The notes below the pieces were generated by a model, which was not told where the DNA came from, did not search any database, and worked only from the letters and a program-made list of their open reading frames with translations. From the NCBI RefSeq assembly GCF_011317445.1, contig NZ_JAAAPL010000001.1, positions 1 through 64,000 on the forward strand: a DNA stretch of 64,000 nucleotides, read 5' to 3'. Position numbers and translations under genes: made by a program. The DNA comes from Chelativorans multitrophicus (GTDB taxonomy: Bacteria > Pseudomonadota > Alphaproteobacteria > Rhizobiales > Rhizobiaceae). Of this stretch, positions 1-64,000 are shown piece by piece; position 1 is the first letter of the stretch; every line of letters begins with the position of its first letter.

Positions 1-20
1 TTTGAGAATCCGGCCACCAC

Positions 21-83
21 GATTCTCACAATAAAATGCCAAGTCCGGACGAAACCACCGTATTCTTACAATTAAGTGCCAAG
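21..83. repeat. Pair of imperfect 23-bp direct repeats, possible insertion-sequence end
   Basis: Two copies of a 23-bp sequence ending in TGCCAAG lie at 21-43 and 61-83 and agree at 19 of 23 positions. A 7-bp inverted pair (GAGAATC at 4-10, GATTCTC at 21-27) precedes the first. Multiple short subterminal repeats of this kind are typical of IS21-family ends, but no transposase is visible, so the assignment is only suggestive. Confidence 0.3.
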
Positions 84-192
84 CGACACCATGAAAGGTC
101 AGGCAGCGCGAGATCGCGATGCCCGGCCCAATAGCCTCCAGCCCCCGCCGCCAAAATGGCGGCGAGGGTGAGGCCAATTCGGCCCGCCCGGC

Positions 193-600
193 TCATGGCA
201 CGGCCTTGAACACGAGCTTGTTTTCGAGCGTGCCGGTCTCGCCCTGCACCTTGGCGCCGAGCGACAGCCGCCAGCCGCCCACCATCGAGATCTGCGCCTT
301 GAACCGATAGACGCCGGGCTCGGTCGACGGCATCGCTTCGATCGGCGCTGCCATCATCTCCATCCCATCGGGAGCCATATCGACACGCTGAGCAAAGATC
401 ACGGCATCCGGCACGGCTTTGCCCGAGCGCTTGTCGACCAGGCGCACGGCTATCACCGCTGCATTGCCTTGCTTGATCTCAGGCTGGACGAGCTGGAACT
501 CGTAGTCCTGAATTCCGGCCCAAGCGTTGGAGGAAAGGCCCGCAACAGCAAGGCCGATCAGCACCGCGGAGGCGGTGCGCTTCATTGCAAAAAACGTCAT
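193..600 (-). CDS. Secreted FixH/YtkA-like domain protein
   Basis: This 135-residue protein has an N-terminal signal peptide (charged start, hydrophobic stretch, SSNAWA cleavage region) followed by a single beta-rich domain. The pattern 'VRLVDKRSGKAVPDA...PSTEPGVYRFKAQISMVGGWRLSLGAKV' is that of YtkA/FixH-like periplasmic domains, often found beside copper and other heavy-metal transport genes. The start could be the ATG at 600 or the internal ATG at 585, which gives a more typical signal peptide. It lies downstream of, and in the same orientation as, the Met/Cys-rich gene ending at 733, so the two may form one unit. The family assignment is from pattern recognition; the metal role is inferred from neighbours. 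Confidence 0.7.
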   Translation of the reverse strand: MTFFAMKRTASAVLIGLAVAGLSSNAWAGIQDYEFQLVQPEIKQGNAAVIAVRLVDKRSGKAVPDAVIFAQRVDMAPDGMEMMAAPIEAMPSTEPGVYRFKAQISMVGGWRLSLGAKVQGETGTLENKLVFKAVP

Positions 601-732
601 TGTTTAATTCCCGAGTTTCATCGTTGATCCGTGCAGGCGCACGGCCGGGCTCGTGGCGAAAAGCCACGGCGCTTCGCCGCACGGCAGTCGGCCGCACGGC
701 GACAGACGGCTCAAAACGAGCCGGCGATGAAC

Positions 733-1098
733 TCAGGTTCTGGGAGGTCGTGGAGGGGGTGGTTCGGCCAGGAGATCGCGCGCGGCGTCATCCCAAGGCG
801 TGAGCACGGTCACAGGCACGAAAATAGCCCGATGGGATGCGCTGACCGCTGGCGCGTTCGGGAAACACTTGGCCACGCACAAAGTCGCCAACGGACACGA
901 CTTCTGGCAATCCGGCAGCGACTGTTTCTGCTGCGGACAGCAAGGCATGTCCTCTGTCATGCTGGCCATGCCTTCCATCGCCGCCATGGGCTCGGCATCC
1001 ATCATCGCCGCGGCCGATGGAGCAGCCATCGGCGCGATCAGAAGGCTCAGGACCGCCAGGATCGAGAGCAGACGGGGGAGCATGGGCCAGAATGTCAC
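733..1098 (-). CDS. Small secreted Met/Cys-rich protein, probably metal-related
   Basis: This 121-residue protein has a signal peptide (hydrophobic residues about 8-30), then a methionine-rich stretch (MMDAEPMAAMEGMASM) and a cysteine cluster with CC, C, C, C, C spacing between about residues 52 and 78, and a proline-rich tail. Met- and Cys-rich periplasmic proteins of this kind are common beside copper or heavy-metal efflux genes, but I recognise no named family. The start may be the ATG at 1098 or 1083. The next gene downstream is the YtkA/FixH-like protein, 132 bp away, in the same direction. Function is inferred only from composition and context. Confidence 0.6.
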   Translation of the reverse strand: MTFWPMLPRLLSILAVLSLLIAPMAAPSAAAMMDAEPMAAMEGMASMTEDMPCCPQQKQSLPDCQKSCPLATLCVAKCFPNAPAVSASHRAIFVPVTVLTPWDDAARDLLAEPPPPRPPRT

Positions 1099-1465
1099 GA
1101 GCGCAACTTCTCACATTGTGCGCTGCAAGAAAAGATGGCGAGGATCATATATGTGCCAGGAAGGCAGAACTGATTGCCGTGAGCAAATCTATCAGTCACT
1201 CAAATCGATTGAGGGATTCTAATTATTGATGAGTCGAGAGTGCTGCAGAGATTTTCTGGCACGCCGTTATCGTAGTTCACCTTGGGCAGCGGCGCCGCAT
1301 TGCCCCTTTATCGTTCGTGTTGTCGCCGTCAGGCGGACCAAGTCACCACAGGCCACATCGTTCGGGGGGGTGCGGGCCGATGCTCTGGCGCCACTGTCGA
1401 CTACCTGGATTTTCACCCGTGGCTACCATGGGCCCGCGCTGACGTGGCGGTCGTCGTGCTTGTGA
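1099..1465. other. Intergenic stretch, no convincing gene
   Basis: This 367-bp gap separates the Met/Cys-rich gene from the convergent end of the MerR-type regulator. Open frames exist on the plus strand (for example 1226-1465) but show no recognisable domain, signal peptide or good ribosome-binding site. It probably contains the promoter of the gene starting at 1098 and otherwise may be eroded sequence. Confidence 0.4.
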
Positions 1466-1879
1466 CTATTGGGTATCGGGCTGACCGGCCGAGTCAGCGA
1501 GAACTTCGATGATCCGGCAATTTGCGACGTTCCCGTTGTCGCACTCATCGATCATCCGGGTTAGCTCGGTCCGAAGTCCAAGTAGCCGCCGGATGCGGCT
1601 CTCGACGGTCTCGAGCTGATCGGCGGCGATCCGGCTCACCTGCTCACACGACGCTTCGGGCACCTCCTGCAGAGAGAGCATCGTCTTGATGGCAGCGATG
1701 TCGAAGCCGAGGTCCCTGGCATGGCGGATGAACGTCAGCCGCCGAACATCGTCCGCTGCGTAGAGGCGCCTTCCACTTTCGGTTCTCGGCGGTGGGGGAA
1801 TGAGCATAATCCGCTCATAGTAGCGGATCGTCTCGATATTGACGCCAGTGCGCTTGGACAAAGCTCCGATGGTGAACAT
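1466..1879 (-). CDS. MerR-family heavy-metal-responsive regulator (PbrR/CadR-like)
   Basis: This 137-residue regulator has an N-terminal MerR winged helix ('IGALSKRTGVNIETIRYYER'), a long dimerisation helix and a C-terminal metal loop. Three cysteines at residues 78, 113 and 121 match the three-cysteine arrangement of Hg/Pb/Cd-sensing MerR proteins: one at the start of the dimer helix and two near the end in a C-x7-C loop. I chose the ATG at 1879 because the MerR fold begins there; the open frame continues upstream without supporting homology. A MerR-type dyad lies 10 bp upstream of this start, implying autoregulation. The nearby ATPase and CDF genes suggest Pb, Cd or Zn as inducer. The exact metal cannot be read from sequence. 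Confidence 0.88.
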   Translation of the reverse strand: MFTIGALSKRTGVNIETIRYYERIMLIPPPPRTESGRRLYAADDVRRLTFIRHARDLGFDIAAIKTMLSLQEVPEASCEQVSRIAADQLETVESRIRRLLGLRTELTRMIDECDNGNVANCRIIEVLADSAGQPDTQ

Positions 1880-1888
1880 CAACAACAA

Positions 1889-1907
1889 TTCTTTAGTGGC
1901 TACAGAA
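1889..1907. promoter_or_regulatory. MerR-type operator upstream of its regulator gene
   Basis: The plus strand reads TTCTTTAGTGGCTACAGAA, an almost perfect dyad differing by one base from the operator at 5997-6015. It lies just upstream of the regulator start at 1879, so it probably mediates autoregulation. Confidence 0.75.
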
Positions 1908-2100
1908 TTCGATATAGCAAGCGGCCGAGGGCATGTGAAGCGCGAACGATGGGAGGCGAGCAAGTCATAGAAATGCACGCATACAGCGATCCCGCGGAAG
2001 CGGCCGCTAGTGCAGCCTGATGGCGTGTTGGGGTGCAACTCGTGAAGCCATAGCAGAGCATGGCCGTCCGCAGGCGGGCCGCGATAGTGATCTTTAGGGG

Positions 2101-2131
2101 TTGATTCTGTAGTGGCCACAGGAAGTAGATA
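2101..2131 (+). promoter_or_regulatory. MerR-type promoter/operator for the ligase-CDF-P450 operon
   Basis: A -35-like TTGATT (2101-2106) is followed by the dyad CTGTAGTGGCCACAG (2107-2121) and a -10-like TAGATA (2126-2131), giving the overlong 19-bp spacer characteristic of MerR-activated promoters. The layout closely resembles known cadA/pbrA promoters. The next start codon on this strand is at 2168. Confidence 0.75.
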
Positions 2132-2167
2132 TAGCGATTGGTTGGAGGTGTGTGAACCTGACAAATT

Positions 2168-3538
2168 ATGACCGAGCATGTCGTAAGCCTGATCTGGGAC
2201 GCCTGGCGCACTCGGAAGAAGGGGGTGGGCGCAATCGCGCAACGCCAGCGTGCCCGTCTCGCCGACATAGTCGCCCATGCCCGGGCCAACTCCCCGCACT
2301 ACCGTGAGCTGTACCGTGATCTGCCGGATCTGGTTGAAAGCGTCCAGCAGCTCCCGGTCACCGACAAGAAGATGCTCATGGAGCGCTTCGACGACTGGTG
2401 CACCGACCGCGCCGTCACGCTCGAGGCTACAGAAGCGCTCGTCGACGATCCCAGCCGGATCGGAGAGTGGTTCCTCGGAAAATATACCGTAATGACCACC
2501 TCCGGTACGACCGGCCGCCGCGGGATCTTCCTGGTCGACGATCACACGATGGCGGTCGTGACTGCCATGATGCTCCGCTGGATCGGCGATTGGCTCGGCC
2601 CGAGCGACTTCCTTAAAATCATCGCCCGCCGCGGGCGGATGGCAATGGTGATGGCGACCGGCGGCCACTTTGCGTCAGCCGTTGCCGCCGCGCGCCTGAA
2701 GCAGCGGCGCGGCAGCCGCATCGAAGTGCTTTCAGCACATATGCCAACGGCCGAACTTGTCGCGCAGCTGAACCGCTTTCAACCTGCTCTGCTGACGCCC
2801 TATGCCAGCATGGCCGCGCTGCTCGCCGACGAGCAGGAGGCCGGCCGGCTCGATATCCATCCTGTGCTGCTGGCTCTCTCGGCCGAGGGGCTGCCGCAGG
2901 CTGAGTACGGCCGAATTGCTCGCGTGTTCAACGCGAAGATCGGCAACAGCTACGCCGCCTCGGAATGTATGTTTCTGAGTGCCATGTGCGACGAAGGCTG
3001 GCTGCACATCAACGCCGACTGGGTGGCGTTCGAGCCGGTCGACGCCGACTACCGCGCGGTCGCTCCAGGCGAGCAGTCACACACTGTCCTGATCAGCAAT
3101 CTCGCCAACCGCGTGCAGCCGATCCTGCGCTACGACCTCGGCGACAGTGTGCTGCAGCGGCCCGATCCATGCCCCTGCGGCAATCCCTTGCCCGCAATTC
3201 GCGTACAGGGGCGCTCCGCCGACGTTCTCACGTTCCGCACGCCAGGCGGCGAAGTCAGGCTGCCTCCGCTGGCGCTTAGCCAGGCCATTGAGTCAATCCG
3301 CGGCGTGACACTTTTCCAGATCGCGCAGTCCGACCCGGACGGACTTGAATTACGGCTGCAAATCGCGCCGGCGGCGAATGCAGACGCCGTTTGGCGCGAG
3401 GCCGAAGCAGGTCTGCGAAAGGTGCTTGGCGAACACGGGCTTGAACGCGTGGCTATCAGGCGCGGCGGCGAACCGCCGGAACAGGGTCGGGGCGGAAAAT
3501 TCCGGGAGGTCATTCCGCTCTCGGGTGGGCGCTCGTGA
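2168..3538 (+). CDS. PaaK/CapK-like adenylate-forming enzyme
   Basis: This 456-residue protein belongs to the phenylacetate-CoA ligase / coenzyme F390 synthetase-like branch of adenylate-forming enzymes. Visible signatures are the ATP-binding loop 'TSGTTGRRG' near residue 112, the aromatic/acidic segment 'GNSYAASE' near 260, and 'RYDLGDSV...CPCG' near 320-340 where the ATP ribose is bound. These enzymes activate a carboxylic acid as an acyl-AMP, often passing it to CoA. The substrate cannot be told. It is the first gene after a MerR-type promoter, and is followed by a small membrane protein, a cation exporter and a CYP152 P450, so it may act in metal-induced lipid or small-molecule chemistry. 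That link is inference. Confidence 0.8.
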   Translation: MTEHVVSLIWDAWRTRKKGVGAIAQRQRARLADIVAHARANSPHYRELYRDLPDLVESVQQLPVTDKKMLMERFDDWCTDRAVTLEATEALVDDPSRIGEWFLGKYTVMTTSGTTGRRGIFLVDDHTMAVVTAMMLRWIGDWLGPSDFLKIIARRGRMAMVMATGGHFASAVAAARLKQRRGSRIEVLSAHMPTAELVAQLNRFQPALLTPYASMAALLADEQEAGRLDIHPVLLALSAEGLPQAEYGRIARVFNAKIGNSYAASECMFLSAMCDEGWLHINADWVAFEPVDADYRAVAPGEQSHTVLISNLANRVQPILRYDLGDSVLQRPDPCPCGNPLPAIRVQGRSADVLTFRTPGGEVRLPPLALSQAIESIRGVTLFQIAQSDPDGLELRLQIAPAANADAVWREAEAGLRKVLGEHGLERVAIRRGGEPPEQGRGGKFREVIPLSGGRS

Positions 3539-3559
3539 AGCGGGTTCGAGGAGACGTCG

Positions 3560-3757
3560 ATGAAAGGGAAGGAAATTGCCAAGTTCTTTGCGGGCTTAGC
3601 AGCCAATCAGGTGCTCACCCGTGGAGTCTTGGCCACTGCGGGCGTTCAGTTCAGTCTGTTTGGGATCACCTATAACCAGCGGCTGAACACGATCGCCGTT
3701 GTCGTTTGGGGGATCATTCTTCTGCTGCTCATCTACTATGCCTGGGTCAGGAGATGA
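3560..3757 (+). CDS. Small membrane protein of unknown function
   Basis: This 65-residue protein has a hydrophobic segment near residues 20-35 and a strong transmembrane helix at about 45-61 ('TIAVVVWGIILLLLIYYAW') with a positively charged C-terminus, suggesting a bitopic or two-helix membrane peptide. It starts 21 bp after the ligase gene with a GAGGAGACG-type ribosome-binding site, and lies 47 bp before the CDF transporter, consistent with operon membership. I recognise no family; an accessory role in the transporter or ligase system is possible but unsupported. Confidence 0.65.
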   Translation: MKGKEIAKFFAGLAANQVLTRGVLATAGVQFSLFGITYNQRLNTIAVVVWGIILLLLIYYAWVRR

Positions 3758-3804
3758 CGAGCACGAGCAAGTGTGACACGTCTACAGAGGGCGAGACATG
3801 AACC

Positions 3805-4431
3805 ATGCCTAGTGACGAAGAAACAGAGATACGTCTTGATGCTCGCGATGCCGAGGAACGGCGCACTCTGTGGTGGGTACTCGGGATTAACTTCACGCAG
3901 GTCTTGGTAGCCGGTGCCGTTGGCGTGCTTGCGGATTCCACGGGCCTGCTCGGTGCCGCACTCGACAATCTGGGGGACGCCGCTGTTTATGCGGTCAGTC
4001 TCTATGCGGTCGGCCGCACGGTCATTACCAAGGCACGTGCCGCAAACCTGTCCGGCATTCTTCTGATCCTCCTTGCCTTCGGTTTGCTTGTAGAAGTCTT
4101 GCGTCGGTTTTTCGCGGGAGCCGAGCCAATCGGGCTCGCGATGATCATCACGGCGCTCGCGAACGCGGCTACCAATTTGCTCTGCCTTCGCCTTTTGCGA
4201 GCGCATCGTGCGCATGGTGTGCACTTCAAGGCGTCGTGGATTTTTACGACGAACGACATGCTGGCCAATGCGGGCATCGTCCTTTCCGGTCTCTTGGTGA
4301 TGTTTCTGAAGTCTCCCGTCCCCGATCTCGTGATCGGGGTTCTGATCGTCGGAATCGTCCTCAAAGGAGGGTGGGAGATTCTCAAGGAGGCGCGTGAAGC
4401 CCGCGATTCTGCACAGGGAGACAGAGGATGA
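3805..4431 (+). CDS. Cation diffusion facilitator family transporter, short form
   Basis: This 208-residue integral membrane protein carries about six hydrophobic segments arranged like the CDF (ZnT/CzcD/YiiP) transmembrane domain. The metal-site signatures are recognisable: D-x3-D in 'LDNLGDAA' of the second helix and a polar 'TNDMLANAG' motif in the fifth, where YiiP has H-x3-D. It lacks the usual C-terminal cytoplasmic ferredoxin-like domain, ending soon after the sixth helix with a short charged tail. CDF proteins exchange protons for Zn, Cd, Co or related divalent cations at the inner membrane. Its place after a metal-responsive promoter fits export. Metal specificity is not determinable. 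Confidence 0.82.
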   Translation: MPSDEETEIRLDARDAEERRTLWWVLGINFTQVLVAGAVGVLADSTGLLGAALDNLGDAAVYAVSLYAVGRTVITKARAANLSGILLILLAFGLLVEVLRRFFAGAEPIGLAMIITALANAATNLLCLRLLRAHRAHGVHFKASWIFTTNDMLANAGIVLSGLLVMFLKSPVPDLVIGVLIVGIVLKGGWEILKEAREARDSAQGDRG

Positions 4432-4515
4432 CCAAACGTCCCCTGTGGACCCATAACCATGCGTTTGCCTCCAGGAGGCCGGAGGATCTCGCCGAACGGG
4501 ATTTGGAGAGCCGCA

Positions 4516-5763
4516 ATGCCCCGGATTCCACGTGACAGAAGCCTGGACTCGACGATCGCCCTGATGGGTGATCCCTATAGATTTATCTCCAACCGGAGTC
4601 GGCGCTATCGATCGGACCTGTTTGAAACGCGGCTTCTGCTGCGGAAGACCATCTGTATGACGGGCCCGGAAGCGGCCCAGCTGTTCTACGATCCGAGTCG
4701 CTTCGTACGCACTGGTGCGATGCCTAAGGCGATCCAGAAGACGTTGCTCGGCGTGGGTGGCGTGCAGGGCCTCGACGACGACGCCCACCGGCATCGCAAG
4801 CAGATGTTCATGTCGCTGATGACACCCGAGCGGATCGAGCAGCTCGTCCAGCTGACCGCGGCCGAGTGGCAGATCCGAGTGCTCAAGTGGGGATCGATGG
4901 ACGAGGTCGTGCTCTATCCAGAGCTCCACTTGCTTCTGACACGCGCGGTCTGTGCCTGGGCCGGCGTGCCGCTGGCGGATTCAGAGGTCGACGCGCGGAC
5001 CAAGGAGATTGCCGCGTTGTTTGACCATGCGGGTGCGGTCGGACTTAGACATTTGTGGTCGCGGTGGGCCCGAAAACAGGCTGATCGTTGGATAGCGGAT
5101 ATCATCGATCAGATTCGCAGTGGCCGTATCCGCCCGCCCGAACAGTCGGCCGCCCACATCATTGCGTGGCATAGGGATCTGAATGGTGAGTTGCTGACGC
5201 CCCAGATCGCCGCTGTCGAGCTGATCAATGTGATCAGGCCGACGGTTGCCGTCTCGGTTTACATGCTTTTCGTCGCCCACGCATTGCACGCGCATCCCAA
5301 AATTCGAGAGAGGCTTCAGGCTGACGAGGACAGCTACTCCCGCCGTTTCGTCCAGGAGGTTCGCCGGTACTATCCTTTTTTCCCGGCAGTCGCTGCACGG
5401 ACGCGGCAGGCATTCGATTGGAACGGATATCAATTCACCGCAGGTCGACGCGTTCTCCTCGATCTATACGGCACCAACCAGGACCCCCGAACCTGGAAGA
5501 GACCGGAGGAGTTCGAGCCCGAGCGATTCCGCCATTGGGACGAGAGCCCATTCAATTTCATCCCGCAGGGCGGCGGAGACCACTATGTTAATCATCGCTG
5601 TCCTGGCGAATGGATCGCAATCGAGCTCATGAAGCTGACTGCGGATTTCCTCTCGCGATCCATGAGCTATGAGGTGCCGCAGCAAGACCTGCGGATTGAC
5701 TGGTCGCGGCTGCCCGCATTGCCGCGTAGCCGGTTCGTCATTAGGAATGTCAGGGAGAGCTAA
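4516..5763 (+). CDS. Cytochrome P450 of the CYP152 type, fatty-acid peroxygenase
   Basis: This 415-residue protein shows the CYP152 hallmark heme-binding loop 'FIPQGGGDHYVNHRCPGEW', with the cysteine ligand at residue 362. It also has the Arg241-Pro242 pair in the I helix that binds the substrate carboxylate in H2O2-using P450s such as P450-BSbeta and SPalpha. Gln84 occupies the position that is Gln in hydroxylating peroxygenases and His in the decarboxylase OleT, so hydroxylation rather than alkene formation is expected. I chose the ATG at 4516 over the upstream start at 4459 because GGAGAG precedes it by 5 bases and the family begins here. It is the last gene of the metal-responsive operon, an unusual context for a CYP152. 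Confidence 0.88.
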   Translation: MPRIPRDRSLDSTIALMGDPYRFISNRSRRYRSDLFETRLLLRKTICMTGPEAAQLFYDPSRFVRTGAMPKAIQKTLLGVGGVQGLDDDAHRHRKQMFMSLMTPERIEQLVQLTAAEWQIRVLKWGSMDEVVLYPELHLLLTRAVCAWAGVPLADSEVDARTKEIAALFDHAGAVGLRHLWSRWARKQADRWIADIIDQIRSGRIRPPEQSAAHIIAWHRDLNGELLTPQIAAVELINVIRPTVAVSVYMLFVAHALHAHPKIRERLQADEDSYSRRFVQEVRRYYPFFPAVAARTRQAFDWNGYQFTAGRRVLLDLYGTNQDPRTWKRPEEFEPERFRHWDESPFNFIPQGGGDHYVNHRCPGEWIAIELMKLTADFLSRSMSYEVPQQDLRIDWSRLPALPRSRFVIRNVRES

Positions 5764-5992
5764 AGCGAAGGACACACCGAGGCCCGTGTAAATTTCTTGG
5801 TGTGCGCCCAACACGCATCTTGCCGGGATGATCCGATCTGGACGGGTGCTGGCGCTACTTGAGATCGTGCGCTGCTATGAGCGCCTCGATATCCCCACTG
5901 AACTGGCTTGGGGACCGGTAATAATCGGGCTGGCGCGTTGGTTGAGGCGTCATCCGCCGGACCTCTATGGATCAGCTTCGCCGCGGCGCCCC
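5764..5992. other. Intergenic region upstream of the metal ATPase promoter
   Basis: This stretch separates the P450 gene from the ATPase promoter. It contains a 58-codon open frame (5828-6004) that would run through the -35 element and stop inside the operator; it lacks a good ribosome-binding site and matches no family I know. I see no clear terminator after the P450. Confidence 0.4.
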
Positions 5993-6023
5993 TTGATTCT
6001 GTAGTGGCTACAGAATGTATGGT
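5993..6023 (+). promoter_or_regulatory. MerR-type promoter/operator of the metal ATPase
   Basis: TTGATT (5993-5998), the dyad CTGTAGTGGCTACAG (5999-6013) and TATGGT (6018-6023) give a 19-bp spacer, the configuration activated by MerR-type regulators through DNA untwisting. It is the best-formed of the four copies in this window and is about 60 bp upstream of the ATPase start. Confidence 0.82.
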
Positions 6024-6082
6024 TCAAAGAGTACGTGAACGCTCGGGAGCCGAGCTCGAATTGCGACAGCAAGGAGATATTA

Positions 6083-9000
6083 ATGAAAGTTGATGCCGCG
6101 GCGACGGGCACTGCCGGCTCACTCCGGTTCAAGGTCGACGGCCTTGATTGCCAAAACGAGGTCCGCGCGCTTCGCACAGCGGTAGGTCCCGTTGTGGGCG
6201 GTGACGACAAACTGTCCTTCCACACCCAAGCGGGCGTTATGGAGGTGCTGTCCGGGAACCCTTCGGAGCTCGATGCCATTCAGCGGGCGGTTGCTACGAC
6301 TGGAATGCGAGCGCATCTTCTGCCGGAGGAGGCAGCGCGGCAAGCCGCACCGACACTCCTGTTCCGGGTCGAGGGGCTCGACTGCAAGAACGAAGTCGCG
6401 GCGCTCAAGCGCGAAATCGGCCCGCTGGTCGGCGGCGACGCTTGGCTAATGTTTGACGCGACGAAAGGGCTCATGACCGTGGCCCCGCAGCGAAAGGCGA
6501 CGGTCGACGATATAATCGGCCACGTGGCCCGGACCGGAATGCGGGCTTCACTCGTCGTGGAGGGTGCAGCCGAGGCAATGCTCTTTCGGGTCCAGGGCCT
6601 CGACTGCAAGAACGAGGTGGCGGCGCTCACGCGGGAACTCACACCGCTCGTCGGCGAAAGCAAACTCGCTTTTGACACCGCCGAAGGCACGATGACGGTG
6701 GCCCCCCAGAGCCGAGCGGCGGCAGACCTGATCGCCCAAGCCGTGGCTCGAACGGGCATGCGCGCCGAACTATGGGCGCCGCAGGCGGCCTCACCCGCTC
6801 CAGCCCAGCCCGCCGTGGTACATGAGGGTTCGGCGTGCGGCTGCGGCGCAGAGGTGCAAGAGGTCTTCAGCCCGCCGATCCCGACCCACTTACCCGGTCA
6901 GGTCGTGTTTCGCATTCATGGCATGGATTGTGCCGACGAGATCGCGGCCTTGAAGCGGGAGGTTGGGCCGCTCGTCGGGGAAGACAAGCTCGCTTTTGAT
7001 CTCCTCAACGGCCGCATGTCGATCGACGTGACACCGGATTCCGTGCTCGAAGCCCGTATCGAAAAGGCGGTGGCTCGCGCCGGCCTACGCGCGGAGCCGT
7101 GGATCGAAGGTGGCATTAGCGAAGCCGCACAGATCGAAGAGCGCCGCAAGCGGGTGCAGTCGTGGCTGACAACCGCAAGCGGCGTGCTCACCGCGCTGGG
7201 CTTCGCGGTCCACGCTTGGCTCGGGGGCGGCGTCATAGCGGCTTTCGAGGCAGGCGAACATGCCATGGGCACAACCCCGTTGCCGAGCATGGTTCTCTAC
7301 GCGGTCGCCGTGCTCTGTGCCGCGCGCTACGTCGGGCCCAAGGCTTGGCTCGCGGCGAAGCGACTTCGACCCGACATGAATCTGCTGATGGTGGTTGCGG
7401 TCGCGGGCGCGATCGGCATCGGCGCCTGGTTCGAGGCCGCCACCGTTTCGTTCTTTTTTGCATTGGCGCTGGCGCTCGAGGCCTGGAGCCTTGGTCGCGC
7501 GCGCCGGGCAGTTGCCGCCCTTATGGAACTCGCGCCGCCGACGGCACGCGTCAAACTTGAAGACGGCTCCGAGCGCGACGTGCCGGCGGCCGAGGTGCGA
7601 GTCGGCGCGCGGATCATAATCCGGCCGGGAGACAAGGTGCCGCTCGACGGCCGGGTTGCCGCTGGCGAGAGTGAGGTCAACCAGGCACCGATCACCGGTG
7701 AAAGCGTGCCGGTATTCAAGGCAGAAGGCGACGACGTCTTTGCCGGGACCATCAACGGTGAGGGTGCAATCGAGGTCGTGACCACCAAAGCGGCGAATGA
7801 CACGACGCTTGCCCAGATTATCCGCATGGTCGGTTCGGCGCAGAGCCGACGCGCGCCCAGTGAGCAATGGGTGGAGAAATTCGCGCGCGTCTACACACCC
7901 GTCGTGATGGTACTCGCCGTTGCGATTTTTCTCGCTCCGCCCTTGCTCTTTGGCGGTGCCTGGGACGTCTGGTTCTACCGGGCTCTCGTGCTCCTCGTGA
8001 TCGCTTGCCCCTGCGCGCTCGTGATTTCGACCCCGGTGACGATCGTCGCGGCACTCGCCGGCGCGGCAAAGCAGGGTGTCTTGGTAAAGGGCGGCACCCA
8101 TCTCGAGACGCCTGCGCACCTCAAGGCGATTGCCTTGGACAAGACGGGCACGCTCACCGAAGGACGACCGCAGGTCGTCGAGATTGTGCCGCTTCGAGGG
8201 CGCAGCGAAACTGAGCTCCTCGGCTTGGCCGCCGCCCTGGAGGCGCGCAGCGGACATCCGATCGCTCGCGCCATCCTGGCGAAAGCCGCCGAACTGAAAA
8301 TCGCCGCCGAGCCTGCCGAGGCTGTCCAAGCTATCACTGGCCGAGGGGTCAGCGGGCGCGTGGCCGGTCGCGAGATGTGGCTCGGCTCGCGCCGCTACCT
8401 TGAGGAGCGCGGTGTCAATTCTGCTGAGGTTCTGCAGCGGGCAGATGCGCTTTCGAGCGCCGGTCGCACTATCGTCGCGGTCGGCGATGGTCGGGACGTC
8501 TGGGGACTCGTTGCCGTCGCCGATGCGGTCAGGCCGGAGGCCAAGGACATTGTCACGGCGCTGCACCGCGCCGGGATCGGACACGTTGTGATGCTCACTG
8601 GAGACAATCGCGCGACAGCCGAGGCGATTGCGAAGCAGACGGGCATCGACGAGGTCCAGGCAGAACTTCTACCTGGCGACAAGGTGGCGGCGGTCGAGGA
8701 TTTGGTGCGGCGCTACGGATCGGTGGCGATGGTCGGCGACGGAGTCAATGACGCTCCCGCGATGGGGCGCGCCAATCTCGGCATCGCCATGGGTGCCATG
8801 GGCAGCGACGCCGCCATTGAAACGGCCGATGTTGCCCTCATGTCAGACGATCTTTCGAAACTTCCTTGGCTGGTGCGCCATTCGCGCGCGACGCTCGCCG
8901 TCATCCGACAAAACGTTGCCTTCTCGATCGCTGTGAAGCTCTTGTTCACAGCGCTGACGGTGATTGGTCTCGCATCGCTCTGGGGTGCTATCGCGGCGGA

Positions 9001-9151
9001 CGTCGGCGCGTCTCTGCTGGTCGTTCTCAATGGCCTGCGCCTGCTCAATCGTGGTCAGACCAGCAGTCAAAAGGGTGGCCCATCCAGCGGCCTTGGCGTT
9101 TCGCTGCACCGGCATCGGGCCTCGACGATCACCGAGACGGTCCCGGCGTAG
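6083..9151 (+). CDS. P1B-type heavy-metal ATPase with four CxxE metal-binding domains
   Basis: This 1022-residue exporter has the P-type ATPase core: TGES actuator loop, the CPC metal motif at residues 642-644, phosphorylated Asp686 in DKTGTLTEG, the SGHP motif and GDGVNDAP hinge. The CPC form and the neighbouring CadR/PbrR-like operator indicate the Zn/Cd/Pb (ZntA-type) group. The N-terminus is odd. Four tandem HMA-like domains have G-L/M-D-C-x-N/D-E at Cys23, Cys101, Cys175 and Cys283, so the second cysteine of CxxC is replaced by glutamate. A CGCG cluster lies between domains 3 and 4. I chose the ATG at 6083, preceded by AAGGAGATATTA, over the upstream ATG at 6035. lspA and a ccdA-like gene follow. 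Confidence 0.93.
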   Translation: MKVDAAATGTAGSLRFKVDGLDCQNEVRALRTAVGPVVGGDDKLSFHTQAGVMEVLSGNPSELDAIQRAVATTGMRAHLLPEEAARQAAPTLLFRVEGLDCKNEVAALKREIGPLVGGDAWLMFDATKGLMTVAPQRKATVDDIIGHVARTGMRASLVVEGAAEAMLFRVQGLDCKNEVAALTRELTPLVGESKLAFDTAEGTMTVAPQSRAAADLIAQAVARTGMRAELWAPQAASPAPAQPAVVHEGSACGCGAEVQEVFSPPIPTHLPGQVVFRIHGMDCADEIAALKREVGPLVGEDKLAFDLLNGRMSIDVTPDSVLEARIEKAVARAGLRAEPWIEGGISEAAQIEERRKRVQSWLTTASGVLTALGFAVHAWLGGGVIAAFEAGEHAMGTTPLPSMVLYAVAVLCAARYVGPKAWLAAKRLRPDMNLLMVVAVAGAIGIGAWFEAATVSFFFALALALEAWSLGRARRAVAALMELAPPTARVKLEDGSERDVPAAEVRVGARIIIRPGDKVPLDGRVAAGESEVNQAPITGESVPVFKAEGDDVFAGTINGEGAIEVVTTKAANDTTLAQIIRMVGSAQSRRAPSEQWVEKFARVYTPVVMVLAVAIFLAPPLLFGGAWDVWFYRALVLLVIACPCALVISTPVTIVAALAGAAKQGVLVKGGTHLETPAHLKAIALDKTGTLTEGRPQVVEIVPLRGRSETELLGLAAALEARSGHPIARAILAKAAELKIAAEPAEAVQAITGRGVSGRVAGREMWLGSRRYLEERGVNSAEVLQRADALSSAGRTIVAVGDGRDVWGLVAVADAVRPEAKDIVTALHRAGIGHVVMLTGDNRATAEAIAKQTGIDEVQAELLPGDKVAAVEDLVRRYGSVAMVGDGVNDAPAMGRANLGIAMGAMGSDAAIETADVALMSDDLSKLPWLVRHSRATLAVIRQNVAFSIAVKLLFTALTVIGLASLWGAIAADVGASLLVVLNGLRLLNRGQTSSQKGGPSSGLGVSLHRHRASTITETVPA

Positions 9152-9221
9152 ACCGCGGCCGCGTCGGTGCGGCCCAACCCATGTGCACCGGCCGCGCAGA
9201 ATGGCCGAAAAGAAGGATTGA

Positions 9222-9752
9222 TTGAGCGTGGCGTATCCGAGGCTGATCCGACGAGCTACACTGGCATGTGGTGCTTTAGCTGCCGCCCTTGCGGTCGATC
9301 TTGTTACGAAATGGCTCATCCTCAACGTCGTAATGGTGCCGCCACGGACGATCGAGATCGCGCCATTTTTCAACCTGACCCTCGGATTCAATACGGGTGT
9401 CAGTTTCGGAATGTTCCGTGAGTTCTTCCTCGACCGCCCATTGATGCTCGCCGGAATCAAGATGGTGATCGTCGCCGGCCTTCTCCTCTGGGCCATGAGA
9501 ACGCCAAAGCCGTTGGAGACGCTTGGTCTCGGCCTGATCGCCGGCGGTGCCATGGGCAATATTGTGGACCGGATAAGTCAAGGTGCCGTGACCGATTTCC
9601 TCGATTTCCGTATTGGCGGCTGGCATTGGCCGGCATTTAACATGGCCGACACGACCATAACGATTGGCGTCGCCCTACTGATCGCGGGCTCCTTTTGGCC
9701 GGGGCGCTCGGTGGCTCCCGTTCTGAAGCGGCCGAGCGGCGCGGGGCACTGA
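9222..9752 (+). CDS. lspA: Lipoprotein signal peptidase (signal peptidase II)
   Basis: This 176-residue, four-helix inner-membrane aspartic protease cleaves signal peptides of prolipoproteins. The catalytic aspartates are Asp116 in 'GNIVDRI' and Asp143 in 'NMADTTI', and the conserved 'NxGVSFGM' motif is present. The start is TTG at 9222 or GTG at 9228; an AGAAGGA ribosome-binding site at 9211-9217 fits both. It sits 70 bp after the metal ATPase and overlaps closely with the ccdA-like gene. An lspA homologue paired with a Pb/Zn ATPase is known from pbr lead-resistance operons, where it is called PbrC or fused as PbrBC; here it is probably an accessory copy rather than the housekeeping one. Confidence 0.9.
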   Translation: MSVAYPRLIRRATLACGALAAALAVDLVTKWLILNVVMVPPRTIEIAPFFNLTLGFNTGVSFGMFREFFLDRPLMLAGIKMVIVAGLLLWAMRTPKPLETLGLGLIAGGAMGNIVDRISQGAVTDFLDFRIGGWHWPAFNMADTTITIGVALLIAGSFWPGRSVAPVLKRPSGAGH

Positions 9753-9754
9753 CG

Positions 9755-10492
9755 GTGGCGCTCATCGATGTGTCTTTGCTCGGGTTGGTCACGGCCGCGA
9801 TGGCTGGAGCCATCTCCTTCCTCTCGCCCTGCGTGCTGCCGCTCGTACCGGGCTATTTGTCGTATGTCGCGGGAGGCGTGAACGGTGATTGCTTCGATGG
9901 GAGGAGCCGCCGGTTCCATGTTCTCGGGCCAGCCCTGCTCTTCGTGCTCGGCTTCACGGCGGTGTTTGTTCTGCTCGGGCTCAGTGCGATGGCCCTTGGT
10001 GGATTTCTGCAACGTTATCAGATCCAAGCGAATCTAATCGGCGGTGCGTTGGTCACTGTCTTCGGTCTCGCTATGACAGGGCTGCTGCGCCTGCCCGCCG
10101 TATTGATGGCGGACCGGCGCTGGAGCGGGCCGACGCAGATTGGAGGCCCCTTCGGAGCGTTTCTCCTCGGCATCGCCTTTGCCTTTGGATGGACGCCTTG
10201 CATCGGCCCGGTGCTCGCTTCCATCCTGACAGTCACGGCGGCCTCTTCTGGAAACGGCGCGGTGCTCCTCGGAGCTTATGGCCTCGGGGTCGGCCTCCCG
10301 TTTGTCTTAGCGGCACTGTTCTTCGGCAATGCGGCCGTCGCTCTGAAGCGGATGCGTCGCGCTGGCGCGGTCCTCAACGTAGGAGCAGGAGCAGTGATGG
10401 TCGGCGTCGGCATTCTGATGATGACCGGTCGCCTGCAAGTGATTGCCATCTGGATGCTGACGACTTTTGCGATACTCGGCAGCATCGGATGA
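9755..10492 (+). CDS. CcdA-like thiol-disulfide transmembrane transporter
   Basis: This 245-residue polytopic protein has about six transmembrane helices and the two cysteine motifs of the CcdA/DsbD membrane domain: 'FLSPCVLPLVPGY' in the first helix and 'GWTPCIGPVL' in the fourth. Such proteins pass electrons from cytoplasmic thioredoxin to periplasmic thiol proteins. I chose the GTG at 9755, just after the lspA stop at 9752, because the frame's upstream ATG at 9695 lies inside lspA. The tight spacing says it is translated with lspA in the metal operon. It could keep periplasmic metal-binding thiols reduced, which is inference. Confidence 0.85.
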   Translation: MALIDVSLLGLVTAAMAGAISFLSPCVLPLVPGYLSYVAGGVNGDCFDGRSRRFHVLGPALLFVLGFTAVFVLLGLSAMALGGFLQRYQIQANLIGGALVTVFGLAMTGLLRLPAVLMADRRWSGPTQIGGPFGAFLLGIAFAFGWTPCIGPVLASILTVTAASSGNGAVLLGAYGLGVGLPFVLAALFFGNAAVALKRMRRAGAVLNVGAGAVMVGVGILMMTGRLQVIAIWMLTTFAILGSIG

Positions 10493-10605
10493 GACGCGCG
10501 CCAGCTGCAAGCAGCGGCTCGAGCATACGCAGCAACTCGCTCATTGGCCCCAGGGATGCATGATCGGCAAAACAAGACGCCCGCACTTCTGTTCATGAAT
10601 CCCGA

Positions 10606-10637
10606 AGCCGCAGCGGTAGATATCGCAGCGGTAGATA
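10606..10637. repeat. Short tandem repeat (two copies of about 15 bp)
   Basis: The unit GCAGCGGTAGATAT occurs twice back to back just beyond the 3' end of the decayed glycerol kinase. It probably reflects local slippage in decaying DNA. Confidence 0.6.
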
Positions 10638-11150
10638 TAGTGCGCCGAACGCCGGCAGCACCAAATGCGGCGTCCCCAAGATGGTCGGGCGGTCGACCGG
10701 CCCGTCGAGAATGTCGGCCAGCCGCTGCATGGTCCAGTCGGAGGCCACCATGCCGCCGTCGACGCGGAGCACCGTCTTGGCCTAGTCCTAGGCGCCTTTC
10801 CAGTCCTTGCGCATGGTATCCAGCAGGTCGCGCGCCAGGAGCGCGACCGATTCAGGCGCGGCGCTCGCGAACTCGGCCGTACCTGAGTCGCGGTCAGGCC
10901 GAAGATTGCCCCACGCATCGCGTCCCTTCTCGGCGCGTCTTCTTGCACCCTTCACCTTGTCCCAGATCCAGGCGATCTTGATGCCCGAACATCAGGGATC
11001 GAGAAGCAAACCAGTCTTGCGCGGGAACTTTTTCTCCAACCCGTGTTTCTTCAGCTTCTGGCGGTGTGGCGCGGTGCGTCTGTCTCGCCAGATGATCGCG
11101 TTACGGACCGGCTGTCGGTCGCCTTGTCCCAGATGACGTCGGTTCCGCTT
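10630..11150 (-). pseudogene. glpK: Glycerol kinase remnant
   Basis: Translation of the minus strand in shifting frames recovers recognisable glycerol kinase pieces in order: '[15 protein letters not shown]' and '[15 protein letters not shown]' (first domain), then after an in-frame TGA '[19 protein letters not shown]', then directly '[21 protein letters not shown]' and '[20 protein letters not shown]' from the C-terminal domain. The central 150-200 residues are missing, so an internal deletion joins the two halves, and several stops and frameshifts interrupt the reading. It cannot encode an active kinase. It is a fossil between the metal operon and the NAD synthetase gene. Confidence 0.8.
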
Positions 11151-11386
11151 GCCGAAATCCATCCGGGCTGAGATCGAGCAATTCAGGACGGTAACAACCA
11201 TTGCCAGCCACAATGCAACCGTTACGAGGAAGAACCCGATGCGGAAGGTCGGAAGACTTCCAATTGGGAGGAATTGACCCCCTCGTTCCTTGTCGTCCTC
11301 CGGCAAGCAGCTGTCGAGATAAACGACCGGAGCGGCCACCTATCTCGGCGTGATCGCGGGTTCACACGCCGCGATCATAGGTATAT

Positions 11387-11417
11387 ATGAATCTGTAGCG
11401 ACTACAGAATCGATCTT
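11387..11417 (+). promoter_or_regulatory. MerR-type operator upstream of the NAD synthetase gene
   Basis: The dyad CTGTAGCGACTACAG (11393-11407) is the fourth copy of the island's MerR-type operator. The flanking -35 (ATGAAT) and -10 (GATCTT) are weaker than in the other copies but keep the same 19-bp spacing. It points toward the NAD synthetase gene, whose start is about 105 bp downstream. Confidence 0.65.
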
Positions 11418-11520
11418 TGCGTAGCATCTGTCAAATTTGAACGTGGTCGCGGTGTCAGCGGTCACGGTCGCTTGGCTCACTCGGCAACGGGAACGCAAGA
11501 ACAGGAGATCGCACGGGCAG

Positions 11521-13566
11521 ATGAGCTTCTATTCTATCTATCAGCAGGGTTTCATTCGCGTAGCTGCCTGTACACCGAAATGCGAAGTCGCCGATCCGGG
11601 CTACAATGTCGCCGAAACGGTTGCGCTCGCCCGCGATGGTGCACGACAGGGTGTGGCGCTGATGGTCTTCCCGGAATTGGGCCTCTGTGCTTATGCGATC
11701 GACGACATTCTCGGCCAGGCTGCACTGCTGCAGCGGGTAGAACAGGCGATCGAGGAGATTGCGGCCGCAAGCGCTGAGCTTTCGCCTGTTTTGCTCATCG
11801 GCGCGCCGCTAGCTCGCGAAGGACGACTCTACAATTGCGCTGTCGTTATCCATCGGGGGCGCATTTTGGGTGTCGTTCCCAAAGGACACCTGCCGAATTA
11901 CCGAGAGTTCTACGAAAAGCGTTGGTTCGCCTCAGGGCGAAACCTGAAAAGAGCTACCATCGGGATTGCAGGTCAGCCCGTCCCCTTCGGAATGGATCTG
12001 ATCTTCGCGGCCGAGGATTTGCCAGGCTTCGTCTTCCACGTCGAACTGTGCGAAGACCTATGGGGACCGGCTCCGCCCAGCGACTTTGCGGCGCTCGCCG
12101 GCGCTCTTATCCTGGCCAACCTCTCGGCCAGCAGCATCACCGTCGGAAAGGCAGAAACGCGCCGACTACTCTGCGCAACCCAATCGGCGCGGTGCTGGGC
12201 CGCATATATCTATTCCGCGGCCGGTCCGGGCGAGTCAACGACGGACCTCGCTTGGGACGGCCAAGCCTGCATTTATGAGCTCGGGTTGCTTCTGGCGGAG
12301 ACCGAGCGGTTTCCGCTGGACTCGCAAATGGCTATAGCCGACGTCGACGTTGAGAGACTCACGTTGGAGCGTCTGCGCACTGGCACCTTCAACGAGGCGG
12401 CCATCGCACAAAATATGCCTGAAGACAGGTTCCGACGTATAGGCTTCCAGTTCGAGCCGCCCATGACGGACCTCGGGCTGCGCAGGATAGTCGCACGCTT
12501 TCCCTATGCTCCTGCCGATTCGGCACGGCTCGACCAGGATTGCTACGAAGCCTATAGCATCCAGGTGCAGGGACTGATGAAGCGCCTGCAGGCGACAGGC
12601 ATCCGCCGCGTCTGCATTGGCGTCTCCGGTGGTCTGGATTCCACTCACGCGTTGATCGTGGCGGCCAAGGCATTCGACCGGCTAGGCTGGCAGCGATCCG
12701 ATATTCTCGGCTTCACGATGCCGGGGTTCGCGACCGGGGATGCCACGAAAGACAATGCCTGGGCGCTGATGCGCAGTCTCGGCGTCACTGCTGAGGAGAT
12801 CGACATTAAGCCGCTGGCGCAGCAAATGCTGGCAGGACTGCGGCATCCATTCGCCAAGGGTGAGATGGTTTACGACGTGACTTTCGAGAATGTGCAGGCG
12901 GGACTGCGCACTGACATCTTGTTCCGTGCGGCTAATCAGCGAGGCGCCATTGTCCTTGGCACCGGCGATCTATCGGAAATCGCACTGGGCTGGTCGACCT
13001 ACGGCGTTGGTGATCAAATGAGTCACTACAACGTCAATGCGTCAGTGCCGAAGACACTCATTCAGCACCTTATTCGCTGGGTGGCGCAGTCGAATGCCTT
13101 CGACGCGGGAACGAATGCAACGCTGCTGTCCATCCTTGATACCGTGATCTCGCCTGAGCTTATACCGGCAGATGAGGGCGGTCCATCGCAGAGCACGGAA
13201 GAGAAGATTGGACCGTATGAGCTGCAGGATTTCACGCTGTTTTATCTGACACGGTACGGCTTGAAACCATCGAAGATCGCATTCTTGGCGTTCCACGCTT
13301 GGCGTGATATCGCCGCCGGTGCCTGGCCACCTCAATACCCTGATGACCGCCGCAGGGCATATGATCTGCCTACAATCAAGTCTTGGATGGAGGTGTTCCT
13401 CTATCGATTCTTTACGATCAGCCAGTTCAAGCGCTCCGCATCTCCCAACGGGCCTAAAGTCACAGCCGGAGGCTCGCTGTCGCCGCGTGGCGACTGGCGG
13501 GCTCCGTCGGACGGCAACGCCCGCCTTTGGTTGGAGGAGTTGCGCGCCAACACGCCGTCTGAATGA
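11521..13566 (+). CDS. nadE: Glutamine-dependent NAD(+) synthetase
   Basis: This 681-residue enzyme makes NAD from deamido-NAD, ATP and glutamine. The N-terminal nitrilase-type glutaminase carries the catalytic triad: Glu52 in 'FPELG', Lys121 in '[10 protein letters not shown]' and a Cys at about 177 in 'VELCEDLW'. The C-terminal ATP-pyrophosphatase domain has the P-loop 'GVSGGLDS' near residues 367-374. Length and triad spacing match the long mycobacterial-type NadE. I chose the ATG at 11521; an in-frame TTG at 11437 would add 28 residues without homology. It lies downstream of a MerR-type operator like that of the metal ATPase, so it may be a metal-induced paralogue rather than the housekeeping gene. 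Confidence 0.92.
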
Positions 13567-13584
13567 ACTTGCTCTAAGAGTCTG

Positions 13585-14050
13585 TTTTGAAAGTCATGCC
13601 GACTTTGCCAAACGCCTGAAGAGGAACACCGCAGATGCTGCGTAGAGGAATGCAGCGCCGGATTTGATTGATGCCTCGATGTCCTTTGCGAGGCGTCGAT
13701 TGCGACTGATTCAGGCGAACAAGCGTTCGACGATCCAACGTCGTCGATAAGGCCGAGCTGGCCCCTCAGCATTCGTGGGTACGATGCGGGTTCGATCTGC
13801 GTGCTGCCCGAAGGCACCGGTCAAGGCGTCTGCGCGTCGTCTGGAACGCGCAATCGCGGACATATGCAGGGTGGAGGCAGCCAAGGGTTCATCAAAACCA
13901 GCGATGCCGTCTCTCGTCCGCTGCACGCATTGGCTGCGTCGAGGTGCTCGCAACAAAAACTCCTGACTGTCCCGTGAAAGACACGAACAGCGCCGACGCA
14001 TACCGGCGCTGGATGATCGTGGCCGCGGGCGGCCACAAGTGATGATCGCA
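13585..14050 (-). pseudogene. IS5-family transposase remnant
   Basis: Minus-strand translation gives the C-terminal end of an IS5-type DDE transposase: 'RPYRRRWIVERLFA', a TGA where tryptophan is usual, then 'ISRNRRLAKDIEASIKSGAAFLYAASAVFLFRRLAKS'. The upstream part is only partly recognisable and spread over several frames, and no N-terminal half is seen. A GAGTCTGTTTTGAAAG sequence at about 13578-13593 resembles the terminal inverted repeat of such elements. It directly follows the NAD synthetase gene and is inactive. Confidence 0.65.
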
Positions 14051-14150
14051 CGCTTTGCCGAATTTCTGGAGACGCACCAGGGTGCGCCTCGGCGGAAGCG
14101 CTCGCCGCCTGCCGCCGATCGATCGGCGCTATTCGCCCCCTATTTTCGGA

Positions 14151-15395
14151 TCATGCAGCCTGAAGGCGTCCGCGCTTCAGCAGGATCGCGTAGAGCGCGG
14201 CCACCAGCGCCACGTTGACGATCGCGAGCACGAGGAATGCAGCGAGCGGGCGGTCAGCGCCGACCATGTCGATCAGCAGCGCCCCGAGCGACGGTGATGC
14301 GGCCTGCATGATCAGGCTCGGCATGGCGATCCGTCCCATGATCGAGGCATAGCGATCCTCGCCGAAGACGGCGAGCGGCAACGTGCCGCGCGCGATCGGC
14401 TCGATGCCGATGCCGGCGCCGTAGAAGATCAGCGCGGCGGCGATGATCGGGAAACCGCTTCACAGCAGACCGACGCCGGTTGCCACGAATAAGGTGGAGG
14501 CGAACTTCGTCCAGATCGGATGATGGAAGCGGCTGATCAGCATTTCAATGGCTCGCGCGCCGACCTGTGACGGTCCGACGATCGCGCCGAGCGCCACGGC
14601 CGCCGCAAGCGCGATTTCGCGGGCCTGCAGGATCGTCAGCAGATGCACGGACAGCATCGCTGAGATCATCGAGCTGATGGTGATGACGATCGCGATCAGC
14701 ACGAACAGAAGTTTCGAGCCCGAAGCGAGCGACCGGACAGCGCCTTCGCCTTCCGGCGTCGCTGAAGGGGAAGCGACGCGAAGCGCTCGTTTCGGCTCGG
14801 TCGGAAGCGCGAAGACATAGAGCGGCAGCAGGACGGCGACGTGAATGGCCGCGTAGATCAGGCAGGCGTTGCGCCAGCCGAACTCGGAGACCAAGAGGGC
14901 CGAGAGCGGCCAGCAGACCGTGCTGGCGAACCCGCCGAACAGGGTCAGCGTGGCAATCGCCGTGCGGGCGCGCTGGCCGTAGAGGCGGCCGAGCGTGGCG
15001 AAACCCGCGTCGTAGAGTCCGGCGCCCATGCCGACGCCGAGCACAAGCCAGGACATAATGTAGAGCGGCAGGTTGGGCGACAGCGCGAGACCGGCCAGGC
15101 CTAGCGCCAGGAACACGGCGCTGGTGGCGAGCACGAGCCTGCCGCCGAACGTCTGGATGCTGTCGCCGACCCGCGGCGAGACGACGCCGGCGACCAGCAG
15201 TCCGAGGCATAGGCCGCCGACCACCCAGGCCAATGGCCAGCCGGTGTCGGCGGAGATCGGCTGGGCGAGAACCGCAAGAAGGTAATAGGACGAGCCCCAC
15301 GCCAGAATCTGCGTGACGCCGAGGACCGGGATGACCAGGAGCAGGCTTGGCGGCCGGTAGGTAGAGGCAGGCGTGTCCGCGGCCGAAACGCTCAC
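14151..15395 (-). pseudogene. MFS transporter interrupted by a stop codon
   Basis: The frame encodes a major-facilitator protein of about 414 codons: a first six-helix half starting 'PSLLLVIPVLGVTQILAWGSSYYLL', the 'GRLYGQRART' loop, and a second half ending 'YAILLKRGRLQAA'. A TGA at 14460 splits it after 'ATGVGLL'; the same frame resumes immediately with 'SGFPIIAAALIFYGAG', so a single nonsense change, or a base error, is the only lesion seen. The start is the GTG at 15395, overlapping the flavoprotein stop by GTGA, which shows operon coupling. MFS proteins in ars operons can export arsenic species; here the substrate is unknown. Confidence 0.78.
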
Positions 15396-16782
15396 GCGGC
15401 GACCCCGCATCCGCAACCCGACTTGCCCTCGTCCTTCGCCACGGCGTCGGCGACGCAGCATGCGTCGGACCTCTCCGGCGCGGGGCCGCCGCAACATCCC
15501 GCAGTCTCGCTCCCGACATCGAAGTTGGTGACGCACACGCCTGTCTCCGGCAGCACGAGCTGCACGTTGTTTGCCGCCGCCATGTCGCCGGCGATTGCCG
15601 CAGCAACGGAGCGGACCTGCTCGTAGCCGGTCAGCAGCAAAAAGGTCGGCGCGCGGCCGTAGCTCTTGATGCCGACCGTGTAGAAGCCCGGCTCGAGATG
15701 GGCGAGTTCACGATGGCCGTGCGGCGGCACCGAGCCGCAAGAGTGCTCGTTCGGATCGATCAGCGGCCCGAGCGCCTTGGTGCTTTCGAGCCAGGGATCG
15801 AGATCGAGACGCAGTTCCCGCGTCAGCGACAGGTCCGGCCGCTGGCCGGTCGCAGCGACGATGCGGTCGACAGGGCCGATCGTGCGCGGACCCTTGGCCG
15901 TTTCCCGTCGAGTATAAGCCGGCCACCTACCTCGCGAATGGCGAGGATCGCAAAGCCGGCGACGAGCGGGACGCGACCGCTTTCGAACAGCTCGCGCGTG
16001 TCGGCGCCGAGCTCGCCTCGCGCCGGCAACTGGTCGGCATCGCCGCCGCCATAGATGCTCACGAGATGGGTGCTGCAGGTCGCCCAGATCGCCTTCGTGG
16101 CCGGATCTGTTTCCGCCAGGCGGACCAGGTCGAGCAGCGCGTTCGCAGCCGAATGTCCCGCGCCGACAACCAGGGTGGTTTTGCCGGCATAGATGTCGCG
16201 ATGCCGGCCGAGTACATCGGGAATGCCATAGGCGATGCGATCGGCGAACGCGGCCTCGCCGTCGGCCGGCAGGCCGCTTGCGCCGAGTGGGTTCGGCGTA
16301 GACCAGGTGCCGGAGGCGTCGATCACCGCACTGGCGAGATCGCGGCGCGTGCCTGTCGTCGTCTTTGTCGCCAGCACGAACGGCAGCTCCTCCCGCCCGT
16401 GGCTTACCACCTTGTCGATGCCGAGCCGTGAGATCGCCACAACGCGGGCGCCCGTCTCGATGACGTCGGCCAGTTCGGGCGTCGCGCCGAGCGGTTCGAG
16501 ATAGTCGCGGACGAGGTCGCTGCCAGTCGGGAAGGCATCGGTTGCGGGCATCGTCCAGCCCTGACGCTCGAGCAGTGCGACGACGCCGCATCGACGCAAT
16601 AGCGCCACGGCGTGAACACGCGGACATGGCCCCAGTCACGGATGTTGGCGCCGACCTGCGGACCGGCCTCGTAGAGCTTCACCGGCAGACCGCGCGAGAC
16701 GAGGTGGGCAGCGGCAGCGAGACCGACAGGACCGCCGCCGACGATGGCGACAGGCAAAGATTCGAGCGATAACGAGAGGCTG
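15392..16782 (-). pseudogene. Flavoprotein monooxygenase-like gene of the ars operon, frameshifted
   Basis: Three frames together give an FAD/NAD(P)-binding protein. The FAD motif 'VAIVGGGPVGLAAAAHL' lies near the start, a switch occurs near 16600, the NADP motif 'TLVVGAGHSAANALLDL' follows, a second switch occurs near 15905, and then 'DRIVAATGQRPDLSLTRELRLDLDPWLE' leads to the stop at 15392. Each switch is consistent with a one-base indel, so either the gene is dead or the sequence has errors. The C-terminal 30 residues are cysteine-rich (CCGG, CC, CGCG). Flavin-dependent proteins of this kind (such as ArsO) occur in ars operons. No clear start codon follows arsR in the correct frame; a TTG at 16756 is possible. 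Confidence 0.75.
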
Positions 16783-17103
16783 TCACGCGGCTGCTTCCTC
16801 CTCGCTCGCGATGCAGGCGGCGTCAGCACAGCACTCGTCGGCAAGGAAGCCGATGAGGCCGTTCATGGCCGGATAGTTGGCGCGGCAGATCAGCGTGGTG
16901 GCCTGGCGTTCCTGCGTCACCAGCCTAGTCGCGATCAGCCTTTGCAGGTGATGGGAGAGCGTCGAAGCCGGGATGCCGAGCCGTTCCTGCAGGCGGCCGA
17001 CCGGCAGCCCGGCGTCGCCGGCGCGCACCAGCGTCCGATAGACCTGGAGCCGGGTCGGGTTGCCGAGCGCTTCGAGCTGCTTTGCTGCTTGTTCGAGATT
17101 CAT
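16783..17103 (-). CDS. arsR: ArsR-family arsenic-responsive repressor
   Basis: This 106-residue winged-helix repressor has the recognition helix region 'IPASTLSHHLQRLIATRLV' and a C-terminal 'ADECCADAAC' motif whose vicinal cysteines resemble the As(III)/Sb(III) site of the C-terminal-cysteine ArsR class. The ATG at 17103 is the first codon giving a full fold. An inverted repeat ATTTCG-N8-CGAAAT at 17145-17164, 42 bp upstream, is a good operator candidate. It lies downstream of aqpS and arsC in the same direction, as in several rhizobial ars loci, and upstream of the damaged flavoprotein and MFS genes. It would dissociate on binding arsenite. Confidence 0.9.
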   Translation of the reverse strand: MNLEQAAKQLEALGNPTRLQVYRTLVRAGDAGLPVGRLQERLGIPASTLSHHLQRLIATRLVTQERQATTLICRANYPAMNGLIGFLADECCADAACIASEEEAAA

Positions 17104-17144
17104 GGAAATAAGCCTACACGGCTTTGCGCCGCTGTCCAGCACTA

Positions 17145-17164
17145 ATTTCGATGATTGTCGAAAT
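17145..17164. promoter_or_regulatory. Probable ArsR operator
   Basis: A perfect 6-bp inverted repeat with an 8-bp spacer (ATTTCG ATGATTGT CGAAAT) lies between the arsC stop and the arsR start. Its form and position match operators of ArsR-type repressors; binding here is inferred. Confidence 0.6.
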
Positions 17165-17186
17165 AGCAATCTGCCAGGCTGCGGCG

Positions 17187-17603
17187 TCAAGCCGGCCGCG
17201 GCGGACCGGAAACCACCTCGCCATCCTCCTTGGTGAACGTGCCGATGTTGGGGTTCGGCAGGATTTCCAGCACGGCCTCGGAGGGACGAGCGAGCGTCAC
17301 GCCGAGCGGCGTGACGACGATCGGCCGGTTGATCAGGATCGGGTGCGCCAACATGAAGTCGGTCAGCTCGTCGTCCGTCCACTCCGGATCGCTGAGACCA
17401 AGCTCGGCATAGGGCGTGCCCTTCTCGCGCAGCAAGTCGCGCGGCGTGATCCCCATCGCCGCGATTAGCTCCACGAGCCTTTCCTTCGATGGCGGGGTCT
17501 TTAGATACTCGATCACCTCCGGTTCCTCGCTGGACTGGCGGATCATCGCGAGGGTGTTGCGGGACGTGCCGCAGTCGGGGTTGTGGTAAATGGTGATCTT
17601 CAT
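17187..17603 (-). CDS. arsC: Arsenate reductase, glutaredoxin-dependent type
   Basis: This 138-residue enzyme reduces arsenate to arsenite using glutathione and glutaredoxin. The nucleophilic cysteine is in 'HNPDCGTSRNTL' (Cys11), and the conserved arginines of the R773 ArsC family lie in 'DLLREKGTPY' and 'NRPIVVTPLG'. Length and order fit that family exactly. Its ATG overlaps the aqpS stop by four bases (ATGA), so the two are translationally coupled. A second, thioredoxin-type arsC lies upstream but is truncated, which would leave this as the only intact arsenate reductase of the operon. Confidence 0.93.
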   Translation of the reverse strand: MKITIYHNPDCGTSRNTLAMIRQSSEEPEVIEYLKTPPSKERLVELIAAMGITPRDLLREKGTPYAELGLSDPEWTDDELTDFMLAHPILINRPIVVTPLGVTLARPSEAVLEILPNPNIGTFTKEDGEVVSGPPRPA

Positions 17604-18298
17604 TCGGCGGCTTTCGGTTCCAGGCTGGCAGGTGTCTTGGCCGCTTCGCTCGCGAGCCATCCCGCCATGATCATGGCGAGGACGGCGCCGAGAAGCTGGG
17701 CGGCGATGAATGCCGGCACGTCGATCGGACGAATGCCGGCAAAGGTGTCGGTGAAGGCGCGGGCGATCGCCACGGCGGGATTGGCGAAGGACGTCGAGGC
17801 CGTGAACCAGTAGGCGGCCGTGATGTAGAGCCCGACCAGCCAGGCAACGGCATCCGGCCGAAAGCGCAGACCCGCGAGGATCGTGAAGACAAGCCCGAAC
17901 GCCGCGACCGTTTCCGCGATCCATTGGCCCGAACCCGTGCGTATGGTCTGGGAGGCCTGCAGGAGCGGCAGCTCGAACATGGCGTGCGCGAGCAGCGTGC
18001 CGGTAGTGCCGCCGAGCACCTGCGCGACGACATAGGCGAGCGCCGCGTTCGCCTCGATTTCCCGGCGCAGCGCGAAGACGAGGGTCACGGCCGGGTTGAA
18101 GTGCGCGCCGGAGATCGGTCCGAGGATCGTGATCAGCACCACGAGAATCGCGCCGGTCGGCAGCGTATTGCCGAGGAGCGCCAGGGCAACGTCATCCGTC
18201 AGCCGGTCGGCCATGATGCCAGAGCCCGCGACTGTCGCGACAAGGATTCCCGTGCCGAGCGCTTCGGCCGTCAGGCGACGCGACAGGTCGAACGCCAT
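17600..18298 (-). CDS. aqpS: Aquaglyceroporin of the ars operon (AqpS-like)
   Basis: This 232-residue MIP-family channel has both pore motifs: the first NPA in 'SGAHFNPAVTL' and the second in 'FANPAVAIARAFTDTFAGI', and about six membrane helices. In rhizobia, AqpS replaces the ArsB/Acr3 pump by letting arsenite made by ArsC leak out down its gradient. It starts at the ATG at 18298, 5 bp after the stop of the truncated upstream arsC, and overlaps the next arsC by ATGA. Because the transposon removed the upstream end of the operon, its native promoter is probably missing. Confidence 0.9.
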   Translation of the reverse strand: MAFDLSRRLTAEALGTGILVATVAGSGIMADRLTDDVALALLGNTLPTGAILVVLITILGPISGAHFNPAVTLVFALRREIEANAALAYVVAQVLGGTTGTLLAHAMFELPLLQASQTIRTGSGQWIAETVAAFGLVFTILAGLRFRPDAVAWLVGLYITAAYWFTASTSFANPAVAIARAFTDTFAGIRPIDVPAFIAAQLLGAVLAMIMAGWLASEAAKTPASLEPKAAE

Positions 18299-18303
18299 AG
18301 CCC

Positions 18304-18600
18304 TCAGCCCGCTTCGGGCAGACGACGGCCGATCTCGTCGAGCCGGCGCTGCAGGGCGAGCTTGTCGAGCGACCTCATCGGCAGGTTGACGAAGATCGAG
18401 ATGCGGTTCGCGAGCATCCGGTAGGTGTCGGCGAAGGCAAATCGCTTCTCCGCCTCGGTCCCTTCGACCGCGGCCGGGTCCGGCACCCCCCAGTGTGCCG
18501 TCATCGGTTGTCCCGGCCAGACCGGGCAGGCCTCGTTGGCCGCGTCGTCGCAGACGGTGAACACGAAATCCATCTTCGGCGCGTCGGGAGCGGCGAACTC
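18304..18600 (-). pseudogene. arsC: Arsenate reductase, thioredoxin type, 5' part deleted
   Basis: The preserved C-terminal 95-100 residues ('PDAPKMDFVFTVCDDAANEACPV', 'AHWGVPDPAA', 'RMLANRISIFVNLP') are typical of low-molecular-weight-phosphatase-type ArsC proteins fused or linked to ars operons of rhizobia. The frame breaks exactly at 18601, where the Tn3 inverted repeat begins, so the N-terminal half with the catalytic C-x5-R loop is lost. The remaining piece cannot reduce arsenate. Confidence 0.85.
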
Positions 18601-18775
18601 GGGGTCGGAACAAGAGCAGTGCCAAATCGTACGCTAAGGCCGAACGGATGGTGAACGTCATGCGGCGCGCAACATTCGGCCGGGAAGAGGGGTCGGAACA
18701 AGAGCAGTGCCAAATCGTACGCTAAGGCCGAACGGATGGTGAACGTCATGCGGCGCGCAACATTCGGCCGGGAAG
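18601..18775. repeat. Tandem duplication of the Tn3-family left end
   Basis: An 87-bp sequence beginning GGGGTCGGAACAAGAGCAGT occurs at 18601-18687 and again, identically, at 18689-18775, separated by one A. It contains the terminal inverted repeat and the last codons of tnpA. Only the inner copy is continuous with the transposase gene. Transposon biology or a short-read assembly overlap could both explain it. Confidence 0.9.
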
Positions 18776-21721
18776 CCGCAAGGGCCTGAAGCCTTCGGAC
18801 AACTGCTGCTCGGTGTCCCAGGAATAGATGCCGGTGAGATTGATGTGCTCCCAGCTGAGCGGCGAGACGTGCTTCAGCAATCCGTCGGGAATATTCCGGC
18901 CTCGCTGGCGCAAATGAGCCGTTGCCCGGCTGAGATAGACGGTGTTCCAATGAACGATGGCGCTGACCACGAGGTTGAGGCCGGAAGCCCGGAATGCCTG
19001 ACTGTCAAAGGAACGATCACGGATTTCGCCGCGCTCGTGGAAAAAGACGGCGCGCTTGAGCTTGTGAGCGGCTTCGCCTTTGTTGAGCCCGGCCTGACAG
19101 CGCCGGCGCAGCGCCGGGCTGGAATACCATTCGATCATGAACAGGGTGCGCTCGATGCGACCGAGTTCGCGTAACGCTTTGGCCAGATCGCTGGATTTGG
19201 ACGAGGCGGACAACCGTTTGAGAATCGCTGACGGCGCGACGGTGCGCGTGGTGATTGACGCGGCAAGGCGCAGGAGCTCGTCCCAATGTTCCATGATGAG
19301 CGCGGTGTTGATAGGCGCGCCGATATGATTCGCCAGCGTCGGATAGGCATCGGCTTTTTCGAAGGTATGGAATTTTCTGTCCTTGATGTTGCGAAGACGT
19401 GGCGCGAAGCGCCTACCGATCAGGCAGAACAGCGCAAAGACATGATCGCTTGCGCCGCCGGTGTCCGTGAACAACTCCTCGATCTCCAGAATCGTGTCGT
19501 GGTCGAATAGGCCGTCGAGCACATAGACGGCCTCGCTCTCGGTCGGGCTGATCGGCAGGATGCTGTAATAGCCGTACTGGTCGGAAAGACCGCTGTAGAA
19601 CTTCGAGCCCGGTTCGCTGCCATAATGCAGGTTGATGTCGCTGCGCCTTGCGGCCCGGTCACTGGCGCGGAAGAATTGCCCATCGGATGAGGCTGTCGTT
19701 CCGTCGCCCCAGATTTGCGCATGCGGATGGCGGGTATGGGCATCGGTGACGCAGGCCTGCGCGGCCCGATAGGTTTCGGAGCGGGCATGGAAGCTGCGCA
19801 TCCAGCCGATCTGGTGGGCGCTGATCCCCTTCGACGCCCCCGCCATGCGTTTCGGGCCGAGATTCGTGCCATCGGCAAGCACGCCGGCCAGTATGGCGGC
19901 GATGTTTTGTGGCGCATCTCCCGTCCGGACGTGGGTGAACTGGTCGGCAAATCCGGTCCATTCATGTACCTCCCGCAAGAGATCGGGCACCTCGACCAGA
20001 GGATACATGTCCGTGATTTCGGCATTGAGGGCTTCCGCCGCTGCGGGAACATCGCTGGTATGCGGCGTCACGGTCAGCGTGCCGTTTTCCATCCTCACAC
20101 CATCGAGCTTGCCGAAACGGGCGCGCCAGGCCAGCCGTTTGAGATTGAAGTCCATCATTTGCCCGACTTCAGCCAGCCAGATAGCGCAGTCGGACGGGAC
20201 ACCGAGTCCGAGCTGATCTTGCCCCTTCAGAGCGACAAAGGTTGGCTTCGGCATGAGATCTTCGTCTATCGGCCGGAATGACCGGCTGCCCTCGACCCAC
20301 ACATCGCGCGAATGCAGCCGGTCCCGTAAATGAGCGAAGGTGGCGATTTCATAAAGCCGCCGATCCGGCTTGCCATCCTCGAAGACCAGTTTCCTTTCGT
20401 TCGCACCCAGATGGCCGACCGGCACGCGATCCGGCAGAACACGGCGTCCCTCCACATAAAGCATTTTCAGGGTCGCGACCGCCGCAAGCAGCGGATCGTG
20501 CCGGCGGCGCGAGCGGAACGTGAATGCCTGAAGGAAAGCGCCGGCAAACTTGCGGATGTTTCCATGTTGCTCGGCCGCCAGCACCAGCGGTGACATGTCG
20601 CCGTTCTCCACCATGGCCTCAAGGCTGGGTTTGATCTGCAGCAGCCGATGCCAGCCCACGCGCCTGTCCAGTATCGTCATGGGATCGACATCATTGTCGT
20701 TCGCTGCCTGCAAGGCAACGATCGTGTCGAGGAACAGTCGCAGCGCCCTGGATGTTTCGATGCGGGCGTTCATGTGACGCTGCTTTTTCCGGTTGTTGGC
20801 CTGGGAGAATAGCCGGCCCATCAGCTTGATGAACATCATTACCGCATCGTCGGTGAGCTTCTGGCCGAGCTTGATCACCTGGGCCACGATTGTCGCACGG
20901 CGACGGCTGGCGTTGAAGTCACTGGCGAGCCAGGCCGGTGTGGCATCACCTTCGCGGACCATCTGCTCCCATCGTCCGGAGGGGATGCGGGCCTGTAAAC
21001 GAGGATCGATCCCAAGCGAGCGCAGGAACGCGATCCGTTCCGTCAAGCCGACCAGGTTGCCTGCTCCGGGGGCGTCGGGAGCAGAGCGCAGCCAATGAAA
21101 GCGCGTCTGTCCGATCGCCGGATCAATGTTCAGCAAGGCATCGAGGGTTTCAAGCTTTTCCGGATCGAGATCCGAGATCAGCGCGTGCTCTGCGCGGCGG
21201 CGAGCAACAGCGCGCGCTGCCAACCCCATGCGTTCGATCATGTTCACCGCCGGCAGGAGAACCCGGCGCTCCCGGAACGTGGCAATGATTGCCTTTGCGA
21301 TCACCGCCCCCTTATCTGTTGTTGAGGCCGCGTCGATGGCTGCCATCAGCGCCGTACGACGGTCATCGGCTGTCGGGCTTCGCATTTCCAGATAGCCGAG
21401 CAGGTGTGCGATGTGATCGCGGCGAGTTTCCTCACGGCGGGCGTAGAGATCAAATAGTCTGGGATCAGCGTCGATCTGTTCGGCGACATAATTGAGCATC
21501 GCGCCCGGAGGAGTCTCGTTCGGCATGAGCGGCCGGCCAGGATGGCGCATCAGGCAGAGCTGCAACGCAAAGCCAAGCTGGTTGTGCTTGCGCCTGCGAA
21601 GCTCGATTTCCAGCCGATCGGCCGGTGACAGGGAATAATGGCGGATCAGGCTGTCGTCATCGGTGGGAATGCAGAAAAGCTCCTGTCGATCCTGAACTTT
21701 TAGAAGCGTCCGTTTGGCCAT
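18746..21721 (-). CDS. tnpA: Tn3-family transposase
   Basis: This 991-residue protein is a full-length Tn3-type DDE transposase. An N-terminal DUF4158-like region ('[21 protein letters not shown]') is followed by the long helical DNA-binding part and the catalytic domain, with the characteristic '[14 protein letters not shown]' and '[21 protein letters not shown]' blocks and a C-terminal '[15 protein letters not shown]'. No stop or frameshift interrupts it, so it may be active. It catalyses replicative cointegrate formation at the 38-bp ends. Its last codons fall within the duplicated 87-bp end. Confidence 0.95.
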
Positions 21722-21875
21722 CTATTCCTCCTGCAACTCCGTACCGCTGGCCCAAGCCTCTGTTCGGAAACGGACGATTCCGTACAGGGGTAAAACGACC
21801 TGTCCACAAACTATCTTGACAGGCTTTTGAACAGGAAGGATATTTCGGACAGCCTATTCGGACGAAATCGACCTC
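21722..21875. promoter_or_regulatory. Probable res site and divergent tnpA/tnpR promoter region
   Basis: The 154-bp space between the divergent tnpA and tnpR genes contains several copies of TTCGGA/TCCG(A/T)-type half-sites and TGTCC/GGACA pairs (for example TGTTCGGAAACGGACG near 21760 and TTCGGACAGCC near 21844). This fits a resolvase res site with overlapping divergent promoters; the subsite borders cannot be set by eye. Confidence 0.55.
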
Positions 21876-22469
21876 ATGCCACGCACCTTCGCCTATGTTC
21901 GCGTCTCGACGACCGGACAAACCACCGAAAACCAGATCCAGGAGATCGAAGCAGCCGGCTTTCATGTCGAACCGCGCCGCATCGTCACCGAGACGGTTTC
22001 CGGCAGCACCGCCATTGCGCAGCGCCGCGGCTTTTCCCGACTCATGGATAAGCTGGAGTCCGGCGATATTCTCATCGTGACCAAGCTCGACCGGCTCGGT
22101 CGTGATGCGATCGACGTCAGCACCACCGTCAGGACGCTGGCCGAAATGGGTGTGAAGGTCTATTGCCTCGCACTCGGCGGCGCCGATCTCGCCAGTTCGG
22201 CCGGCACGATGACCATGAACGTGCTCAATGCCGTCGCACAGTTCGAGCGCGATTTGCTGATCGAGCGGACACAGTCCGGTCTCAAGCGCGCCAAATCGGA
22301 AGGAAAGGCCCTTGGCCGCCCTTCGAGGCTCAGTGAAAAGCAGAAGCAGGATGTGCGCGGTGATCTTGCCAAGGGGATGAGCGTTTCAGCGATCGCCAGG
22401 AAATTTGCCACCAGCCGACAGACCATTATGCGGGTTCGCGACGAGGGTTCACGATCCGTTCGACCTTAG
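21876..22469 (+). CDS. tnpR: Tn3 resolvase, serine recombinase
   Basis: This 197-residue serine recombinase has the catalytic N-terminal domain (Ser in 'YVRVSTTGQTTENQ', 'TKLDRLGRDAIDV', 'NAVAQFERDLLIERTQSG') and a C-terminal helix-turn-helix ('MSVSAIARKFATSRQTIMRV'). It resolves cointegrates at res. It is divergent from tnpA across the res region. The final codons lie within the duplicated transposon end, so a second partial copy of its 3' end is present at 22504-22589. Confidence 0.95.
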   Translation: MPRTFAYVRVSTTGQTTENQIQEIEAAGFHVEPRRIVTETVSGSTAIAQRRGFSRLMDKLESGDILIVTKLDRLGRDAIDVSTTVRTLAEMGVKVYCLALGGADLASSAGTMTMNVLNAVAQFERDLLIERTQSGLKRAKSEGKALGRPSRLSEKQKQDVRGDLAKGMSVSAIARKFATSRQTIMRVRDEGSRSVRP

Positions 22470-22589
22470 CGTACGATTTTGCACTGCTCTTGTTCCGACC
22501 CCAGACAGACCATTATGCGGGTTCGCGACGAGGGTTCACGATCCGTTCGACCTTAGCGTACGATTTTGCACTGCTCTTGTTCCGACCCC
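22417..22589. repeat. Tandem duplication of the Tn3-family right end
   Basis: An 86-bp sequence ending in the terminal GACCCC lies at 22417-22502 and again, identically, at 22504-22589, with one A between. It mirrors the duplication at the left end in size and in the single separating A. It contains the 3' end of tnpR and the terminal inverted repeat. Confidence 0.9.
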
Positions 22590-23201
22590 TAAACCGTAGT
22601 AATACAAGCCGCTTACACCGCTATTCCAGCCCCTCACGGCGGCCGTGCGATGAAGACCCAAATAACCTGCTGTGCTAATGAATTTCGTGGGATCTTTTAT
22701 TATGAACCATTTCCCTCCCACGCTATTTACCGTCACGTCCGGCCATGACAGCATTATGTCCATCCCGGATGAACGGTATGTAGCTACGCGCGGGGAAATA
22801 CTGTTAGGAGCAGCTGATACATCAAGATAAAATCCGACCAGAACTTTATTTTCTGGTATTATCGCTTCGCTTGAATTTATGACTTCCGTGTATTCTCCGC
22901 CGAATCCGTGCGTATCCGGCGTCGTATTCGGATCCCAGCCAATGAAGGTTGCTGAGTCTAAATTGGCCTGAACATTACGAAATTCAGCTTCCGTCACTTC
23001 TACAAGCGTATCGTTGCTGGCTGCCGCATAGTTCGACGCCGACGAACTCAGCAATGGTGATATATTGCTCGTGCAAGAATTTTGAGCAACTGCCTCGTTG
23101 GAAAAACACAAAAGAGGTATAACTGCGCATAAAAATAGGACACGCAGCGAGCAAAAGAAGTTTCTTTCCGGGTAAGTTCGTCCTCGGCGCCGTAGGTCCA
23201 T
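22536..23201 (-). pseudogene. Secreted protein of unknown function, 3' end lost to the transposon
   Basis: The frame encodes a signal peptide ('LRVLFLCAVIPLLCFSNEAVA') and then a beta-rich, Ser/Asn-rich domain with no family I recognise. Native coding ends at the transposon border (22589); the final residues, including 'NRTLRSNGS', are read from transposon end sequence to a stop at 22536. The start is uncertain (ATG at 23240, 23225 or 23201). It lies downstream of the giant DUF11 gene in the same direction, so it was probably part of that surface-protein locus. Lower GC than the surroundings suggests horizontal origin. Confidence 0.6.
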
Positions 23202-23240
23202 TGCGGTTGCAAGGCATCGAAGCATGCACCTGGATCGCAT

Positions 23241-23470
23241 AGCTGTTGCTCTTTCACATTCATGTGGAATCGCCGAAAACGCTGCACGCTGGCGCTCCTA
23301 ATGTGGGCCACGGCGCCTTACTCTGGCTAACTACGGGAACGGCGGTTCCGCCTGTTCAGGTGTCTTACCGCCATCGGTGGCTGAATGCCGGCTGGTAAAG
23401 CACTCCTGTTCCAACTGCGCTGGCGGGAAGCGAACGCCGGGGGGCTTGGCGTTCGCCCAAAAGACGTATG
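23241..23470. other. Intergenic leader with strong hairpins
   Basis: No gene is visible. Next to the stop of the giant gene is a 9-bp inverted repeat (GCGAACGCC / GGCGTTCGC, about 23429-23456), a possible terminator without a clear T tract. The rest contains several further self-complementary GC-rich segments (about 23290-23410) upstream of the truncated secreted-protein gene. I could not match it to a known riboswitch. Confidence 0.4.
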
Positions 23471-26400
23471 CTATTTGTAATACACGGGCGGCTCGGCTTC
23501 CGGACTGGAGACCGGTACGGCTATCCCGCGATCGAACAGGTTCCAGAGACTGTCGTCGAGCTTCATTGCGAGCCGCACATATGGTCCGGTCTGATAGATC
23601 TCGGAAACACCGGTCGCATCGACATTCGACCAGTTGTAGCCGGCCGCAACGAGCACGTTCCTGGCTGGAACGAAGCCGATCTCGCCGCCAACGCCCGTAT
23701 AGTAACGATCATTGTAAACGTCGTAGAAGAGGGGCGCGTTCAACGCGAAGCGAACACGCAGATCGTCACGCACCGCGATGTCCTTTTCAAGCCCCATCTG
23801 AACTAGCAGAAGGAATGTCTGTGCCGAGACGTTTATGACATTGGCACGCTGATATTGGCCAGCCTGCTTGGCGGTAAGACGAGTGTCGGAATCGATCGCC
23901 ACCGAGCTGGCTGCCGCCCAATAGGCGGTGGTCTTGGCCGTTTCATCCGTCAGGTTTCGGTCAAATCTCAGACCACCAACAAAGAGGGCATCCAGGCTCT
24001 CGGCCTCGGGCCGGAGAGCGAGCCCGGCGCGCAGATGGTCCCGCAACCGGCGATCACGATCGCCGCCATTCCAAGCAAAGCGGTTCTCCAATCCGAATGT
24101 CCAATCCTCAATGCGCCGGCTCCAAGATTGCTGGCTGTAGAATGTGCGGCCGCCGCCGTGGTCGAACGTGGCCTCGGCGCCGACGCTGAATTTACCCGTT
24201 CCTCCATCCAAGAGCTCAAGGTACCCTGCCGACACGGACGTCCGAGCCGAAGCGTCATTCTTAACGTCGGGGAACAACAAACTTCCCCGAAGACCATTGA
24301 ACGCATATGGCTGGAAGTGCTCGATCATGGCATAGATCTGCCTGCTGTCCGTCCATTTCCAATCACCCTTGACGCCCCCGGCCAGCCCGGTCTGATCACC
24401 GCTGCGGGCTTCCGTGAAGGATGAGATGCCGTCGGTCACACGATATTCGATGCCCGCCTTTGCAGTCGTTTTGATCTCGTTGCTGGCGTCGGAGAAATCC
24501 AGGAAATCAGAGCCGCTCGTGGCCCAGTTGGCGCTTGAATAGGCCCTGATCCGCTCCGTTACCGGGTGGGAAGCTTCAATCATCCCCCGCAGATGCTTCA
24601 GATCCGGAACCTCACCCTCAATCTCTGTCTTGATGGTGAACCCCTTCAGAGCCGCGGGGCGCCATTCCGCTCCGAGCACCGCCGAAGGCGAGAAACGCCT
24701 TTCCGTGCTTCCACTCTCTGAAATCTGCTGCACGACACGCACCCCTCCCCGAAGCCGCATTTCATTGCTGACGTCCTGGCTTACGAGCAGCTCCCCGCCC
24801 CAACGATGCTTGTCCGTTGACAACTGACGGTCGTAAAGGACCGAGGTCCTGAGGCCGAGCCCGGATCCGATATTCCATTCTGCCTCGATTCCGGCCTGGT
24901 CGCGAGCCGAGGTGGACGAAGAGGAGCCCTCAATGAAATTCTCTCCCACGCGGGTAGCCCGGGCCCTCAGGGTAACGAGGTCATTTTTCACCTCATATCC
25001 GACACGGCCCGCATAGCCCTTCTTGTCCTCGCGATCGATGCTCTGGGCCACCTCGACTTCAGCTTTGCCATATTTGCCGAAGTCCGCGGCCGCATAGGCC
25101 GCGCGCATTGTCCGCCGGTCATTATATTGCTCGTCGGCGTCGGAATGAATTTCCCGGTAGCCGACGCTCATCCGATCATTGATGCGAAACTGCACCTCGC
25201 CGGCATAGACCCAGTAAGGATCGCCACCATCTTTCACCTCGTATGTTACCCGGATGAAGTTCGGGTTTCCCTGCTCGTCGCTCGCGGGGACAGGCGATGT
25301 GAAAAGGATGGAATTATTGAAGTAGTCGAGCAGATATTCCGCATATCGCTGCAGAACCGTCGTCTTGAGTATCACGGTCGGCTGGCGGCGGTCGCGCGTG
25401 ATGATTTCCACGCGCTCGGAGCCTTCAACATATCCGGTAAGGTCGAAATCATAGGGGCCGGATATGCCGTCGGCGCGAAACTCCCTGATGACCCGCTCCT
25501 GGTTCGTGCGGCCAACAAAGAGATTGATCACAACAGGCCCTTGCTCAATATGGGCATGGCCGCCAGTCATGACGCGGGAATAGGAGCCAAGCTGGATTTG
25601 GCTTGCCTGCGCGGCGATGCTCACATCGCCATAAAGAATGTAGTTGAGGCCCTTCTCCACCTTCACAAACAGATCGGTCTTTGACTGGGCGTCGAAGCCG
25701 CGTTCGGACCGGTCACCATAGACCGGATAATATCTTTCCGGGTCGATGTCGCGGAACAGCCGCTCTTCGGCGCTGCGGTTGCTGTCGTAGCGCAGGGTAA
25801 GGAGAGCGTCGCCTCTAATCTTTCCCTTCAGGTAAAGCGCCCCTCTCGCGCCAGCTGCCGTTTTGTCAAAATTATCGAGATCGATAGTCTCGATTTTCTC
25901 GCCGTTCAGGCGGACAACGCCTTCCATCACGCCGACGATCACGCGCTCGCCATCATCCGGCAGCAGCTTTATCTCCGCCTCGAAACGGCCGAGACCGCTG
26001 GAGACTGAAATTGTATGGGTGCCGGAAAGCGATGGCGGAAAATAGTCAAGGAGTATCTGTCCTCGGTCAATGAAAGCCTGTATGCCGGGTTCAGAAAGGC
26101 GTGCGTCATCAACTCCCCACCTGCCGTTCCCGTTCACATCCAGCGTTACATCCATGGATGCGAAAGTGGGCAGTCCATCTGCATCCACAACACGGATCAG
26201 AACCGGAACTGGTGAAGCAGGGTCGGCTGTGGCAACCGGTGGCGTAACAATCTCCAAACGCGCCGGTTTACCGGGCGCCAATATCTCGATCTCCTCCCGC
26301 TGCCGGACATTGCCAAAGGCATCCGATGCGGTAAGCTCCAATCTGTTGCGTCCGCCCTGCAGCGCCACGGCTACATATTCGATCGCTTGAACGCCACCGT

Positions 26401-28264
26401 CCTCATAGATCACGTGCTGCCCGATCTGGGTCTCTGGCACCGGGGCACCGTTGATATTGAGGTCAATCTTCTCCCCAAAAGCTCCCTTCACGCGGATGGA
26501 GACAACCTGATCGTCAATTAGATCGTCAGAGCTCAGATCAAGAAATGCAAGTTCCGGCGTTAATTGGCGGACTTCCTCCTCAAGATTGCGGGTTCGCTCG
26601 AGGGAAACAGTCTCTGTCTCGACGTCGAGGCTTTCAGAGGCCTGATCTCCTTTGAACTGTATAATTTCGGTCTGCGTCGAGCGCGTGGCTTCTGTCGAAT
26701 TCGCGAGAGTCCCCTTATCGTAATCGACCCAGGCGGTGCCCCCCATGGATGGCCTCATCGAGGATGTGGCCGTCGAATTGCTAATTCGTTCCACAAACTT
26801 GGTCGCGCGCTCAGTCAGATCCTCTACGACCGCAAGCGGATCGACCCCGGGCTTGGGAACGAGAGCAAAATATTCACTGGCGACTTCCCCAGGCATGAGC
26901 CGGATCAGGCGGCTATAAGGGCTCATTGCATCACGGGTGGAGGTCGATTTCAGTTCCAAGCTTTCCGGGATGGTTCTGCCCGAAATGCCCACCACATGGC
27001 TTCTGGGAGAGAGGCCGGGCATGGAATACTTGCCTTCAATGTCCGTGACTACGCTAGCGCCATTTTCGAAGAAGATCTTAACGCCGGGAATTCCAGGCTC
27101 CACCCGTTCCATTCCCTCGACGTCGATATAGGTGTCCTGAAGTCCGCTGCCGTTATAGTCTACATACACCTTGCCCAGGATGACCCCGTCGTCGCCGAAG
27201 ACGCCTCCATCTCTTATGATTGAGACCACCGCGCGGGCTTCGTTTGAACGAATGGACCTTTGATAGCCGCCTTCTGCGTAGGCTATGTTGGTGAGCTTCC
27301 CATTCGCCAAGGGGTCGACAGAGACCATGTAGGTGAGTTCGAGTGTGGCAAAGCGGCCGATCTCGTTTACCGAAAAGACCAATTGCCGATTGTTCCTCGA
27401 CGTGGGAACCTCCTGGCCATTGAAACGGGCAGTGCCCTCAATAAAGGTTAGTCCTTCCGGCAGTTCATCGATTATGAACAGATTGCTCAGCGTCTGTTCC
27501 GCACGGCTCGACAGCCGAAGCTTATAGGTGAGAATGTCACCGGGAGCGGCTTCGCGCTGATCGATGCTCTTTTCCAACTTCAGCATTCCCGCGGTCTGCG
27601 GATCGAGCGGGATGTCCACGCCGTCAAAAGGCGGGGGCGAGACTCCGAATGGCTGCCCGTATGATGCCAACGGGTCCACATTGCGATTCCAGCCCAGGAA
27701 TATTTTTCGTGCGGAAGGAAAGGTCATCCCGGCCGGTGGCTGAACCGTTATCTGATATGTTCCGGCGGTCGTGACCTTGCTGAAGGTATAAAACCCATCC
27801 GCGTCCGTCACAACTTGGTCGACCAGCTGGCCTGAACTGTTATGAATCAAGACCGGGACATTGGGAATTCCAGCATTGGTAATCGAATGGAAAACCACAC
27901 CGCCTGGATTGATGCGTAAGGTTGCAGTTGCGGTTCTTCCCTGGCAAGTGGCCGTGGCCTGCGCCAGCGTGTTCTTGTTTCCGGAAAGCACTCCATCCCC
28001 CTGAACAGGAGGCAGGATGCGCTGAACGGGAACGAGGGCGGTGAGGAAAATGCCGGTGTTCGGTCCAGTTTCCGTAGCGATAAAGGTTTCGAGATCGCCT
28101 TCAGGAGTGGTCATTACGTTGATCTGCACAGTCTCAACGGCCGCTGACATGTTGCAGGCGGCGTCGTCAAAGCGCAGGCGAACCTCAGTATCCAGGCGCG
28201 TGCTTGTGATCACCTCTCCGCCAGAGTTGAGGAAAGAGAGGGTCGGACCATTGCCGCCTTCCAC
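23471..28264 (-). CDS. Giant DUF11/SdrD-type surface protein with outer-membrane barrel, 3' part of a split gene
   Basis: This 1597-codon frame has DUF11-like repeats ('LEKSIDQREAAPGDILTYKLRLSSRA' near residue 225), SdrD B-like and carboxypeptidase-like modules ('GVILGKVYVDYNGSGLQDT', 'TDADGFYTFSKV'), and a C-terminal third rich in alternating amphipathic strands ('YDSNRSAEERLFRDIDPERYYPVYGD', 'GYREIHSDADEQYNDRRTMRAAY') ending 'PPVYYK', as in an outer-membrane barrel. It has no signal peptide: the first codon is a GTG inside continuous coding, and the same frame reads upstream as 'LEPGYTWQFTPDGLKELPSN'. That joins the C-terminus of the adjacent 376-codon frame through one frameshift near 28330-28360. 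The intact gene would be about 1950 codons. Its role is probably surface display or adhesion; no enzymatic motif is seen. Confidence 0.75.
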   Translation of the reverse strand: MEGGNGPTLSFLNSGGEVITSTRLDTEVRLRFDDAACNMSAAVETVQINVMTTPEGDLETFIATETGPNTGIFLTALVPVQRILPPVQGDGVLSGNKNTLAQATATCQGRTATATLRINPGGVVFHSITNAGIPNVPVLIHNSSGQLVDQVVTDADGFYTFSKVTTAGTYQITVQPPAGMTFPSARKIFLGWNRNVDPLASYGQPFGVSPPPFDGVDIPLDPQTAGMLKLEKSIDQREAAPGDILTYKLRLSSRAEQTLSNLFIIDELPEGLTFIEGTARFNGQEVPTSRNNRQLVFSVNEIGRFATLELTYMVSVDPLANGKLTNIAYAEGGYQRSIRSNEARAVVSIIRDGGVFGDDGVILGKVYVDYNGSGLQDTYIDVEGMERVEPGIPGVKIFFENGASVVTDIEGKYSMPGLSPRSHVVGISGRTIPESLELKSTSTRDAMSPYSRLIRLMPGEVASEYFALVPKPGVDPLAVVEDLTERATKFVERISNSTATSSMRPSMGGTAWVDYDKGTLANSTEATRSTQTEIIQFKGDQASESLDVETETVSLERTRNLEEEVRQLTPELAFLDLSSDDLIDDQVVSIRVKGAFGEKIDLNINGAPVPETQIGQHVIYEDGGVQAIEYVAVALQGGRNRLELTASDAFGNVRQREEIEILAPGKPARLEIVTPPVATADPASPVPVLIRVVDADGLPTFASMDVTLDVNGNGRWGVDDARLSEPGIQAFIDRGQILLDYFPPSLSGTHTISVSSGLGRFEAEIKLLPDDGERVIVGVMEGVVRLNGEKIETIDLDNFDKTAAGARGALYLKGKIRGDALLTLRYDSNRSAEERLFRDIDPERYYPVYGDRSERGFDAQSKTDLFVKVEKGLNYILYGDVSIAAQASQIQLGSYSRVMTGGHAHIEQGPVVINLFVGRTNQERVIREFRADGISGPYDFDLTGYVEGSERVEIITRDRRQPTVILKTTVLQRYAEYLLDYFNNSILFTSPVPASDEQGNPNFIRVTYEVKDGGDPYWVYAGEVQFRINDRMSVGYREIHSDADEQYNDRRTMRAAYAAADFGKYGKAEVEVAQSIDREDKKGYAGRVGYEVKNDLVTLRARATRVGENFIEGSSSSTSARDQAGIEAEWNIGSGLGLRTSVLYDRQLSTDKHRWGGELLVSQDVSNEMRLRGGVRVVQQISESGSTERRFSPSAVLGAEWRPAALKGFTIKTEIEGEVPDLKHLRGMIEASHPVTERIRAYSSANWATSGSDFLDFSDASNEIKTTAKAGIEYRVTDGISSFTEARSGDQTGLAGGVKGDWKWTDSRQIYAMIEHFQPYAFNGLRGSLLFPDVKNDASARTSVSAGYLELLDGGTGKFSVGAEATFDHGGGRTFYSQQSWSRRIEDWTFGLENRFAWNGGDRDRRLRDHLRAGLALRPEAESLDALFVGGLRFDRNLTDETAKTTAYWAAASSVAIDSDTRLTAKQAGQYQRANVINVSAQTFLLLVQMGLEKDIAVRDDLRVRFALNAPLFYDVYNDRYYTGVGGEIGFVPARNVLVAAGYNWSNVDATGVSEIYQTGPYVRLAMKLDDSLWNLFDRGIAVPVSSPEAEPPVYYK

Positions 28265-29340
28265 GAGCGTGCGCAGCAGATTTGAGGGCAGTTCCTTGAG
28301 ACCGTCTGGCGTGAATTGCCAGGTGTAGCCCGGTTCGAGATGAAGCTGCCGCCCGTCGCATTGTCGGCTACCTTTACCTCGAACTCGAGCGTGTTGGTGT
28401 CCAGAGGATAATCTCCGGACCAGAAGAACGCGATTGCATCGACCGTCGCGAGGTCCTGGGGCGCAGTGGATGTATAGCTGTGTTTGGGCCGCCCGCTGAT
28501 GTGGTAGAGCGCTTGAAAGCTGTTATGCGATACGAAAGCAGAGAACTGTGTGTTAAGAGGCATCTCATCGCGCACGAGAATGCCCGATGCCTGAGCGCCA
28601 TCAATGATGACGGCCTCGCCGTCGATCGAGCTGTAGGCAGGCATCGCTACGATACCGCGGTTGCTGAGGCGAAGCCTGTAGCGCAACAATCCCCCAGGCT
28701 TGACCTGATCCAAGTTCGCCGATTTCTCGAGGGAAAGCCCGGTTTTTGAAATGATGGCGGTTCCTGTCGCGGAACTCACGGCAGAATCATCTTGGGCAGT
28801 AAGCTCAAGCTCGGACCTTGCTCCTTCGGCAACAGCGGCGGGACTGCGGAAAGTAACGATAATGGAGGCTTCGGCATCGACGGGAAGCGTGATGTTTCCG
28901 CCGGATGAGAGGGCTTGATCGTTGGGGCCGGCGGAACCGTCGGAGTTCGTGTCAATCACCATGCTTACGTTCTCGAGGTCGAAATCGTCACCGAGGACCT
29001 GGTCCAGAGTTATGACTGGATTGATCTCGATATTGCCGGTGTTTCGTACGTGAAATACGAACTGATCGTACATGCTTGGAGCAAGGTAAACCGTCTGAGC
29101 AGGAAAAACATGAACGGCTTTGACAGCATTGACCTCCGTATAGACGGTGTTGGTAAACACCACTTCCTGCATGCCGCCGTTTTGAGGATTTATGAACTGG
29201 ACCGTCGCTGTACTCTCGATATACGCGCCAGCGGGAGCGGGAGCGGCGGCCGCGTGCGATGCGGCCATCGAGGCCAAGGCCACGAAGCCAGCGAAGACCC
29301 GGCCCAGCATTCGGCACATTCCCGTCATGTCGATCTCCAT
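28210..29340 (-). CDS. DUF11-domain secreted protein, 5' part of the split giant gene
   Basis: The 376-codon frame starts at an ATG with a GAGGAGAG ribosome-binding site and has a signal peptide ('VFAGFVALASMAASHAAAAPAPA'), followed by immunoglobulin-like DUF11 repeats ('TEVNAVKAVHVFPAQTV', 'GLSLEKSANLDQVKPGGLLRYRL'). After 'GGSFISNRA' the translation becomes arginine- and cysteine-rich and unlike the family, whereas the overlapping frame continues sensibly into the giant 3' part. The true product is therefore likely one protein interrupted by a single-base frameshift, a natural lesion or a base-call error. It lies downstream of another DUF11 gene with a 140-bp gap. Confidence 0.75.
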   Translation of the reverse strand: MEIDMTGMCRMLGRVFAGFVALASMAASHAAAAPAPAGAYIESTATVQFINPQNGGMQEVVFTNTVYTEVNAVKAVHVFPAQTVYLAPSMYDQFVFHVRNTGNIEINPVITLDQVLGDDFDLENVSMVIDTNSDGSAGPNDQALSSGGNITLPVDAEASIIVTFRSPAAVAEGARSELELTAQDDSAVSSATGTAIISKTGLSLEKSANLDQVKPGGLLRYRLRLSNRGIVAMPAYSSIDGEAVIIDGAQASGILVRDEMPLNTQFSAFVSHNSFQALYHISGRPKHSYTSTAPQDLATVDAIAFFWSGDYPLDTNTLEFEVKVADNATGGSFISNRATPGNSRQTVSRNCPQICCARSWKAAMVRPSLSSTLAER

Positions 29341-29481
29341 CGAAAGCTTCTCTCCTCAAGGGTCATCCTGCTCGGGCTATCGCGGAAGAACGCGCACATC
29401 AGCGCGCGGAGAGACCTAGTGTGATTGCTTGTTCCCAAATGCGGGCGGGAAGCTTCTCCCCGCCCGCAAACTCGGTACCGC

Positions 29482-32400
29482 TTATTGGTCGATCTTGACG
29501 GTGAACGTCAGGACCGCATTTGAATTTCCGTTCAGTGTACCGACATTGGCAATTATGTTGCCCGTAGCTCCTATTGCGGGCTGCGCGGCGATCTGGCCCG
29601 GAGTGACCTGGGCCGCCGTGGAGAGCGTCGTATACAGCGGAACCTTGTCGTCAATCGTGACCTGGTTCACGAGGTTTCCGCCGTTATTGTTGACAGTTAC
29701 CCTATACTGGATGCAGTCGCCGGGGTCACCCTGGAGCTTGCCCATCGTAAACGGCACGTCAACCGTCCCGTTGCAACCCCTGTCAAGTGCCTGCTCCTTG
29801 ATCGGAACGATCGGTGAATCGACCACCGTCAAGGCCTCGTCCGCCCTGTTATTGCTGGGCTGAACGTCTTGAATAATGTTACCGCTCATGTCTTCAAGGC
29901 TTACGTTGACATAGACGGTTCCGATCTCGGTGGTCGTGGGAAGTGCGCCGGGCGGAGGTGTAACCCGACCGAACAGGATGATCGACTCTCCCGGGTCAAA
30001 AAATTCAGTAAGGCCACGAGCTGGATCAATCTGCTTCAGGGGTGAATTCGCTGGAAGCCGGTTCCAGATGTCACGTACGCCCGTGATTGGCTGTGCGCTC
30101 AATTCAGCCGTATCCAGGATGCCATTGCCGTTGAGGTCCGCATAAAGTGCCTCATCAAAGGTCGGGAATGGCGGATCATAGCTAATTGTACTGTCGACAA
30201 CGGTGACATTGCCCAAGTTGGACATGACGTGACTGAAGACCCATGCCATTCCAGGAGCTGTGGCCCCAGGCTGATCTTGCTTGATCGCAAGATTTCCAAC
30301 CCTATTGACCGTCACTGCGTCGAGCTTCGTGTCCATAAGGGCAGGATTTCTCACGCCTTGTACTCGGAAGTAGAAATTGACAGTTCCAGGTCTCGCGGAT
30401 TGAGGAACTGTGACTTCTGCAATGAAGTCTCTGGAGGAGTTGGGGCCTATCAGACCGGTGTTCCCGTTACTCAGGGGATTCCTACTGGCGTCAAGAAGAC
30501 GAACGGTATAGCCAAGAGGAGTGCTTCCAGGCACAAATGGAGCGTTGGTCGCGCTGAACGAAAGCTGGAAACTATCGGACAATAAGCTTTCGTTTTGCAC
30601 CACGAGCGGGAATTCAACTTTAGCGCCGGGATCTGCATTGATATTGAGCCACGGGCTTCCATCAGGCCTGGTCGTATTGCTGCCATCGGCGATGAGATTG
30701 GTGCCATCCCTGTTCAAGAGGTCGACCCTCGAAGCAAGCACATCGCCGCGAATTACAATCCATGAACTGTTGGTGAGGTCGGGTCTGTTCGGATCAGGAT
30801 TTTCCGCGTCAGTGAATCTCGAGGTTGCCGTTACCCGGCCGACCCAAGGATCTGCGCCGGCCGCACGCGTATAGCCAGCCGGGAGATAGATGAAGACCCG
30901 CAGCTTTATGGTTTGGTTGGCGGGGACAAGAACGTCCGGTTGGCCGCTATTGTCGTCGTCGTAGAGATTGTAGTCGGCGAATACGATCCGCGTCCCTGGC
31001 GGCAGAGGCTGATGCGGCTGTGTTGCGCTGGGATTGGGGTATCGCGGTCCTCCGTCCAGGGAAGAGGTAAGATTAAAAAGCTGATCGGTACTGGAGGTGT
31101 TTGTGAGAACGAACTCTTGTACCAGAAGAGCGCCTTCAGCAATGGCGGTCAGTTGTACAACCTGGTCGTTCGTGTGGTTCGTCTCTTCATCGGTGGCCGA
31201 CGCATCATTACCGCTCAGATTGTTATCCGGCAGGTCTTGTGTGTGTGCGACCGCGGGATTTGGAGAGCTGTCAGCCAAGACCACGCTGACTGTATCGACA
31301 GCGTTGATCGGGATAAGCACCTCGTTCGACTCTACCGGATCTGGATGTCCATCGAAGACTGCCTCAGCCTGGTTGGTCAATGTTGCGCTGGCGACATTCA
31401 GCGCAACGACCACTTCGAATTCGAAGAAGCCGCTTGTCTGGGCGCGAACGGTGTTTAGCAGCGCACTTACCTGGCTGTTCTGAGTGGCGTAATTGTACGT
31501 GAGCGTTACACCGTTGCTGGGTGGCGTTGTGGAGTTTTCCGTAAGGGCAACCGTGCCGTTCCACATGCCAGTGCCGGTTTGATATATCAGCCCGGGCACC
31601 AAGCTGTCGGTGATATTGACATTTTGTGCGTCTGCGCCTGTGGCCCCCGTATTTCTATATGCTATCCTGAAGCGCAGCCTGTCGCCAGGCACGACATCGC
31701 CGCCATTGATGTCCACGTAACTTTTTACAAGCGATAGAACCGGCCCGTTTGTGGGATTGATGACATCGGTGGTATCATCTCTCGGCGTGATCGGCGGACC
31801 AGCATTGTAGTTGGAAGCATTTGTGTTGGTTGCCACCGCCGAAATTTGAAAGCTCTCCGGCGTCCCAACAACGGCGGAACTCATCAGTCCCGCTACCACA
31901 GAAATACAGAAGGATTTGTCCGGCAGCAGCTCCGGGGTTTTGAATGGAGCGACCAGTGCTGTTGTGCTGGGCAGGCCAGTTGCGCAATCGGCCTGATAAA
32001 TAGTAACCGGGTTGACGACGTTTGCCGTGTATTGGCTTACGACTATGTCGAATGCTTCGGGACCGTTTCCTTTGTTCGTTATGACATGGAAAAAGCCGGG
32101 AGCCAAAGTGCCGGGAATAGCGTCCACCGGCGCGGCATCGCTGATGGTGACACCCGATACGGTATTGACGATCGTCTGCACGAGATTTGACTCTGCGCTT
32201 AACTGTGTACCGTCGACCTCGAATGAGACGTGCGCCTTATTGCCGATTGCAAATCCTGCGGGCGGCATTGCCGCCAGGGCGGGCGATGCGAGCGCGGCCA
32301 CCCCCAGCGCCGCACCCGCCAGATAGCCGGAAATCCTGGCGATCCCTCGCCCATTTCCACCCATCTGGGTTCTGTTGAAGAAATTGGACTTATTGGGCAT
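29482..32400 (-). CDS. Large secreted DUF11-repeat protein
   Basis: This 972-residue protein has a long signal peptide (about residues 20-43, ending 'ASPALAAMPP') and many consecutive DUF11 / conserved-repeat modules such as 'VLSLVKSYVDINGGDVVPGDRLRFRIAYRN' and 'VRAQTSGFFEFEVVVAL', plus aspartate-rich loops ('DDDNSGQPDVLV') that may bind calcium. It ends in a final DUF11 module ('NVGTLNGNSNAVLTFTVKIDQ') without a barrel or sorting signal. It heads a same-strand set with the split giant gene and the truncated secreted protein, suggesting a surface-structure operon. The preceding AT-rich region has a CtrA-type box. No biochemical function can be assigned. Confidence 0.75.
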   Translation of the reverse strand: MPNKSNFFNRTQMGGNGRGIARISGYLAGAALGVAALASPALAAMPPAGFAIGNKAHVSFEVDGTQLSAESNLVQTIVNTVSGVTISDAAPVDAIPGTLAPGFFHVITNKGNGPEAFDIVVSQYTANVVNPVTIYQADCATGLPSTTALVAPFKTPELLPDKSFCISVVAGLMSSAVVGTPESFQISAVATNTNASNYNAGPPITPRDDTTDVINPTNGPVLSLVKSYVDINGGDVVPGDRLRFRIAYRNTGATGADAQNVNITDSLVPGLIYQTGTGMWNGTVALTENSTTPPSNGVTLTYNYATQNSQVSALLNTVRAQTSGFFEFEVVVALNVASATLTNQAEAVFDGHPDPVESNEVLIPINAVDTVSVVLADSSPNPAVAHTQDLPDNNLSGNDASATDEETNHTNDQVVQLTAIAEGALLVQEFVLTNTSSTDQLFNLTSSLDGGPRYPNPSATQPHQPLPPGTRIVFADYNLYDDDNSGQPDVLVPANQTIKLRVFIYLPAGYTRAAGADPWVGRVTATSRFTDAENPDPNRPDLTNSSWIVIRGDVLASRVDLLNRDGTNLIADGSNTTRPDGSPWLNINADPGAKVEFPLVVQNESLLSDSFQLSFSATNAPFVPGSTPLGYTVRLLDASRNPLSNGNTGLIGPNSSRDFIAEVTVPQSARPGTVNFYFRVQGVRNPALMDTKLDAVTVNRVGNLAIKQDQPGATAPGMAWVFSHVMSNLGNVTVVDSTISYDPPFPTFDEALYADLNGNGILDTAELSAQPITGVRDIWNRLPANSPLKQIDPARGLTEFFDPGESIILFGRVTPPPGALPTTTEIGTVYVNVSLEDMSGNIIQDVQPSNNRADEALTVVDSPIVPIKEQALDRGCNGTVDVPFTMGKLQGDPGDCIQYRVTVNNNGGNLVNQVTIDDKVPLYTTLSTAAQVTPGQIAAQPAIGATGNIIANVGTLNGNSNAVLTFTVKIDQ

Positions 32401-32485
32401 GGCGAATCACCTTTCACCTCCTTTTGATTGAACCCGGGAGGATCAAGAGGCTTTTCACCAGTTATGCACAAATTAGTCTGTAAGA

Positions 32486-32501
32486 TTAACTTTTTATTAA
32501 C
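32486..32501. promoter_or_regulatory. CtrA-type box
   Basis: TTAA (32486-32489), seven bases, then TTAAC (32497-32501) is a full match to the alphaproteobacterial CtrA consensus TTAA-N7-TTAAC. It is about 86-101 bp upstream of the DUF11 gene. AT-rich sequence raises the chance of an accidental match. Confidence 0.5.
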
Positions 32502-32523
32502 CATAATTAATTTGCATTAATAA

Positions 32524-32582
32524 ACACTATTGTACATACCCTAAGTAGGGTCAACCGATAATTTCGAATTATACAATAGTGT
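32524..32582. promoter_or_regulatory. Nested inverted repeats, possible regulator site
   Basis: ACACTATTGTA at 32524-32534 is perfectly repeated in inverted orientation (TACAATAGTGT) at 32572-32582. Between them is CCCTA-AG-TAGGG. Symmetry at both scales suggests binding of a dimeric or looping regulator; the protein is unknown. Confidence 0.45.
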
Positions 32583-32788
32583 AACTCTCGCTTTTAAAAA
32601 TCCCCTCTTTTTTGTGTTGGGTAGTTTCGAGACCGGAGAATTCATTTTTGCCTCGTCTGAGCATATGATTTCACGGCATGATCTATCTACACTCGAACGC
32701 AAAGCGCATTTTCTTGGAGCTGGCGAGGCAATGAATCTGGGATAAATTTCGCAAGCACCGCATCCAGGTGCACCAGTTGACGGACGGA

Positions 32789-33649
32789 ATGAAGATGAGA
32801 GAGATCAGGGCGGGGATATTATGGCCTTTGGCGGCAATCCTCATGGTCTTTGCTATCTCCTCCGGCCAGGCCGAGCCCTCTACAAAGAACGACCTTGAGA
32901 AGGTTTGCGGGCTGATCGAAGAGCACAGCGCGAAACACGGCCTGTCACCCCACTTTCTCGCACGCCTTCTGTGGAAGGAGAGCCGATTCGATCCAAACGC
33001 GGTGAGCCCCAAGGGTGCCGAGGGGGTGGCACAGTTCATGCCGGCTACCGCTTCCCTTCGCGGGCTGACAGATGCTTTCGACGTCGCGCAGGCCGTCCCG
33101 GCCTCCGCCGCCTACCTTTCGGAACTGCGGCAAAGATTTGGCAATCTCGGTTTGGCAGCGGCCGCCTACAACGCCGGGGAAGCGCGTGTGACCCGATGGC
33201 TCTCGAAAGGCGGGTTCCTGCCGCTCGAAACCGAAAACTACGTAAGGGATATTCTGGGCGAACCGGTCGACGAGTTTGTGAACCGGAACCGGGAAGTCGC
33301 GATTCCGCCTCTCGAACCCGACAAAAGCTTCGATGACGCATGCCGGCAGCTACCCGCAACCGCCTCGGCGACTGTCGCGATGGTGAGCGTTCACACCAAG
33401 CCTTGGGGCGTCCAGGTGGCCGGCCATTTTCGTCGCAGCGTGGCCGTCCGAAAGTGGGAGAGCCTGCGCAAGCGCGTGGGAGTCGTCATTCCGAACGAAG
33501 AGCCGGTGGTTTCCCGCATGCGTTCGCCGCGAAGCCGCAGCGGCATATATGCGGTGCGGTTCGGCGCGGAAACCCGGGCGCAGGCGGAACAGATGTGCCG
33601 CAAACTGAAAAGCGCCGGCACGAGCTGCATCGTGCTGCGCAATGGCTGA
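32789..33649 (+). CDS. Lytic transglycosylase (SLT domain) with C-terminal SPOR-like region
   Basis: This protein of about 286 residues has a signal peptide ('GILWPLAAILMVFAISSGQAEP') and a Slt-type lytic transglycosylase domain with catalytic Glu in 'LLWKESRFDPNAVSPKGAEGVAQFMPA' and the 'AAYNAGEARV' motif. It cleaves peptidoglycan glycan strands in the periplasm. The last 80 residues ('IYAVRFGAETRAQAEQMCRKLKS') resemble a SPOR domain that binds denuded peptidoglycan, with a cysteine pair. I chose the ATG at 32789 over the GTG at 32768; another ATG six bases later is also possible. It is divergent from the DUF11 operon and could serve export or assembly of surface proteins through the cell wall, though that is speculative. 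Confidence 0.85.
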   Translation: MKMREIRAGILWPLAAILMVFAISSGQAEPSTKNDLEKVCGLIEEHSAKHGLSPHFLARLLWKESRFDPNAVSPKGAEGVAQFMPATASLRGLTDAFDVAQAVPASAAYLSELRQRFGNLGLAAAAYNAGEARVTRWLSKGGFLPLETENYVRDILGEPVDEFVNRNREVAIPPLEPDKSFDDACRQLPATASATVAMVSVHTKPWGVQVAGHFRRSVAVRKWESLRKRVGVVIPNEEPVVSRMRSPRSRSGIYAVRFGAETRAQAEQMCRKLKSAGTSCIVLRNG

Positions 33650-33778
33650 GCAATACCCTCTCGGAAGGGGTTGCATGCACCGGACAAACAGGCTAATGAG
33701 CGCCGCATTCCTTGGCGATAACCGTGAGGTTGGCTTTCCGCCCCGGGGCGGAATGCAAGAATTCGGGATCGCCTGGTT

Positions 33779-33854
<76 letters not shown>

Positions 33855-33983
33855 ATTATTCCAGGAAAAGGACGTTGAAAATGCTGGCTTTGCCGGCAGC
33901 TGAAACACGCCGAGCTCGCCAACAGCCAGCTTCGGATCGGATTGCGACCCGTTGGGTATCCTTCGTTAAATCGTCACCACGGT

Positions 33984-34820
33984 CTAGACGAGGTGCTGGT
34001 AGAGGTCGATCAGCATCCGCATTGAGGTCAGCGCGAGAAACACTGCGAAAGAATAGCTCAATACCGCCTTGGGAATCGCATGGGCGGCTTTTGCACCCAG
34101 CGGCGCGACACCCATGGTCAGGGGGATCAGGGCGCCCAGCGCCACAAGATTGACAAAGCCGAGCGAGCCTGCAGGAAGTCCGTCGGCATTCCAGCCGGCG
34201 ATCATATAACCGATCGCGCCGGGGATCGCGATAATGAAGCCGATTGCCGCGGCGGTGCCGACCGCCTTGCGGATATCGCAGCCGAAGGCTGTCTGGATCG
34301 GCACGCTCAAAGTACCGCCGCCGATACCCATCATTGCCGAGATGGCGCCGACGACAAAGCCGCAGAATGCCTTGACGAAACGGTTCGGGAAATCATCAGC
34401 CAGCGCCTCGCTCTTGGCGCGCAACGTCATGTTGACTGCCACCAGCAGCGCCACGATGGCGAATACGGCCGTCAGCACGATGCCTGAAACATAGGCCGCA
34501 AGCGCGGTTCCCGCGACCACGCCTATGAATACCGGCACCGCCCAACTTTTCAGCAGCGCAAAGTCGATGGAGCCCTTGCGATAGTGTGCGCCTGCCGAAG
34601 ACAGCGAGGTAAACAGGATTGTGGAAAGCGACGTTGCCACTGCAATCTTCATGCGGATCGACTCGTCAACGCTCAACCCGCCGAGCACGAAATAAAGCAC
34701 GGGTACGATGACGATGCCGCCGCCGACACCGAGCAGGCCGGCAATGAAGCCGCCCAGTACGCCCGCAAAGATCATGGCTGCAGCAAAGAGCGCGTAATCG
34801 GTCATCATATCGGAAGGCAT
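33984..34820 (-). CDS. TauE/SafE-family sulfite/organosulfur exporter-like membrane protein
   Basis: This 278-residue protein has about eight hydrophobic helices and the two glycine-rich TauE/SafE motifs, 'GGFIAGLLGVGGGIVIVPVL' in the first half and 'VGAISAMMGIGGGTLSVP' in the second. The family exports sulfite, sulfoacetate or related anions. It starts at the ATG at 34820, one base after the stop of the ABC ATPase gene, so it belongs to that operon. A sulfur-exporting partner would suit a pathway degrading a sulfur-containing peptide, for example after gamma-glutamyl transfer, but the substrate is not known. Confidence 0.88.
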   Translation of the reverse strand: MPSDMMTDYALFAAAMIFAGVLGGFIAGLLGVGGGIVIVPVLYFVLGGLSVDESIRMKIAVATSLSTILFTSLSSAGAHYRKGSIDFALLKSWAVPVFIGVVAGTALAAYVSGIVLTAVFAIVALLVAVNMTLRAKSEALADDFPNRFVKAFCGFVVGAISAMMGIGGGTLSVPIQTAFGCDIRKAVGTAAAIGFIIAIPGAIGYMIAGWNADGLPAGSLGFVNLVALGALIPLTMGVAPLGAKAAHAIPKAVLSYSFAVFLALTSMRMLIDLYQHLV

Positions 34821-34821
34821 G

Positions 34822-36441
34822 CTAGATATCCTGGTGAAGGCGTCTTGCGCCCGGTATGGCGGAAAGCAGCGCCCGCGTGTACTCGTGTTGCGGATTTGCA
34901 AATAGCTCGACGGTAGGCGCGATTTCGACGATCCTGCCGCGCCGCATCACCGCGAGGCGGTCGCAAACCTGCGCTGCGACATGCAGATCGTGCGTAATGA
35001 ACAGCATGGCGAAGTTCAGGCGGGCCTTCAGTTCCGCAAGCTGCTGCAGCACCTGCGCCTGAACCGTGACGTCGAGAGCGGAAACGGCTTCGTCCGCAAT
35101 CAACACGTCCGGGTCGAGTGCCAGTGCACGGGCTATGCCGATACGTTGGCGCTGGCCGCCGGAAAATTCATGCGGCAGGCGATCGACGGCATCCGGCAGA
35201 AGCCCGACCATTTCCATCAATTCACGCGCGCGTTTCAGCGCATCGCGTCGCGAGACGCCGCGCCCCATCGGGCCATCTGCTATGGAGAGCCCCACAGGCC
35301 GACGCGGGTTCAGGGATGCGAACGGGTCCTGGAATACCATCTGGATACGGCTTCGGCCCTTGCGCAGCTCTTCTCCCTTCATGTCGGACAAGGAGGCGCC
35401 GTCGAGCATGATGCTGCCGCTGTCCGGCTCGTTAATGCGCGTCACCAGCTTGGCAATGCTGGACTTGCCCGATCCGGACTCGCCGACGAGACCCAGCGTC
35501 TCGCCGCGGGCAATGGAAAAACTTACGCCGTCGACGGCGACCATTTCGCGGATCGGTCCCATCATGCCGGCGCGGGAGCGATAGGTCTTGTGCAGGTCCG
35601 TCACATGCAGGACAGGCTGTTCGGCCTCGTGGCTGCCACCGCTCCGAGGAGTTCCGGTCGGCACGGCTGCAAGCAATGCCTTGGTGTAGTCGTGCTGCGG
35701 CGAGCGCAGCACCTCGTCGACGCTGCCCTGTTCGACGACCACGCCCTGTTTTAGCACCAGCACGCGGTCGGCAATGTCGGCCACCACGCCGAAATCGTGG
35801 GTTATGAACATGACGGCAGTTCCGCGCCGCTGCTGGATCTCGCGGATCAGCTTCAGTACCTGCGCCTGTGTGGTCACATCCAGCGCGGTGGTCGGTTCAT
35901 CGGCTATGATGAGGTTCGGCTCCAGCGCAAGCGCCATGGCGATCATCGCGCGCTGGCGCTGGCCGCCGGAAAGCTGATGCGGGTAGGCATTCAATAATTT
36001 CTCGGGGTCCGGCAGGCGTACTTCCTTAGCCAGTTCAAGCGCGCGGGCGCGCCGCTCGGCGGGTGTGAGCAGGTTGTGGGCTTCGAAAACCTCGGCGATT
36101 TGCTCGCCGACCCGCATTGAGGGGTTGAGCGCGGTCATCGGCTCCTGAAAAATCATCGAGATGCGTGCGCCGCGTATCTCGCGCAACTGTGCCTGACTTG
36201 CGGTCAGAAGGTCGATGTCGCCATAGAGGGCGCGGCCGCTCTCGATCCGGATCGCCTTCGACAGAAGCCCCATCAGGGCCTGCGCACACAGCGATTTTCC
36301 GGAACCTGACTCGCCGACAACGCAGACGATTTCGTTGGCGTTGAGATCGAGGTTCATCTCCTTCAGCGCGAATTCGCGATCGGCCCCGGCGGGCAACCGG
36401 AGGCTCAGATTCCGGATCGATACGACTGTACGCTTGTCCAT
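34822..36441 (-). CDS. Dipeptide/oligopeptide-type ABC transporter, fused double ATPase
   Basis: This 539-residue protein carries two complete ABC ATPase modules. Each has a Walker A 'GESGSGKS' (near residues 46 and 325), a signature ('LSGGQRQR' and 'FSGGQRQR') and a Walker B ('LIIADEPTTALD' and 'VLIADEAVSALD'), i.e. DppD and DppF-type halves fused as in GsiA. It energises import of peptides or similar solutes. I chose the ATG at 36441; the stop of ggt is at 36444, so the genes abut. The matching permeases and binding protein are on the divergent strand at 40-43.5 kb, an unusual split of one transporter across two operons. Confidence 0.92.
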   Translation of the reverse strand: MDKRTVVSIRNLSLRLPAGADREFALKEMNLDLNANEIVCVVGESGSGKSLCAQALMGLLSKAIRIESGRALYGDIDLLTASQAQLREIRGARISMIFQEPMTALNPSMRVGEQIAEVFEAHNLLTPAERRARALELAKEVRLPDPEKLLNAYPHQLSGGQRQRAMIAMALALEPNLIIADEPTTALDVTTQAQVLKLIREIQQRRGTAVMFITHDFGVVADIADRVLVLKQGVVVEQGSVDEVLRSPQHDYTKALLAAVPTGTPRSGGSHEAEQPVLHVTDLHKTYRSRAGMMGPIREMVAVDGVSFSIARGETLGLVGESGSGKSSIAKLVTRINEPDSGSIMLDGASLSDMKGEELRKGRSRIQMVFQDPFASLNPRRPVGLSIADGPMGRGVSRRDALKRARELMEMVGLLPDAVDRLPHEFSGGQRQRIGIARALALDPDVLIADEAVSALDVTVQAQVLQQLAELKARLNFAMLFITHDLHVAAQVCDRLAVMRRGRIVEIAPTVELFANPQHEYTRALLSAIPGARRLHQDI

Positions 36442-36443
36442 GG

Positions 36444-38048
36444 TCAATAACCCAGTGCAACCCCGTCTTTCCGGTGGTCAGACGCGCCCCACAGAATGCC
36501 GCGCTCGCGGTCGATCCAGATCGCCTGGCAGCCGCCAAGTGGTTCGTCCGCCCAGCGCGTCTTGTGGCCCCGCCTTTCCAGTTCGGCCCGGACGTCCGCC
36601 GAAATGGTCACCTCGAGGGAGATGGCGCCATCGGTAAAGAACGAGCGCGGCTGGTCGCTTGCCATCTGCACGTCAAGGCCGTGGTCAACGATCTGCGACA
36701 GGATGTGTACGTGGCCCACCGCCTGATACTGCCCGCCCATCACGCCGTAAGACATGATAGGCTTTCCGTCACGCAGCACCATCGCCGGGATGATGGTATG
36801 AAACGGCAGCTTGCCGGGGCCGATAGCGTTCGGGTGTCCCCGCTTCAGTGAGAAGCCCGCGCCGCGATTTTGCAGCAGCACGCCGGCCTTCGGCGCATAG
36901 ATGCCGCTGCCGAAGGCAAAAAAGAGCGAGTTGATCAACGAGATGGCGTTGCCGTCGGCGTCGACCACCGTCACATAGACCGTATCGCGGTGAAGGGGGA
37001 TGTCGAAATCTTCGACGGCGCTCGCCTTCGTCATGTCGATCTTGTTGCGCAAAGAGGCAATGAAGGCGTCGGACAGCAGTTCCTCAGCGGAGTGCCGCAT
37101 ATACTCGGGGTCGGCGACATATATGTCGCGCAGGCGATAGGCCGCCTTGGTTGCTTCCGCGAACAGGTGAATGCGATCGGCTTCCGAGAGATCCGGCGCG
37201 GCGAGATCGAAGCCGTCGAGAATGCGCGCGATCACAAGCGCCGCCAGGCCCTGTCCATTCGGTGGGCACTCAACGAGGTCGTAGCCACGATAGGATGCGG
37301 AGATCGGCGCGGTTTCGAACGCCGCGTAGGATGCGAAATCCTCCAGCGTATGAAGACCGCCGAGGCTTTGCAGCATCGACACCATGTCCTGCGCGACCTC
37401 GCCTTCGTAAAATGCCGTGCGACCTTCCCTGGCGATACGTTTCAGGGTTTCCCCCAGGGCAGGATGGTTCAGGCGGTCACCGACGGCGGGCGCCTTATTG
37501 CCAGGCAAATACTGCTTAACCGACGCCGGGTATGGCCGCAGGCGGTCGGCATATCGCGCCCAATCGTGAGCGACCCGCGGCATGACGACGAAGCCGTCGC
37601 GGGTGGCATCGATCGCGGGCTGGAGGATCGCCTCAAGCCCAAGCTTGCCGTATCGTTCGCTGAGCTTGCACCAGGCATCGACCGCGCCGGGGACGGTGAC
37701 GGCGTGAACCGAACCGTCCGGAATCTTGTCTAGGCCGAGGCCTTCGAAATGGTCCAGTGTTGCGGCTGCAGGCGCTCGGCCGGAACCGTTGATGGCGATG
37801 GGCGCTTTCCCGGCTGCGGCGTAGAGTGCGAAACAGTCGCCGCCGATACCGGTCATATGAGGATCGATAACACCCTGAAGCGCAACAGCGGCAATTGCCG
37901 CATCGACAGCGTTGCCGCCAGCTTCAAGGATTTTCAGGCCTGCCATGGTCGCCTGCGGGTGCGACGTAGCGATCATCGCCGTTCCAGCCAGCGCGACCGA
38001 TTTGCCAGGTCGCATGAAATCCCGCTCTATGATGGTGTCGCTGATCAT
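36444..38048 (-). CDS. ggt: Gamma-glutamyltransferase
   Basis: This 534-residue member of the N-terminal-nucleophile hydrolases has the autoprocessing region '[19 protein letters not shown]', in which a threonine would become the new N-terminus and nucleophile, and the downstream '[20 protein letters not shown]' and '[10 protein letters not shown]' blocks. The N-terminal half has '[24 protein letters not shown]' as in the family. There is no obvious signal peptide, so it may act in the cytoplasm. It transfers or hydrolyses gamma-glutamyl groups, for example from glutathione. It lies between the ABC ATPase gene and the deaminase gene in one tight operon, suggesting that the imported compound is a gamma-glutamyl or similar conjugate. 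Confidence 0.88.
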
Positions 38049-38806
38049 TATGGCTCCTCGAGGTGAGCAGCGGCTGCGCTGTCGCAGATCACAGTCACAT
38101 GGTTGTGGAGTTGCAGGTAGGACGCCGGACAGTCGGAACCGACTGGACCTTGGAACGCCCGCCTGAGAATGTCCGCCTTTCCGCTTCCTGTAGCAAGCAG
38201 AACGATCCGCTCGGCTTCCAGAATAGTCGCGATTCCCATCGTCACGGCCTGTTTCGGGACCGGCGTTCCAGCCGGGAAGTCACCGGCATTCGCCTTACGG
38301 GTGGATTCCGACAGCGTCACGATATGAGTGCGGCTTTTCCTGTCGGCGCCGGGCTCGTTGAACCCGATATGGCCGTTGCGGCCGATGCCCAGCAGTTGCA
38401 GGCCGATGCCGCCGCTGTCGCGGATGCGTGCGTCGAAAGCCTCCGGATGGGTCTGGTCGGGAAAATGGAAGCGCCCTTTTGCCATGTCGACATGGTCGAA
38501 AAGATTGCGCCGCATATAGCTGACGAAACTCGACGGATCGTCGGATGCAAGGCCGCAATATTCATCGAGGTTGAAGCTGGTGCTTTGGGCGAATGACAGC
38601 TCGCCTTCCCTATGCCACTGGCGAAGCCAAGCATAGACAGGCAGCATCGTCCGCCCCGTCGCCAGCCCCAGAACTGAATTGGCAGTTTGCGTGATATGGC
38701 GCCGCAGCACCGCTGCCGCTGCTCGTTCGGCCTGCGCGGCGGTATTGAAGCGGATGATCTCCACCGCTCTGGTATTTTCAGCCTTGGCTAGCAATTGCGC
38801 CGTCAT
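38048..38806 (-). CDS. Glucosamine-6-phosphate deaminase / 6-phosphogluconolactonase-like protein
   Basis: This 252-residue protein belongs to the NagB/Pgl fold. The active-site motifs '[10 protein letters not shown]' and '[15 protein letters not shown]' match bacterial glucosamine-6-phosphate deaminases of the B. subtilis type, which convert GlcN6P to Fru6P and ammonia. I chose the ATG at 38806, which overlaps the ROK gene stop by ATGA; the upstream frame lies inside that gene. Its tight coupling to ggt and to a ROK regulator suggests that an amino-sugar moiety is part of the substrate handled by this locus. Confidence 0.85.
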
Positions 38807-39984
38807 GGCCGCCCCACTTTCGACGGTTCCGTGGTCAGCAGCATCGCGCGCAGCAGGTCGCGGCTCTGGCTGATCGTACCCAGCAGACCAGCGCGACGGC
38901 CCAGCGTGCTGACGACGCATTCCGGCGGTCTCGGCGTGCAGAGCGGAATGAAATGCCGGACGCGCTCGACCAGTTCCTCGCGTGCGCCGATGCTGCCGCC
39001 CATGACGATCCGCTGCGGGTCGAGAATGGCGCAGATCGCCACGATGCCGACGGCAATCTGGCGCGCCACTTCGGTGAGTGTCGCGCTGGCGATCTGGTCG
39101 CCGCTGCCAATGGCATCAAAAATGTCGCGGACGGTCAGCCCCGCGGCGCCGCCAGCGCCCTCATAGCGATCGCGAATGGCGATGCTGCCGACGCTGCGCT
39201 CCAGCGTCCCCGCATGGAAGTTGCGTGCGTCGAACGGGTCGCCGCCAATTGGCAGCGTGGAGATTTCACCGGCAGCACCGCGTGACCCGGAAAGCACGCG
39301 GCCTTCATTGATGATGCCCATGCCGATGCCGGTGCCGAGCGCAATGAACACAAAACAGGGGATGTTTCGCCCTTCCCCACGCCACATTTCGCCTTTCGCA
39401 GCCATGTTGACGTCGTTGTCGACGCGTACCGGAAATCCGAGCCGCCGCTGAAGATCGTCCTCGATCGCATAGCCGTTCATTCCGGCGATATTGGGCACCA
39501 TGAACAGTGCCCGTCGGGCCGGGTCGAATGCACCCGGAATTCCGACGCTGCCGGCCGCAATGCGCTCCACAGGCTGGCCCGCCTGTGCCGCCAGCGCCCG
39601 GCAGCACTCGAGGATCTGCGCGCCAAACGCTTCCGCGCCCGCCTGTGTCGTCGGCTCTTCCATTTCGGCAAGCACGCTGCCATTCGCGTCCGCAAGCGCG
39701 GCGTGAATCTTGGTGCCACCGACATCGGCGCCGAACAGCAGTGCCCGGTTCGGCGACAGTTCATAAACGGCCGCGCTGCGGCCGACAGTGCCGGACGTTC
39801 GTCCGACGACTTCAATCCAGCCATCTTCCTCAAGATCACGGAACACGTCCGACATCGTCTGCTTGGATAAGCCCGAGAGTCGGGCAAGCTCTGCACGCGA
39901 CACCTGTTCATTGTCCATCACGGCGAGGATGACCGCACTCTGGATCTGTTTCCGCGAGGAGAAGTTCTGCGAGGTGAAATTCAT
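38803..39984 (-). CDS. ROK-family transcriptional regulator
   Basis: This 393-residue protein has an N-terminal winged helix ('SRAELARLSGLSKQTMSDVF') and a ROK sugar-kinase-like domain with 'GADVGGTKIHAALADANG'. The CxCGxxGC zinc motif common in ROK proteins such as NagC is absent: the expected region reads 'GGDPFDARNFHAGTLERS'. I chose the ATG at 39984; upstream codons are unsupported. It is the first gene of its operon and divergent from the binding-protein gene, so it probably represses both by binding the intergenic region, with a phosphorylated amino sugar or similar as ligand. Confidence 0.88.
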   Translation of the reverse strand: MNFTSQNFSSRKQIQSAVILAVMDNEQVSRAELARLSGLSKQTMSDVFRDLEEDGWIEVVGRTSGTVGRSAAVYELSPNRALLFGADVGGTKIHAALADANGSVLAEMEEPTTQAGAEAFGAQILECCRALAAQAGQPVERIAAGSVGIPGAFDPARRALFMVPNIAGMNGYAIEDDLQRRLGFPVRVDNDVNMAAKGEMWRGEGRNIPCFVFIALGTGIGMGIINEGRVLSGSRGAAGEISTLPIGGDPFDARNFHAGTLERSVGSIAIRDRYEGAGGAAGLTVRDIFDAIGSGDQIASATLTEVARQIAVGIVAICAILDPQRIVMGGSIGAREELVERVRHFIPLCTPRPPECVVSTLGRRAGLLGTISQSRDLLRAMLLTTEPSKVGRP

Positions 39985-39998
39985 GTCAGCCAAAAAAT

Positions 39999-40021
39999 TA
40001 GTCCGTTTACTGGACAAACTA
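39999..40021. promoter_or_regulatory. Candidate ROK operator
   Basis: Just upstream of the ROK start, TAGTCC and GGACAAACTA form an imperfect inverted repeat around GTTTACT (GTCC at 40001-40004, GGAC at 40012-40015). Position and symmetry suggest autoregulation of the divergent locus. Binding is inferred. Confidence 0.4.
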
Positions 40022-40171
40022 TCTGTTCGTCGCGATTCGTCAATCGTGTTTTGCTCGTGAGTGTGATGATCTCAAGATTTTTGCCCGAACATTCGTCCAT
40101 CAGCTTTACAAATTGACCCGGCTATGGTTCGCTAATGGGCGGTTGGTTCCAAAACATAAAGGGGAATTGCA

Positions 40172-41677
40172 ATGAGAACTGGGCGCAAGCTTTCCATCGC
40201 CGCGATGGTCATGATGGTCGCCATGTCTTCTGCCAGCGCGGCAAGCCTGAAGGTCGGCCTGCAAGATGATCCCGACGCACTCGATCCGGCACTGGGGGGC
40301 ACCTATGCCGGACGTATCGTGTTCGAGGCGCTGTGCGACAAGCTCGTCGACATTGACGGCGATCTCAATATCGTCCCCAAGCTTGCGACCGAATGGAGCT
40401 GGAACGACGCCAGCACCGAACTGACGCTCAAGCTGCGCGAAGGCGTTGTCTATCATGACGGTACCGCCTTCGATGCGGAGTCGGTGAAGGCGAACATCGA
40501 GCGCATGCAGACGCTGGCCGAATCCAAGCGCAAGAGCGAACTCTCCCCGATCAAGGAAGTCGAAGTCGTTGACACGCACACGGTCATCTTCAAGCTTGAG
40601 TCGCCGTTTGCGCCGCTTCTCTCGGTCCTCACCGACCGCGCCGGCATGATGGTGTCGCCCGCTGCGGCTGAAGCCGCCGGCGACAATTTCGCCACCGCGC
40701 CCGTCTGCTCGGGGCCGTTCAAGTTCGTCGACCGCAAGGCGCGCGATTCCATCTCGCTGGAAAAATTCGCTGATTACTGGAATGCAGACGCAATCGGCTA
40801 TGACAGCATCGAGTATCTGATCCTGCCGGATTCGACTGTCCGTCTGTCCCGCCTGCAGGCAGGTGACCTCGATATTGCCGAGCGCATTGCGCCGACCGAC
40901 ATCCAGACCGTCAAGGGCGACAGCCGTCTGGCGCTTCACGAGTCGCAGGGTCTCGGCGTCTCGCATCTGTTCATCAACGTCCGCGAGGATTCCGGGAGCG
41001 CCCTCGCCCAGCATCCGGAACTGCGTCAGGCGCTTGAGCTGTCGCTGGATCGCGCCGCCATCAATCAGGTTGCGTTCAACGGTGCCTTCACCGCCGACAA
41101 TCAGATGCTAACACCGCTGAGCGTGTTCCACAGCAAGGACCACCCAATGCCCGCTCGTGATATCGAGAAGGCGAAGGAACTCATCGCCACTACCGGCGTC
41201 GAAGCGCCTGCCCTCGAGATCACCTATGAGAACTCGCTGACTGATGGTCGTGTTGCGCAGATTATCCAGGCGATGGCTGGCGAGGCAGGTTTTAAGGTCG
41301 AACTGCTGCCGCTTGAAACCTCCACAGCGATCGAGCGCTACCTCGCAGGCAACTTCCAGCTCTACATCGGCAACTGGAGCGGCCGCACCGATCCGGATGC
41401 GACGCTCAACACCTTCTTCGGCTCTGCCGGCAGCCAGAACCTGAATGGCTACAGGAATGCGGAGCTCGACGAATTGCTGGATCAGGCCCGTCGCGAAGTT
41501 CGTCAGGAAGAGCGCATTGCGCTTTACAACAAGGTCACCGACATCCTGCTCACCGACCTGCCGACGATTCCGCTCTATCATCCGTCCTGGTTCTACGGCG
41601 CACAGGCGAGCATTGAGGGCATCAACATCTATCCTGATGGTCTTCTGCGCGTAGCTGGCGTCAAGCCCGCGAACTGA
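40172..41677 (+). CDS. ABC transporter substrate-binding protein, family 5 (peptide type)
   Basis: This 501-residue periplasmic protein has a signal peptide ('LSIAAMVMMVAMSSASAA') and the SBP_bac_5 pattern ('LKVGLQDDPDALDPAL', 'VPKLATEWSWNDASTELTLKLREGVVYHDGT', 'NVREDSGSALAQHPELRQAL'). It captures dipeptide- or oligopeptide-like solutes for the permeases that follow. It begins the plus-strand operon, 187 bp from the divergent ROK gene. AAAGGGGAATTGC precedes the ATG. Ligand cannot be assigned; genetic linkage to ggt and a glucosamine-phosphate deaminase homologue suggests an amino-sugar or gamma-glutamyl compound. Confidence 0.93.
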   Translation: MRTGRKLSIAAMVMMVAMSSASAASLKVGLQDDPDALDPALGGTYAGRIVFEALCDKLVDIDGDLNIVPKLATEWSWNDASTELTLKLREGVVYHDGTAFDAESVKANIERMQTLAESKRKSELSPIKEVEVVDTHTVIFKLESPFAPLLSVLTDRAGMMVSPAAAEAAGDNFATAPVCSGPFKFVDRKARDSISLEKFADYWNADAIGYDSIEYLILPDSTVRLSRLQAGDLDIAERIAPTDIQTVKGDSRLALHESQGLGVSHLFINVREDSGSALAQHPELRQALELSLDRAAINQVAFNGAFTADNQMLTPLSVFHSKDHPMPARDIEKAKELIATTGVEAPALEITYENSLTDGRVAQIIQAMAGEAGFKVELLPLETSTAIERYLAGNFQLYIGNWSGRTDPDATLNTFFGSAGSQNLNGYRNAELDELLDQARREVRQEERIALYNKVTDILLTDLPTIPLYHPSWFYGAQASIEGINIYPDGLLRVAGVKPAN

Positions 41678-41733
41678 TATCCCCATGACCGGGCGGGCGC
41701 GTTGTCCGCTCGGTCATTTGGGAGGCTTTCGGC

Positions 41734-42681
41734 ATGGCAATGCTCAACTTCATCTTCCGGCGCGTTCTTGCGGCGATCCCGACCTTGCTGATCCTGTCGG
41801 TATTCGTTTTCCTGTTGTTGAAGCTGCTTCCCGGCGATCCCGCGCTGGCACTCGCTGGTGAGGACCGCGACCCCGCCGTGATCGAAAGCATCCGTGTCAA
41901 ATACGGTCTCGACCAGCCACTTCCGGTCCAGTATTTCAAATGGCTTGGCGATATCCTTCAGGGTGATTTCGGCGTCTCGATCCGCACCAAGATGTCGATC
42001 GGCGAAATGCTGGCGCAGCGCCTTCCGGTCACACTCCAACTCTCCCTGCAGGCAATGCTGATCGCCATCATCATCGGCATTCCGGCAGGTGTCTACGCCG
42101 CGATCCGGCGTGGCAGCTATGTCGATGTCGCGGTTTCGACCGTCGGCCTTGCCGGCCTTTCGGTGCCGAGCTTCTGGCTTGGCATTATGTTGATCATGGC
42201 CTTTGCGGTCTCGCTCGGATGGCTGCCCAGTGGCGGCTTTGTCAACTTCTCCGACGCGCCGCTCGAAAACCTTCGCTACACGCTGCTGCCCAGTCTCGTG
42301 CTTGGCACGGCAGCCGCCGCCATCATCATGCGTCACACACGCAATTCGATGCTGTCGGTGCTCAAGCAGGATTATATCCGCACCGCCCGCGCGAAAGGCC
42401 TGAAGGAGCGCATCGTCATCATTCGCCATGCGTTGCGCAACGGCCTAATTCCGATCGTCACTACGGGTACGCTGCATCTTGGCGAGCTTTTGTCCGGCGC
42501 GGTCCTGACCGAGCAGGTCTTCGGTATTCCCGGTTTCGGCAAGATGATCGTCGACGGCGTGTTCAGCCGCGATTACGCGGTCGTGCAGGCGGTGATCCTG
42601 TGCTCCGCCGCGATTTTCCTGATCCTGAGCCTGCTCGCCGATATCCTTTATGTGAAACTCAGCCCGAGGTTGCAGGCATGA
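41734..42681 (+). CDS. ABC transporter permease, DppB type
   Basis: This 315-residue inner-membrane protein has six helices and the BPD-transporter signature region 'RHTRNSMLSVLKQDYIRTARAKGLKERIVIIRHALRNGLIPIV' (the EAA-like loop contacting the ATPase). The N-terminal 'FIFRRVLAAIPTLLILSVFVFLLLKLLPGDPA' is typical of DppB/OppB permeases. It starts 56 bp after the binding-protein gene and overlaps the next permease by ATGA. Confidence 0.93.
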   Translation: MAMLNFIFRRVLAAIPTLLILSVFVFLLLKLLPGDPALALAGEDRDPAVIESIRVKYGLDQPLPVQYFKWLGDILQGDFGVSIRTKMSIGEMLAQRLPVTLQLSLQAMLIAIIIGIPAGVYAAIRRGSYVDVAVSTVGLAGLSVPSFWLGIMLIMAFAVSLGWLPSGGFVNFSDAPLENLRYTLLPSLVLGTAAAAIIMRHTRNSMLSVLKQDYIRTARAKGLKERIVIIRHALRNGLIPIVTTGTLHLGELLSGAVLTEQVFGIPGFGKMIVDGVFSRDYAVVQAVILCSAAIFLILSLLADILYVKLSPRLQA

Positions 42682-43547
42682 GCGCAGCTGTCGCCGCCCC
42701 GGCCAATACCGGATCCCGCAACCGCAGCTTCCTGCTGCGCGTCCTCTCACAGCGCAGCGCGGTCATCGGCCTGGCGATCGTTCTGTTTTTTGTTGCCTTG
42801 GCGGTTTTTGCGCCGTGGATTGCGCCTTACGATCCCATCGCGTCCGACTGGCTCAGCGTCAGGCAGGCCCCATCCGCGGCGCACTGGATGGGAACCGATG
42901 ACCTTGGACGTGACGTGCTCACCCGTGTCATCTATGGAGCGCAGGCGTCGCTGTTGGCGGGGCTCATAGCCGTCAGCATCGCAATCCTGGCCGGTCTGCC
43001 GCTCGGTCTCATCGCCGGATATTTCGGCGGCTGGGTCGACACGATCATCTCGCGCTGCACCGATGCGCTGCTGGCTTGCCCGTTCTTGGTTCTGGCCATC
43101 GCGCTCGCCGCCTTTCTCGGCGCAAGCTTGCAAAACGCGATGATCGCCATCGGCATCTCGGCGATGCCGATCTTCATACGTCTGGTCCGCGGTCAGGTCC
43201 TGACAATCAAGAATGAGGATTTCGTCACCGCCGCACGCGGGCAAGGCATGCGCGACCGCTCGATCATCCTCTCGCATATCCTTCCAAATGTCGTCACGCC
43301 GGTTGTCGTTCAGGCTACGATCACGATGGCGGTCGCGATCCTCGCTGAAGCAAGCCTTGCCTTTCTTGGTCTGGGCCAGCGCCCGCCTGCAGCATCATGG
43401 GGCAGCATGCTCGATGTCGCCCGCCAGTTCATGCTGGACGCGCCGTGGATGTCGATCTGGCCCGGTCTCGCCATCGTCACCATCGTGCTCGGCTTCAATC
43501 TGCTAGGTGACGGTCTTAACGACGCGTTAAACCAGAAGGACGACTGA
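42678..43547 (+). CDS. ABC transporter permease, DppC type
   Basis: This 289-residue permease has the N-terminal OppC-like segment ('NRSFLLRVLSQRSAVIGLAIVLFFVALAVFAPWIAPYDP'), the conserved 'HWMGTDDLGRDVLTRVIYGAQASLLAG' and the ATPase-contacting loop 'NEDFVTAARGQGMRDRSIILSHILPNV'. Start at the ATG at 42678, overlapping the stop of the first permease. It completes the transporter with the fused ATPase on the other strand. It is the last gene of the operon; two strong hairpins follow. Confidence 0.93.
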   Translation: MSAAVAAPANTGSRNRSFLLRVLSQRSAVIGLAIVLFFVALAVFAPWIAPYDPIASDWLSVRQAPSAAHWMGTDDLGRDVLTRVIYGAQASLLAGLIAVSIAILAGLPLGLIAGYFGGWVDTIISRCTDALLACPFLVLAIALAAFLGASLQNAMIAIGISAMPIFIRLVRGQVLTIKNEDFVTAARGQGMRDRSIILSHILPNVVTPVVVQATITMAVAILAEASLAFLGLGQRPPAASWGSMLDVARQFMLDAPWMSIWPGLAIVTIVLGFNLLGDGLNDALNQKDD

Positions 43548-43698
43548 AGGCTGAAAGACTATCCTGCCGCGAGCCGTTCCAGAAAGCCGACAAGCGCCTA
43601 GCGCGGCTTAGAGCTTCCACTCTCAACGGCGGACCTGCGTAGCGGGCATTCTCGCCTGAAAAGCCCCGGAACAATCGACTCTCGATCAGCCTGAGAGT

Positions 43699-43770
43699 GG
43701 CCAGAGTGCATCGGGTGCACTCCTGGCCTCGCGGGAAGAGGTAAGCGTCCGACGTTTCGGAGCTTACCTC
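43699..43770. terminator. Double hairpin between convergent genes
   Basis: Two consecutive strong hairpins lie in the space between the permease gene and the convergent small secreted gene: GGCCAG-AGTGCA with TGCACT-CCTGGCC (43699-43728) and GAGGTAAGC with GCTTACCTC (43738-43770). No long T tract follows on either strand, so the termination role is probable rather than certain. Confidence 0.5.
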
Positions 43771-43780
43771 CGTCTCGATG

Positions 43781-44074
43781 TCAGTATTGGGAGTTTAGGT
43801 TCAATCCAGTGGGCGAGGCAGGTGGAACGGGTGAGCCGTCAACCGTTGTTCCTGCTTGTGCTATCCCCTCAATGGGCTGGCGGGTATTAACGCTCGATGT
43901 GTTCACGTCACGATCGATCGCCGTGGTTGCCGGCCCCACAAGTGGCCGCAACGCAGTCGTCCCTTGCAGGTTTTCAGGTAGCGAATTGGGTTCACTGAAG
44001 GTGCGGTTTTGAGCACCTGCAGCCGTCACCAACAGAACTGAGAATGCGAACGCGACGATAGGTATTTTGAACAT
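43781..44074 (-). CDS. Small secreted protein of unknown function
   Basis: This 97-residue protein has a clear signal peptide ('IPIVAFAFSVLLVTAAGAQ') and a mature part of about 75 residues rich in Pro, Thr, Asn and Ser ('LRPLVGPATTAIDRDVNTSSVNTRQP') that looks intrinsically disordered. GCAGGGAGGC lies upstream of the ATG at 44074. I recognise no domain. It stands alone between the ABC operon and the methyltransferase gene. Small secreted proteins of this kind are frequent in Rhizobiales, often of unknown role. Confidence 0.6.
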   Translation of the reverse strand: MFKIPIVAFAFSVLLVTAAGAQNRTFSEPNSLPENLQGTTALRPLVGPATTAIDRDVNTSSVNTRQPIEGIAQAGTTVDGSPVPPASPTGLNLNSQY

Positions 44075-44399
44075 TTTTGCCTCCCTGCCGAACAAGTCGG
44101 CGGTTCTGTTTACTCTGAAGGTGGAGCCGGTCTCATCCATGCGCTGCGGCCAAATCGCAGCTAAGGCGACGAGCCGGCGTTCATCTCTTTCGGATAGATG
44201 ATGCTGAGCATACCGCCTGGATGGCGATTGAAAAAATGCCAAGATGTAATCGCCCTGATGCAGCGATTGCATCCCGACGCAGCTATCGCCATGGCGCGCG
44301 TCATCTGGCTGGATAAGGTCTCATCCTGATGAGGGGCTGCGCCCGCCGACGCCGGACAGCCCCGCGATCAAAAGGATGATACGCCTCTTACGGCGCCGC

Positions 44400-45482
44400 T
44401 CAGGCCCGCGCGACGAACCAAACGTTCATCGGGTCGTGCGGCAGCACAGTGCGCTCGACGTAGTGGAAACCCGCTGCCTCGAGCATTGCTTGCGCCGTCT
44501 CCCACCCCCACATGGTGCCGAGCCCTAATCCGCCCTGGCCGAGCGACACCGGTGTGCAGTGGGCGCAGGAGATCGCGTAGAGCAGCGGCGCGAAGGGGAA
44601 ATCGAGATTGTTCTCCAGCTTCGCCGAGCCGCCGATATCCTGCACCAGATAGACGCCGCCGGGCTTGAGAGCGCCCTTCATGCTGCGGATCAGCGCCTGC
44701 GGATCCTTCTGGTCATGAATGGCGTCAAAAGAGGTGATGAGGTCGAACCTGGCCTTTTCGTCGTAGCCGGTCAGGTCCCGCGCCTCGAACTTCACATTTG
44801 TAAGCCCCGCCTTACGCGCCGCGTCAGTGGCGAATTCGATGGCGTCTTCGCCCAAATCGTAGCCGGTGAAGCGGCTCTGAGGAAAGTACCTTGCCATCTC
44901 CATAAGCGCCAGCCCGCGTCCGCAGCCCGCATCCAGCACCTCGATACCGGCCGCAAGCTGCTGCTTGAGACCGTCGACGAGCGGCAGGATCGTCTCGAAA
45001 AGCTGGGCCACGACAGTCTGCTCGCTATCTTCCGCCATCACCTGGTGGAAGCAGGGATAATCGCCATAGGTCAGTCCTTCGCCGGTCTCGAAGCAGGAAA
45101 GCAGCCGATCCTGCATCTGACCGAGAAGCGCGATATGCTGCGCATAGACTGCGAAATTGCCGAGCTCTGCACCCCGCGTGAGAGACGCCGCATGCTCGGC
45201 GGGCAGGCGGTAGCTCTTTTTGCTAGGGTCATAGGTGACGATGCCACCGGTTACCATCACCGCCAGCCACTCGCGCACATAGCGCTCCGAAAGCTCGGCG
45301 CGGGCGGCGATCGCCTCGCTCGTTGAGGCCGGAAGCCCGGCCAGGACGTCAAACAGGCCGAGGCGATGGCCAATCGAGATCATCACCGCCACTGCGCCCG
45401 AATCCAACATTCCCGCGATCTTCCCGGAAAAGGCTTCCGCCGCCGTCATGTCGGGCGGTTGGGTTGCGACTGCCACTGCCAT
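44400..45482 (-). CDS. Class I SAM-dependent methyltransferase with N-terminal winged helix
   Basis: This 360-residue protein has an N-terminal helical winged-helix domain ('TSEAIAARAELSERYVREWLAVMVTGGIV'), as in O-methyltransferase-like proteins, and a Rossmann SAM-binding domain with motif I 'VLDAGCGRGLALMEMA' and 'DLITSFDAIHDQKDP'. It probably methylates a small molecule; the substrate is unknown. I chose the ATG at 45482, with GGAGACAAAC before it. It is divergent from the GlxA-type regulator gene, 103 bp away, which probably controls it. Confidence 0.85.
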   Translation of the reverse strand: MAVAVATQPPDMTAAEAFSGKIAGMLDSGAVAVMISIGHRLGLFDVLAGLPASTSEAIAARAELSERYVREWLAVMVTGGIVTYDPSKKSYRLPAEHAASLTRGAELGNFAVYAQHIALLGQMQDRLLSCFETGEGLTYGDYPCFHQVMAEDSEQTVVAQLFETILPLVDGLKQQLAAGIEVLDAGCGRGLALMEMARYFPQSRFTGYDLGEDAIEFATDAARKAGLTNVKFEARDLTGYDEKARFDLITSFDAIHDQKDPQALIRSMKGALKPGGVYLVQDIGGSAKLENNLDFPFAPLLYAISCAHCTPVSLGQGGLGLGTMWGWETAQAMLEAAGFHYVERTVLPHDPMNVWFVARA

Positions 45483-45585
45483 TGTTTGTCTCCTGAATGT
45501 CGAAGACGGCGGTCTAGACGCGAATGGGACCAGCAAGAAGTGCGAGAATGGACAAGAACGAGGCATTCGTGCCAAATTTGCCTGC

Positions 45586-46629
45586 ATGCGAGATGAAATC
45601 GGACCTGACACGGCGGCGCGCATCCAACTGCTCGTGGTGCCGGAGACGACGCCTGGCACCCTCTACGGGCTCTACGAGCTTTTCGATGCGGTGGGCGTGG
45701 CGTGGAAGGACATAACGGGCGAAGCGGTCAACACGCCTCGCCTCTCCCCTCGCATTGTATCGGCCGGCGGAACTGCCTTCGCCTCGCCAATCGGCATCCC
45801 CATTGTGCCGCATGACGCACTTTCCGCAGCCGGCCGCGCAGAGGTGGTCATCGTCCCCGACCTATCGCTGACCCAGGATCACGATCCGCGCGGACGCTGG
45901 GCGGAGGAGGCAGCTTGGCTTCGCCGCCGCTTCGATGACGGCGCAGTCCTCTGCTCCGTCTGCACGGGCTCGGTGCTTCTTGCGGAGGCAGGCCTGCTCG
46001 AAGGCGTGGAAGCCACTACCCACTGGGGCGTTACGCGCCTCTTCTCGCGGTACTATCCGCGCGTGAGGCTGCATGCCGAGCGCATTCTGTCGCCAAGTGG
46101 GCCTGAGCACCGCATCGTCACCTGCGGCGGTGCGGGCTCCTGGTCAGATCTGGCGCTCTATCTTATCGCGCGCTTCTGCGGCCCCGCCGAGGCGGTGCGC
46201 CTGGCCAAAGTCTTCGTTCTCGGAGACCGCAGCGAGGGACAATTGCCCTTCGCGGCCATGGGCCGCGTGCCTCCCCATAGCGATGCGGCGGTGAGCCGCT
46301 GCCAGGAATGGCTTGCCGATCATTATTACGAGCCCAATCCGGTCGCCCGCATGGCCGCCCTTTCGGGCCTTCCAGAACGTACCTTCAAGCGGCGTTTCAA
46401 GGCGGCCACCGGTTATTCGCCGATCGACTACGTTCAAGCGCTGCGCATCGAGGAGGCAAAGCAAATGCTGGAGACGACCGGCCAGCCGACCGATGCCGTC
46501 GCTCACGCGGTAGGCTATGACGACCCGGCATTCTTCCGCCGCCTCTTCAAACGCTCGACCGGTGTCACCCCTGCTCGCTACCGCCAACGCTACCGCTTCA
46601 TCGGCCTGGCAGCCAAAGACGTGGTCTAA
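45586..46629 (+). CDS. GlxA-family transcriptional regulator (DJ-1/PfpI plus AraC domains)
   Basis: This 347-residue protein joins an N-terminal class-I glutamine-amidotransferase-like (DJ-1/PfpI) domain, with a cysteine in 'VLCSVCTGSVLLAEAGLL' at the nucleophile-elbow position, to a C-terminal AraC DNA-binding domain with two helix-turn-helix motifs ('VARMAALSGLPERTFKRRFKAATGYSPIDYV' and 'TDAVAHAVGYDDPAFFRRLFKRSTGVTPARYR'). I chose the ATG at 45586; no good ribosome-binding site is seen and the start is uncertain. It is divergent from the methyltransferase gene, the likely target. Confidence 0.88.
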   Translation: MRDEIGPDTAARIQLLVVPETTPGTLYGLYELFDAVGVAWKDITGEAVNTPRLSPRIVSAGGTAFASPIGIPIVPHDALSAAGRAEVVIVPDLSLTQDHDPRGRWAEEAAWLRRRFDDGAVLCSVCTGSVLLAEAGLLEGVEATTHWGVTRLFSRYYPRVRLHAERILSPSGPEHRIVTCGGAGSWSDLALYLIARFCGPAEAVRLAKVFVLGDRSEGQLPFAAMGRVPPHSDAAVSRCQEWLADHYYEPNPVARMAALSGLPERTFKRRFKAATGYSPIDYVQALRIEEAKQMLETTGQPTDAVAHAVGYDDPAFFRRLFKRSTGVTPARYRQRYRFIGLAAKDVV

Positions 46630-46878
46630 GACACCGCCCGGCGGATTCGATTAATTCTCTGTTGCAGCATTTCGCTGCCCCGCCAGAACAGGTGTTTGCC
46701 GATGATAACTCAACGCATCGAATTTCGGCGGCGCGGCAAATGTTCATGAGCATAACCGTTTGCTTAAAGCATCGTATTCTTTCATTATCCGGGCAAATCT
46801 CGATGCGCAGCCGATTCCTCTCTTGCGGACCTGAGAGCGTGCGCCTGATTCAGTTGGCCATTGTTGTGGAACTTGCTC

Positions 46879-48723
46879 ATGCGAACTACCGCCGTTGCAC
46901 ATTCCCTTTGGTTGCTGCTCTTTTGGGTTCTGATCCAACCGCATCCCGCATCAGCCCAGAGCCATGCCGGCGACCCGAGCTATATCCACGCTGATCTGGC
47001 CAGTCCGCAGGACACGCTGAACACTTTTTTGTCGAGCACCGAAAAGGCCGCTGCACTTATGCTTGAGGCCTATAGCCAAAGGCAGGCCGAGGGAGGTCTT
47101 TTTCCCTCTGATTCGGTCGAGGAGAAAGTCACCACGGCAGAGCTCCTGCTGGATACCGCGGCGCGCACCCTCGATTTATCCAACGTCCCGCCGGCGGCTA
47201 TCGCGCACGAGAAGATGGAACTTGTTTTGCGGCTCAAAGAGGTGCTCGAAGAGATTTCGCTCCCGCCGCAGGCCGAAATCCCGGATGAGGCAGCGCTGGA
47301 ACAGGCGCATGCAGCCGATCGGCCGATAACGAGATGGAGAATACCGGGCACCGAATTGGTCATGGTGCAAGTGGCTGAAGGTGGGCGGTCGGGCGACTTT
47401 GTCTTTTCCGCGGACACCGTAAGTCGTATTCCCGACCTCTACAATGCCCTTGTGGCCGCTCCCGAGCGCTTTGACAGGCGAAATATCTATGAATTCTTCA
47501 GTTTGTCGCCAGGGCGTCTTCTGCCGCCGTTTTGGTACGACTACATTCTCGCCGGTCCCGATTGGCTCAACTTCAGCCTTGCCGACCAAGCCGCCTGGCC
47601 GTGGCTGGCGCTCATTGTCTGGATGATCGTATCTGCCACGGTTCTCCTCTGGATCGTGCGAAAGCAGTGGGGTGTACGAAGGGCTGATGGCGCGAAGCTC
47701 AATCTGATCGAACGCGCCCTTCTGCCGGTTGCGCTGATCGCCCTCTCGGCTTTCTTCCTTTTTGAAGTCATCGATCAGATCAATCTGACCGGGAGGGTTT
47801 TTCTGATTGCAAACGCCGCCGGGCAGGTGCTGCTTGCATTCGGGCTTTCATGGCTCATTGTACTGATCTGCCAATCCCTAGCGGAGCTTATCATCAGTTC
47901 GCCCTCCATTTTGCCGGATAGCTTGGACGCGCATCTGCTCCGAGCGGGGTTCCGGGTGCTTGGACTGGGTCTCGCGCTGATCCTGCTCGGCCATACTGCA
48001 ACGACTCTGGGAATACCGTTGCTCGGTCTTATCGCCGGACTGGGGGTGGGCGGACTTGCCATTGCGCTCGCGGCACAGCCGACCATCGAGAATTTCATCG
48101 GGGGCGTAATCCTCTTCGCCGACAGGCCGGTCCGAATGGGAGATTTCTGCCGCTGCGGAGATGTCATGGGCACAGTTGAAGAGATCGGGTTGCGCTCCAC
48201 CCGCATCAGAGCGTTGGATCGCACAGTCGTAAGCATTCCGAACGCAGAATTCGCTAAGGCGCAGATCGTCAACTTTGCGAGACGAGACCAGCAGCTTTTC
48301 GAGGCGAAGATCGGCATCAGGTTCGAAGCCTCGCGAGCAGCACTGGAACACCTGCTCGTAGAACTGCGCGAACTCATCGAAAGCAATCTAACAGCCGTGC
48401 CCGGCACCACTCGAGTCCGGTTCAGCTCGATCGGCAGCAGTGCTCTTGAAATTGACCTTCGCGCTTACTTGCAGATTTCAGATTTCGATGTCTTCCTCGC
48501 TGAAAAGGAGAAAATTCTCCTATCGGTCATGAGCATTGTCGAAAATGCGGGATGCGGCTTCGCATTTCCTTCACAAACGCTCTATCTGACGCGAGACAAG
48601 CCGCCCGCTTTGGAAGTGCCCGATCGCCATACGCGGGAAGAAGAGCCATTGGGTGAAATGCCCCGCGCACAGGCAGAGGAATCAAAGATCCGCGCCGTTA
48701 CACGAACCTCACCGAGAAATTAG
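46879..48723 (+). CDS. MscS-family mechanosensitive channel with periplasmic N-terminal domain
   Basis: This 614-residue protein has a signal-like segment ('LLLFWVLIQPHPASAQSHA'), a long soluble N-terminal region of about 200 residues, several membrane helices, then the MscS pore helix and beta domain: 'GLGVGGLAIALAAQPTIENFIGGV', 'DRPVRMGDFCRCGDVMGTVEEIGLRSTRIR', 'VSIPNAEFA'. Extended MscS proteins like this relieve turgor on osmotic downshock. I chose the ATG at 46879; the frame also has TTG codons at 46861. The soluble N-terminus and the 'CRCG' insertion in the beta domain are the unusual features. Confidence 0.9.
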   Translation: MRTTAVAHSLWLLLFWVLIQPHPASAQSHAGDPSYIHADLASPQDTLNTFLSSTEKAAALMLEAYSQRQAEGGLFPSDSVEEKVTTAELLLDTAARTLDLSNVPPAAIAHEKMELVLRLKEVLEEISLPPQAEIPDEAALEQAHAADRPITRWRIPGTELVMVQVAEGGRSGDFVFSADTVSRIPDLYNALVAAPERFDRRNIYEFFSLSPGRLLPPFWYDYILAGPDWLNFSLADQAAWPWLALIVWMIVSATVLLWIVRKQWGVRRADGAKLNLIERALLPVALIALSAFFLFEVIDQINLTGRVFLIANAAGQVLLAFGLSWLIVLICQSLAELIISSPSILPDSLDAHLLRAGFRVLGLGLALILLGHTATTLGIPLLGLIAGLGVGGLAIALAAQPTIENFIGGVILFADRPVRMGDFCRCGDVMGTVEEIGLRSTRIRALDRTVVSIPNAEFAKAQIVNFARRDQQLFEAKIGIRFEASRAALEHLLVELRELIESNLTAVPGTTRVRFSSIGSSALEIDLRAYLQISDFDVFLAEKEKILLSVMSIVENAGCGFAFPSQTLYLTRDKPPALEVPDRHTREEEPLGEMPRAQAEESKIRAVTRTSPRN

Positions 48724-48774
48724 GTCGCCGCATTGAGGAGCCACAGGGGTGGAAAGAACTTCCCTCCCCCGAGG

Positions 48775-49695
48775 TCAGGCGAATAAGGTTCCCTCCGCCA
48801 GCTTGACGGCGGCTCCGCCAATGCGCGCCGCCTCTATCCCGCCGGCTGCCGCCTCGATTTCAAGCCGAATGCGCGATGGCCGCCCCATCTCGATGCCCTG
48901 TTCCAGCCAGTAGCGGTGAATGCCGTCCACCGGTTCGTCATGGGTGAGGATCGCGCCGGCGAAAGCAGCCGCGGCCGAACCGGTCGCCGGGTCTTCCGGG
49001 ATGCCGTCCTGAGGGGCGAACATGCGTGTGTGAAAAGAGCAGTCGTGGTTCACGGTTTCCCGGCAATAAACGTAGGGAAACCCAATGACCGCAGGATTCT
49101 GCAGGACGATCTCGTCCCAAAGCCTTTCATCGAGCCGCACCCTGCCCGCGACATCAAGATCGGCAACGGGCACACAGACATATGGCACGCCCGCCGACCA
49201 GGCGCCGATGACGTGGTTCTCGAATCCAATCTCATGATGCGGGATCCCGAGTGCTGCGGCCACGGCTTCCGCAGGGGTTTCGAAGGGAATGCGCTTGGGC
49301 AGGCGCGGAAGATCAAATTCGGCAAAGGTGGCGCCAGCACCAGTTGAAACTGCGCACCGCACCGGGCCGACATTTTCCTCAAGTACGAGAAGCGAAGCGC
49401 CCTCGCCTTTACCGCGTGTCTTGCCCGCTTGCTCCGCCAGGGCCGTAGCCGTTCCCACCGTGGGATGACCGGCAAAGGGCAATTCCGTGCGAGGCGTGAA
49501 AATCCGCACACGAGCGGTATGCAGCCGGTTTTCAGGCGGTAGGACAAAAGCCGTCTCCGACAGGTTGAACTCCCCGGCAATGCGCTGCATGCGCTGATCG
49601 TCCAGCCCATCGGAATCGAGAACGATAGCCAATGGGTTTCCGGCAAGCTGCGTGTCCGTGAAAACGTCATAGATCAGATAGCGTCTTGCTTTCAC
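48775..49695 (-). CDS. PhzF-family isomerase
   Basis: This 306-residue protein is of the PhzF / diaminopimelate-epimerase fold with two symmetric halves. Visible motifs are 'NPLAIVLDSDGL', the catalytic-glutamate region 'FNLSETAFVLPPE', 'FAGHPTVGTATALA' and, in the second half, 'DGIPEDPATGSAAAAFAGA'. PhzF proteins catalyse hydrogen shifts on small acids; most genomic copies outside phenazine clusters have unknown substrates. It stands alone here, convergent with the MscS gene and in the same direction as the EEP hydrolase gene upstream. Confidence 0.9.
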   Translation of the reverse strand: MKARRYLIYDVFTDTQLAGNPLAIVLDSDGLDDQRMQRIAGEFNLSETAFVLPPENRLHTARVRIFTPRTELPFAGHPTVGTATALAEQAGKTRGKGEGASLLVLEENVGPVRCAVSTGAGATFAEFDLPRLPKRIPFETPAEAVAAALGIPHHEIGFENHVIGAWSAGVPYVCVPVADLDVAGRVRLDERLWDEIVLQNPAVIGFPYVYCRETVNHDCSFHTRMFAPQDGIPEDPATGSAAAAFAGAILTHDEPVDGIHRYWLEQGIEMGRPSRIRLEIEAAAGGIEAARIGGAAVKLAEGTLFA

Positions 49696-49784
49696 GGCAC
49701 ACCTCTCCCGGTTACCTGAAAATCGGCAGAAAGCCCTTGGTCCACCTATAATACAGATTTGGAACCGTGTGTGGGCTCAAGCGC

Positions 49785-50897
49785 TCAGATCAAATCCAGT
49801 GATATGGCCACCGGGCAGTGATCGGAGGCCTTGGGCCTGTCCCAACCCGTGCGCGGATATCGTTCTACTTCTTGACCGGGTGGAAAAATGGTTCGCCAGG
49901 GCTGCCCATTTCGCACGATATCCGGCATCACCTTGCCATTCTTCTGCGCCAGCGCGGGCGACAGCAGGATGTAGTCGAGTTGGCACAGATGACGCTCCTC
50001 GGGGCCGCGCGTATGATATAGCGTCCAGCGGTCGAGTTCCGGCCGCCGCTCCACCACATTCTCGCAAAAGCCGCCATCGGTGAGCACATTGACGCTGGAT
50101 TGCGCCTCGCGTACGGGCCGGAAATCATAGCCCGTGTGTGCCTCGCCTTCGATGAGAACGCGTTCGCGATAGTCGTTGAGGTCGCCACAGATCATCCATC
50201 GCTTGCGGGCCGTTCCTTCCGGCCCAAAGCGGTCGAGAATGATCCGCCGGACGGCAGATGCCTCGGCTATGCGAATAGGCATCGAGCCGAGACGCCCGTC
50301 GCGCCCATTGCGCACCGAATTCATCGCCTTGAAATGCACGATGTAAATCGTGAGAGGCTTTCCGCCGACAAGAACATCCACCTCCAGGCAATCGCGGCGA
50401 AAAATCCGCTCATTGGGGCCAAGGCCGAGTTCGGCCAGTTCCGGCGTGTAGAGGTTGAAATCGTCGAAGGTGATGTGGGCATGGGTGGTCATGCGCCGGA
50501 ATTCGATCGGCTCACCATCAGCCGTTTGGCGCCGCATCATGATCGCCACATCGATGCCGCGCGCGTCGTTTCCGGCCGAGGAGTATTTTTCGCGATAGCC
50601 CGCGCCGATCATCTTGTGGAGATAACCGTATTCGAAGGCGTTGAGAGCGGCCTGATTATCCACCTCCTGCAGGCAGAGAATGTCGGCGCGCGTCGCAGCG
50701 ATCGCCAGAGCCGTGAGCTGGCGGGTATCGTCGGTATGCGCGATCGTCCGCGCCCGCTCCAACTCGCGGTACTCCTCTTCGTCCTTGATCTCGAACATCG
50801 CCAGCGTCCGGTCCTGGTGCAACTGATTGCGGAAACCGGAAAAATCGAACCGGTTCATCAGGTTTTCGACGTTGAAGGTGGCTATCCGGACGGACAT
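49785..50897 (-). CDS. Endonuclease/exonuclease/phosphatase-family hydrolase
   Basis: This 370-residue Mg-dependent phosphodiesterase-fold protein has motifs 'IATFNVENLMNRF' near the start, 'ILCLQEVDNQAAL', 'VHFKAMNSVRNGR', 'MICGDLNDYRE' and 'PKASDHCPVAI' at the end, the classic metal and catalytic residues (Asn, Glu, Asp-Asn, Asp-His). There is no signal peptide. The substrate, DNA, phosphoinositide-like lipid or another diester, cannot be told. I chose the ATG at 50897; the longer frame has no family match. Confidence 0.88.
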   Translation of the reverse strand: MSVRIATFNVENLMNRFDFSGFRNQLHQDRTLAMFEIKDEEEYRELERARTIAHTDDTRQLTALAIAATRADILCLQEVDNQAALNAFEYGYLHKMIGAGYREKYSSAGNDARGIDVAIMMRRQTADGEPIEFRRMTTHAHITFDDFNLYTPELAELGLGPNERIFRRDCLEVDVLVGGKPLTIYIVHFKAMNSVRNGRDGRLGSMPIRIAEASAVRRIILDRFGPEGTARKRWMICGDLNDYRERVLIEGEAHTGYDFRPVREAQSSVNVLTDGGFCENVVERRPELDRWTLYHTRGPEERHLCQLDYILLSPALAQKNGKVMPDIVRNGQPWRTIFPPGQEVERYPRTGWDRPKASDHCPVAISLDLI

Positions 50898-51066
50898 GCT
50901 TCCTCTTTTGACCCGCACGCAAATGAAAGGCAAGCGATCACTCGATCGTGTGGTCAATCGAAGCGTTGCTTCGCGTTCATGCCGCATTCATCCGCCACCG
51001 AGCATAATCTCGGAAAAGTAGGCTCAGCCGAGATGGCTTTGCTTGACCAGAGTAGGAGATGTACTG

Positions 51067-51549
51067 ATGAAACGCGCGCTAACCGCACTAGCAATTTGCG
51101 CCTTAGCCGGCCTCGGTCTCGGCGCCACCGGAACGGCAACCCAGGCTTCGGCTTTGTCGGCTGGTGCATCTTCAGGCACAATGCCGGTTCTTGCCGAAAA
51201 GTCGAACCTTGTTGAAATTCAACATCGCGACCGTCGCTGGGATAACCGCCGCTGGGACAATCGACGCCATTGGCGGCGCGATCGGGATCGGGATCGGCAC
51301 TGGCGCCGTCCACGGTCCGGCATTTATTTCGAATTCGGCACCGGCGGGTTCCGCTATGGTCCGCCGGCCTACGTGCACCCGCCCTATTACGCGCCACCGC
51401 GCTATGTGGCGCCACGCCCGACCTACGGCCTGTCTGCCGCCCATGTGAACTGGTGCTATGCCAGGTACCGGTCCTACCGGGCCTCGGACAACACGTTCCA
51501 GCCTTACAACGGGCCGCGCCGGGTCTGCGTCTCGCCCTATTTGGGGTGA
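51067..51549 (+). CDS. BA14K-family secreted protein
   Basis: This 160-residue protein has a signal peptide ('[26 protein letters not shown]'), an Arg/Asp/Trp-rich low-complexity region ('[18 protein letters not shown]'), a Tyr/Pro-rich segment and the C-terminal BA14K signature '[20 protein letters not shown]...RVC' with two cysteines. BA14K proteins are Rhizobiales surface or periplasmic proteins described as immunoreactive and lectin-like in Brucella. AGGAGATG precedes the ATG at 51067. A strong terminator follows directly. Confidence 0.9.
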
Positions 51550-51568
51550 GCGCCGCTCCGCTAAAAAG

Positions 51569-51598
51569 TGAAAGGCGGCGTTCAGCAACGCCGCCTTT
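51569..51598. terminator. Strong hairpin between convergent genes
   Basis: GAAAGGCGGCGTT and AACGCCGCCTTTC form a 13-bp perfect stem with a CAGC loop, followed by a T-rich stretch on the plus strand (CATTATTGTT). It lies between the BA14K gene and the convergent ilvC and probably terminates both. Confidence 0.85.
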
Positions 51599-51619
51599 CA
51601 TTATTGTTCAAGCCAAAGC

Positions 51620-53411
<1,792 letters not shown>

Positions 53412-53539
53412 AGGTGCCAGTTATTTTCAAGCCGAGTTTGGTATCGGGCGCGCATGCGAGCGGCGTTTCAACGCCCCGTCGCGGGAGATCAAAGCGCGAC
53501 GGGGGCTAAAGCAGATTGGCTTTGCAAGGGCTGCTCAAC

Positions 53540-54553
53540 TCAATCCAGCTTCGCAAGGAGCTTTTCGGTCTGCTGTTCGATTTGAGGGGCGTATTTTTCC
53601 GCGGCTTTCGCCAGAACTCCGCATCCTGCGCCCGCCACCCATGCTCCGGAAGATGCTATCGCGGCGGGAGGGAAAAACGTGGAAGCAGCGCTGAGACCCG
53701 CCGCTATTCCGTTGTAGCCTCCGCTGAGGAGATTGATCGTGTCGGAGACCACCAGAGGACTGCCTTGCCTGTAGTGATCCTTGAGATCATGCCAGGATTT
53801 TTGCACGGTATAGCAGGCGTTTTTCCCCCAATGGATCGAGTAGCCCAGATTGGCGAAGCCAGCCACAGGCGGCATATCAACCAGATTGGCAATAAACTTG
53901 ATCCGTCCATAGGAGGTGGCGGATCTCGTCGCCCTATTGGCCAAGTTTCCCAATCGCGTCGAAAGGTCATTGCCTTCAGTGGGCGCCTCGGGCGCGGACG
54001 CGCGCCAAAACTCATTGCTGGCGCCATCGAGATAATTGGCCTGCATTCCCTCAGAAAAGGCAGATGCATAGCTGAATCCGGCGGCGCCCAACTCCATGCC
54101 GGTCTGCCAATAGTCATTCTTCTGCAGCCGGCTAAAGAGGGTCGTGTAGTTTCTCTTCAGAAGCTGATAGTCATCCTTTATGTTTTTGCATTTTCCCTTG
54201 ATGACTTTGGCGCATGGCTTGGCGACATCTCTTTTCAATCTTCTATAGGCCGACAATGACGCACTAGAGGAACGGTCAATTTGCACCTGGCTTGATCTCG
54301 TCCGCACGCCAGGGCCGGGAGCCCGCGCCTGGTCCATCAGCGACCTTTCCCGCCCAAGGTCCCCGATAGCAGCCTCGCTTTTGCAGGGGACCGCTCTTGC
54401 GTTCGACCGTTTTCCCAAACGATTCCGCAGCTCGTTATTGACGGTCCCGAATTGCTTCAGCGCCCCAGGAGAAACATCTCTGCCAATCCCCCTCCAAGCT
54501 TCCGCCCCTGCGGAGGGTTTCGCGGTATAGGCAAGCACACTATTACTTCTCAC
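53540..54553 (-). CDS. Hypothetical protein, no recognised family
   Basis: This frame of 337 codons starts at a GTG (54553). The N-terminal half is basic and probably partly disordered ('PGALKQFGTVNNELRNRLGKRS'); the middle contains a Lys/Cys-rich segment ('KPCAKVIKGKCKNIKDDYQLLKRNY'); the C-terminal third has hydrophobic, Gly/Ala-rich stretches ('INLLSGGYNGIAAGLSAASTFFPPAAIASS') like those of membrane-inserting or toxin-like proteins. There is no signal peptide. Upstream DNA is unusually AT-rich, suggesting acquisition. I cannot assign a function. Confidence 0.55.
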   Translation of the reverse strand: MRSNSVLAYTAKPSAGAEAWRGIGRDVSPGALKQFGTVNNELRNRLGKRSNARAVPCKSEAAIGDLGRERSLMDQARAPGPGVRTRSSQVQIDRSSSASLSAYRRLKRDVAKPCAKVIKGKCKNIKDDYQLLKRNYTTLFSRLQKNDYWQTGMELGAAGFSYASAFSEGMQANYLDGASNEFWRASAPEAPTEGNDLSTRLGNLANRATRSATSYGRIKFIANLVDMPPVAGFANLGYSIHWGKNACYTVQKSWHDLKDHYRQGSPLVVSDTINLLSGGYNGIAAGLSAASTFFPPAAIASSGAWVAGAGCGVLAKAAEKYAPQIEQQTEKLLAKLD

Positions 54554-54779
54554 AATAATGAATCCAGCATCAAAAATAACAAGTCATTAACGATAAAACA
54601 CTTTATAATATTAAGTTCATTTTTCTTAATGCTGAAATTGGAAAATAGTAATGCCAATGATAGCGATCTCAAACCTGCGGCAGCGCTCGAAGTGGTTGCC
54701 GAAGACCGTCAGAAGGACGCAGACCACACCAGCCGGGATGGCAGCGTGCGGCTATTCAGGCCAGGCTCAATGGACAGGC
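54554..54779. other. AT-rich intergenic stretch
   Basis: This 226-bp segment is much richer in A and T than its neighbours, particularly at 54560-54660. A short plus-strand frame from the ATG at 54629 could encode a 50-residue peptide but has no known relatives. It contains the promoter side of the hypothetical gene and the 3' end of pdxJ; no terminator was recognised. Confidence 0.4.
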
Positions 54780-55526
54780 TTAAGCTTCACACGCGCTGAG
54801 GTAGCGCCGCACCGTCTCCGCCATGCCGTATTCCAAAGCATCGGCCGTCAGGGCATGGCCGATGGAGACCTCCGCAAGCGAGGGAACATGCTCTACGAGT
54901 GCGGGCAGGTTCGCAACGGTCAGATCATGTCCGGCGTTGACGGCAAGACCGAGCCCTTGCGCCGTCTTGGCTGTCTTTTCCAGCTTTCTTAGCTCTTTAG
55001 CGGCCTTTTCGGCGTCGTCGTAGCAAGCGCCATATGGTCCCGTGTAGAGCTCCACCCGGTCTGCCCCCACTGCCTTTGCAACGGCAAGCGCTGCTTCGTC
55101 CGCATCGGGGTCCGCAAAGAGCGAGACCCGGAAACCGCGCCGCTTCAAGCGGCCAACTGCCGCCGCAAGAAACCGCTCATGCTCCTGAAATTGCCAGCCA
55201 TGGTCGGAGGTGGCTTGCGACGGATCATCCGGCACAAGGGTTACCTGCTCGGGCTGCGTTTCTTCCACCAGCCGTAAGAAGTCTTCCGAGGGATATCCTT
55301 CGATATTGAACTCGCGGTCGGGGAATTCGTCGTCTATCAGAGCCCTGATGTGCGGGAGATCGGAAAAGCGGATATGGCGCTGATCGGGCCTCGGGTGAAC
55401 GGTCAGCCCATGCGCGCCTGCGCCAAGCGCGATTCGCCCAAGCGCGGTAACACTCGGCCATGGCAGATCGCGACGGTTCCTCAGCATAGCGACGGCGTTC
55501 AGATTGACCGAGAGCTTTACTGGCAT
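54780..55526 (-). CDS. pdxJ: Pyridoxine 5'-phosphate synthase
   Basis: This 248-residue TIM-barrel enzyme condenses 1-deoxyxylulose 5-phosphate with 3-amino-2-oxopropyl phosphate to pyridoxine 5'-phosphate, the last ring-forming step of vitamin B6 synthesis. Signature motifs are '[13 protein letters not shown]', '[13 protein letters not shown]', '[10 protein letters not shown]', '[16 protein letters not shown]' and '[13 protein letters not shown]'. Length is normal and there are no disruptions. It is divergent from the SpoIIAA-like gene. Confidence 0.97.
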
Positions 55527-55633
55527 TCCAACGTCCCTATGACTGGATTTTGTTCTCTCCTATACCGTTTCCTAGGGAACCGACAGGCCTAATTGATGTT
55601 GACGTGAGACGTGGTCAGCATTGGGCAAGCGAT

Positions 55634-56041
55634 ATGCTCATCAATGAAACACCGCCTAGCGTGCGCCGGATCGATACGGACCAGCCGGATGCCTATGCCT
55701 TTGAAATCACCGGCTATATCGAAACTGCCGACATTGAGAATATGTACGGCCTCCTGGAGGGAGCCTATCAGCTCCACGACCAGATCGACGTCATCGTGAT
55801 CATCCATGACTATGAGGGTATCGACTGGGGCGGTGCGTGGAAGGAGCAGGCCTATTTGCAGAAGGTCAAGGCACTGAAGCATATCCGAAGATATGCCGTC
55901 GTGGGCGGCCCCACCTGGGTTCAGGCCATGATGGGCATCGTGAAGCCCTTCCTTTCGGTCGAGATGAAACATTTCGAGCTGGAGCAAGCGGAAGCCGCAT
56001 GGGAATGGCTCGGCGCCAGGCCCCTGCCCGCCTCTACCTGA
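55634..56041 (+). CDS. SpoIIAA/STAS-like domain protein
   Basis: This 135-residue protein matches the SpoIIAA-like (DUF3478-type, STAS-related) family: an alternating beta-alpha fold with 'AYAFEITGYIETADIENMYGLLEGAYQLHDQIDVIVIIHDYEGIDWGG' and 'IRRYAVVGGPTWVQAMMGI'. Family members are thought to be small regulatory or lipid-binding proteins; no catalytic residues are evident. I chose the ATG at 55634. It is convergent with the helicase gene, whose stop codon directly abuts its own. Confidence 0.8.
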   Translation: MLINETPPSVRRIDTDQPDAYAFEITGYIETADIENMYGLLEGAYQLHDQIDVIVIIHDYEGIDWGGAWKEQAYLQKVKALKHIRRYAVVGGPTWVQAMMGIVKPFLSVEMKHFELEQAEAAWEWLGARPLPAST

Positions 56042-57169
56042 TCAACGCACGATCGTCAGGCGCTCCGCGGCGCGCGTGATCGCCGTATAGAGCCAGCGCT
56101 GGCGCGTGTCGCGGAAAGCAAAACTCTCGTCGAAAAGCACAACGTCATTCCACTGCGAGCCTTGCGCCTTATGCACGGTGAGCGCGTAGCCGAAATCGAA
56201 GTCGTCATAGCGCTTCTTGGTCTGCCAGGGAATGTCGCCGTCAGGATCTTCGAAGGCGGCTTTCAAGAGCTTGATCTTCGCCACGCCGCGGTCCGGATCA
56301 TCCTCCTCCGGCGAAACAAGCAGGTTGATGCCCGGCTTCACCGTCTCCCGCGAGGAGGTCATCACCTTCCAGAGGGATCCGTTCAGGAGACCCTTGGCGG
56401 GATCGTTGCGAAGACAAACCAGCTTGTCGCCAGCCTGCGGATAGAAAGCCTCAAAGCCCTTCAATTCTCTCAGGCGCTGGTTATAGCGGCGCCGGGTGCG
56501 GTTCACCCCAACCAGCACCTGGTCCGCCGCCAACACGATATCGCTGTTGACGGCACCTCTCGGGATCACCTGCGCCGTGCCGTAATCCCCGTATGTGAAT
56601 TCGCGCCCCTCACGCACGTCCAGCGCAAGCCGGATGATGGGATTGTCGCGCGCCTGGCGGTGGATTTCGGTGAGCAGGAAGTCCGGCTCGTGCTCGGTGA
56701 AATAGCCACCGCCGGAAATTGGAGGCAGCTGCCCAGGGTCTCCCAGCACAAGGATTGGTGTTCCGAAGGACATGAGGTCGCGGCCCAGTTCCTCGTCCAC
56801 CATCGAACACTCATCGATGATCACGAGCTTCGCCTTGGCGATCGGGCTCTGCCGGTTGATCGAGAAGGTCGGAGAAATCAGCGTCTTGCCGGTCGTTTCA
56901 TCCTCCACCTGCTCTTCCCCGCGGGGGCGGTAAATGAGCGAATGGATGGTGCGGGCGTTCGAAGCGCCCTTCGAGCGCAGCACCTGCGCCGCTTTGCCCG
57001 TAAAGGCAGCGAACTGCACGTCCCCATCCACATGCTCGGCAAAGTGCCGCGCAAGTGTGGTCTTGCCCGTGCCTGCATAGCCGAAAAGGCGGAAAAGCTG
57101 AGAGCTGCCGCTCTTCAGCCAGCGCGCGACGGCCTTCAGCGCCTCGTCCTGTTGCGGCGAAAATTCCAT
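56042..57169 (-). CDS. RecD-like AAA DNA helicase
   Basis: This 375-residue superfamily 1 helicase has a Walker A 'LFGYAGTGKTTLARHFAE' (about residues 29-46), Walker B 'LVIIDECSMVDEE', 'VLGDPGQLPPI' and the C-terminal UvrD_C_2 motif 'GYALTVHKAQGSQWNDVVLFDES' with 'RWLYTAITRAAERL'. It resembles the phage- and bacteria-encoded RecD2/Dda-type helicases without an N-terminal nuclease. I chose the ATG at 57169, where the family begins. It lies immediately downstream of the LysE-family gene in the same direction. Confidence 0.9.
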   Translation of the reverse strand: MEFSPQQDEALKAVARWLKSGSSQLFRLFGYAGTGKTTLARHFAEHVDGDVQFAAFTGKAAQVLRSKGASNARTIHSLIYRPRGEEQVEDETTGKTLISPTFSINRQSPIAKAKLVIIDECSMVDEELGRDLMSFGTPILVLGDPGQLPPISGGGYFTEHEPDFLLTEIHRQARDNPIIRLALDVREGREFTYGDYGTAQVIPRGAVNSDIVLAADQVLVGVNRTRRRYNQRLRELKGFEAFYPQAGDKLVCLRNDPAKGLLNGSLWKVMTSSRETVKPGINLLVSPEEDDPDRGVAKIKLLKAAFEDPDGDIPWQTKKRYDDFDFGYALTVHKAQGSQWNDVVLFDESFAFRDTRQRWLYTAITRAAERLTIVR

Positions 57170-57228
57170 GCGCCCAGAAATCAGATTCTGGCGCGTCTGA
57201 ACAGGGCTGCTCGTGCAGTTCCTGCCAG

Positions 57229-57825
57229 CTATCGCAGCATGGGCCAAAGCGTCGCGGCGAGCGCTAATCCCATCATGATGTTGAACCACTTGAGCCGCAC
57301 GGGATTGGAAAGAAAGCCCCGCAACACCACGCCGAAACCCGCCCAGACCGAAACGCTCGGCAGATTGACCAAGCCGAAGGCGAACGCCACCAGCAAAACC
57401 GAGAGGAATGGAAATTCGGGATTGGTGTAGATGGCCATCGCCGTGACCGCCATCACCCATGCCTTTGGATTGATCCACTGGAAGAGAGCGGCCTGAATAA
57501 AGGTCATAGGCCTTCCACCGCTCTCATCGCCGCTCGTCAGCGCTCGCGACATCGCGATTTTCCAGGCCAGATAGAGCAAATAAGCGCCGCCAAGGATCTT
57601 CAGGGCTAAACTGACCTGCGGAAGCGCAATCAGCAAAGCCCCCAGGCCAAACCCTACGCCGAGCAGCAGGGACACAAAGCCCACGCCGATGCCCAGCATG
57701 TGCGGAATGGTGCGCACAAAGCCGAAATTCACACCCGAGGTCAAAAGCATGAAATTGTTCGGTCCCGGCGTGATCGAGGACACGAGCGAAAACACCAGGA
57801 GGGCTATGAAAACGTCAAGCGACAT
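57229..57825 (-). CDS. LysE/RhtB-family amino-acid exporter
   Basis: This 198-residue membrane protein has six hydrophobic segments and the LysE-family N-terminus 'FSLVSSITPGPNNFMLLTSGVNFG', followed by 'LGGAYLLYLAWKIA' and 'FIQAALFQWINPKAWVMAVTA'. These proteins export amino acids or derivatives. Its position beside ilvN/ilvB might hint at branched-chain amino-acid export, but that is only context. The ATG at 57825 has no strong ribosome-binding site in view. Confidence 0.92.
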   Translation of the reverse strand: MSLDVFIALLVFSLVSSITPGPNNFMLLTSGVNFGFVRTIPHMLGIGVGFVSLLLGVGFGLGALLIALPQVSLALKILGGAYLLYLAWKIAMSRALTSGDESGGRPMTFIQAALFQWINPKAWVMAVTAMAIYTNPEFPFLSVLLVAFAFGLVNLPSVSVWAGFGVVLRGFLSNPVRLKWFNIMMGLALAATLWPMLR

Positions 57826-57912
57826 GGCTCGCTCCGCAAGAAGAACAGGCCCGGTCAGAATTTGTGACCTTTGACGTGATCTTCTTCTGCTTCTCGGGCT
57901 TGATCGAAGCTT

Positions 57913-58485
57913 TTACATCCCCTCCGGTCCGCGATTCATCGCAGCGACGCCGGTGCGGCAGACCTCCACAAGCCCAAGCGGCTTCATGATGGCAATGAAC
58001 TGCTCAATTTTGGAGACCCGGCCGGTAATTTCGAAAATAAAATGCTCTGTGTTCGCATCGATCACCTGGGCGCGGAAGGCATCCGCAAGCCTCAGCGCCT
58101 CAACACGGCTGTTGCCGCTGCCGCTGACCTTCACCATGGCAAGCTCCCGCTCCAGCGGGCGCTCCTGGCCGCGATTGTGCGCGGTGAGCGTGAGATCCAC
58201 CACCCGATGCACCGGTACGATCCGTTCGAGCTGGTGTTTGATCTGCTCCAGCACATGTGGGGTGCCGCGCGTGACGATGGTGATGCGCGACAGGTGCCTT
58301 TCGTGCTCCGTCTCCGAAACCGTAAGGCTGTCGATGTTGTAGCCGCGGCCCGAAAACAGGCCAATGACGCGGGCCAGCACCCCCGGCTCGTTGTCTACGA
58401 GCACCGCGAGCGTCCGCGTCTCGGCCTTTTCCGTTTCCTTGGTGATGAAGTAGGCTGAACCGGTCGGCTGAAGTTGGGCGTTCAT
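57913..58485 (-). CDS. ilvN: Acetolactate synthase small (regulatory) subunit
   Basis: This 190-residue protein has the N-terminal ACT domain ('TLAVLVDNEPGVLARVIGLFSGRGYNIDSL') that binds valine, and a C-terminal ALS_ss_C domain ('SGSGNSRVEALRLADAFRAQVID', 'PLGLVEVCRTGVAAMNRG'). It modulates and activates the catalytic subunit. I chose the ATG at 58485 after comparing with the usual family start; the longer frame overlaps ilvB out of frame. It follows ilvB closely and shares its leader-controlled transcript. Often also named ilvH. Confidence 0.95.
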   Translation of the reverse strand: MNAQLQPTGSAYFITKETEKAETRTLAVLVDNEPGVLARVIGLFSGRGYNIDSLTVSETEHERHLSRITIVTRGTPHVLEQIKHQLERIVPVHRVVDLTLTAHNRGQERPLERELAMVKVSGSGNSRVEALRLADAFRAQVIDANTEHFIFEITGRVSKIEQFIAIMKPLGLVEVCRTGVAAMNRGPEGM

Positions 58486-58525
58486 AATATCTCTCGCTGC
58501 AAATTCTTCTGCTTTGTCTTTCCGT

Positions 58526-60328
58526 CTACACCAGCGCCCTGCCCTCGGCATCGATTGCATTCGCCACGGCCTCGTCGGTTGCCTCGTCCGGCAGCAGCAT
58601 CTCGTTATGCGCCTTGCCGGAAGGGATCATCGGGAAGCAGTTGGCGAGATTCGCAACCCGGCAATCGAAGATCACCGGCTTCTTCACATCGATCATCTCG
58701 CGGATCGCGTCGTCGAGTTCGCCCGGTTTCTCGCAGCGAATACCGTGACACCCGTAGGCTTCAGCCAGCTTCACGAAATCAGGCAATGCTTCGGTATAGG
58801 AATGCGACAGCCGGTTTCCATGCAAAAGCTGCTGCCACTGCCGCACCATCCCCATATACTGGTTATTGAGGATAAAGATCTTGATCGGCGCGTCATGCTG
58901 CACCGCCGAGCTCATTTCCTGCATGGTCATCAGGACGGAGGCGTCGCCGGCGATGTCGATGACCAACGCGTCCGGATGCGCGATCTGCACCCCCAGCGCG
59001 GCCGGCAGCCCATATCCCATTGTCCCGAGGCCGCCAGAGGTCATCCACCGATTGGGCTGATCGAAGCCGAAGTGCTGCGCCGCCCACATCTGGTGTTGGC
59101 CCACCTCGGTGGTGACGTAGACGTCGCGCCCCTTCGTCAGTTCATAAAGCCGCTCGACCGCGTATTGCGGCATGATCACGTCGCTGTTGGTTTTATAGGC
59201 CAGCGACTGGCGCGCGCGCCACCTGTTGATCTGCTCCCACCAAGGCTTGAGCGCCGCCTTGTCGGCATTGGCGCTCGCCCGCCAGAGCCGCACCATGTCC
59301 TCAAGCACCCGGCCAGCATCGCCGATGATGGGAATATCGACCCGCACATTCTTATTGATCGATGAAGGGTCCACATCGACATGGATCTTGCGCGAGTTCG
59401 GCGAGAAGGCATCGAGCCGGCCGGTGATGCGGTCGTCGAACCGTGCGCCGATGCATAGCATCACGTCGCAGTCATGCATGGCCATATTGGCTTCATAGGT
59501 CCCGTGCATGCCGAGCATGCCGAGCCAGTTCTCGCCGGAGGCCGGGTAGGCGCCAAGGCCCATCAGCGTCGACGTAATCGGGAAACCCGTCAGCCCCACC
59601 AGTTCGCGCAGAAGATGGCTCGCCTCCGGTCCGGCATTGATGACGCCGCCGCCGGTATAGATGATCGGCCGGCGGGCGGAAGCCATCAGCGCGACGGCCG
59701 CACGGATCTTTTCCTGATCTCCGTCGAGCGTCGGCTGGTAACTTGTCCGCGGAGCGGTCTGCGGCGGGGTGTAGATGCCACGCGCAAATTGCACGTCCTT
59801 GGGGATGTCGACCACGACCGGGCCGGGCCGGCCCGTGGTGGCGACATGGAAAGCCTCATGCAGAATAGCCGCGAGATCGCTGACGTCCCGCACAAGCCAA
59901 TTGTGTTTGGTGCATGGGCGCGTGATGCCCACCGTATCGCATTCCTGGAAAGCGTCGGAGCCGATGAGCGGCGTCGGCACCTGGCCGGTGATGCAGACAA
60001 GCGGGATGGAATCCATCAACGCGTCCTGAAGCGGCGTGACGGCGTTGGTCGCGCCGGGACCGGAGGTCACCAGCATCACGCCGGCCTTGCCGGTCGACCG
60101 CGCATAACCTTCCGCGGCGTGCCCTGCGCCTTGCTCATGGCGCACGAGAATGTGCTGTATCTGGTCCTGCTGGAAGAGCTCATCATAAATGGGGAGCACC
60201 GCGCCGCCAGGATAGCCGAAGATGTGCTCGACGCCGTTGTCCTTCAGCGCCTGCACGACCATCTCCGCGCCTGTCATTTCCTGTCTGCCCGTTTCGTGTG
60301 CCCTTGGCTCCGGCGCCCGCTGTTCCAT
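58526..60328 (-). CDS. ilvB: Acetolactate synthase large (catalytic) subunit
   Basis: This 600-residue thiamine-diphosphate enzyme makes acetolactate or acetohydroxybutyrate from pyruvate, the committed step of branched-chain amino-acid synthesis. It has the N-terminal 'GVEHIFGYPGGAVLPIYDEL' with the catalytic glutamate in 'HILVRHEQGAGHAAEGYARSTGKAGV', a central FAD-binding region ('GLTGFPITSTLMGLGAYP') and the C-terminal ThDP motif 'IAGDASVLMTMQEMSSAVQHDAPIKIFILNN'. I chose the ATG at 60328 from family comparison. An attenuator with a leader peptide lies just upstream. Confidence 0.97.
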   Translation of the reverse strand: MEQRAPEPRAHETGRQEMTGAEMVVQALKDNGVEHIFGYPGGAVLPIYDELFQQDQIQHILVRHEQGAGHAAEGYARSTGKAGVMLVTSGPGATNAVTPLQDALMDSIPLVCITGQVPTPLIGSDAFQECDTVGITRPCTKHNWLVRDVSDLAAILHEAFHVATTGRPGPVVVDIPKDVQFARGIYTPPQTAPRTSYQPTLDGDQEKIRAAVALMASARRPIIYTGGGVINAGPEASHLLRELVGLTGFPITSTLMGLGAYPASGENWLGMLGMHGTYEANMAMHDCDVMLCIGARFDDRITGRLDAFSPNSRKIHVDVDPSSINKNVRVDIPIIGDAGRVLEDMVRLWRASANADKAALKPWWEQINRWRARQSLAYKTNSDVIMPQYAVERLYELTKGRDVYVTTEVGQHQMWAAQHFGFDQPNRWMTSGGLGTMGYGLPAALGVQIAHPDALVIDIAGDASVLMTMQEMSSAVQHDAPIKIFILNNQYMGMVRQWQQLLHGNRLSHSYTEALPDFVKLAEAYGCHGIRCEKPGELDDAIREMIDVKKPVIFDCRVANLANCFPMIPSGKAHNEMLLPDEATDEAVANAIDAEGRALV

Positions 60329-60365
60329 CGCTCTTTTCCCGTTCTGATCGTCGTCTTCGGCCCAA

Positions 60366-60389
60366 TAAAAAAGGCCCCCGAGGGAGCCT
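60366..60389 (-). terminator. Attenuator terminator of the ilvB leader
   Basis: On the minus strand AGGCTCCCTCGGGGGCCTTTTTTATT forms a stem (60372-60389) followed by a run of six T residues, ending about 40 bp before the ilvB ATG. It is downstream of the leader-peptide frame and is a classical attenuator terminator. Confidence 0.85.
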
Positions 60390-60422
60390 GTCTTCTGCAC
60401 ATGAGCGGCTGTCGCCTGGCGG

Positions 60423-60476
60423 CTACGCCGCCTTGCCCATGTGCCTTCCTACTACGAGAATGATCTTCTTAATCAT
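60423..60476 (-). CDS. Branched-chain leader peptide of the ilvB attenuator
   Basis: The 17-codon frame starting at the ATG at 60476 reads MIKKIILVVGRHMGKAA and stops with TAG at 60423. Three Ile, one Leu and two Val codons are packed into residues 2-9, as expected of a leader that senses branched-chain aminoacyl-tRNA supply. Ribosome stalling there would favour an antiterminator and allow ilvB/ilvN transcription. It is too short for standard gene calling. The pre-emptor and antiterminator pairings were not modelled. Confidence 0.85.
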   Translation of the reverse strand: MIKKIILVVGRHMGKAA

Positions 60477-60510
60477 GGGGGCGGACAATAAGGGTGAAGG
60501 GCGCTGCGTG

Positions 60511-60828
60511 TCAACGGCAATCTCGTCGCTGCTGGTCATGTAAATTTGTCTTCGATCCGCAACCCCCAGCGCGGACTGCTGAACTGGCCAGATCCCGTTC
60601 AATCGCCGAGAAGTCGAAGGCGTCTTTACCGGGCTTGAGGGACCTCCAGCTATAGACGATCTGAACCCCGGCGATCTCCGGCCGCGTCAAAACTTCCCTG
60701 AATTGTTCGAGGTCCCCCGCTCCCATGTAACGGAAATTGGCGGGATGCGCAGGCTTTTCAGCAGCGAGGCCGCCGCATGGAATAAGAAGGAGTAGCGAAA
60801 ATGCCCATTTCAACACGCACATGCCCAA
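60511..60828 (-). pseudogene. Truncated secreted protein, N-terminal part only
   Basis: The first about 70 codons encode a signal peptide ('FSLLLLIPCGGLAAEKP') and the start of a TIM-barrel-like domain ('FRYMGAGDLEQFREVLTRPEIAGVQIVYSWRSLKPGKDAFDFSAIERDL') similar to putative glycoside-hydrolase-like proteins. After 'SAIERDL' the reading turns into unrelated residues and ends at a stop. Only the 5' end of a larger gene seems to remain. The start may be 60828 or 60822. Confidence 0.5.
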
Positions 60829-60980
60829 ATTATCTCCTGATCAGCAATAATGGAGCCACGCCAAGAAAGTTGGGAGGAAATGTGGCTCAGTGGGCGGAGA
60901 AGAGAGCAGCCGAATAGCATTTCGCTGCCTGCCTTAACGCCTTTTCAACCATCCCCTCTCATCCGGTCTTAACCCGTCGC

Positions 60981-61011
60981 GCTTAGCTTCCTCTGGCAGA
61001 GGGGGCTAAGC
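60981..61011 (+). promoter_or_regulatory. Hairpin covering the ribosome-binding site of the HerA-like gene
   Basis: GCTTAGC (60981-60987) pairs with GCTAAGC (61005-61011), and the inner TTCCTCT (60988-60994) pairs with AGAGGGG (60998-61004), leaving a three-base loop. This is a continuous 14-bp stem with two G-U pairs that contains the AGAGGGGG Shine-Dalgarno and ends two bases before the ATG at 61013. Confidence 0.7.
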
Positions 61012-61012
61012 A

Positions 61013-62695
61013 ATGCATCAGGCCGGCGATGTTCCGCAGAACGCTGCGCATCAGGAGAGGCGCGCAGCAGACCAGCCGCGTTCGCGTGCGCTTGGCCATG
61101 TCGTCCAATGCGATGGCGCGCGCGCGGTAATCGCGGCCAACATCGGCAAGGAAGAAATTGCCATAGCGTCCACCTGGACCGTCGGCAGGCTGATCTCGAT
61201 CAATCTCGGGTCGACGCGAACCGTTGGCCTGGTCTATGCGATCGAGAGGCCGAAGCGCGTCTGGGACGATCAGGGCACCAATCCCGTGGAAATTTTCGTC
61301 GAGCTTATCGGCGAGGTGCGCGACCTAGAAGGCGGACAGATCTTCGATCGCGGCATCACGGAATATCCGCATGTGGGCGCCATCGCTCATCGGATCCGAA
61401 GCAGCGACCTGCGCGCGATCTATCATCTCGGCGGCCGCCGCTCCGTCACAATTGGCCGCCTATCCCAGGACAGTTCAATCGAGGCCTCGCTGGCGGTGGA
61501 TGAAACGCTTACGCGGCATTTCGCGGTGGTTGGAACGACCGGCGTTGGGAAATCCACGGCAGTTTCCCTCCTTTTGCGGAAGATGATCGGGGTGCGGCCA
61601 GACCTGCACGTCCTCATCCTCGATCCCCACAACGAGTTCGCCCCGTCTCTCCCGGAATATTCCGTACGGATCGACACTTCCACGCTGGAACTACCCTTCT
61701 GGCTCTTCCGCCTCGAGGAACTGGTCGAGGTGCTCTATCGTGGACGCGAGCCAGTCACCGAAGAGGTGGAACTGCTCAGAGAGCTGGTCTCTTCCGCAAA
61801 GCATTTGTACCGGAACCCCAACGCCGGCCTGCTGAGGCGAAGTCCCGATACGGGCGCGGTTACGGCCGACACCCCGGTGCCCTATCGCATGGCGGATGTG
61901 ATCCGAGAGATCGATGATCGCATGGGGCAGCTTGAAACCAAGAACGAGCGGCCGCACTACCGGCAATTACGCGTTCGCATCGAAGCGGCGGTCGCCGATC
62001 CGCGCTATCGCTTCATGTTCGCTTCACGGCTGATCGAGGATTCGATTCACGAAACGATCGGCCGGATTTTCCGTATTCCCAGCGAGGGACGGCCGGTTAC
62101 CTGCTTCGAGATGGCCGGTCTTCCCGCCGAAGTGGTCAATTCGGTCTGCTCCGTGCTCGCCCGCCTTGCTTTCGACCTGGCGCTTTGGAGCGAGGGAAAG
62201 CTCAAGCTGCTTCTCCTTTGCGAGGAAGCCCACCGCTACATGCCGGCGGACCCAAGGCTCGGTTTTTCGCCGACGCGCCACGCGCTCTCCCGGATCGCCA
62301 AGGAGGGCCGTAAATATGGATGCTATCTCGGCGTGGTCACGCAGCGGCCGGGAGACCTGGACCCGACGGTGCTGTCGCAATGCTCAACGATTTTCGCGAT
62401 GCGCCTTGCCAATGAGCAGGACCAGGCGATCATCCGCTCGGCGATCCCCGATTCCTCCGCATCCATTCTCAATTTTCTCTCCGCCATGGGCCAGCGCGAG
62501 GCGATCGCCTTCGGCGACGGCGTGGCCGCCACCATGCGAATGAAGTTCGAGCAATTGCAGGAAAACCTGCTCCCCGGCTCGAAGAAAGATACGCATTGGG
62601 ATCGAGCCGCCGATGCCGGCAGCCAAGAAACCGATCTCGCATCAATCGTTGGCCGGATGCGCAATACGGGCCGTCGTGAAAAGGTCGGATCATAG
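61013..62695 (+). CDS. HerA-like ATPase/DNA translocase
   Basis: This 560-residue protein has an N-terminal HAS-barrel region ('SRALGHVVQCDGARAVIAANI...VGRLISI'), a Walker A 'VVGTTGVGKSTAVSLLLRKM' (about residues 177-196), a Walker B 'LKLLLLCEEAHRYMP' and 'RIAKEGRKYGCYLGVVTQRPGDLDPTVLSQC', as in DUF87 HerA-type ATPases. HerA proteins form hexameric DNA pumps, usually with a NurA nuclease for DNA end processing or in phage-defence complexes. No NurA or other partner gene is adjacent. The start at 61013 has its ribosome-binding site inside a strong hairpin. Confidence 0.9.
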   Translation: MHQAGDVPQNAAHQERRAADQPRSRALGHVVQCDGARAVIAANIGKEEIAIASTWTVGRLISINLGSTRTVGLVYAIERPKRVWDDQGTNPVEIFVELIGEVRDLEGGQIFDRGITEYPHVGAIAHRIRSSDLRAIYHLGGRRSVTIGRLSQDSSIEASLAVDETLTRHFAVVGTTGVGKSTAVSLLLRKMIGVRPDLHVLILDPHNEFAPSLPEYSVRIDTSTLELPFWLFRLEELVEVLYRGREPVTEEVELLRELVSSAKHLYRNPNAGLLRRSPDTGAVTADTPVPYRMADVIREIDDRMGQLETKNERPHYRQLRVRIEAAVADPRYRFMFASRLIEDSIHETIGRIFRIPSEGRPVTCFEMAGLPAEVVNSVCSVLARLAFDLALWSEGKLKLLLLCEEAHRYMPADPRLGFSPTRHALSRIAKEGRKYGCYLGVVTQRPGDLDPTVLSQCSTIFAMRLANEQDQAIIRSAIPDSSASILNFLSAMGQREAIAFGDGVAATMRMKFEQLQENLLPGSKKDTHWDRAADAGSQETDLASIVGRMRNTGRREKVGS

Positions 62696-62748
62696 CGGCG
62701 CGAAGGGCGCCTGGCCGTTCTGCGGCCGAGACTGACCAGTGTTCGAGG

Positions 62749-63483
62749 TCATTCGAGCGGCGCCAGGCGCCTCATATCCAACTTGAGATAATTCGGGTCG
62801 AAATCCGCCAGGCTGGCAAGGCCGTTCCAATCCTTGATCTCGACCGTCTCCCCGAGCCAAGTGATCAGATCCAGCTCCCTCAGCCCTTTAATAGCGCGGT
62901 TCAGGTGTACGATGGACATGCCCCTAGCATCGGCCAGTTCCCCTTGCGTAATGGGCAACCGAAACTGAAATTTGTCGGCTTTGCCGACGGCCGCCAGGCG
63001 CATGTAAAGTTCGCACAAGAGGTGCGCGACATTTGCGCGCGAAGATCTGCGGCCGAAGCTTACCAGCCACTCGCGGTGTATCGCAGCATCGATCAACGTG
63101 CTCAGCCAAAGCTGACGCGTAAGGTTGGGAAAACGCTCCGTGATCTCCTTCAGCCTTTCATGCGGAACGGAAGCAACCGTGCATCGGGTGAGGGCCACGA
63201 CCCCGTGATCCATCTTCTTCAGAAGGAAGCTGTGCAGGTCGACGAAGTCTCCTTCCACGTGAATGGTCAAAAATTGCCGTTTTCCGTCTGAAAGCTCTCT
63301 CGATCGCGCAGCGAACCCGCTTAAAAGAACGGTACTCGCCTGCGGAACGTCCCCTTCCCTGATGAATTCCCGGTCGTGTGGAATCTCCCGCGTTCCAGAG
63401 AAAGCTGCAGTCAAGAACTCCGACTCTTCACGCGTGATCGAGCCTCGAAGAGATAACTGCTTTAGTAGCGGGTATTCTGTCAC
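62749..63483 (-). CDS. Crp/Fnr-family transcriptional regulator
   Basis: This 244-residue protein, starting at GTG 63483, has an N-terminal cyclic-nucleotide-binding-like beta barrel ('REFIREGDVPQASTVLLSGFAARSRELSDGKRQFLTIHVEGDFVDLHSFLLK') and a C-terminal helix-turn-helix ('ITQGELADARGMSIVHLNRAIKGL'). There is no Fnr-type cysteine cluster, so oxygen sensing through iron-sulfur is unlikely. It is convergent with the HerA-like gene and divergent from the DJ-1-type gene. Confidence 0.9.
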   Translation of the reverse strand: MTEYPLLKQLSLRGSITREESEFLTAAFSGTREIPHDREFIREGDVPQASTVLLSGFAARSRELSDGKRQFLTIHVEGDFVDLHSFLLKKMDHGVVALTRCTVASVPHERLKEITERFPNLTRQLWLSTLIDAAIHREWLVSFGRRSSRANVAHLLCELYMRLAAVGKADKFQFRLPITQGELADARGMSIVHLNRAIKGLRELDLITWLGETVEIKDWNGLASLADFDPNYLKLDMRRLAPLE

Positions 63484-63664
63484 TCTGCATTCAGTTGGTT
63501 GTGGAGCCTATAAGATTGCAACGCCCCATGCGGCTATATCGATCCCGTTCAAATCCCTCTTTTTGTTCCAGTGCCACGGTCCCTTTTCCCCCGCCCGAAA
63601 GCGGAACACCTCTCTAACTCCCCGGTTTGGCAGGTAGTCCCCAAAGAGATAGATGGAGCGAGCG

Positions 63665-64000
63665 ATGCAGGACATCTCTGGAAAAAGGGTGGCAATTCTC
63701 GCAACCCATGGCTTCGAGCAGTCTGAACTTGAGGTCCCTCTCAACAAGCTGCGGCAGGCGGGCGCGGAGGTTCACGTAATCTCGCTCGAGCCCGGCGAGA
63801 TCAAGGGATGGGACGAGAAGGATTGGGGGCGTCCGGTTAAAGTCGACAAGACTTTGGACGAGGCACGGCCGGAAGACTATGATGCCCTCGTCCTGCCCGG
63901 CGGACAGATCAATCCCGATCTTCTGCGCGTGGAGAAGGCAGCTCTCGATTTCATCAAGAGCTTCTGGAATGACAGCAAGGTCATCGGCGCCGTCTGCCAT
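63665..64000 (+). CDS. DJ-1/PfpI-family protein, cut by the window edge
   Basis: The first 112 residues are visible: 'KRVAILATHGFEQSELEVPLNKLRQAGAEVHVISLEPGEIKGWDEKDWG', 'YDALVLPGGQINPDLL' and, right at the end of the window, 'VIGAVCH', the nucleophile elbow whose cysteine and histidine are the family's catalytic pair. It resembles PfpI/YhbO-type stress proteins reported as proteases or deglycases. GGAG lies 6 bases before the ATG at 63665; an in-frame ATG at 63653 is an alternative. The rest lies beyond the window. Confidence 0.9.
   Translation, partial: MQDISGKRVAILATHGFEQSELEVPLNKLRQAGAEVHVISLEPGEIKGWDEKDWGRPVKVDKTLDEARPEDYDALVLPGGQINPDLLRVEKAALDFIKSFWNDSKVIGAVCH

Follow-up and report, generated by a model that had tools for sequence, protein, structure and literature searches.

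Chelativorans multitrophicus carries a four-gene operon in which a PaaK-like adenylate-forming enzyme, a putative membrane protein (TM65), a short CDF-type transporter and a predicted CYP152 fatty-acid peroxygenase follow one MerR-type promoter, within an island with Zn/Cd/Pb-type resistance that is probably mobile. Relatives of these enzymes lie beside metal pumps in several phyla, which suggests that metal resistance has a lipid-modifying arm not yet described. We consider it very probable that the operon genes serve metal resistance as a functional accessory, and we propose more tentatively, at somewhat less than even confidence, that their purpose is envelope lipid remodelling or repair. 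Bacterial resistance to zinc, cadmium and lead has been described mainly as efflux, binding and precipitation. If the proposal is true, the envelope itself would be a regulated component of metal defence, part of the CYP152 family would gain a natural and readily testable context, and metal would be an inducer for PaaK-like enzymes.

Gene Layout and Predicted Regulation

The window (the whole stretch analysed) comprises positions 1 to 64,000 of contig NZ_JAAAPL010000001.1 (assembly GCF_011317445.1; genome size 4.82 Mb). Its relevant features are as follows.

1466..1879, minus strand: MerR-family regulator, 137 aa, with Cys78, Cys113 and Cys121 (Pfam MerR_1 and MerR-DNA-bind)
1889..1908, plus strand: operator dyad at the merR start (box search, at most one mismatch)
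2101..2131, plus strand: MerR-type promoter (−35 TTGATT, 19-bp spacer with dyad, −10-like TAGATA)
2168..3538, plus strand: PaaK-like adenylate-forming enzyme, 456 aa
3560..3757, plus strand: putative membrane protein TM65, 65 aa, family unassigned (matches in 11 loci, purifying selection)
3805..4431, plus strand: short CDF-type transporter, 208 aa (PF01545 over cut-off; DNLGD at 54–58)
4516..5763, plus strand: predicted CYP152 fatty-acid peroxygenase, P450SPα-like, 415 aa (homology; Gln84, Arg241, Pro242, Phe288, Cys362)
5997..6016, plus strand: operator dyad of the ATPase operon (box search; TTGATT at 5993)
6083..9151, plus strand: ZntA-like P1B ATPase, 1022 aa (TIGR01525 and TIGR01512 over cut-off; motifs)
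9228..9752, plus strand: LspA, lipoprotein signal peptidase, extra copy (TIGR00077 over cut-off)
9755..10492, plus strand: CcdA/DsbD-type membrane protein (PF02683 over cut-off)
11391..11410, plus strand: operator dyad upstream of nadE (box search)
11512..13566, plus strand: glutamine-dependent NAD synthetase, second copy (NF002730, 1072 bits, over cut-off; 11512 is an arbitrary in-frame codon of reference, the true start codon not being fixed)

A Tn3 transposase is also encoded within the window.

The four genes from 2168 to 5763 are all open, lie on one strand and are closely spaced, which bears out the preliminary description of a set behind a single MerR-type promoter. In that promoter, TTGATT (2101–2106) and TAGATA (2126–2131) are separated by 19 bp containing the dyad CTGTAGTGGCCACAG; an overlong spacer of this kind is a hallmark of MerR promoters. 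Searching the window with the 20-base box and allowing up to three mismatches gave six matches at four places (1889, 2105, 5997 and 11391), compared with none in 100 shuffles, and copies with at most one mismatch are confined to the island within the 4.82-Mb genome. The operator thus also lies upstream of merR, the ZntA-like ATPase-LspA-CcdA operon and the second NAD synthetase. Autoregulation of merR through the dyad at its own start is probable, and an operator common to the pump operon points to metal regulation, control by metal being a prediction.

The regulator has the DNA-binding domain and the three cysteines of MerR metalloregulators. It scored about 104–108 bits against the ZntR (PRK09514), CueR, CadR-PbrR and MerR models, below every cut-off, and the PbrR/CadR-like name suggested earlier is therefore not secured (TIGR02047, 107 bits against a cut-off of 151.45). 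The pump is classed as a P1B ATPase of the Zn/Cd/Pb type (TIGR01525, 597 bits, over cut-off; TIGR01512, 507.4 bits against 313.5; CPC at 642) and carries four G[LM]DC motifs at its N-terminus.

The CYP152 Peroxygenase

The product of the last gene aligns over residues 1–413 with P450SPα (PDB 3awm, which we take to be CYP152B1 of Sphingomonas paucimobilis) at 552.8 bits (E 4.6e-165). In this alignment the start at 4516 falls on the first residue of P450SPα; an alternative ATG at 4459 in the list of open reading frames is possible and would add 19 residues. Judged by homology and profiles the protein is a CYP152, but outside the CypC assignment (NF053744, 594 bits, cut-off 600), and as in other CYP152 enzymes the carboxylate-binding Arg241 and Pro242 replace the acid-alcohol pair. 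Excerpted text of PMC5818669 names Arg241, Pro242 and Gln84 for P450SPα, which according to the same text yields 2-hydroxy fatty acids using H2O2. The catalytic residues Gln84, Arg241, Pro242, Phe288 and Cys362 are kept in 24 metal-linked CYP152s, one of which has a gap at Gln84. Since they are equally kept in unlinked CYP152s (Arg, Pro, Phe and Cys in 20/20, Gln84 in 18/20), they speak for activity rather than for a metal role. On this evidence the enzyme is likely to be a fatty-acid 2-hydroxylase.

Fourteen of 18 plasmid CYP152 loci, hand-chosen from the best 40 of 115 records, have a P1B ATPase, CDF or CadD gene within 8 kb; of the others, L139 has LspA only and L130, L134 and L137 have none. 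Such transporters were found near 0/17 genome-sampled, more distant CYP152s (one of them close to a contig end, at 1.1 kb; a 231-aa fragment in G518 is not among the 17), and we therefore rejected the idea that metal genes surround any CYP152. Most metal-linked CYP152s form a clade separate from the genome-sampled ones, and the actinobacterial metal-linked proteins have a supported placement away from the alphaproteobacterial ones. Supported branches separate only this actinobacterial pair, and the Bacteroidota/Bacillota CYP152s may or may not represent a recruitment distinct from that of the main metal clade; this tree, like that of PaaK, comes from a quick search with a single support measure and is drawn midpoint-rooted. 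At least two CYP152 lineages thus appear to have been recruited to metal loci independently. Excerpted text of PMC12416667 reports seven CYP152s over four extreme sites, one being mine drainage rich in Pb, Zn and Cu, and draws no link to resistance genes.

Spare copies of other enzymes occur in the genome. Further lspA matches lie on contig C9 (32% identity) and, twice, on contig C11, where one of them contains a stop, another NAD synthetase copy lies at C1:83068–84594 (31–32% identity), and C9 also holds a second CYP152. These divergent copies would fit a reading in which the operon supplies metal-hardened enzymes that, like the extra LspA and NadE, substitute metal-sensitive native ones. However, no other copy of the PaaK-like gene was found in the genome at E ≤1e-20, and CYP152 occurs in only 6/385 genomes of the class (E ≤1e-40), a rarity which argues that it is not a housekeeping enzyme. 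We give this reading very little credence.

The PaaK-like Enzyme, TM65 and the Short CDF

The first gene encodes an enzyme with the PaaK fold and adenylation motifs of the ANL superfamily that scores below the curated cut-offs of both the PaaK phenylacetate-CoA ligases (TIGR02155, 23.7 bits against 646.3) and the F390-synthetase-related proteins (TIGR02304, 120.5 against 251.9), as well as that of Pfam PF00501 (15 against 29.9). Foldseek recovered ligases for aromatic and short acids (TM about 0.5–0.6, rmsd 8–15), and among the closest solved PaaK-type relatives those whose entry title names a ligand act on short or aromatic acids instead of long chains, which counts against the lipid scenario proposed below; in its favour, relatives of the fold include 6hdw, which ligates a 2-hydroxy acid. 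With only the PaaK fold recovered, we rejected these structures as a guide to the substrate. Neighbours of the metal-free PaaK loci were rejected as a substrate hint too, as only three clusters besides PaaK are common to at least four of those 39 loci, and these are mostly spurious-looking reading frames on the opposite strand.

Solved enzymes of the fold also include NatL2 and AjiA1, which have natural-product roles, and are consistent with a different product, a metal chelator, metallophore-like or membrane-bound, into which the adenylated acid and the alpha-hydroxy acid would be built. SAM-dependent and ICMT-like methyltransferases adjoining PaaK in other phyla, and closely spaced pairs of PaaK genes (L028, L032 and L044), would suit such a pathway; profile searches of the four-gene operon, however, turned up neither a carrier protein nor a condensation enzyme nor an exporter for a product, and a chelator is improbable.

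TM65 is a putative membrane protein judging by its hydrophobic C-terminal half, and its family had no match in profile searches. Matches in 11 fetched loci, planctomycetes included (L033 being a 22-aa piece and L009 containing an in-frame stop), together with purifying selection (dN/dS 0.14–0.18 against L032, L028 and L102; pN/pS 0.24 against the planctomycete L047, for which dS is saturated), indicate a real gene. The CDF protein is, on its scores, short and unusual, exceeding the cut-off of PF01545 (55.1 bits against 26.6) and falling below that of TIGR01297 (57.1 against 82.35), and its 208 residues cannot accommodate the C-terminal domain that classical CDFs have. In classical Zn-type CDFs each of the two metal-site helices carries HxxxD or DxxxD. 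Here DNLGD (54–58) is the sole D/H/NxxxD pattern and HxxxD is absent, placing the protein outside that type.

Conserved Linkage to Metal Transporters

A P1B ATPase or CDF/CadD gene lies within 10 kb of PaaK in 41/80 GTDB loci, these being the best 80 of 571 relatives, several on short contigs and some near-copies (L040/L041, L030/L031 and L065/L068), compared with 0/40 arbitrary segments (Fisher p 5e-10). The controls, 20-kb segments at fixed positions in 14 Pseudomonadota genomes with eight from the window's genome, represent Pseudomonadota chromosomes rather than other phyla or plasmids; two had CzcA matches and one ArsR matches, families excluded from the metal criterion. A chance neighbourhood was therefore rejected. 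On the tree of the same best 80, the metal label changes nine times compared with 28.4 when shuffled. Regulators beside the linked loci are of the MerR and also the ArsR/CmtR type, accompanied by metal pumps.

The preliminary description had called for such a neighbourhood search and would have been undermined by a set unique to this genome; the linkage proved conserved and the unique-set reading was rejected. In another Chelativorans (C. intermedius LMG 28482, L032) the four genes recur in unchanged order behind the same operator, joined by a second PaaK, and the planctomycete L047 matches all four in a different order, its CDF match covering 80 aa and its PaaK holding a stop. CYP152, PaaK and metal genes occur together in Pseudomonadota, Bacteroidota, Planctomycetota and Actinomycetota. 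Some of the matches are incomplete: that to CYP152 covers only 196 aa in L034, PaaK is split over two frames in L102, and CYP152 is matched in two pieces in Arthrobacter FB24 (L007, an extra record found through PaaK), where the start may thus be broken or mis-read; Paenarthrobacter L084 has a single 399-aa match. In agreement with the preliminary description, whose author knew of no metal-resistance operon of such content, our searches of an open-access library found no account that places CYP152 or the PaaK family in question in a metal operon.

The genes could instead be stable passengers on mobile metal islands with no resistance role. Many relatives are plasmid-borne, the window holds the Tn3 transposase, and 39/80 PaaK loci among the best of 571 have no metal transporter under our criterion. 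Against this, a dyad lies 63–84 bp upstream of the PaaK match in 13/14 GTDB loci with a MerR match and in 0/66 without, content persists where order varies (L047, L040 and L007), the operon genes are under purifying selection with catalytic motifs intact in CYP152 and the PaaK-like enzyme, and the independent recruitment of separate CYP152 lineages likewise argues against hitch-hiking. We regard passenger status as quite improbable.

A Possible Lipid-Modifying Arm

Combining these observations, we propose that a MerR-type sensor would act on four promoters, those of merR, paaK-TM65-CDF-CYP152, ATPase-lspA-ccdA and nadE, and that the ATPase and CDF would export the metal (Zn, Cd or Pb). Metal would raise H2O2 and free damaged membrane fatty acids; CYP152 would 2-hydroxylate free fatty acids with this H2O2 as its direct oxidant; the PaaK-like enzyme would adenylate a carboxylic acid, in the simplest case the 2-hydroxylated product of CYP152, and hand it on as a thioester; and the hydroxylated chains could re-enter envelope lipids as hardening or repair. 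From family membership we infer the H2O2-driven 2-hydroxylation, the adenylation, the metal class and the metal control, while a substrate shared by the two enzymes and an envelope lipid as the product are guesses. The four-gene operon contains no acyltransferase. Eight of the 41 metal-linked PaaK loci among the best 80 have CYP152 and 33 do not, and no gene for this PaaK lies within 8 kb in any of the 18 plasmid CYP152 loci; a single pathway is thus not required. The lipid speculation of the preliminary description is plausible, and the full scenario, in which operon and pumps form a lipid- or acid-modifying arm of a Zn/Cd/Pb-type resistance island, has a little under an even chance of being correct. 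Its broadest form is more doubtful, namely that metal-caused peroxide drives 2-hydroxy-acid synthesis and the adenylate-forming enzyme activates the product in a widespread, mobile membrane hardening assembled more than once in several phyla.

Thirteen neighbour clusters besides PaaK are common to at least four metal-linked loci, and the recurrent neighbours are membrane and lipid enzymes (LspA, MAPEG, and ICMT/PEMT-type and UbiE-type methyltransferases). A peroxiredoxin gene adjoins CYP152 in L139 and lies one gene off in L009, MAPEG proteins occur in L004, L009 and L128, and CcdA, TlpA-type or thioredoxin genes are near. The lipid enzymes and the peroxiredoxin favour the scenario above; the peroxiredoxin, MAPEG and thioredoxin-type neighbours are also compatible with detoxification, in which CYP152 would be a fatty-acid-dependent peroxide sink, the PaaK-like enzyme would route acids to CoA esters for degradation, and the envelope would be unchanged. 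Yet none of the 13 clusters, judged by eye only, is catalase- or beta-oxidation-like, and as a peroxide sink CYP152 would compare poorly with catalase; we consider detoxification unlikely.

Comparison with Known Systems

The encoded CYP152 resembles P450SPα in its full-length homology, Gln84, Arg241, Pro242 and heme cysteine, and differs from it in lying within a metal operon behind a MerR-type promoter. The island shares a MerR regulator, a P1B ATPase and an LspA-type signal peptidase with pbr, the lead-resistance operon of Cupriavidus metallidurans, which to our knowledge has neither a CYP152 nor an adenylate-forming enzyme. With zntR-zntA and cadR-cadA, which are MerR-regulated efflux loci, it has in common a regulator with Cys78, Cys113 and Cys121, an operator in an overlong spacer and a P1B ATPase; it differs from them in the addition of nadE and of the PaaK-like/TM65/CDF/CYP152 operon with the same operator.

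Gene Content of the Metal-Resistance Island

The 64-kb window opens a 2.27-Mb contig of a 4.82-Mb genome in 15 contigs. Four plus-strand genes occupy 2168-5763 with intergenic gaps of 21, 47, and 84 bp, the last (CDF to CYP152) computed with the CYP152 start at 4516.

Features of the island and its surroundings
193-1098, YtkA-like gene (minus strand) and Met/Cys-rich 121-aa ORF, near the contig edge
1466-1879, merR, divergent from the four-gene set
2168-5763, plus strand, first gene: adenylate-forming enzyme (PaaK-like), 456 aa
2168-5763, plus strand, second gene: 65-aa protein, C-terminal half hydrophobic (TM65)
2168-5763, plus strand, third gene: CDF, 208 aa
2168-5763, plus strand, fourth gene: CYP152, 415 aa
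9228-9752, LspA, extra copy
11391-13566, NAD synthetase gene, second and divergent copy with its own MerR-type operator
17600-18661, MIP (aquaporin-type) gene
18746-21721, Tn3-family transposase
21876-22469, resolvase, divergent

The Tn3-family transposase, resolvase, and MIP gene at 17600-22469 suggest that the island is probably mobile, and its LspA and NadE are additional divergent copies in the genome. LspA matches occur in four places: the window, two on C11 (a 160-kb contig also carrying two CDFs; one of these matches is interrupted by an in-frame stop), and one divergent match on contig C9. A family search with the 121-aa ORF gave no match. Within 23471-29340 lies a 1597-aa ORF with SdrD_B and DUF11 repeats, a surface-type protein, followed by an ORF (28210-29340) with a DUF7925 match slightly under cut-off.

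Association of PaaK Relatives with Metal Genes

A scan of GTDB yielded at least 571 confirmed PaaK relatives, the best 80 being retained with up to 10 kb per flank. A P1B ATPase (31 loci) or CDF/CadD (23) accompanies PaaK in 41 of these best 80, versus 0 of 40 arbitrary 20-kb segments. LspA is found in 21 of the 80, MerR in 14, and CYP152 in eight, all eight among the metal-linked loci. The latter come from Pseudomonadota, Planctomycetota, Bacteroidota, Acidobacteriota, Chloroflexota, Caldisericota, Verrucomicrobiota, and Actinomycetota, as well as from a possibly misbinned Methanosarcina MAG contig of 4.7 kb; a Bacillota plasmid adds one more case. On the PaaK tree, metal linkage requires 9 changes versus 28.4 when shuffled. 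Relatives from Bradyrhizobium, Streptomyces, Nonomuraea, and Ktedonobacteria mostly group together without metal genes, and no shared neighbors were recognizable around them.

Gene order varies: merR/paaK-paaK2-TM65-CDF-CYP152/P1B-LspA in another Chelativorans locus (L032, much like the window), CYP152-TM65-CDF-PaaK downstream of CzcA and P1B pieces in a planctomycete (L047), and CYP152-ArsR-CadA-LspA-CcdA-CadD-PaaK on Arthrobacter FB24 plasmid 3. Metal loci L028, L032, and L044 carry two PaaK-like genes, tandem or close together, the second sharing 38-57% identity with that of the window; the two may be partners that differ in substrate.

Also recurrent as partners are LspA, CcdA/DsbD, MAPEG, methyltransferases of the ICMT/PEMT and UbiE types, peroxiredoxin, and thioredoxin, whose targets are membranes, lipids, or thiols. 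In Rubrobacter and Chloroflexota metal loci (L006, L058, L065, L068), matches to a UbiE-like SAM methyltransferase and an ICMT/PEMT-type membrane methyltransferase lie directly 5' of PaaK, the ICMT match in L065 and L068 being only 39 aa. L004, L128, and L042 also have an NAD synthetase gene no more than 10 kb from the metal-linked genes, that of L004 being of another and shorter type, and in L102 the distance is ~10 kb.

Operator Dyads

The preliminary description had placed the four genes behind one MerR-type promoter, and the paaK promoter indeed has TTGATT (-35) and TAGATA (-10-like) elements at 19-bp spacing with a palindromic dyad between. The same dyad precedes merR (1889), the ZntA-like ATPase-lspA-ccdA operon (5997), and the second NAD synthetase gene (11391). 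Six matches with up to three mismatches occur in the window versus none in 100 shuffles. Genome-wide, allowing one mismatch, the dyad occurs in three places, all inside the island, a count outside which the paaK-proximal copy falls with its two mismatches; as a reversed-pattern control also gave two matches per strand, the weight of this result rests on all three lying within 11.4 kb.

The dyad lies 63-84 bp 5' of the PaaK match in 13 of 14 MerR-bearing GTDB loci (including L031, a copy of L030, and L034, its distance hand-counted to the first PaaK piece) versus 0 of 66 MerR-free loci; the sole exception, L098, has MerR ~5 kb off. Background was 12 matches, or about six palindromes, in 23 unlinked loci (458 kb). 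L032 has dyads only before paaK and before P1B.

Recruitment of CYP152 to Metal Loci

Plasmid relatives of CYP152 numbered 115 records, and 18 loci, taken from 40 listed, were examined. P1B, CDF, or CadD lies within 8 kb of CYP152 in 14 of the 18; of the remainder, one has LspA only and three have none of these (Stanieria L134, Alteromonas L137, and Sinorhizobium L130, next to which a metal transporter, multicopper oxidases, and MntR are among the annotated genes). The order ArsR/CmtR-CDF-(CcdA)-LspA-CYP152 recurs in L125, L126, L127, L129, L132, and L136, and in four loci of this type a Na/Ca exchanger gene precedes CcdA or follows CYP152. No metal genes were found in 12-20 kb stretches around 17 CYP152s (40-51% identity) from genomes drawn evenly at the levels of class, order, and phylum, including the window genome's own second copy (C9, 374492-375709; 44-45% identical).

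On the CYP152 tree (n = 45), metal linkage requires 6 changes (supported branches force 5 of them) versus 15.2 when shuffled. The main clade of 22 rows (19 metal, 1 LspA only, 2 none) comprises alphaproteobacterial and planctomycete rows plus one from Alteromonas. A metal-linked actinobacterial pair is nested with support among unlinked CYP152s, and a metal-linked Bacteroidota-Bacillota trio has no settled place. At least two CYP152 lineages separately joined metal company, the strongest sign of function. The set is very probably a functional accessory of metal resistance, a judgment tempered slightly because a third separate recruitment is unsupported on this tree.

Predicted Role and Comparison with Known Systems

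From family knowledge, CYP152 would perform H2O2-driven 2-hydroxylation and the PaaK-like enzyme would adenylate. Sphingomonas 2-hydroxylases are H2O2-dependent P450s, and in sphingolipids, mostly eukaryotic, the 2-hydroxyl stabilizes lipid-lipid contacts via hydrogen bonds, with no clear barrier role in mouse skin (PMC10002949). That the two enzymes share one substrate is a guess: most metal-linked PaaK loci (33 of 41) lack CYP152, and in all 18 plasmid loci examined the 8 kb around CYP152 are free of a PaaK of the window type.

The component proteins are members of known families. Searches of open-access full texts, a scope outside which most subscription journals fall, turned up no description of these parts recurring together with metal resistance, and we rate the locus as a regulated metal-efflux locus with an undescribed, putative acid- or lipid-modifying arm.
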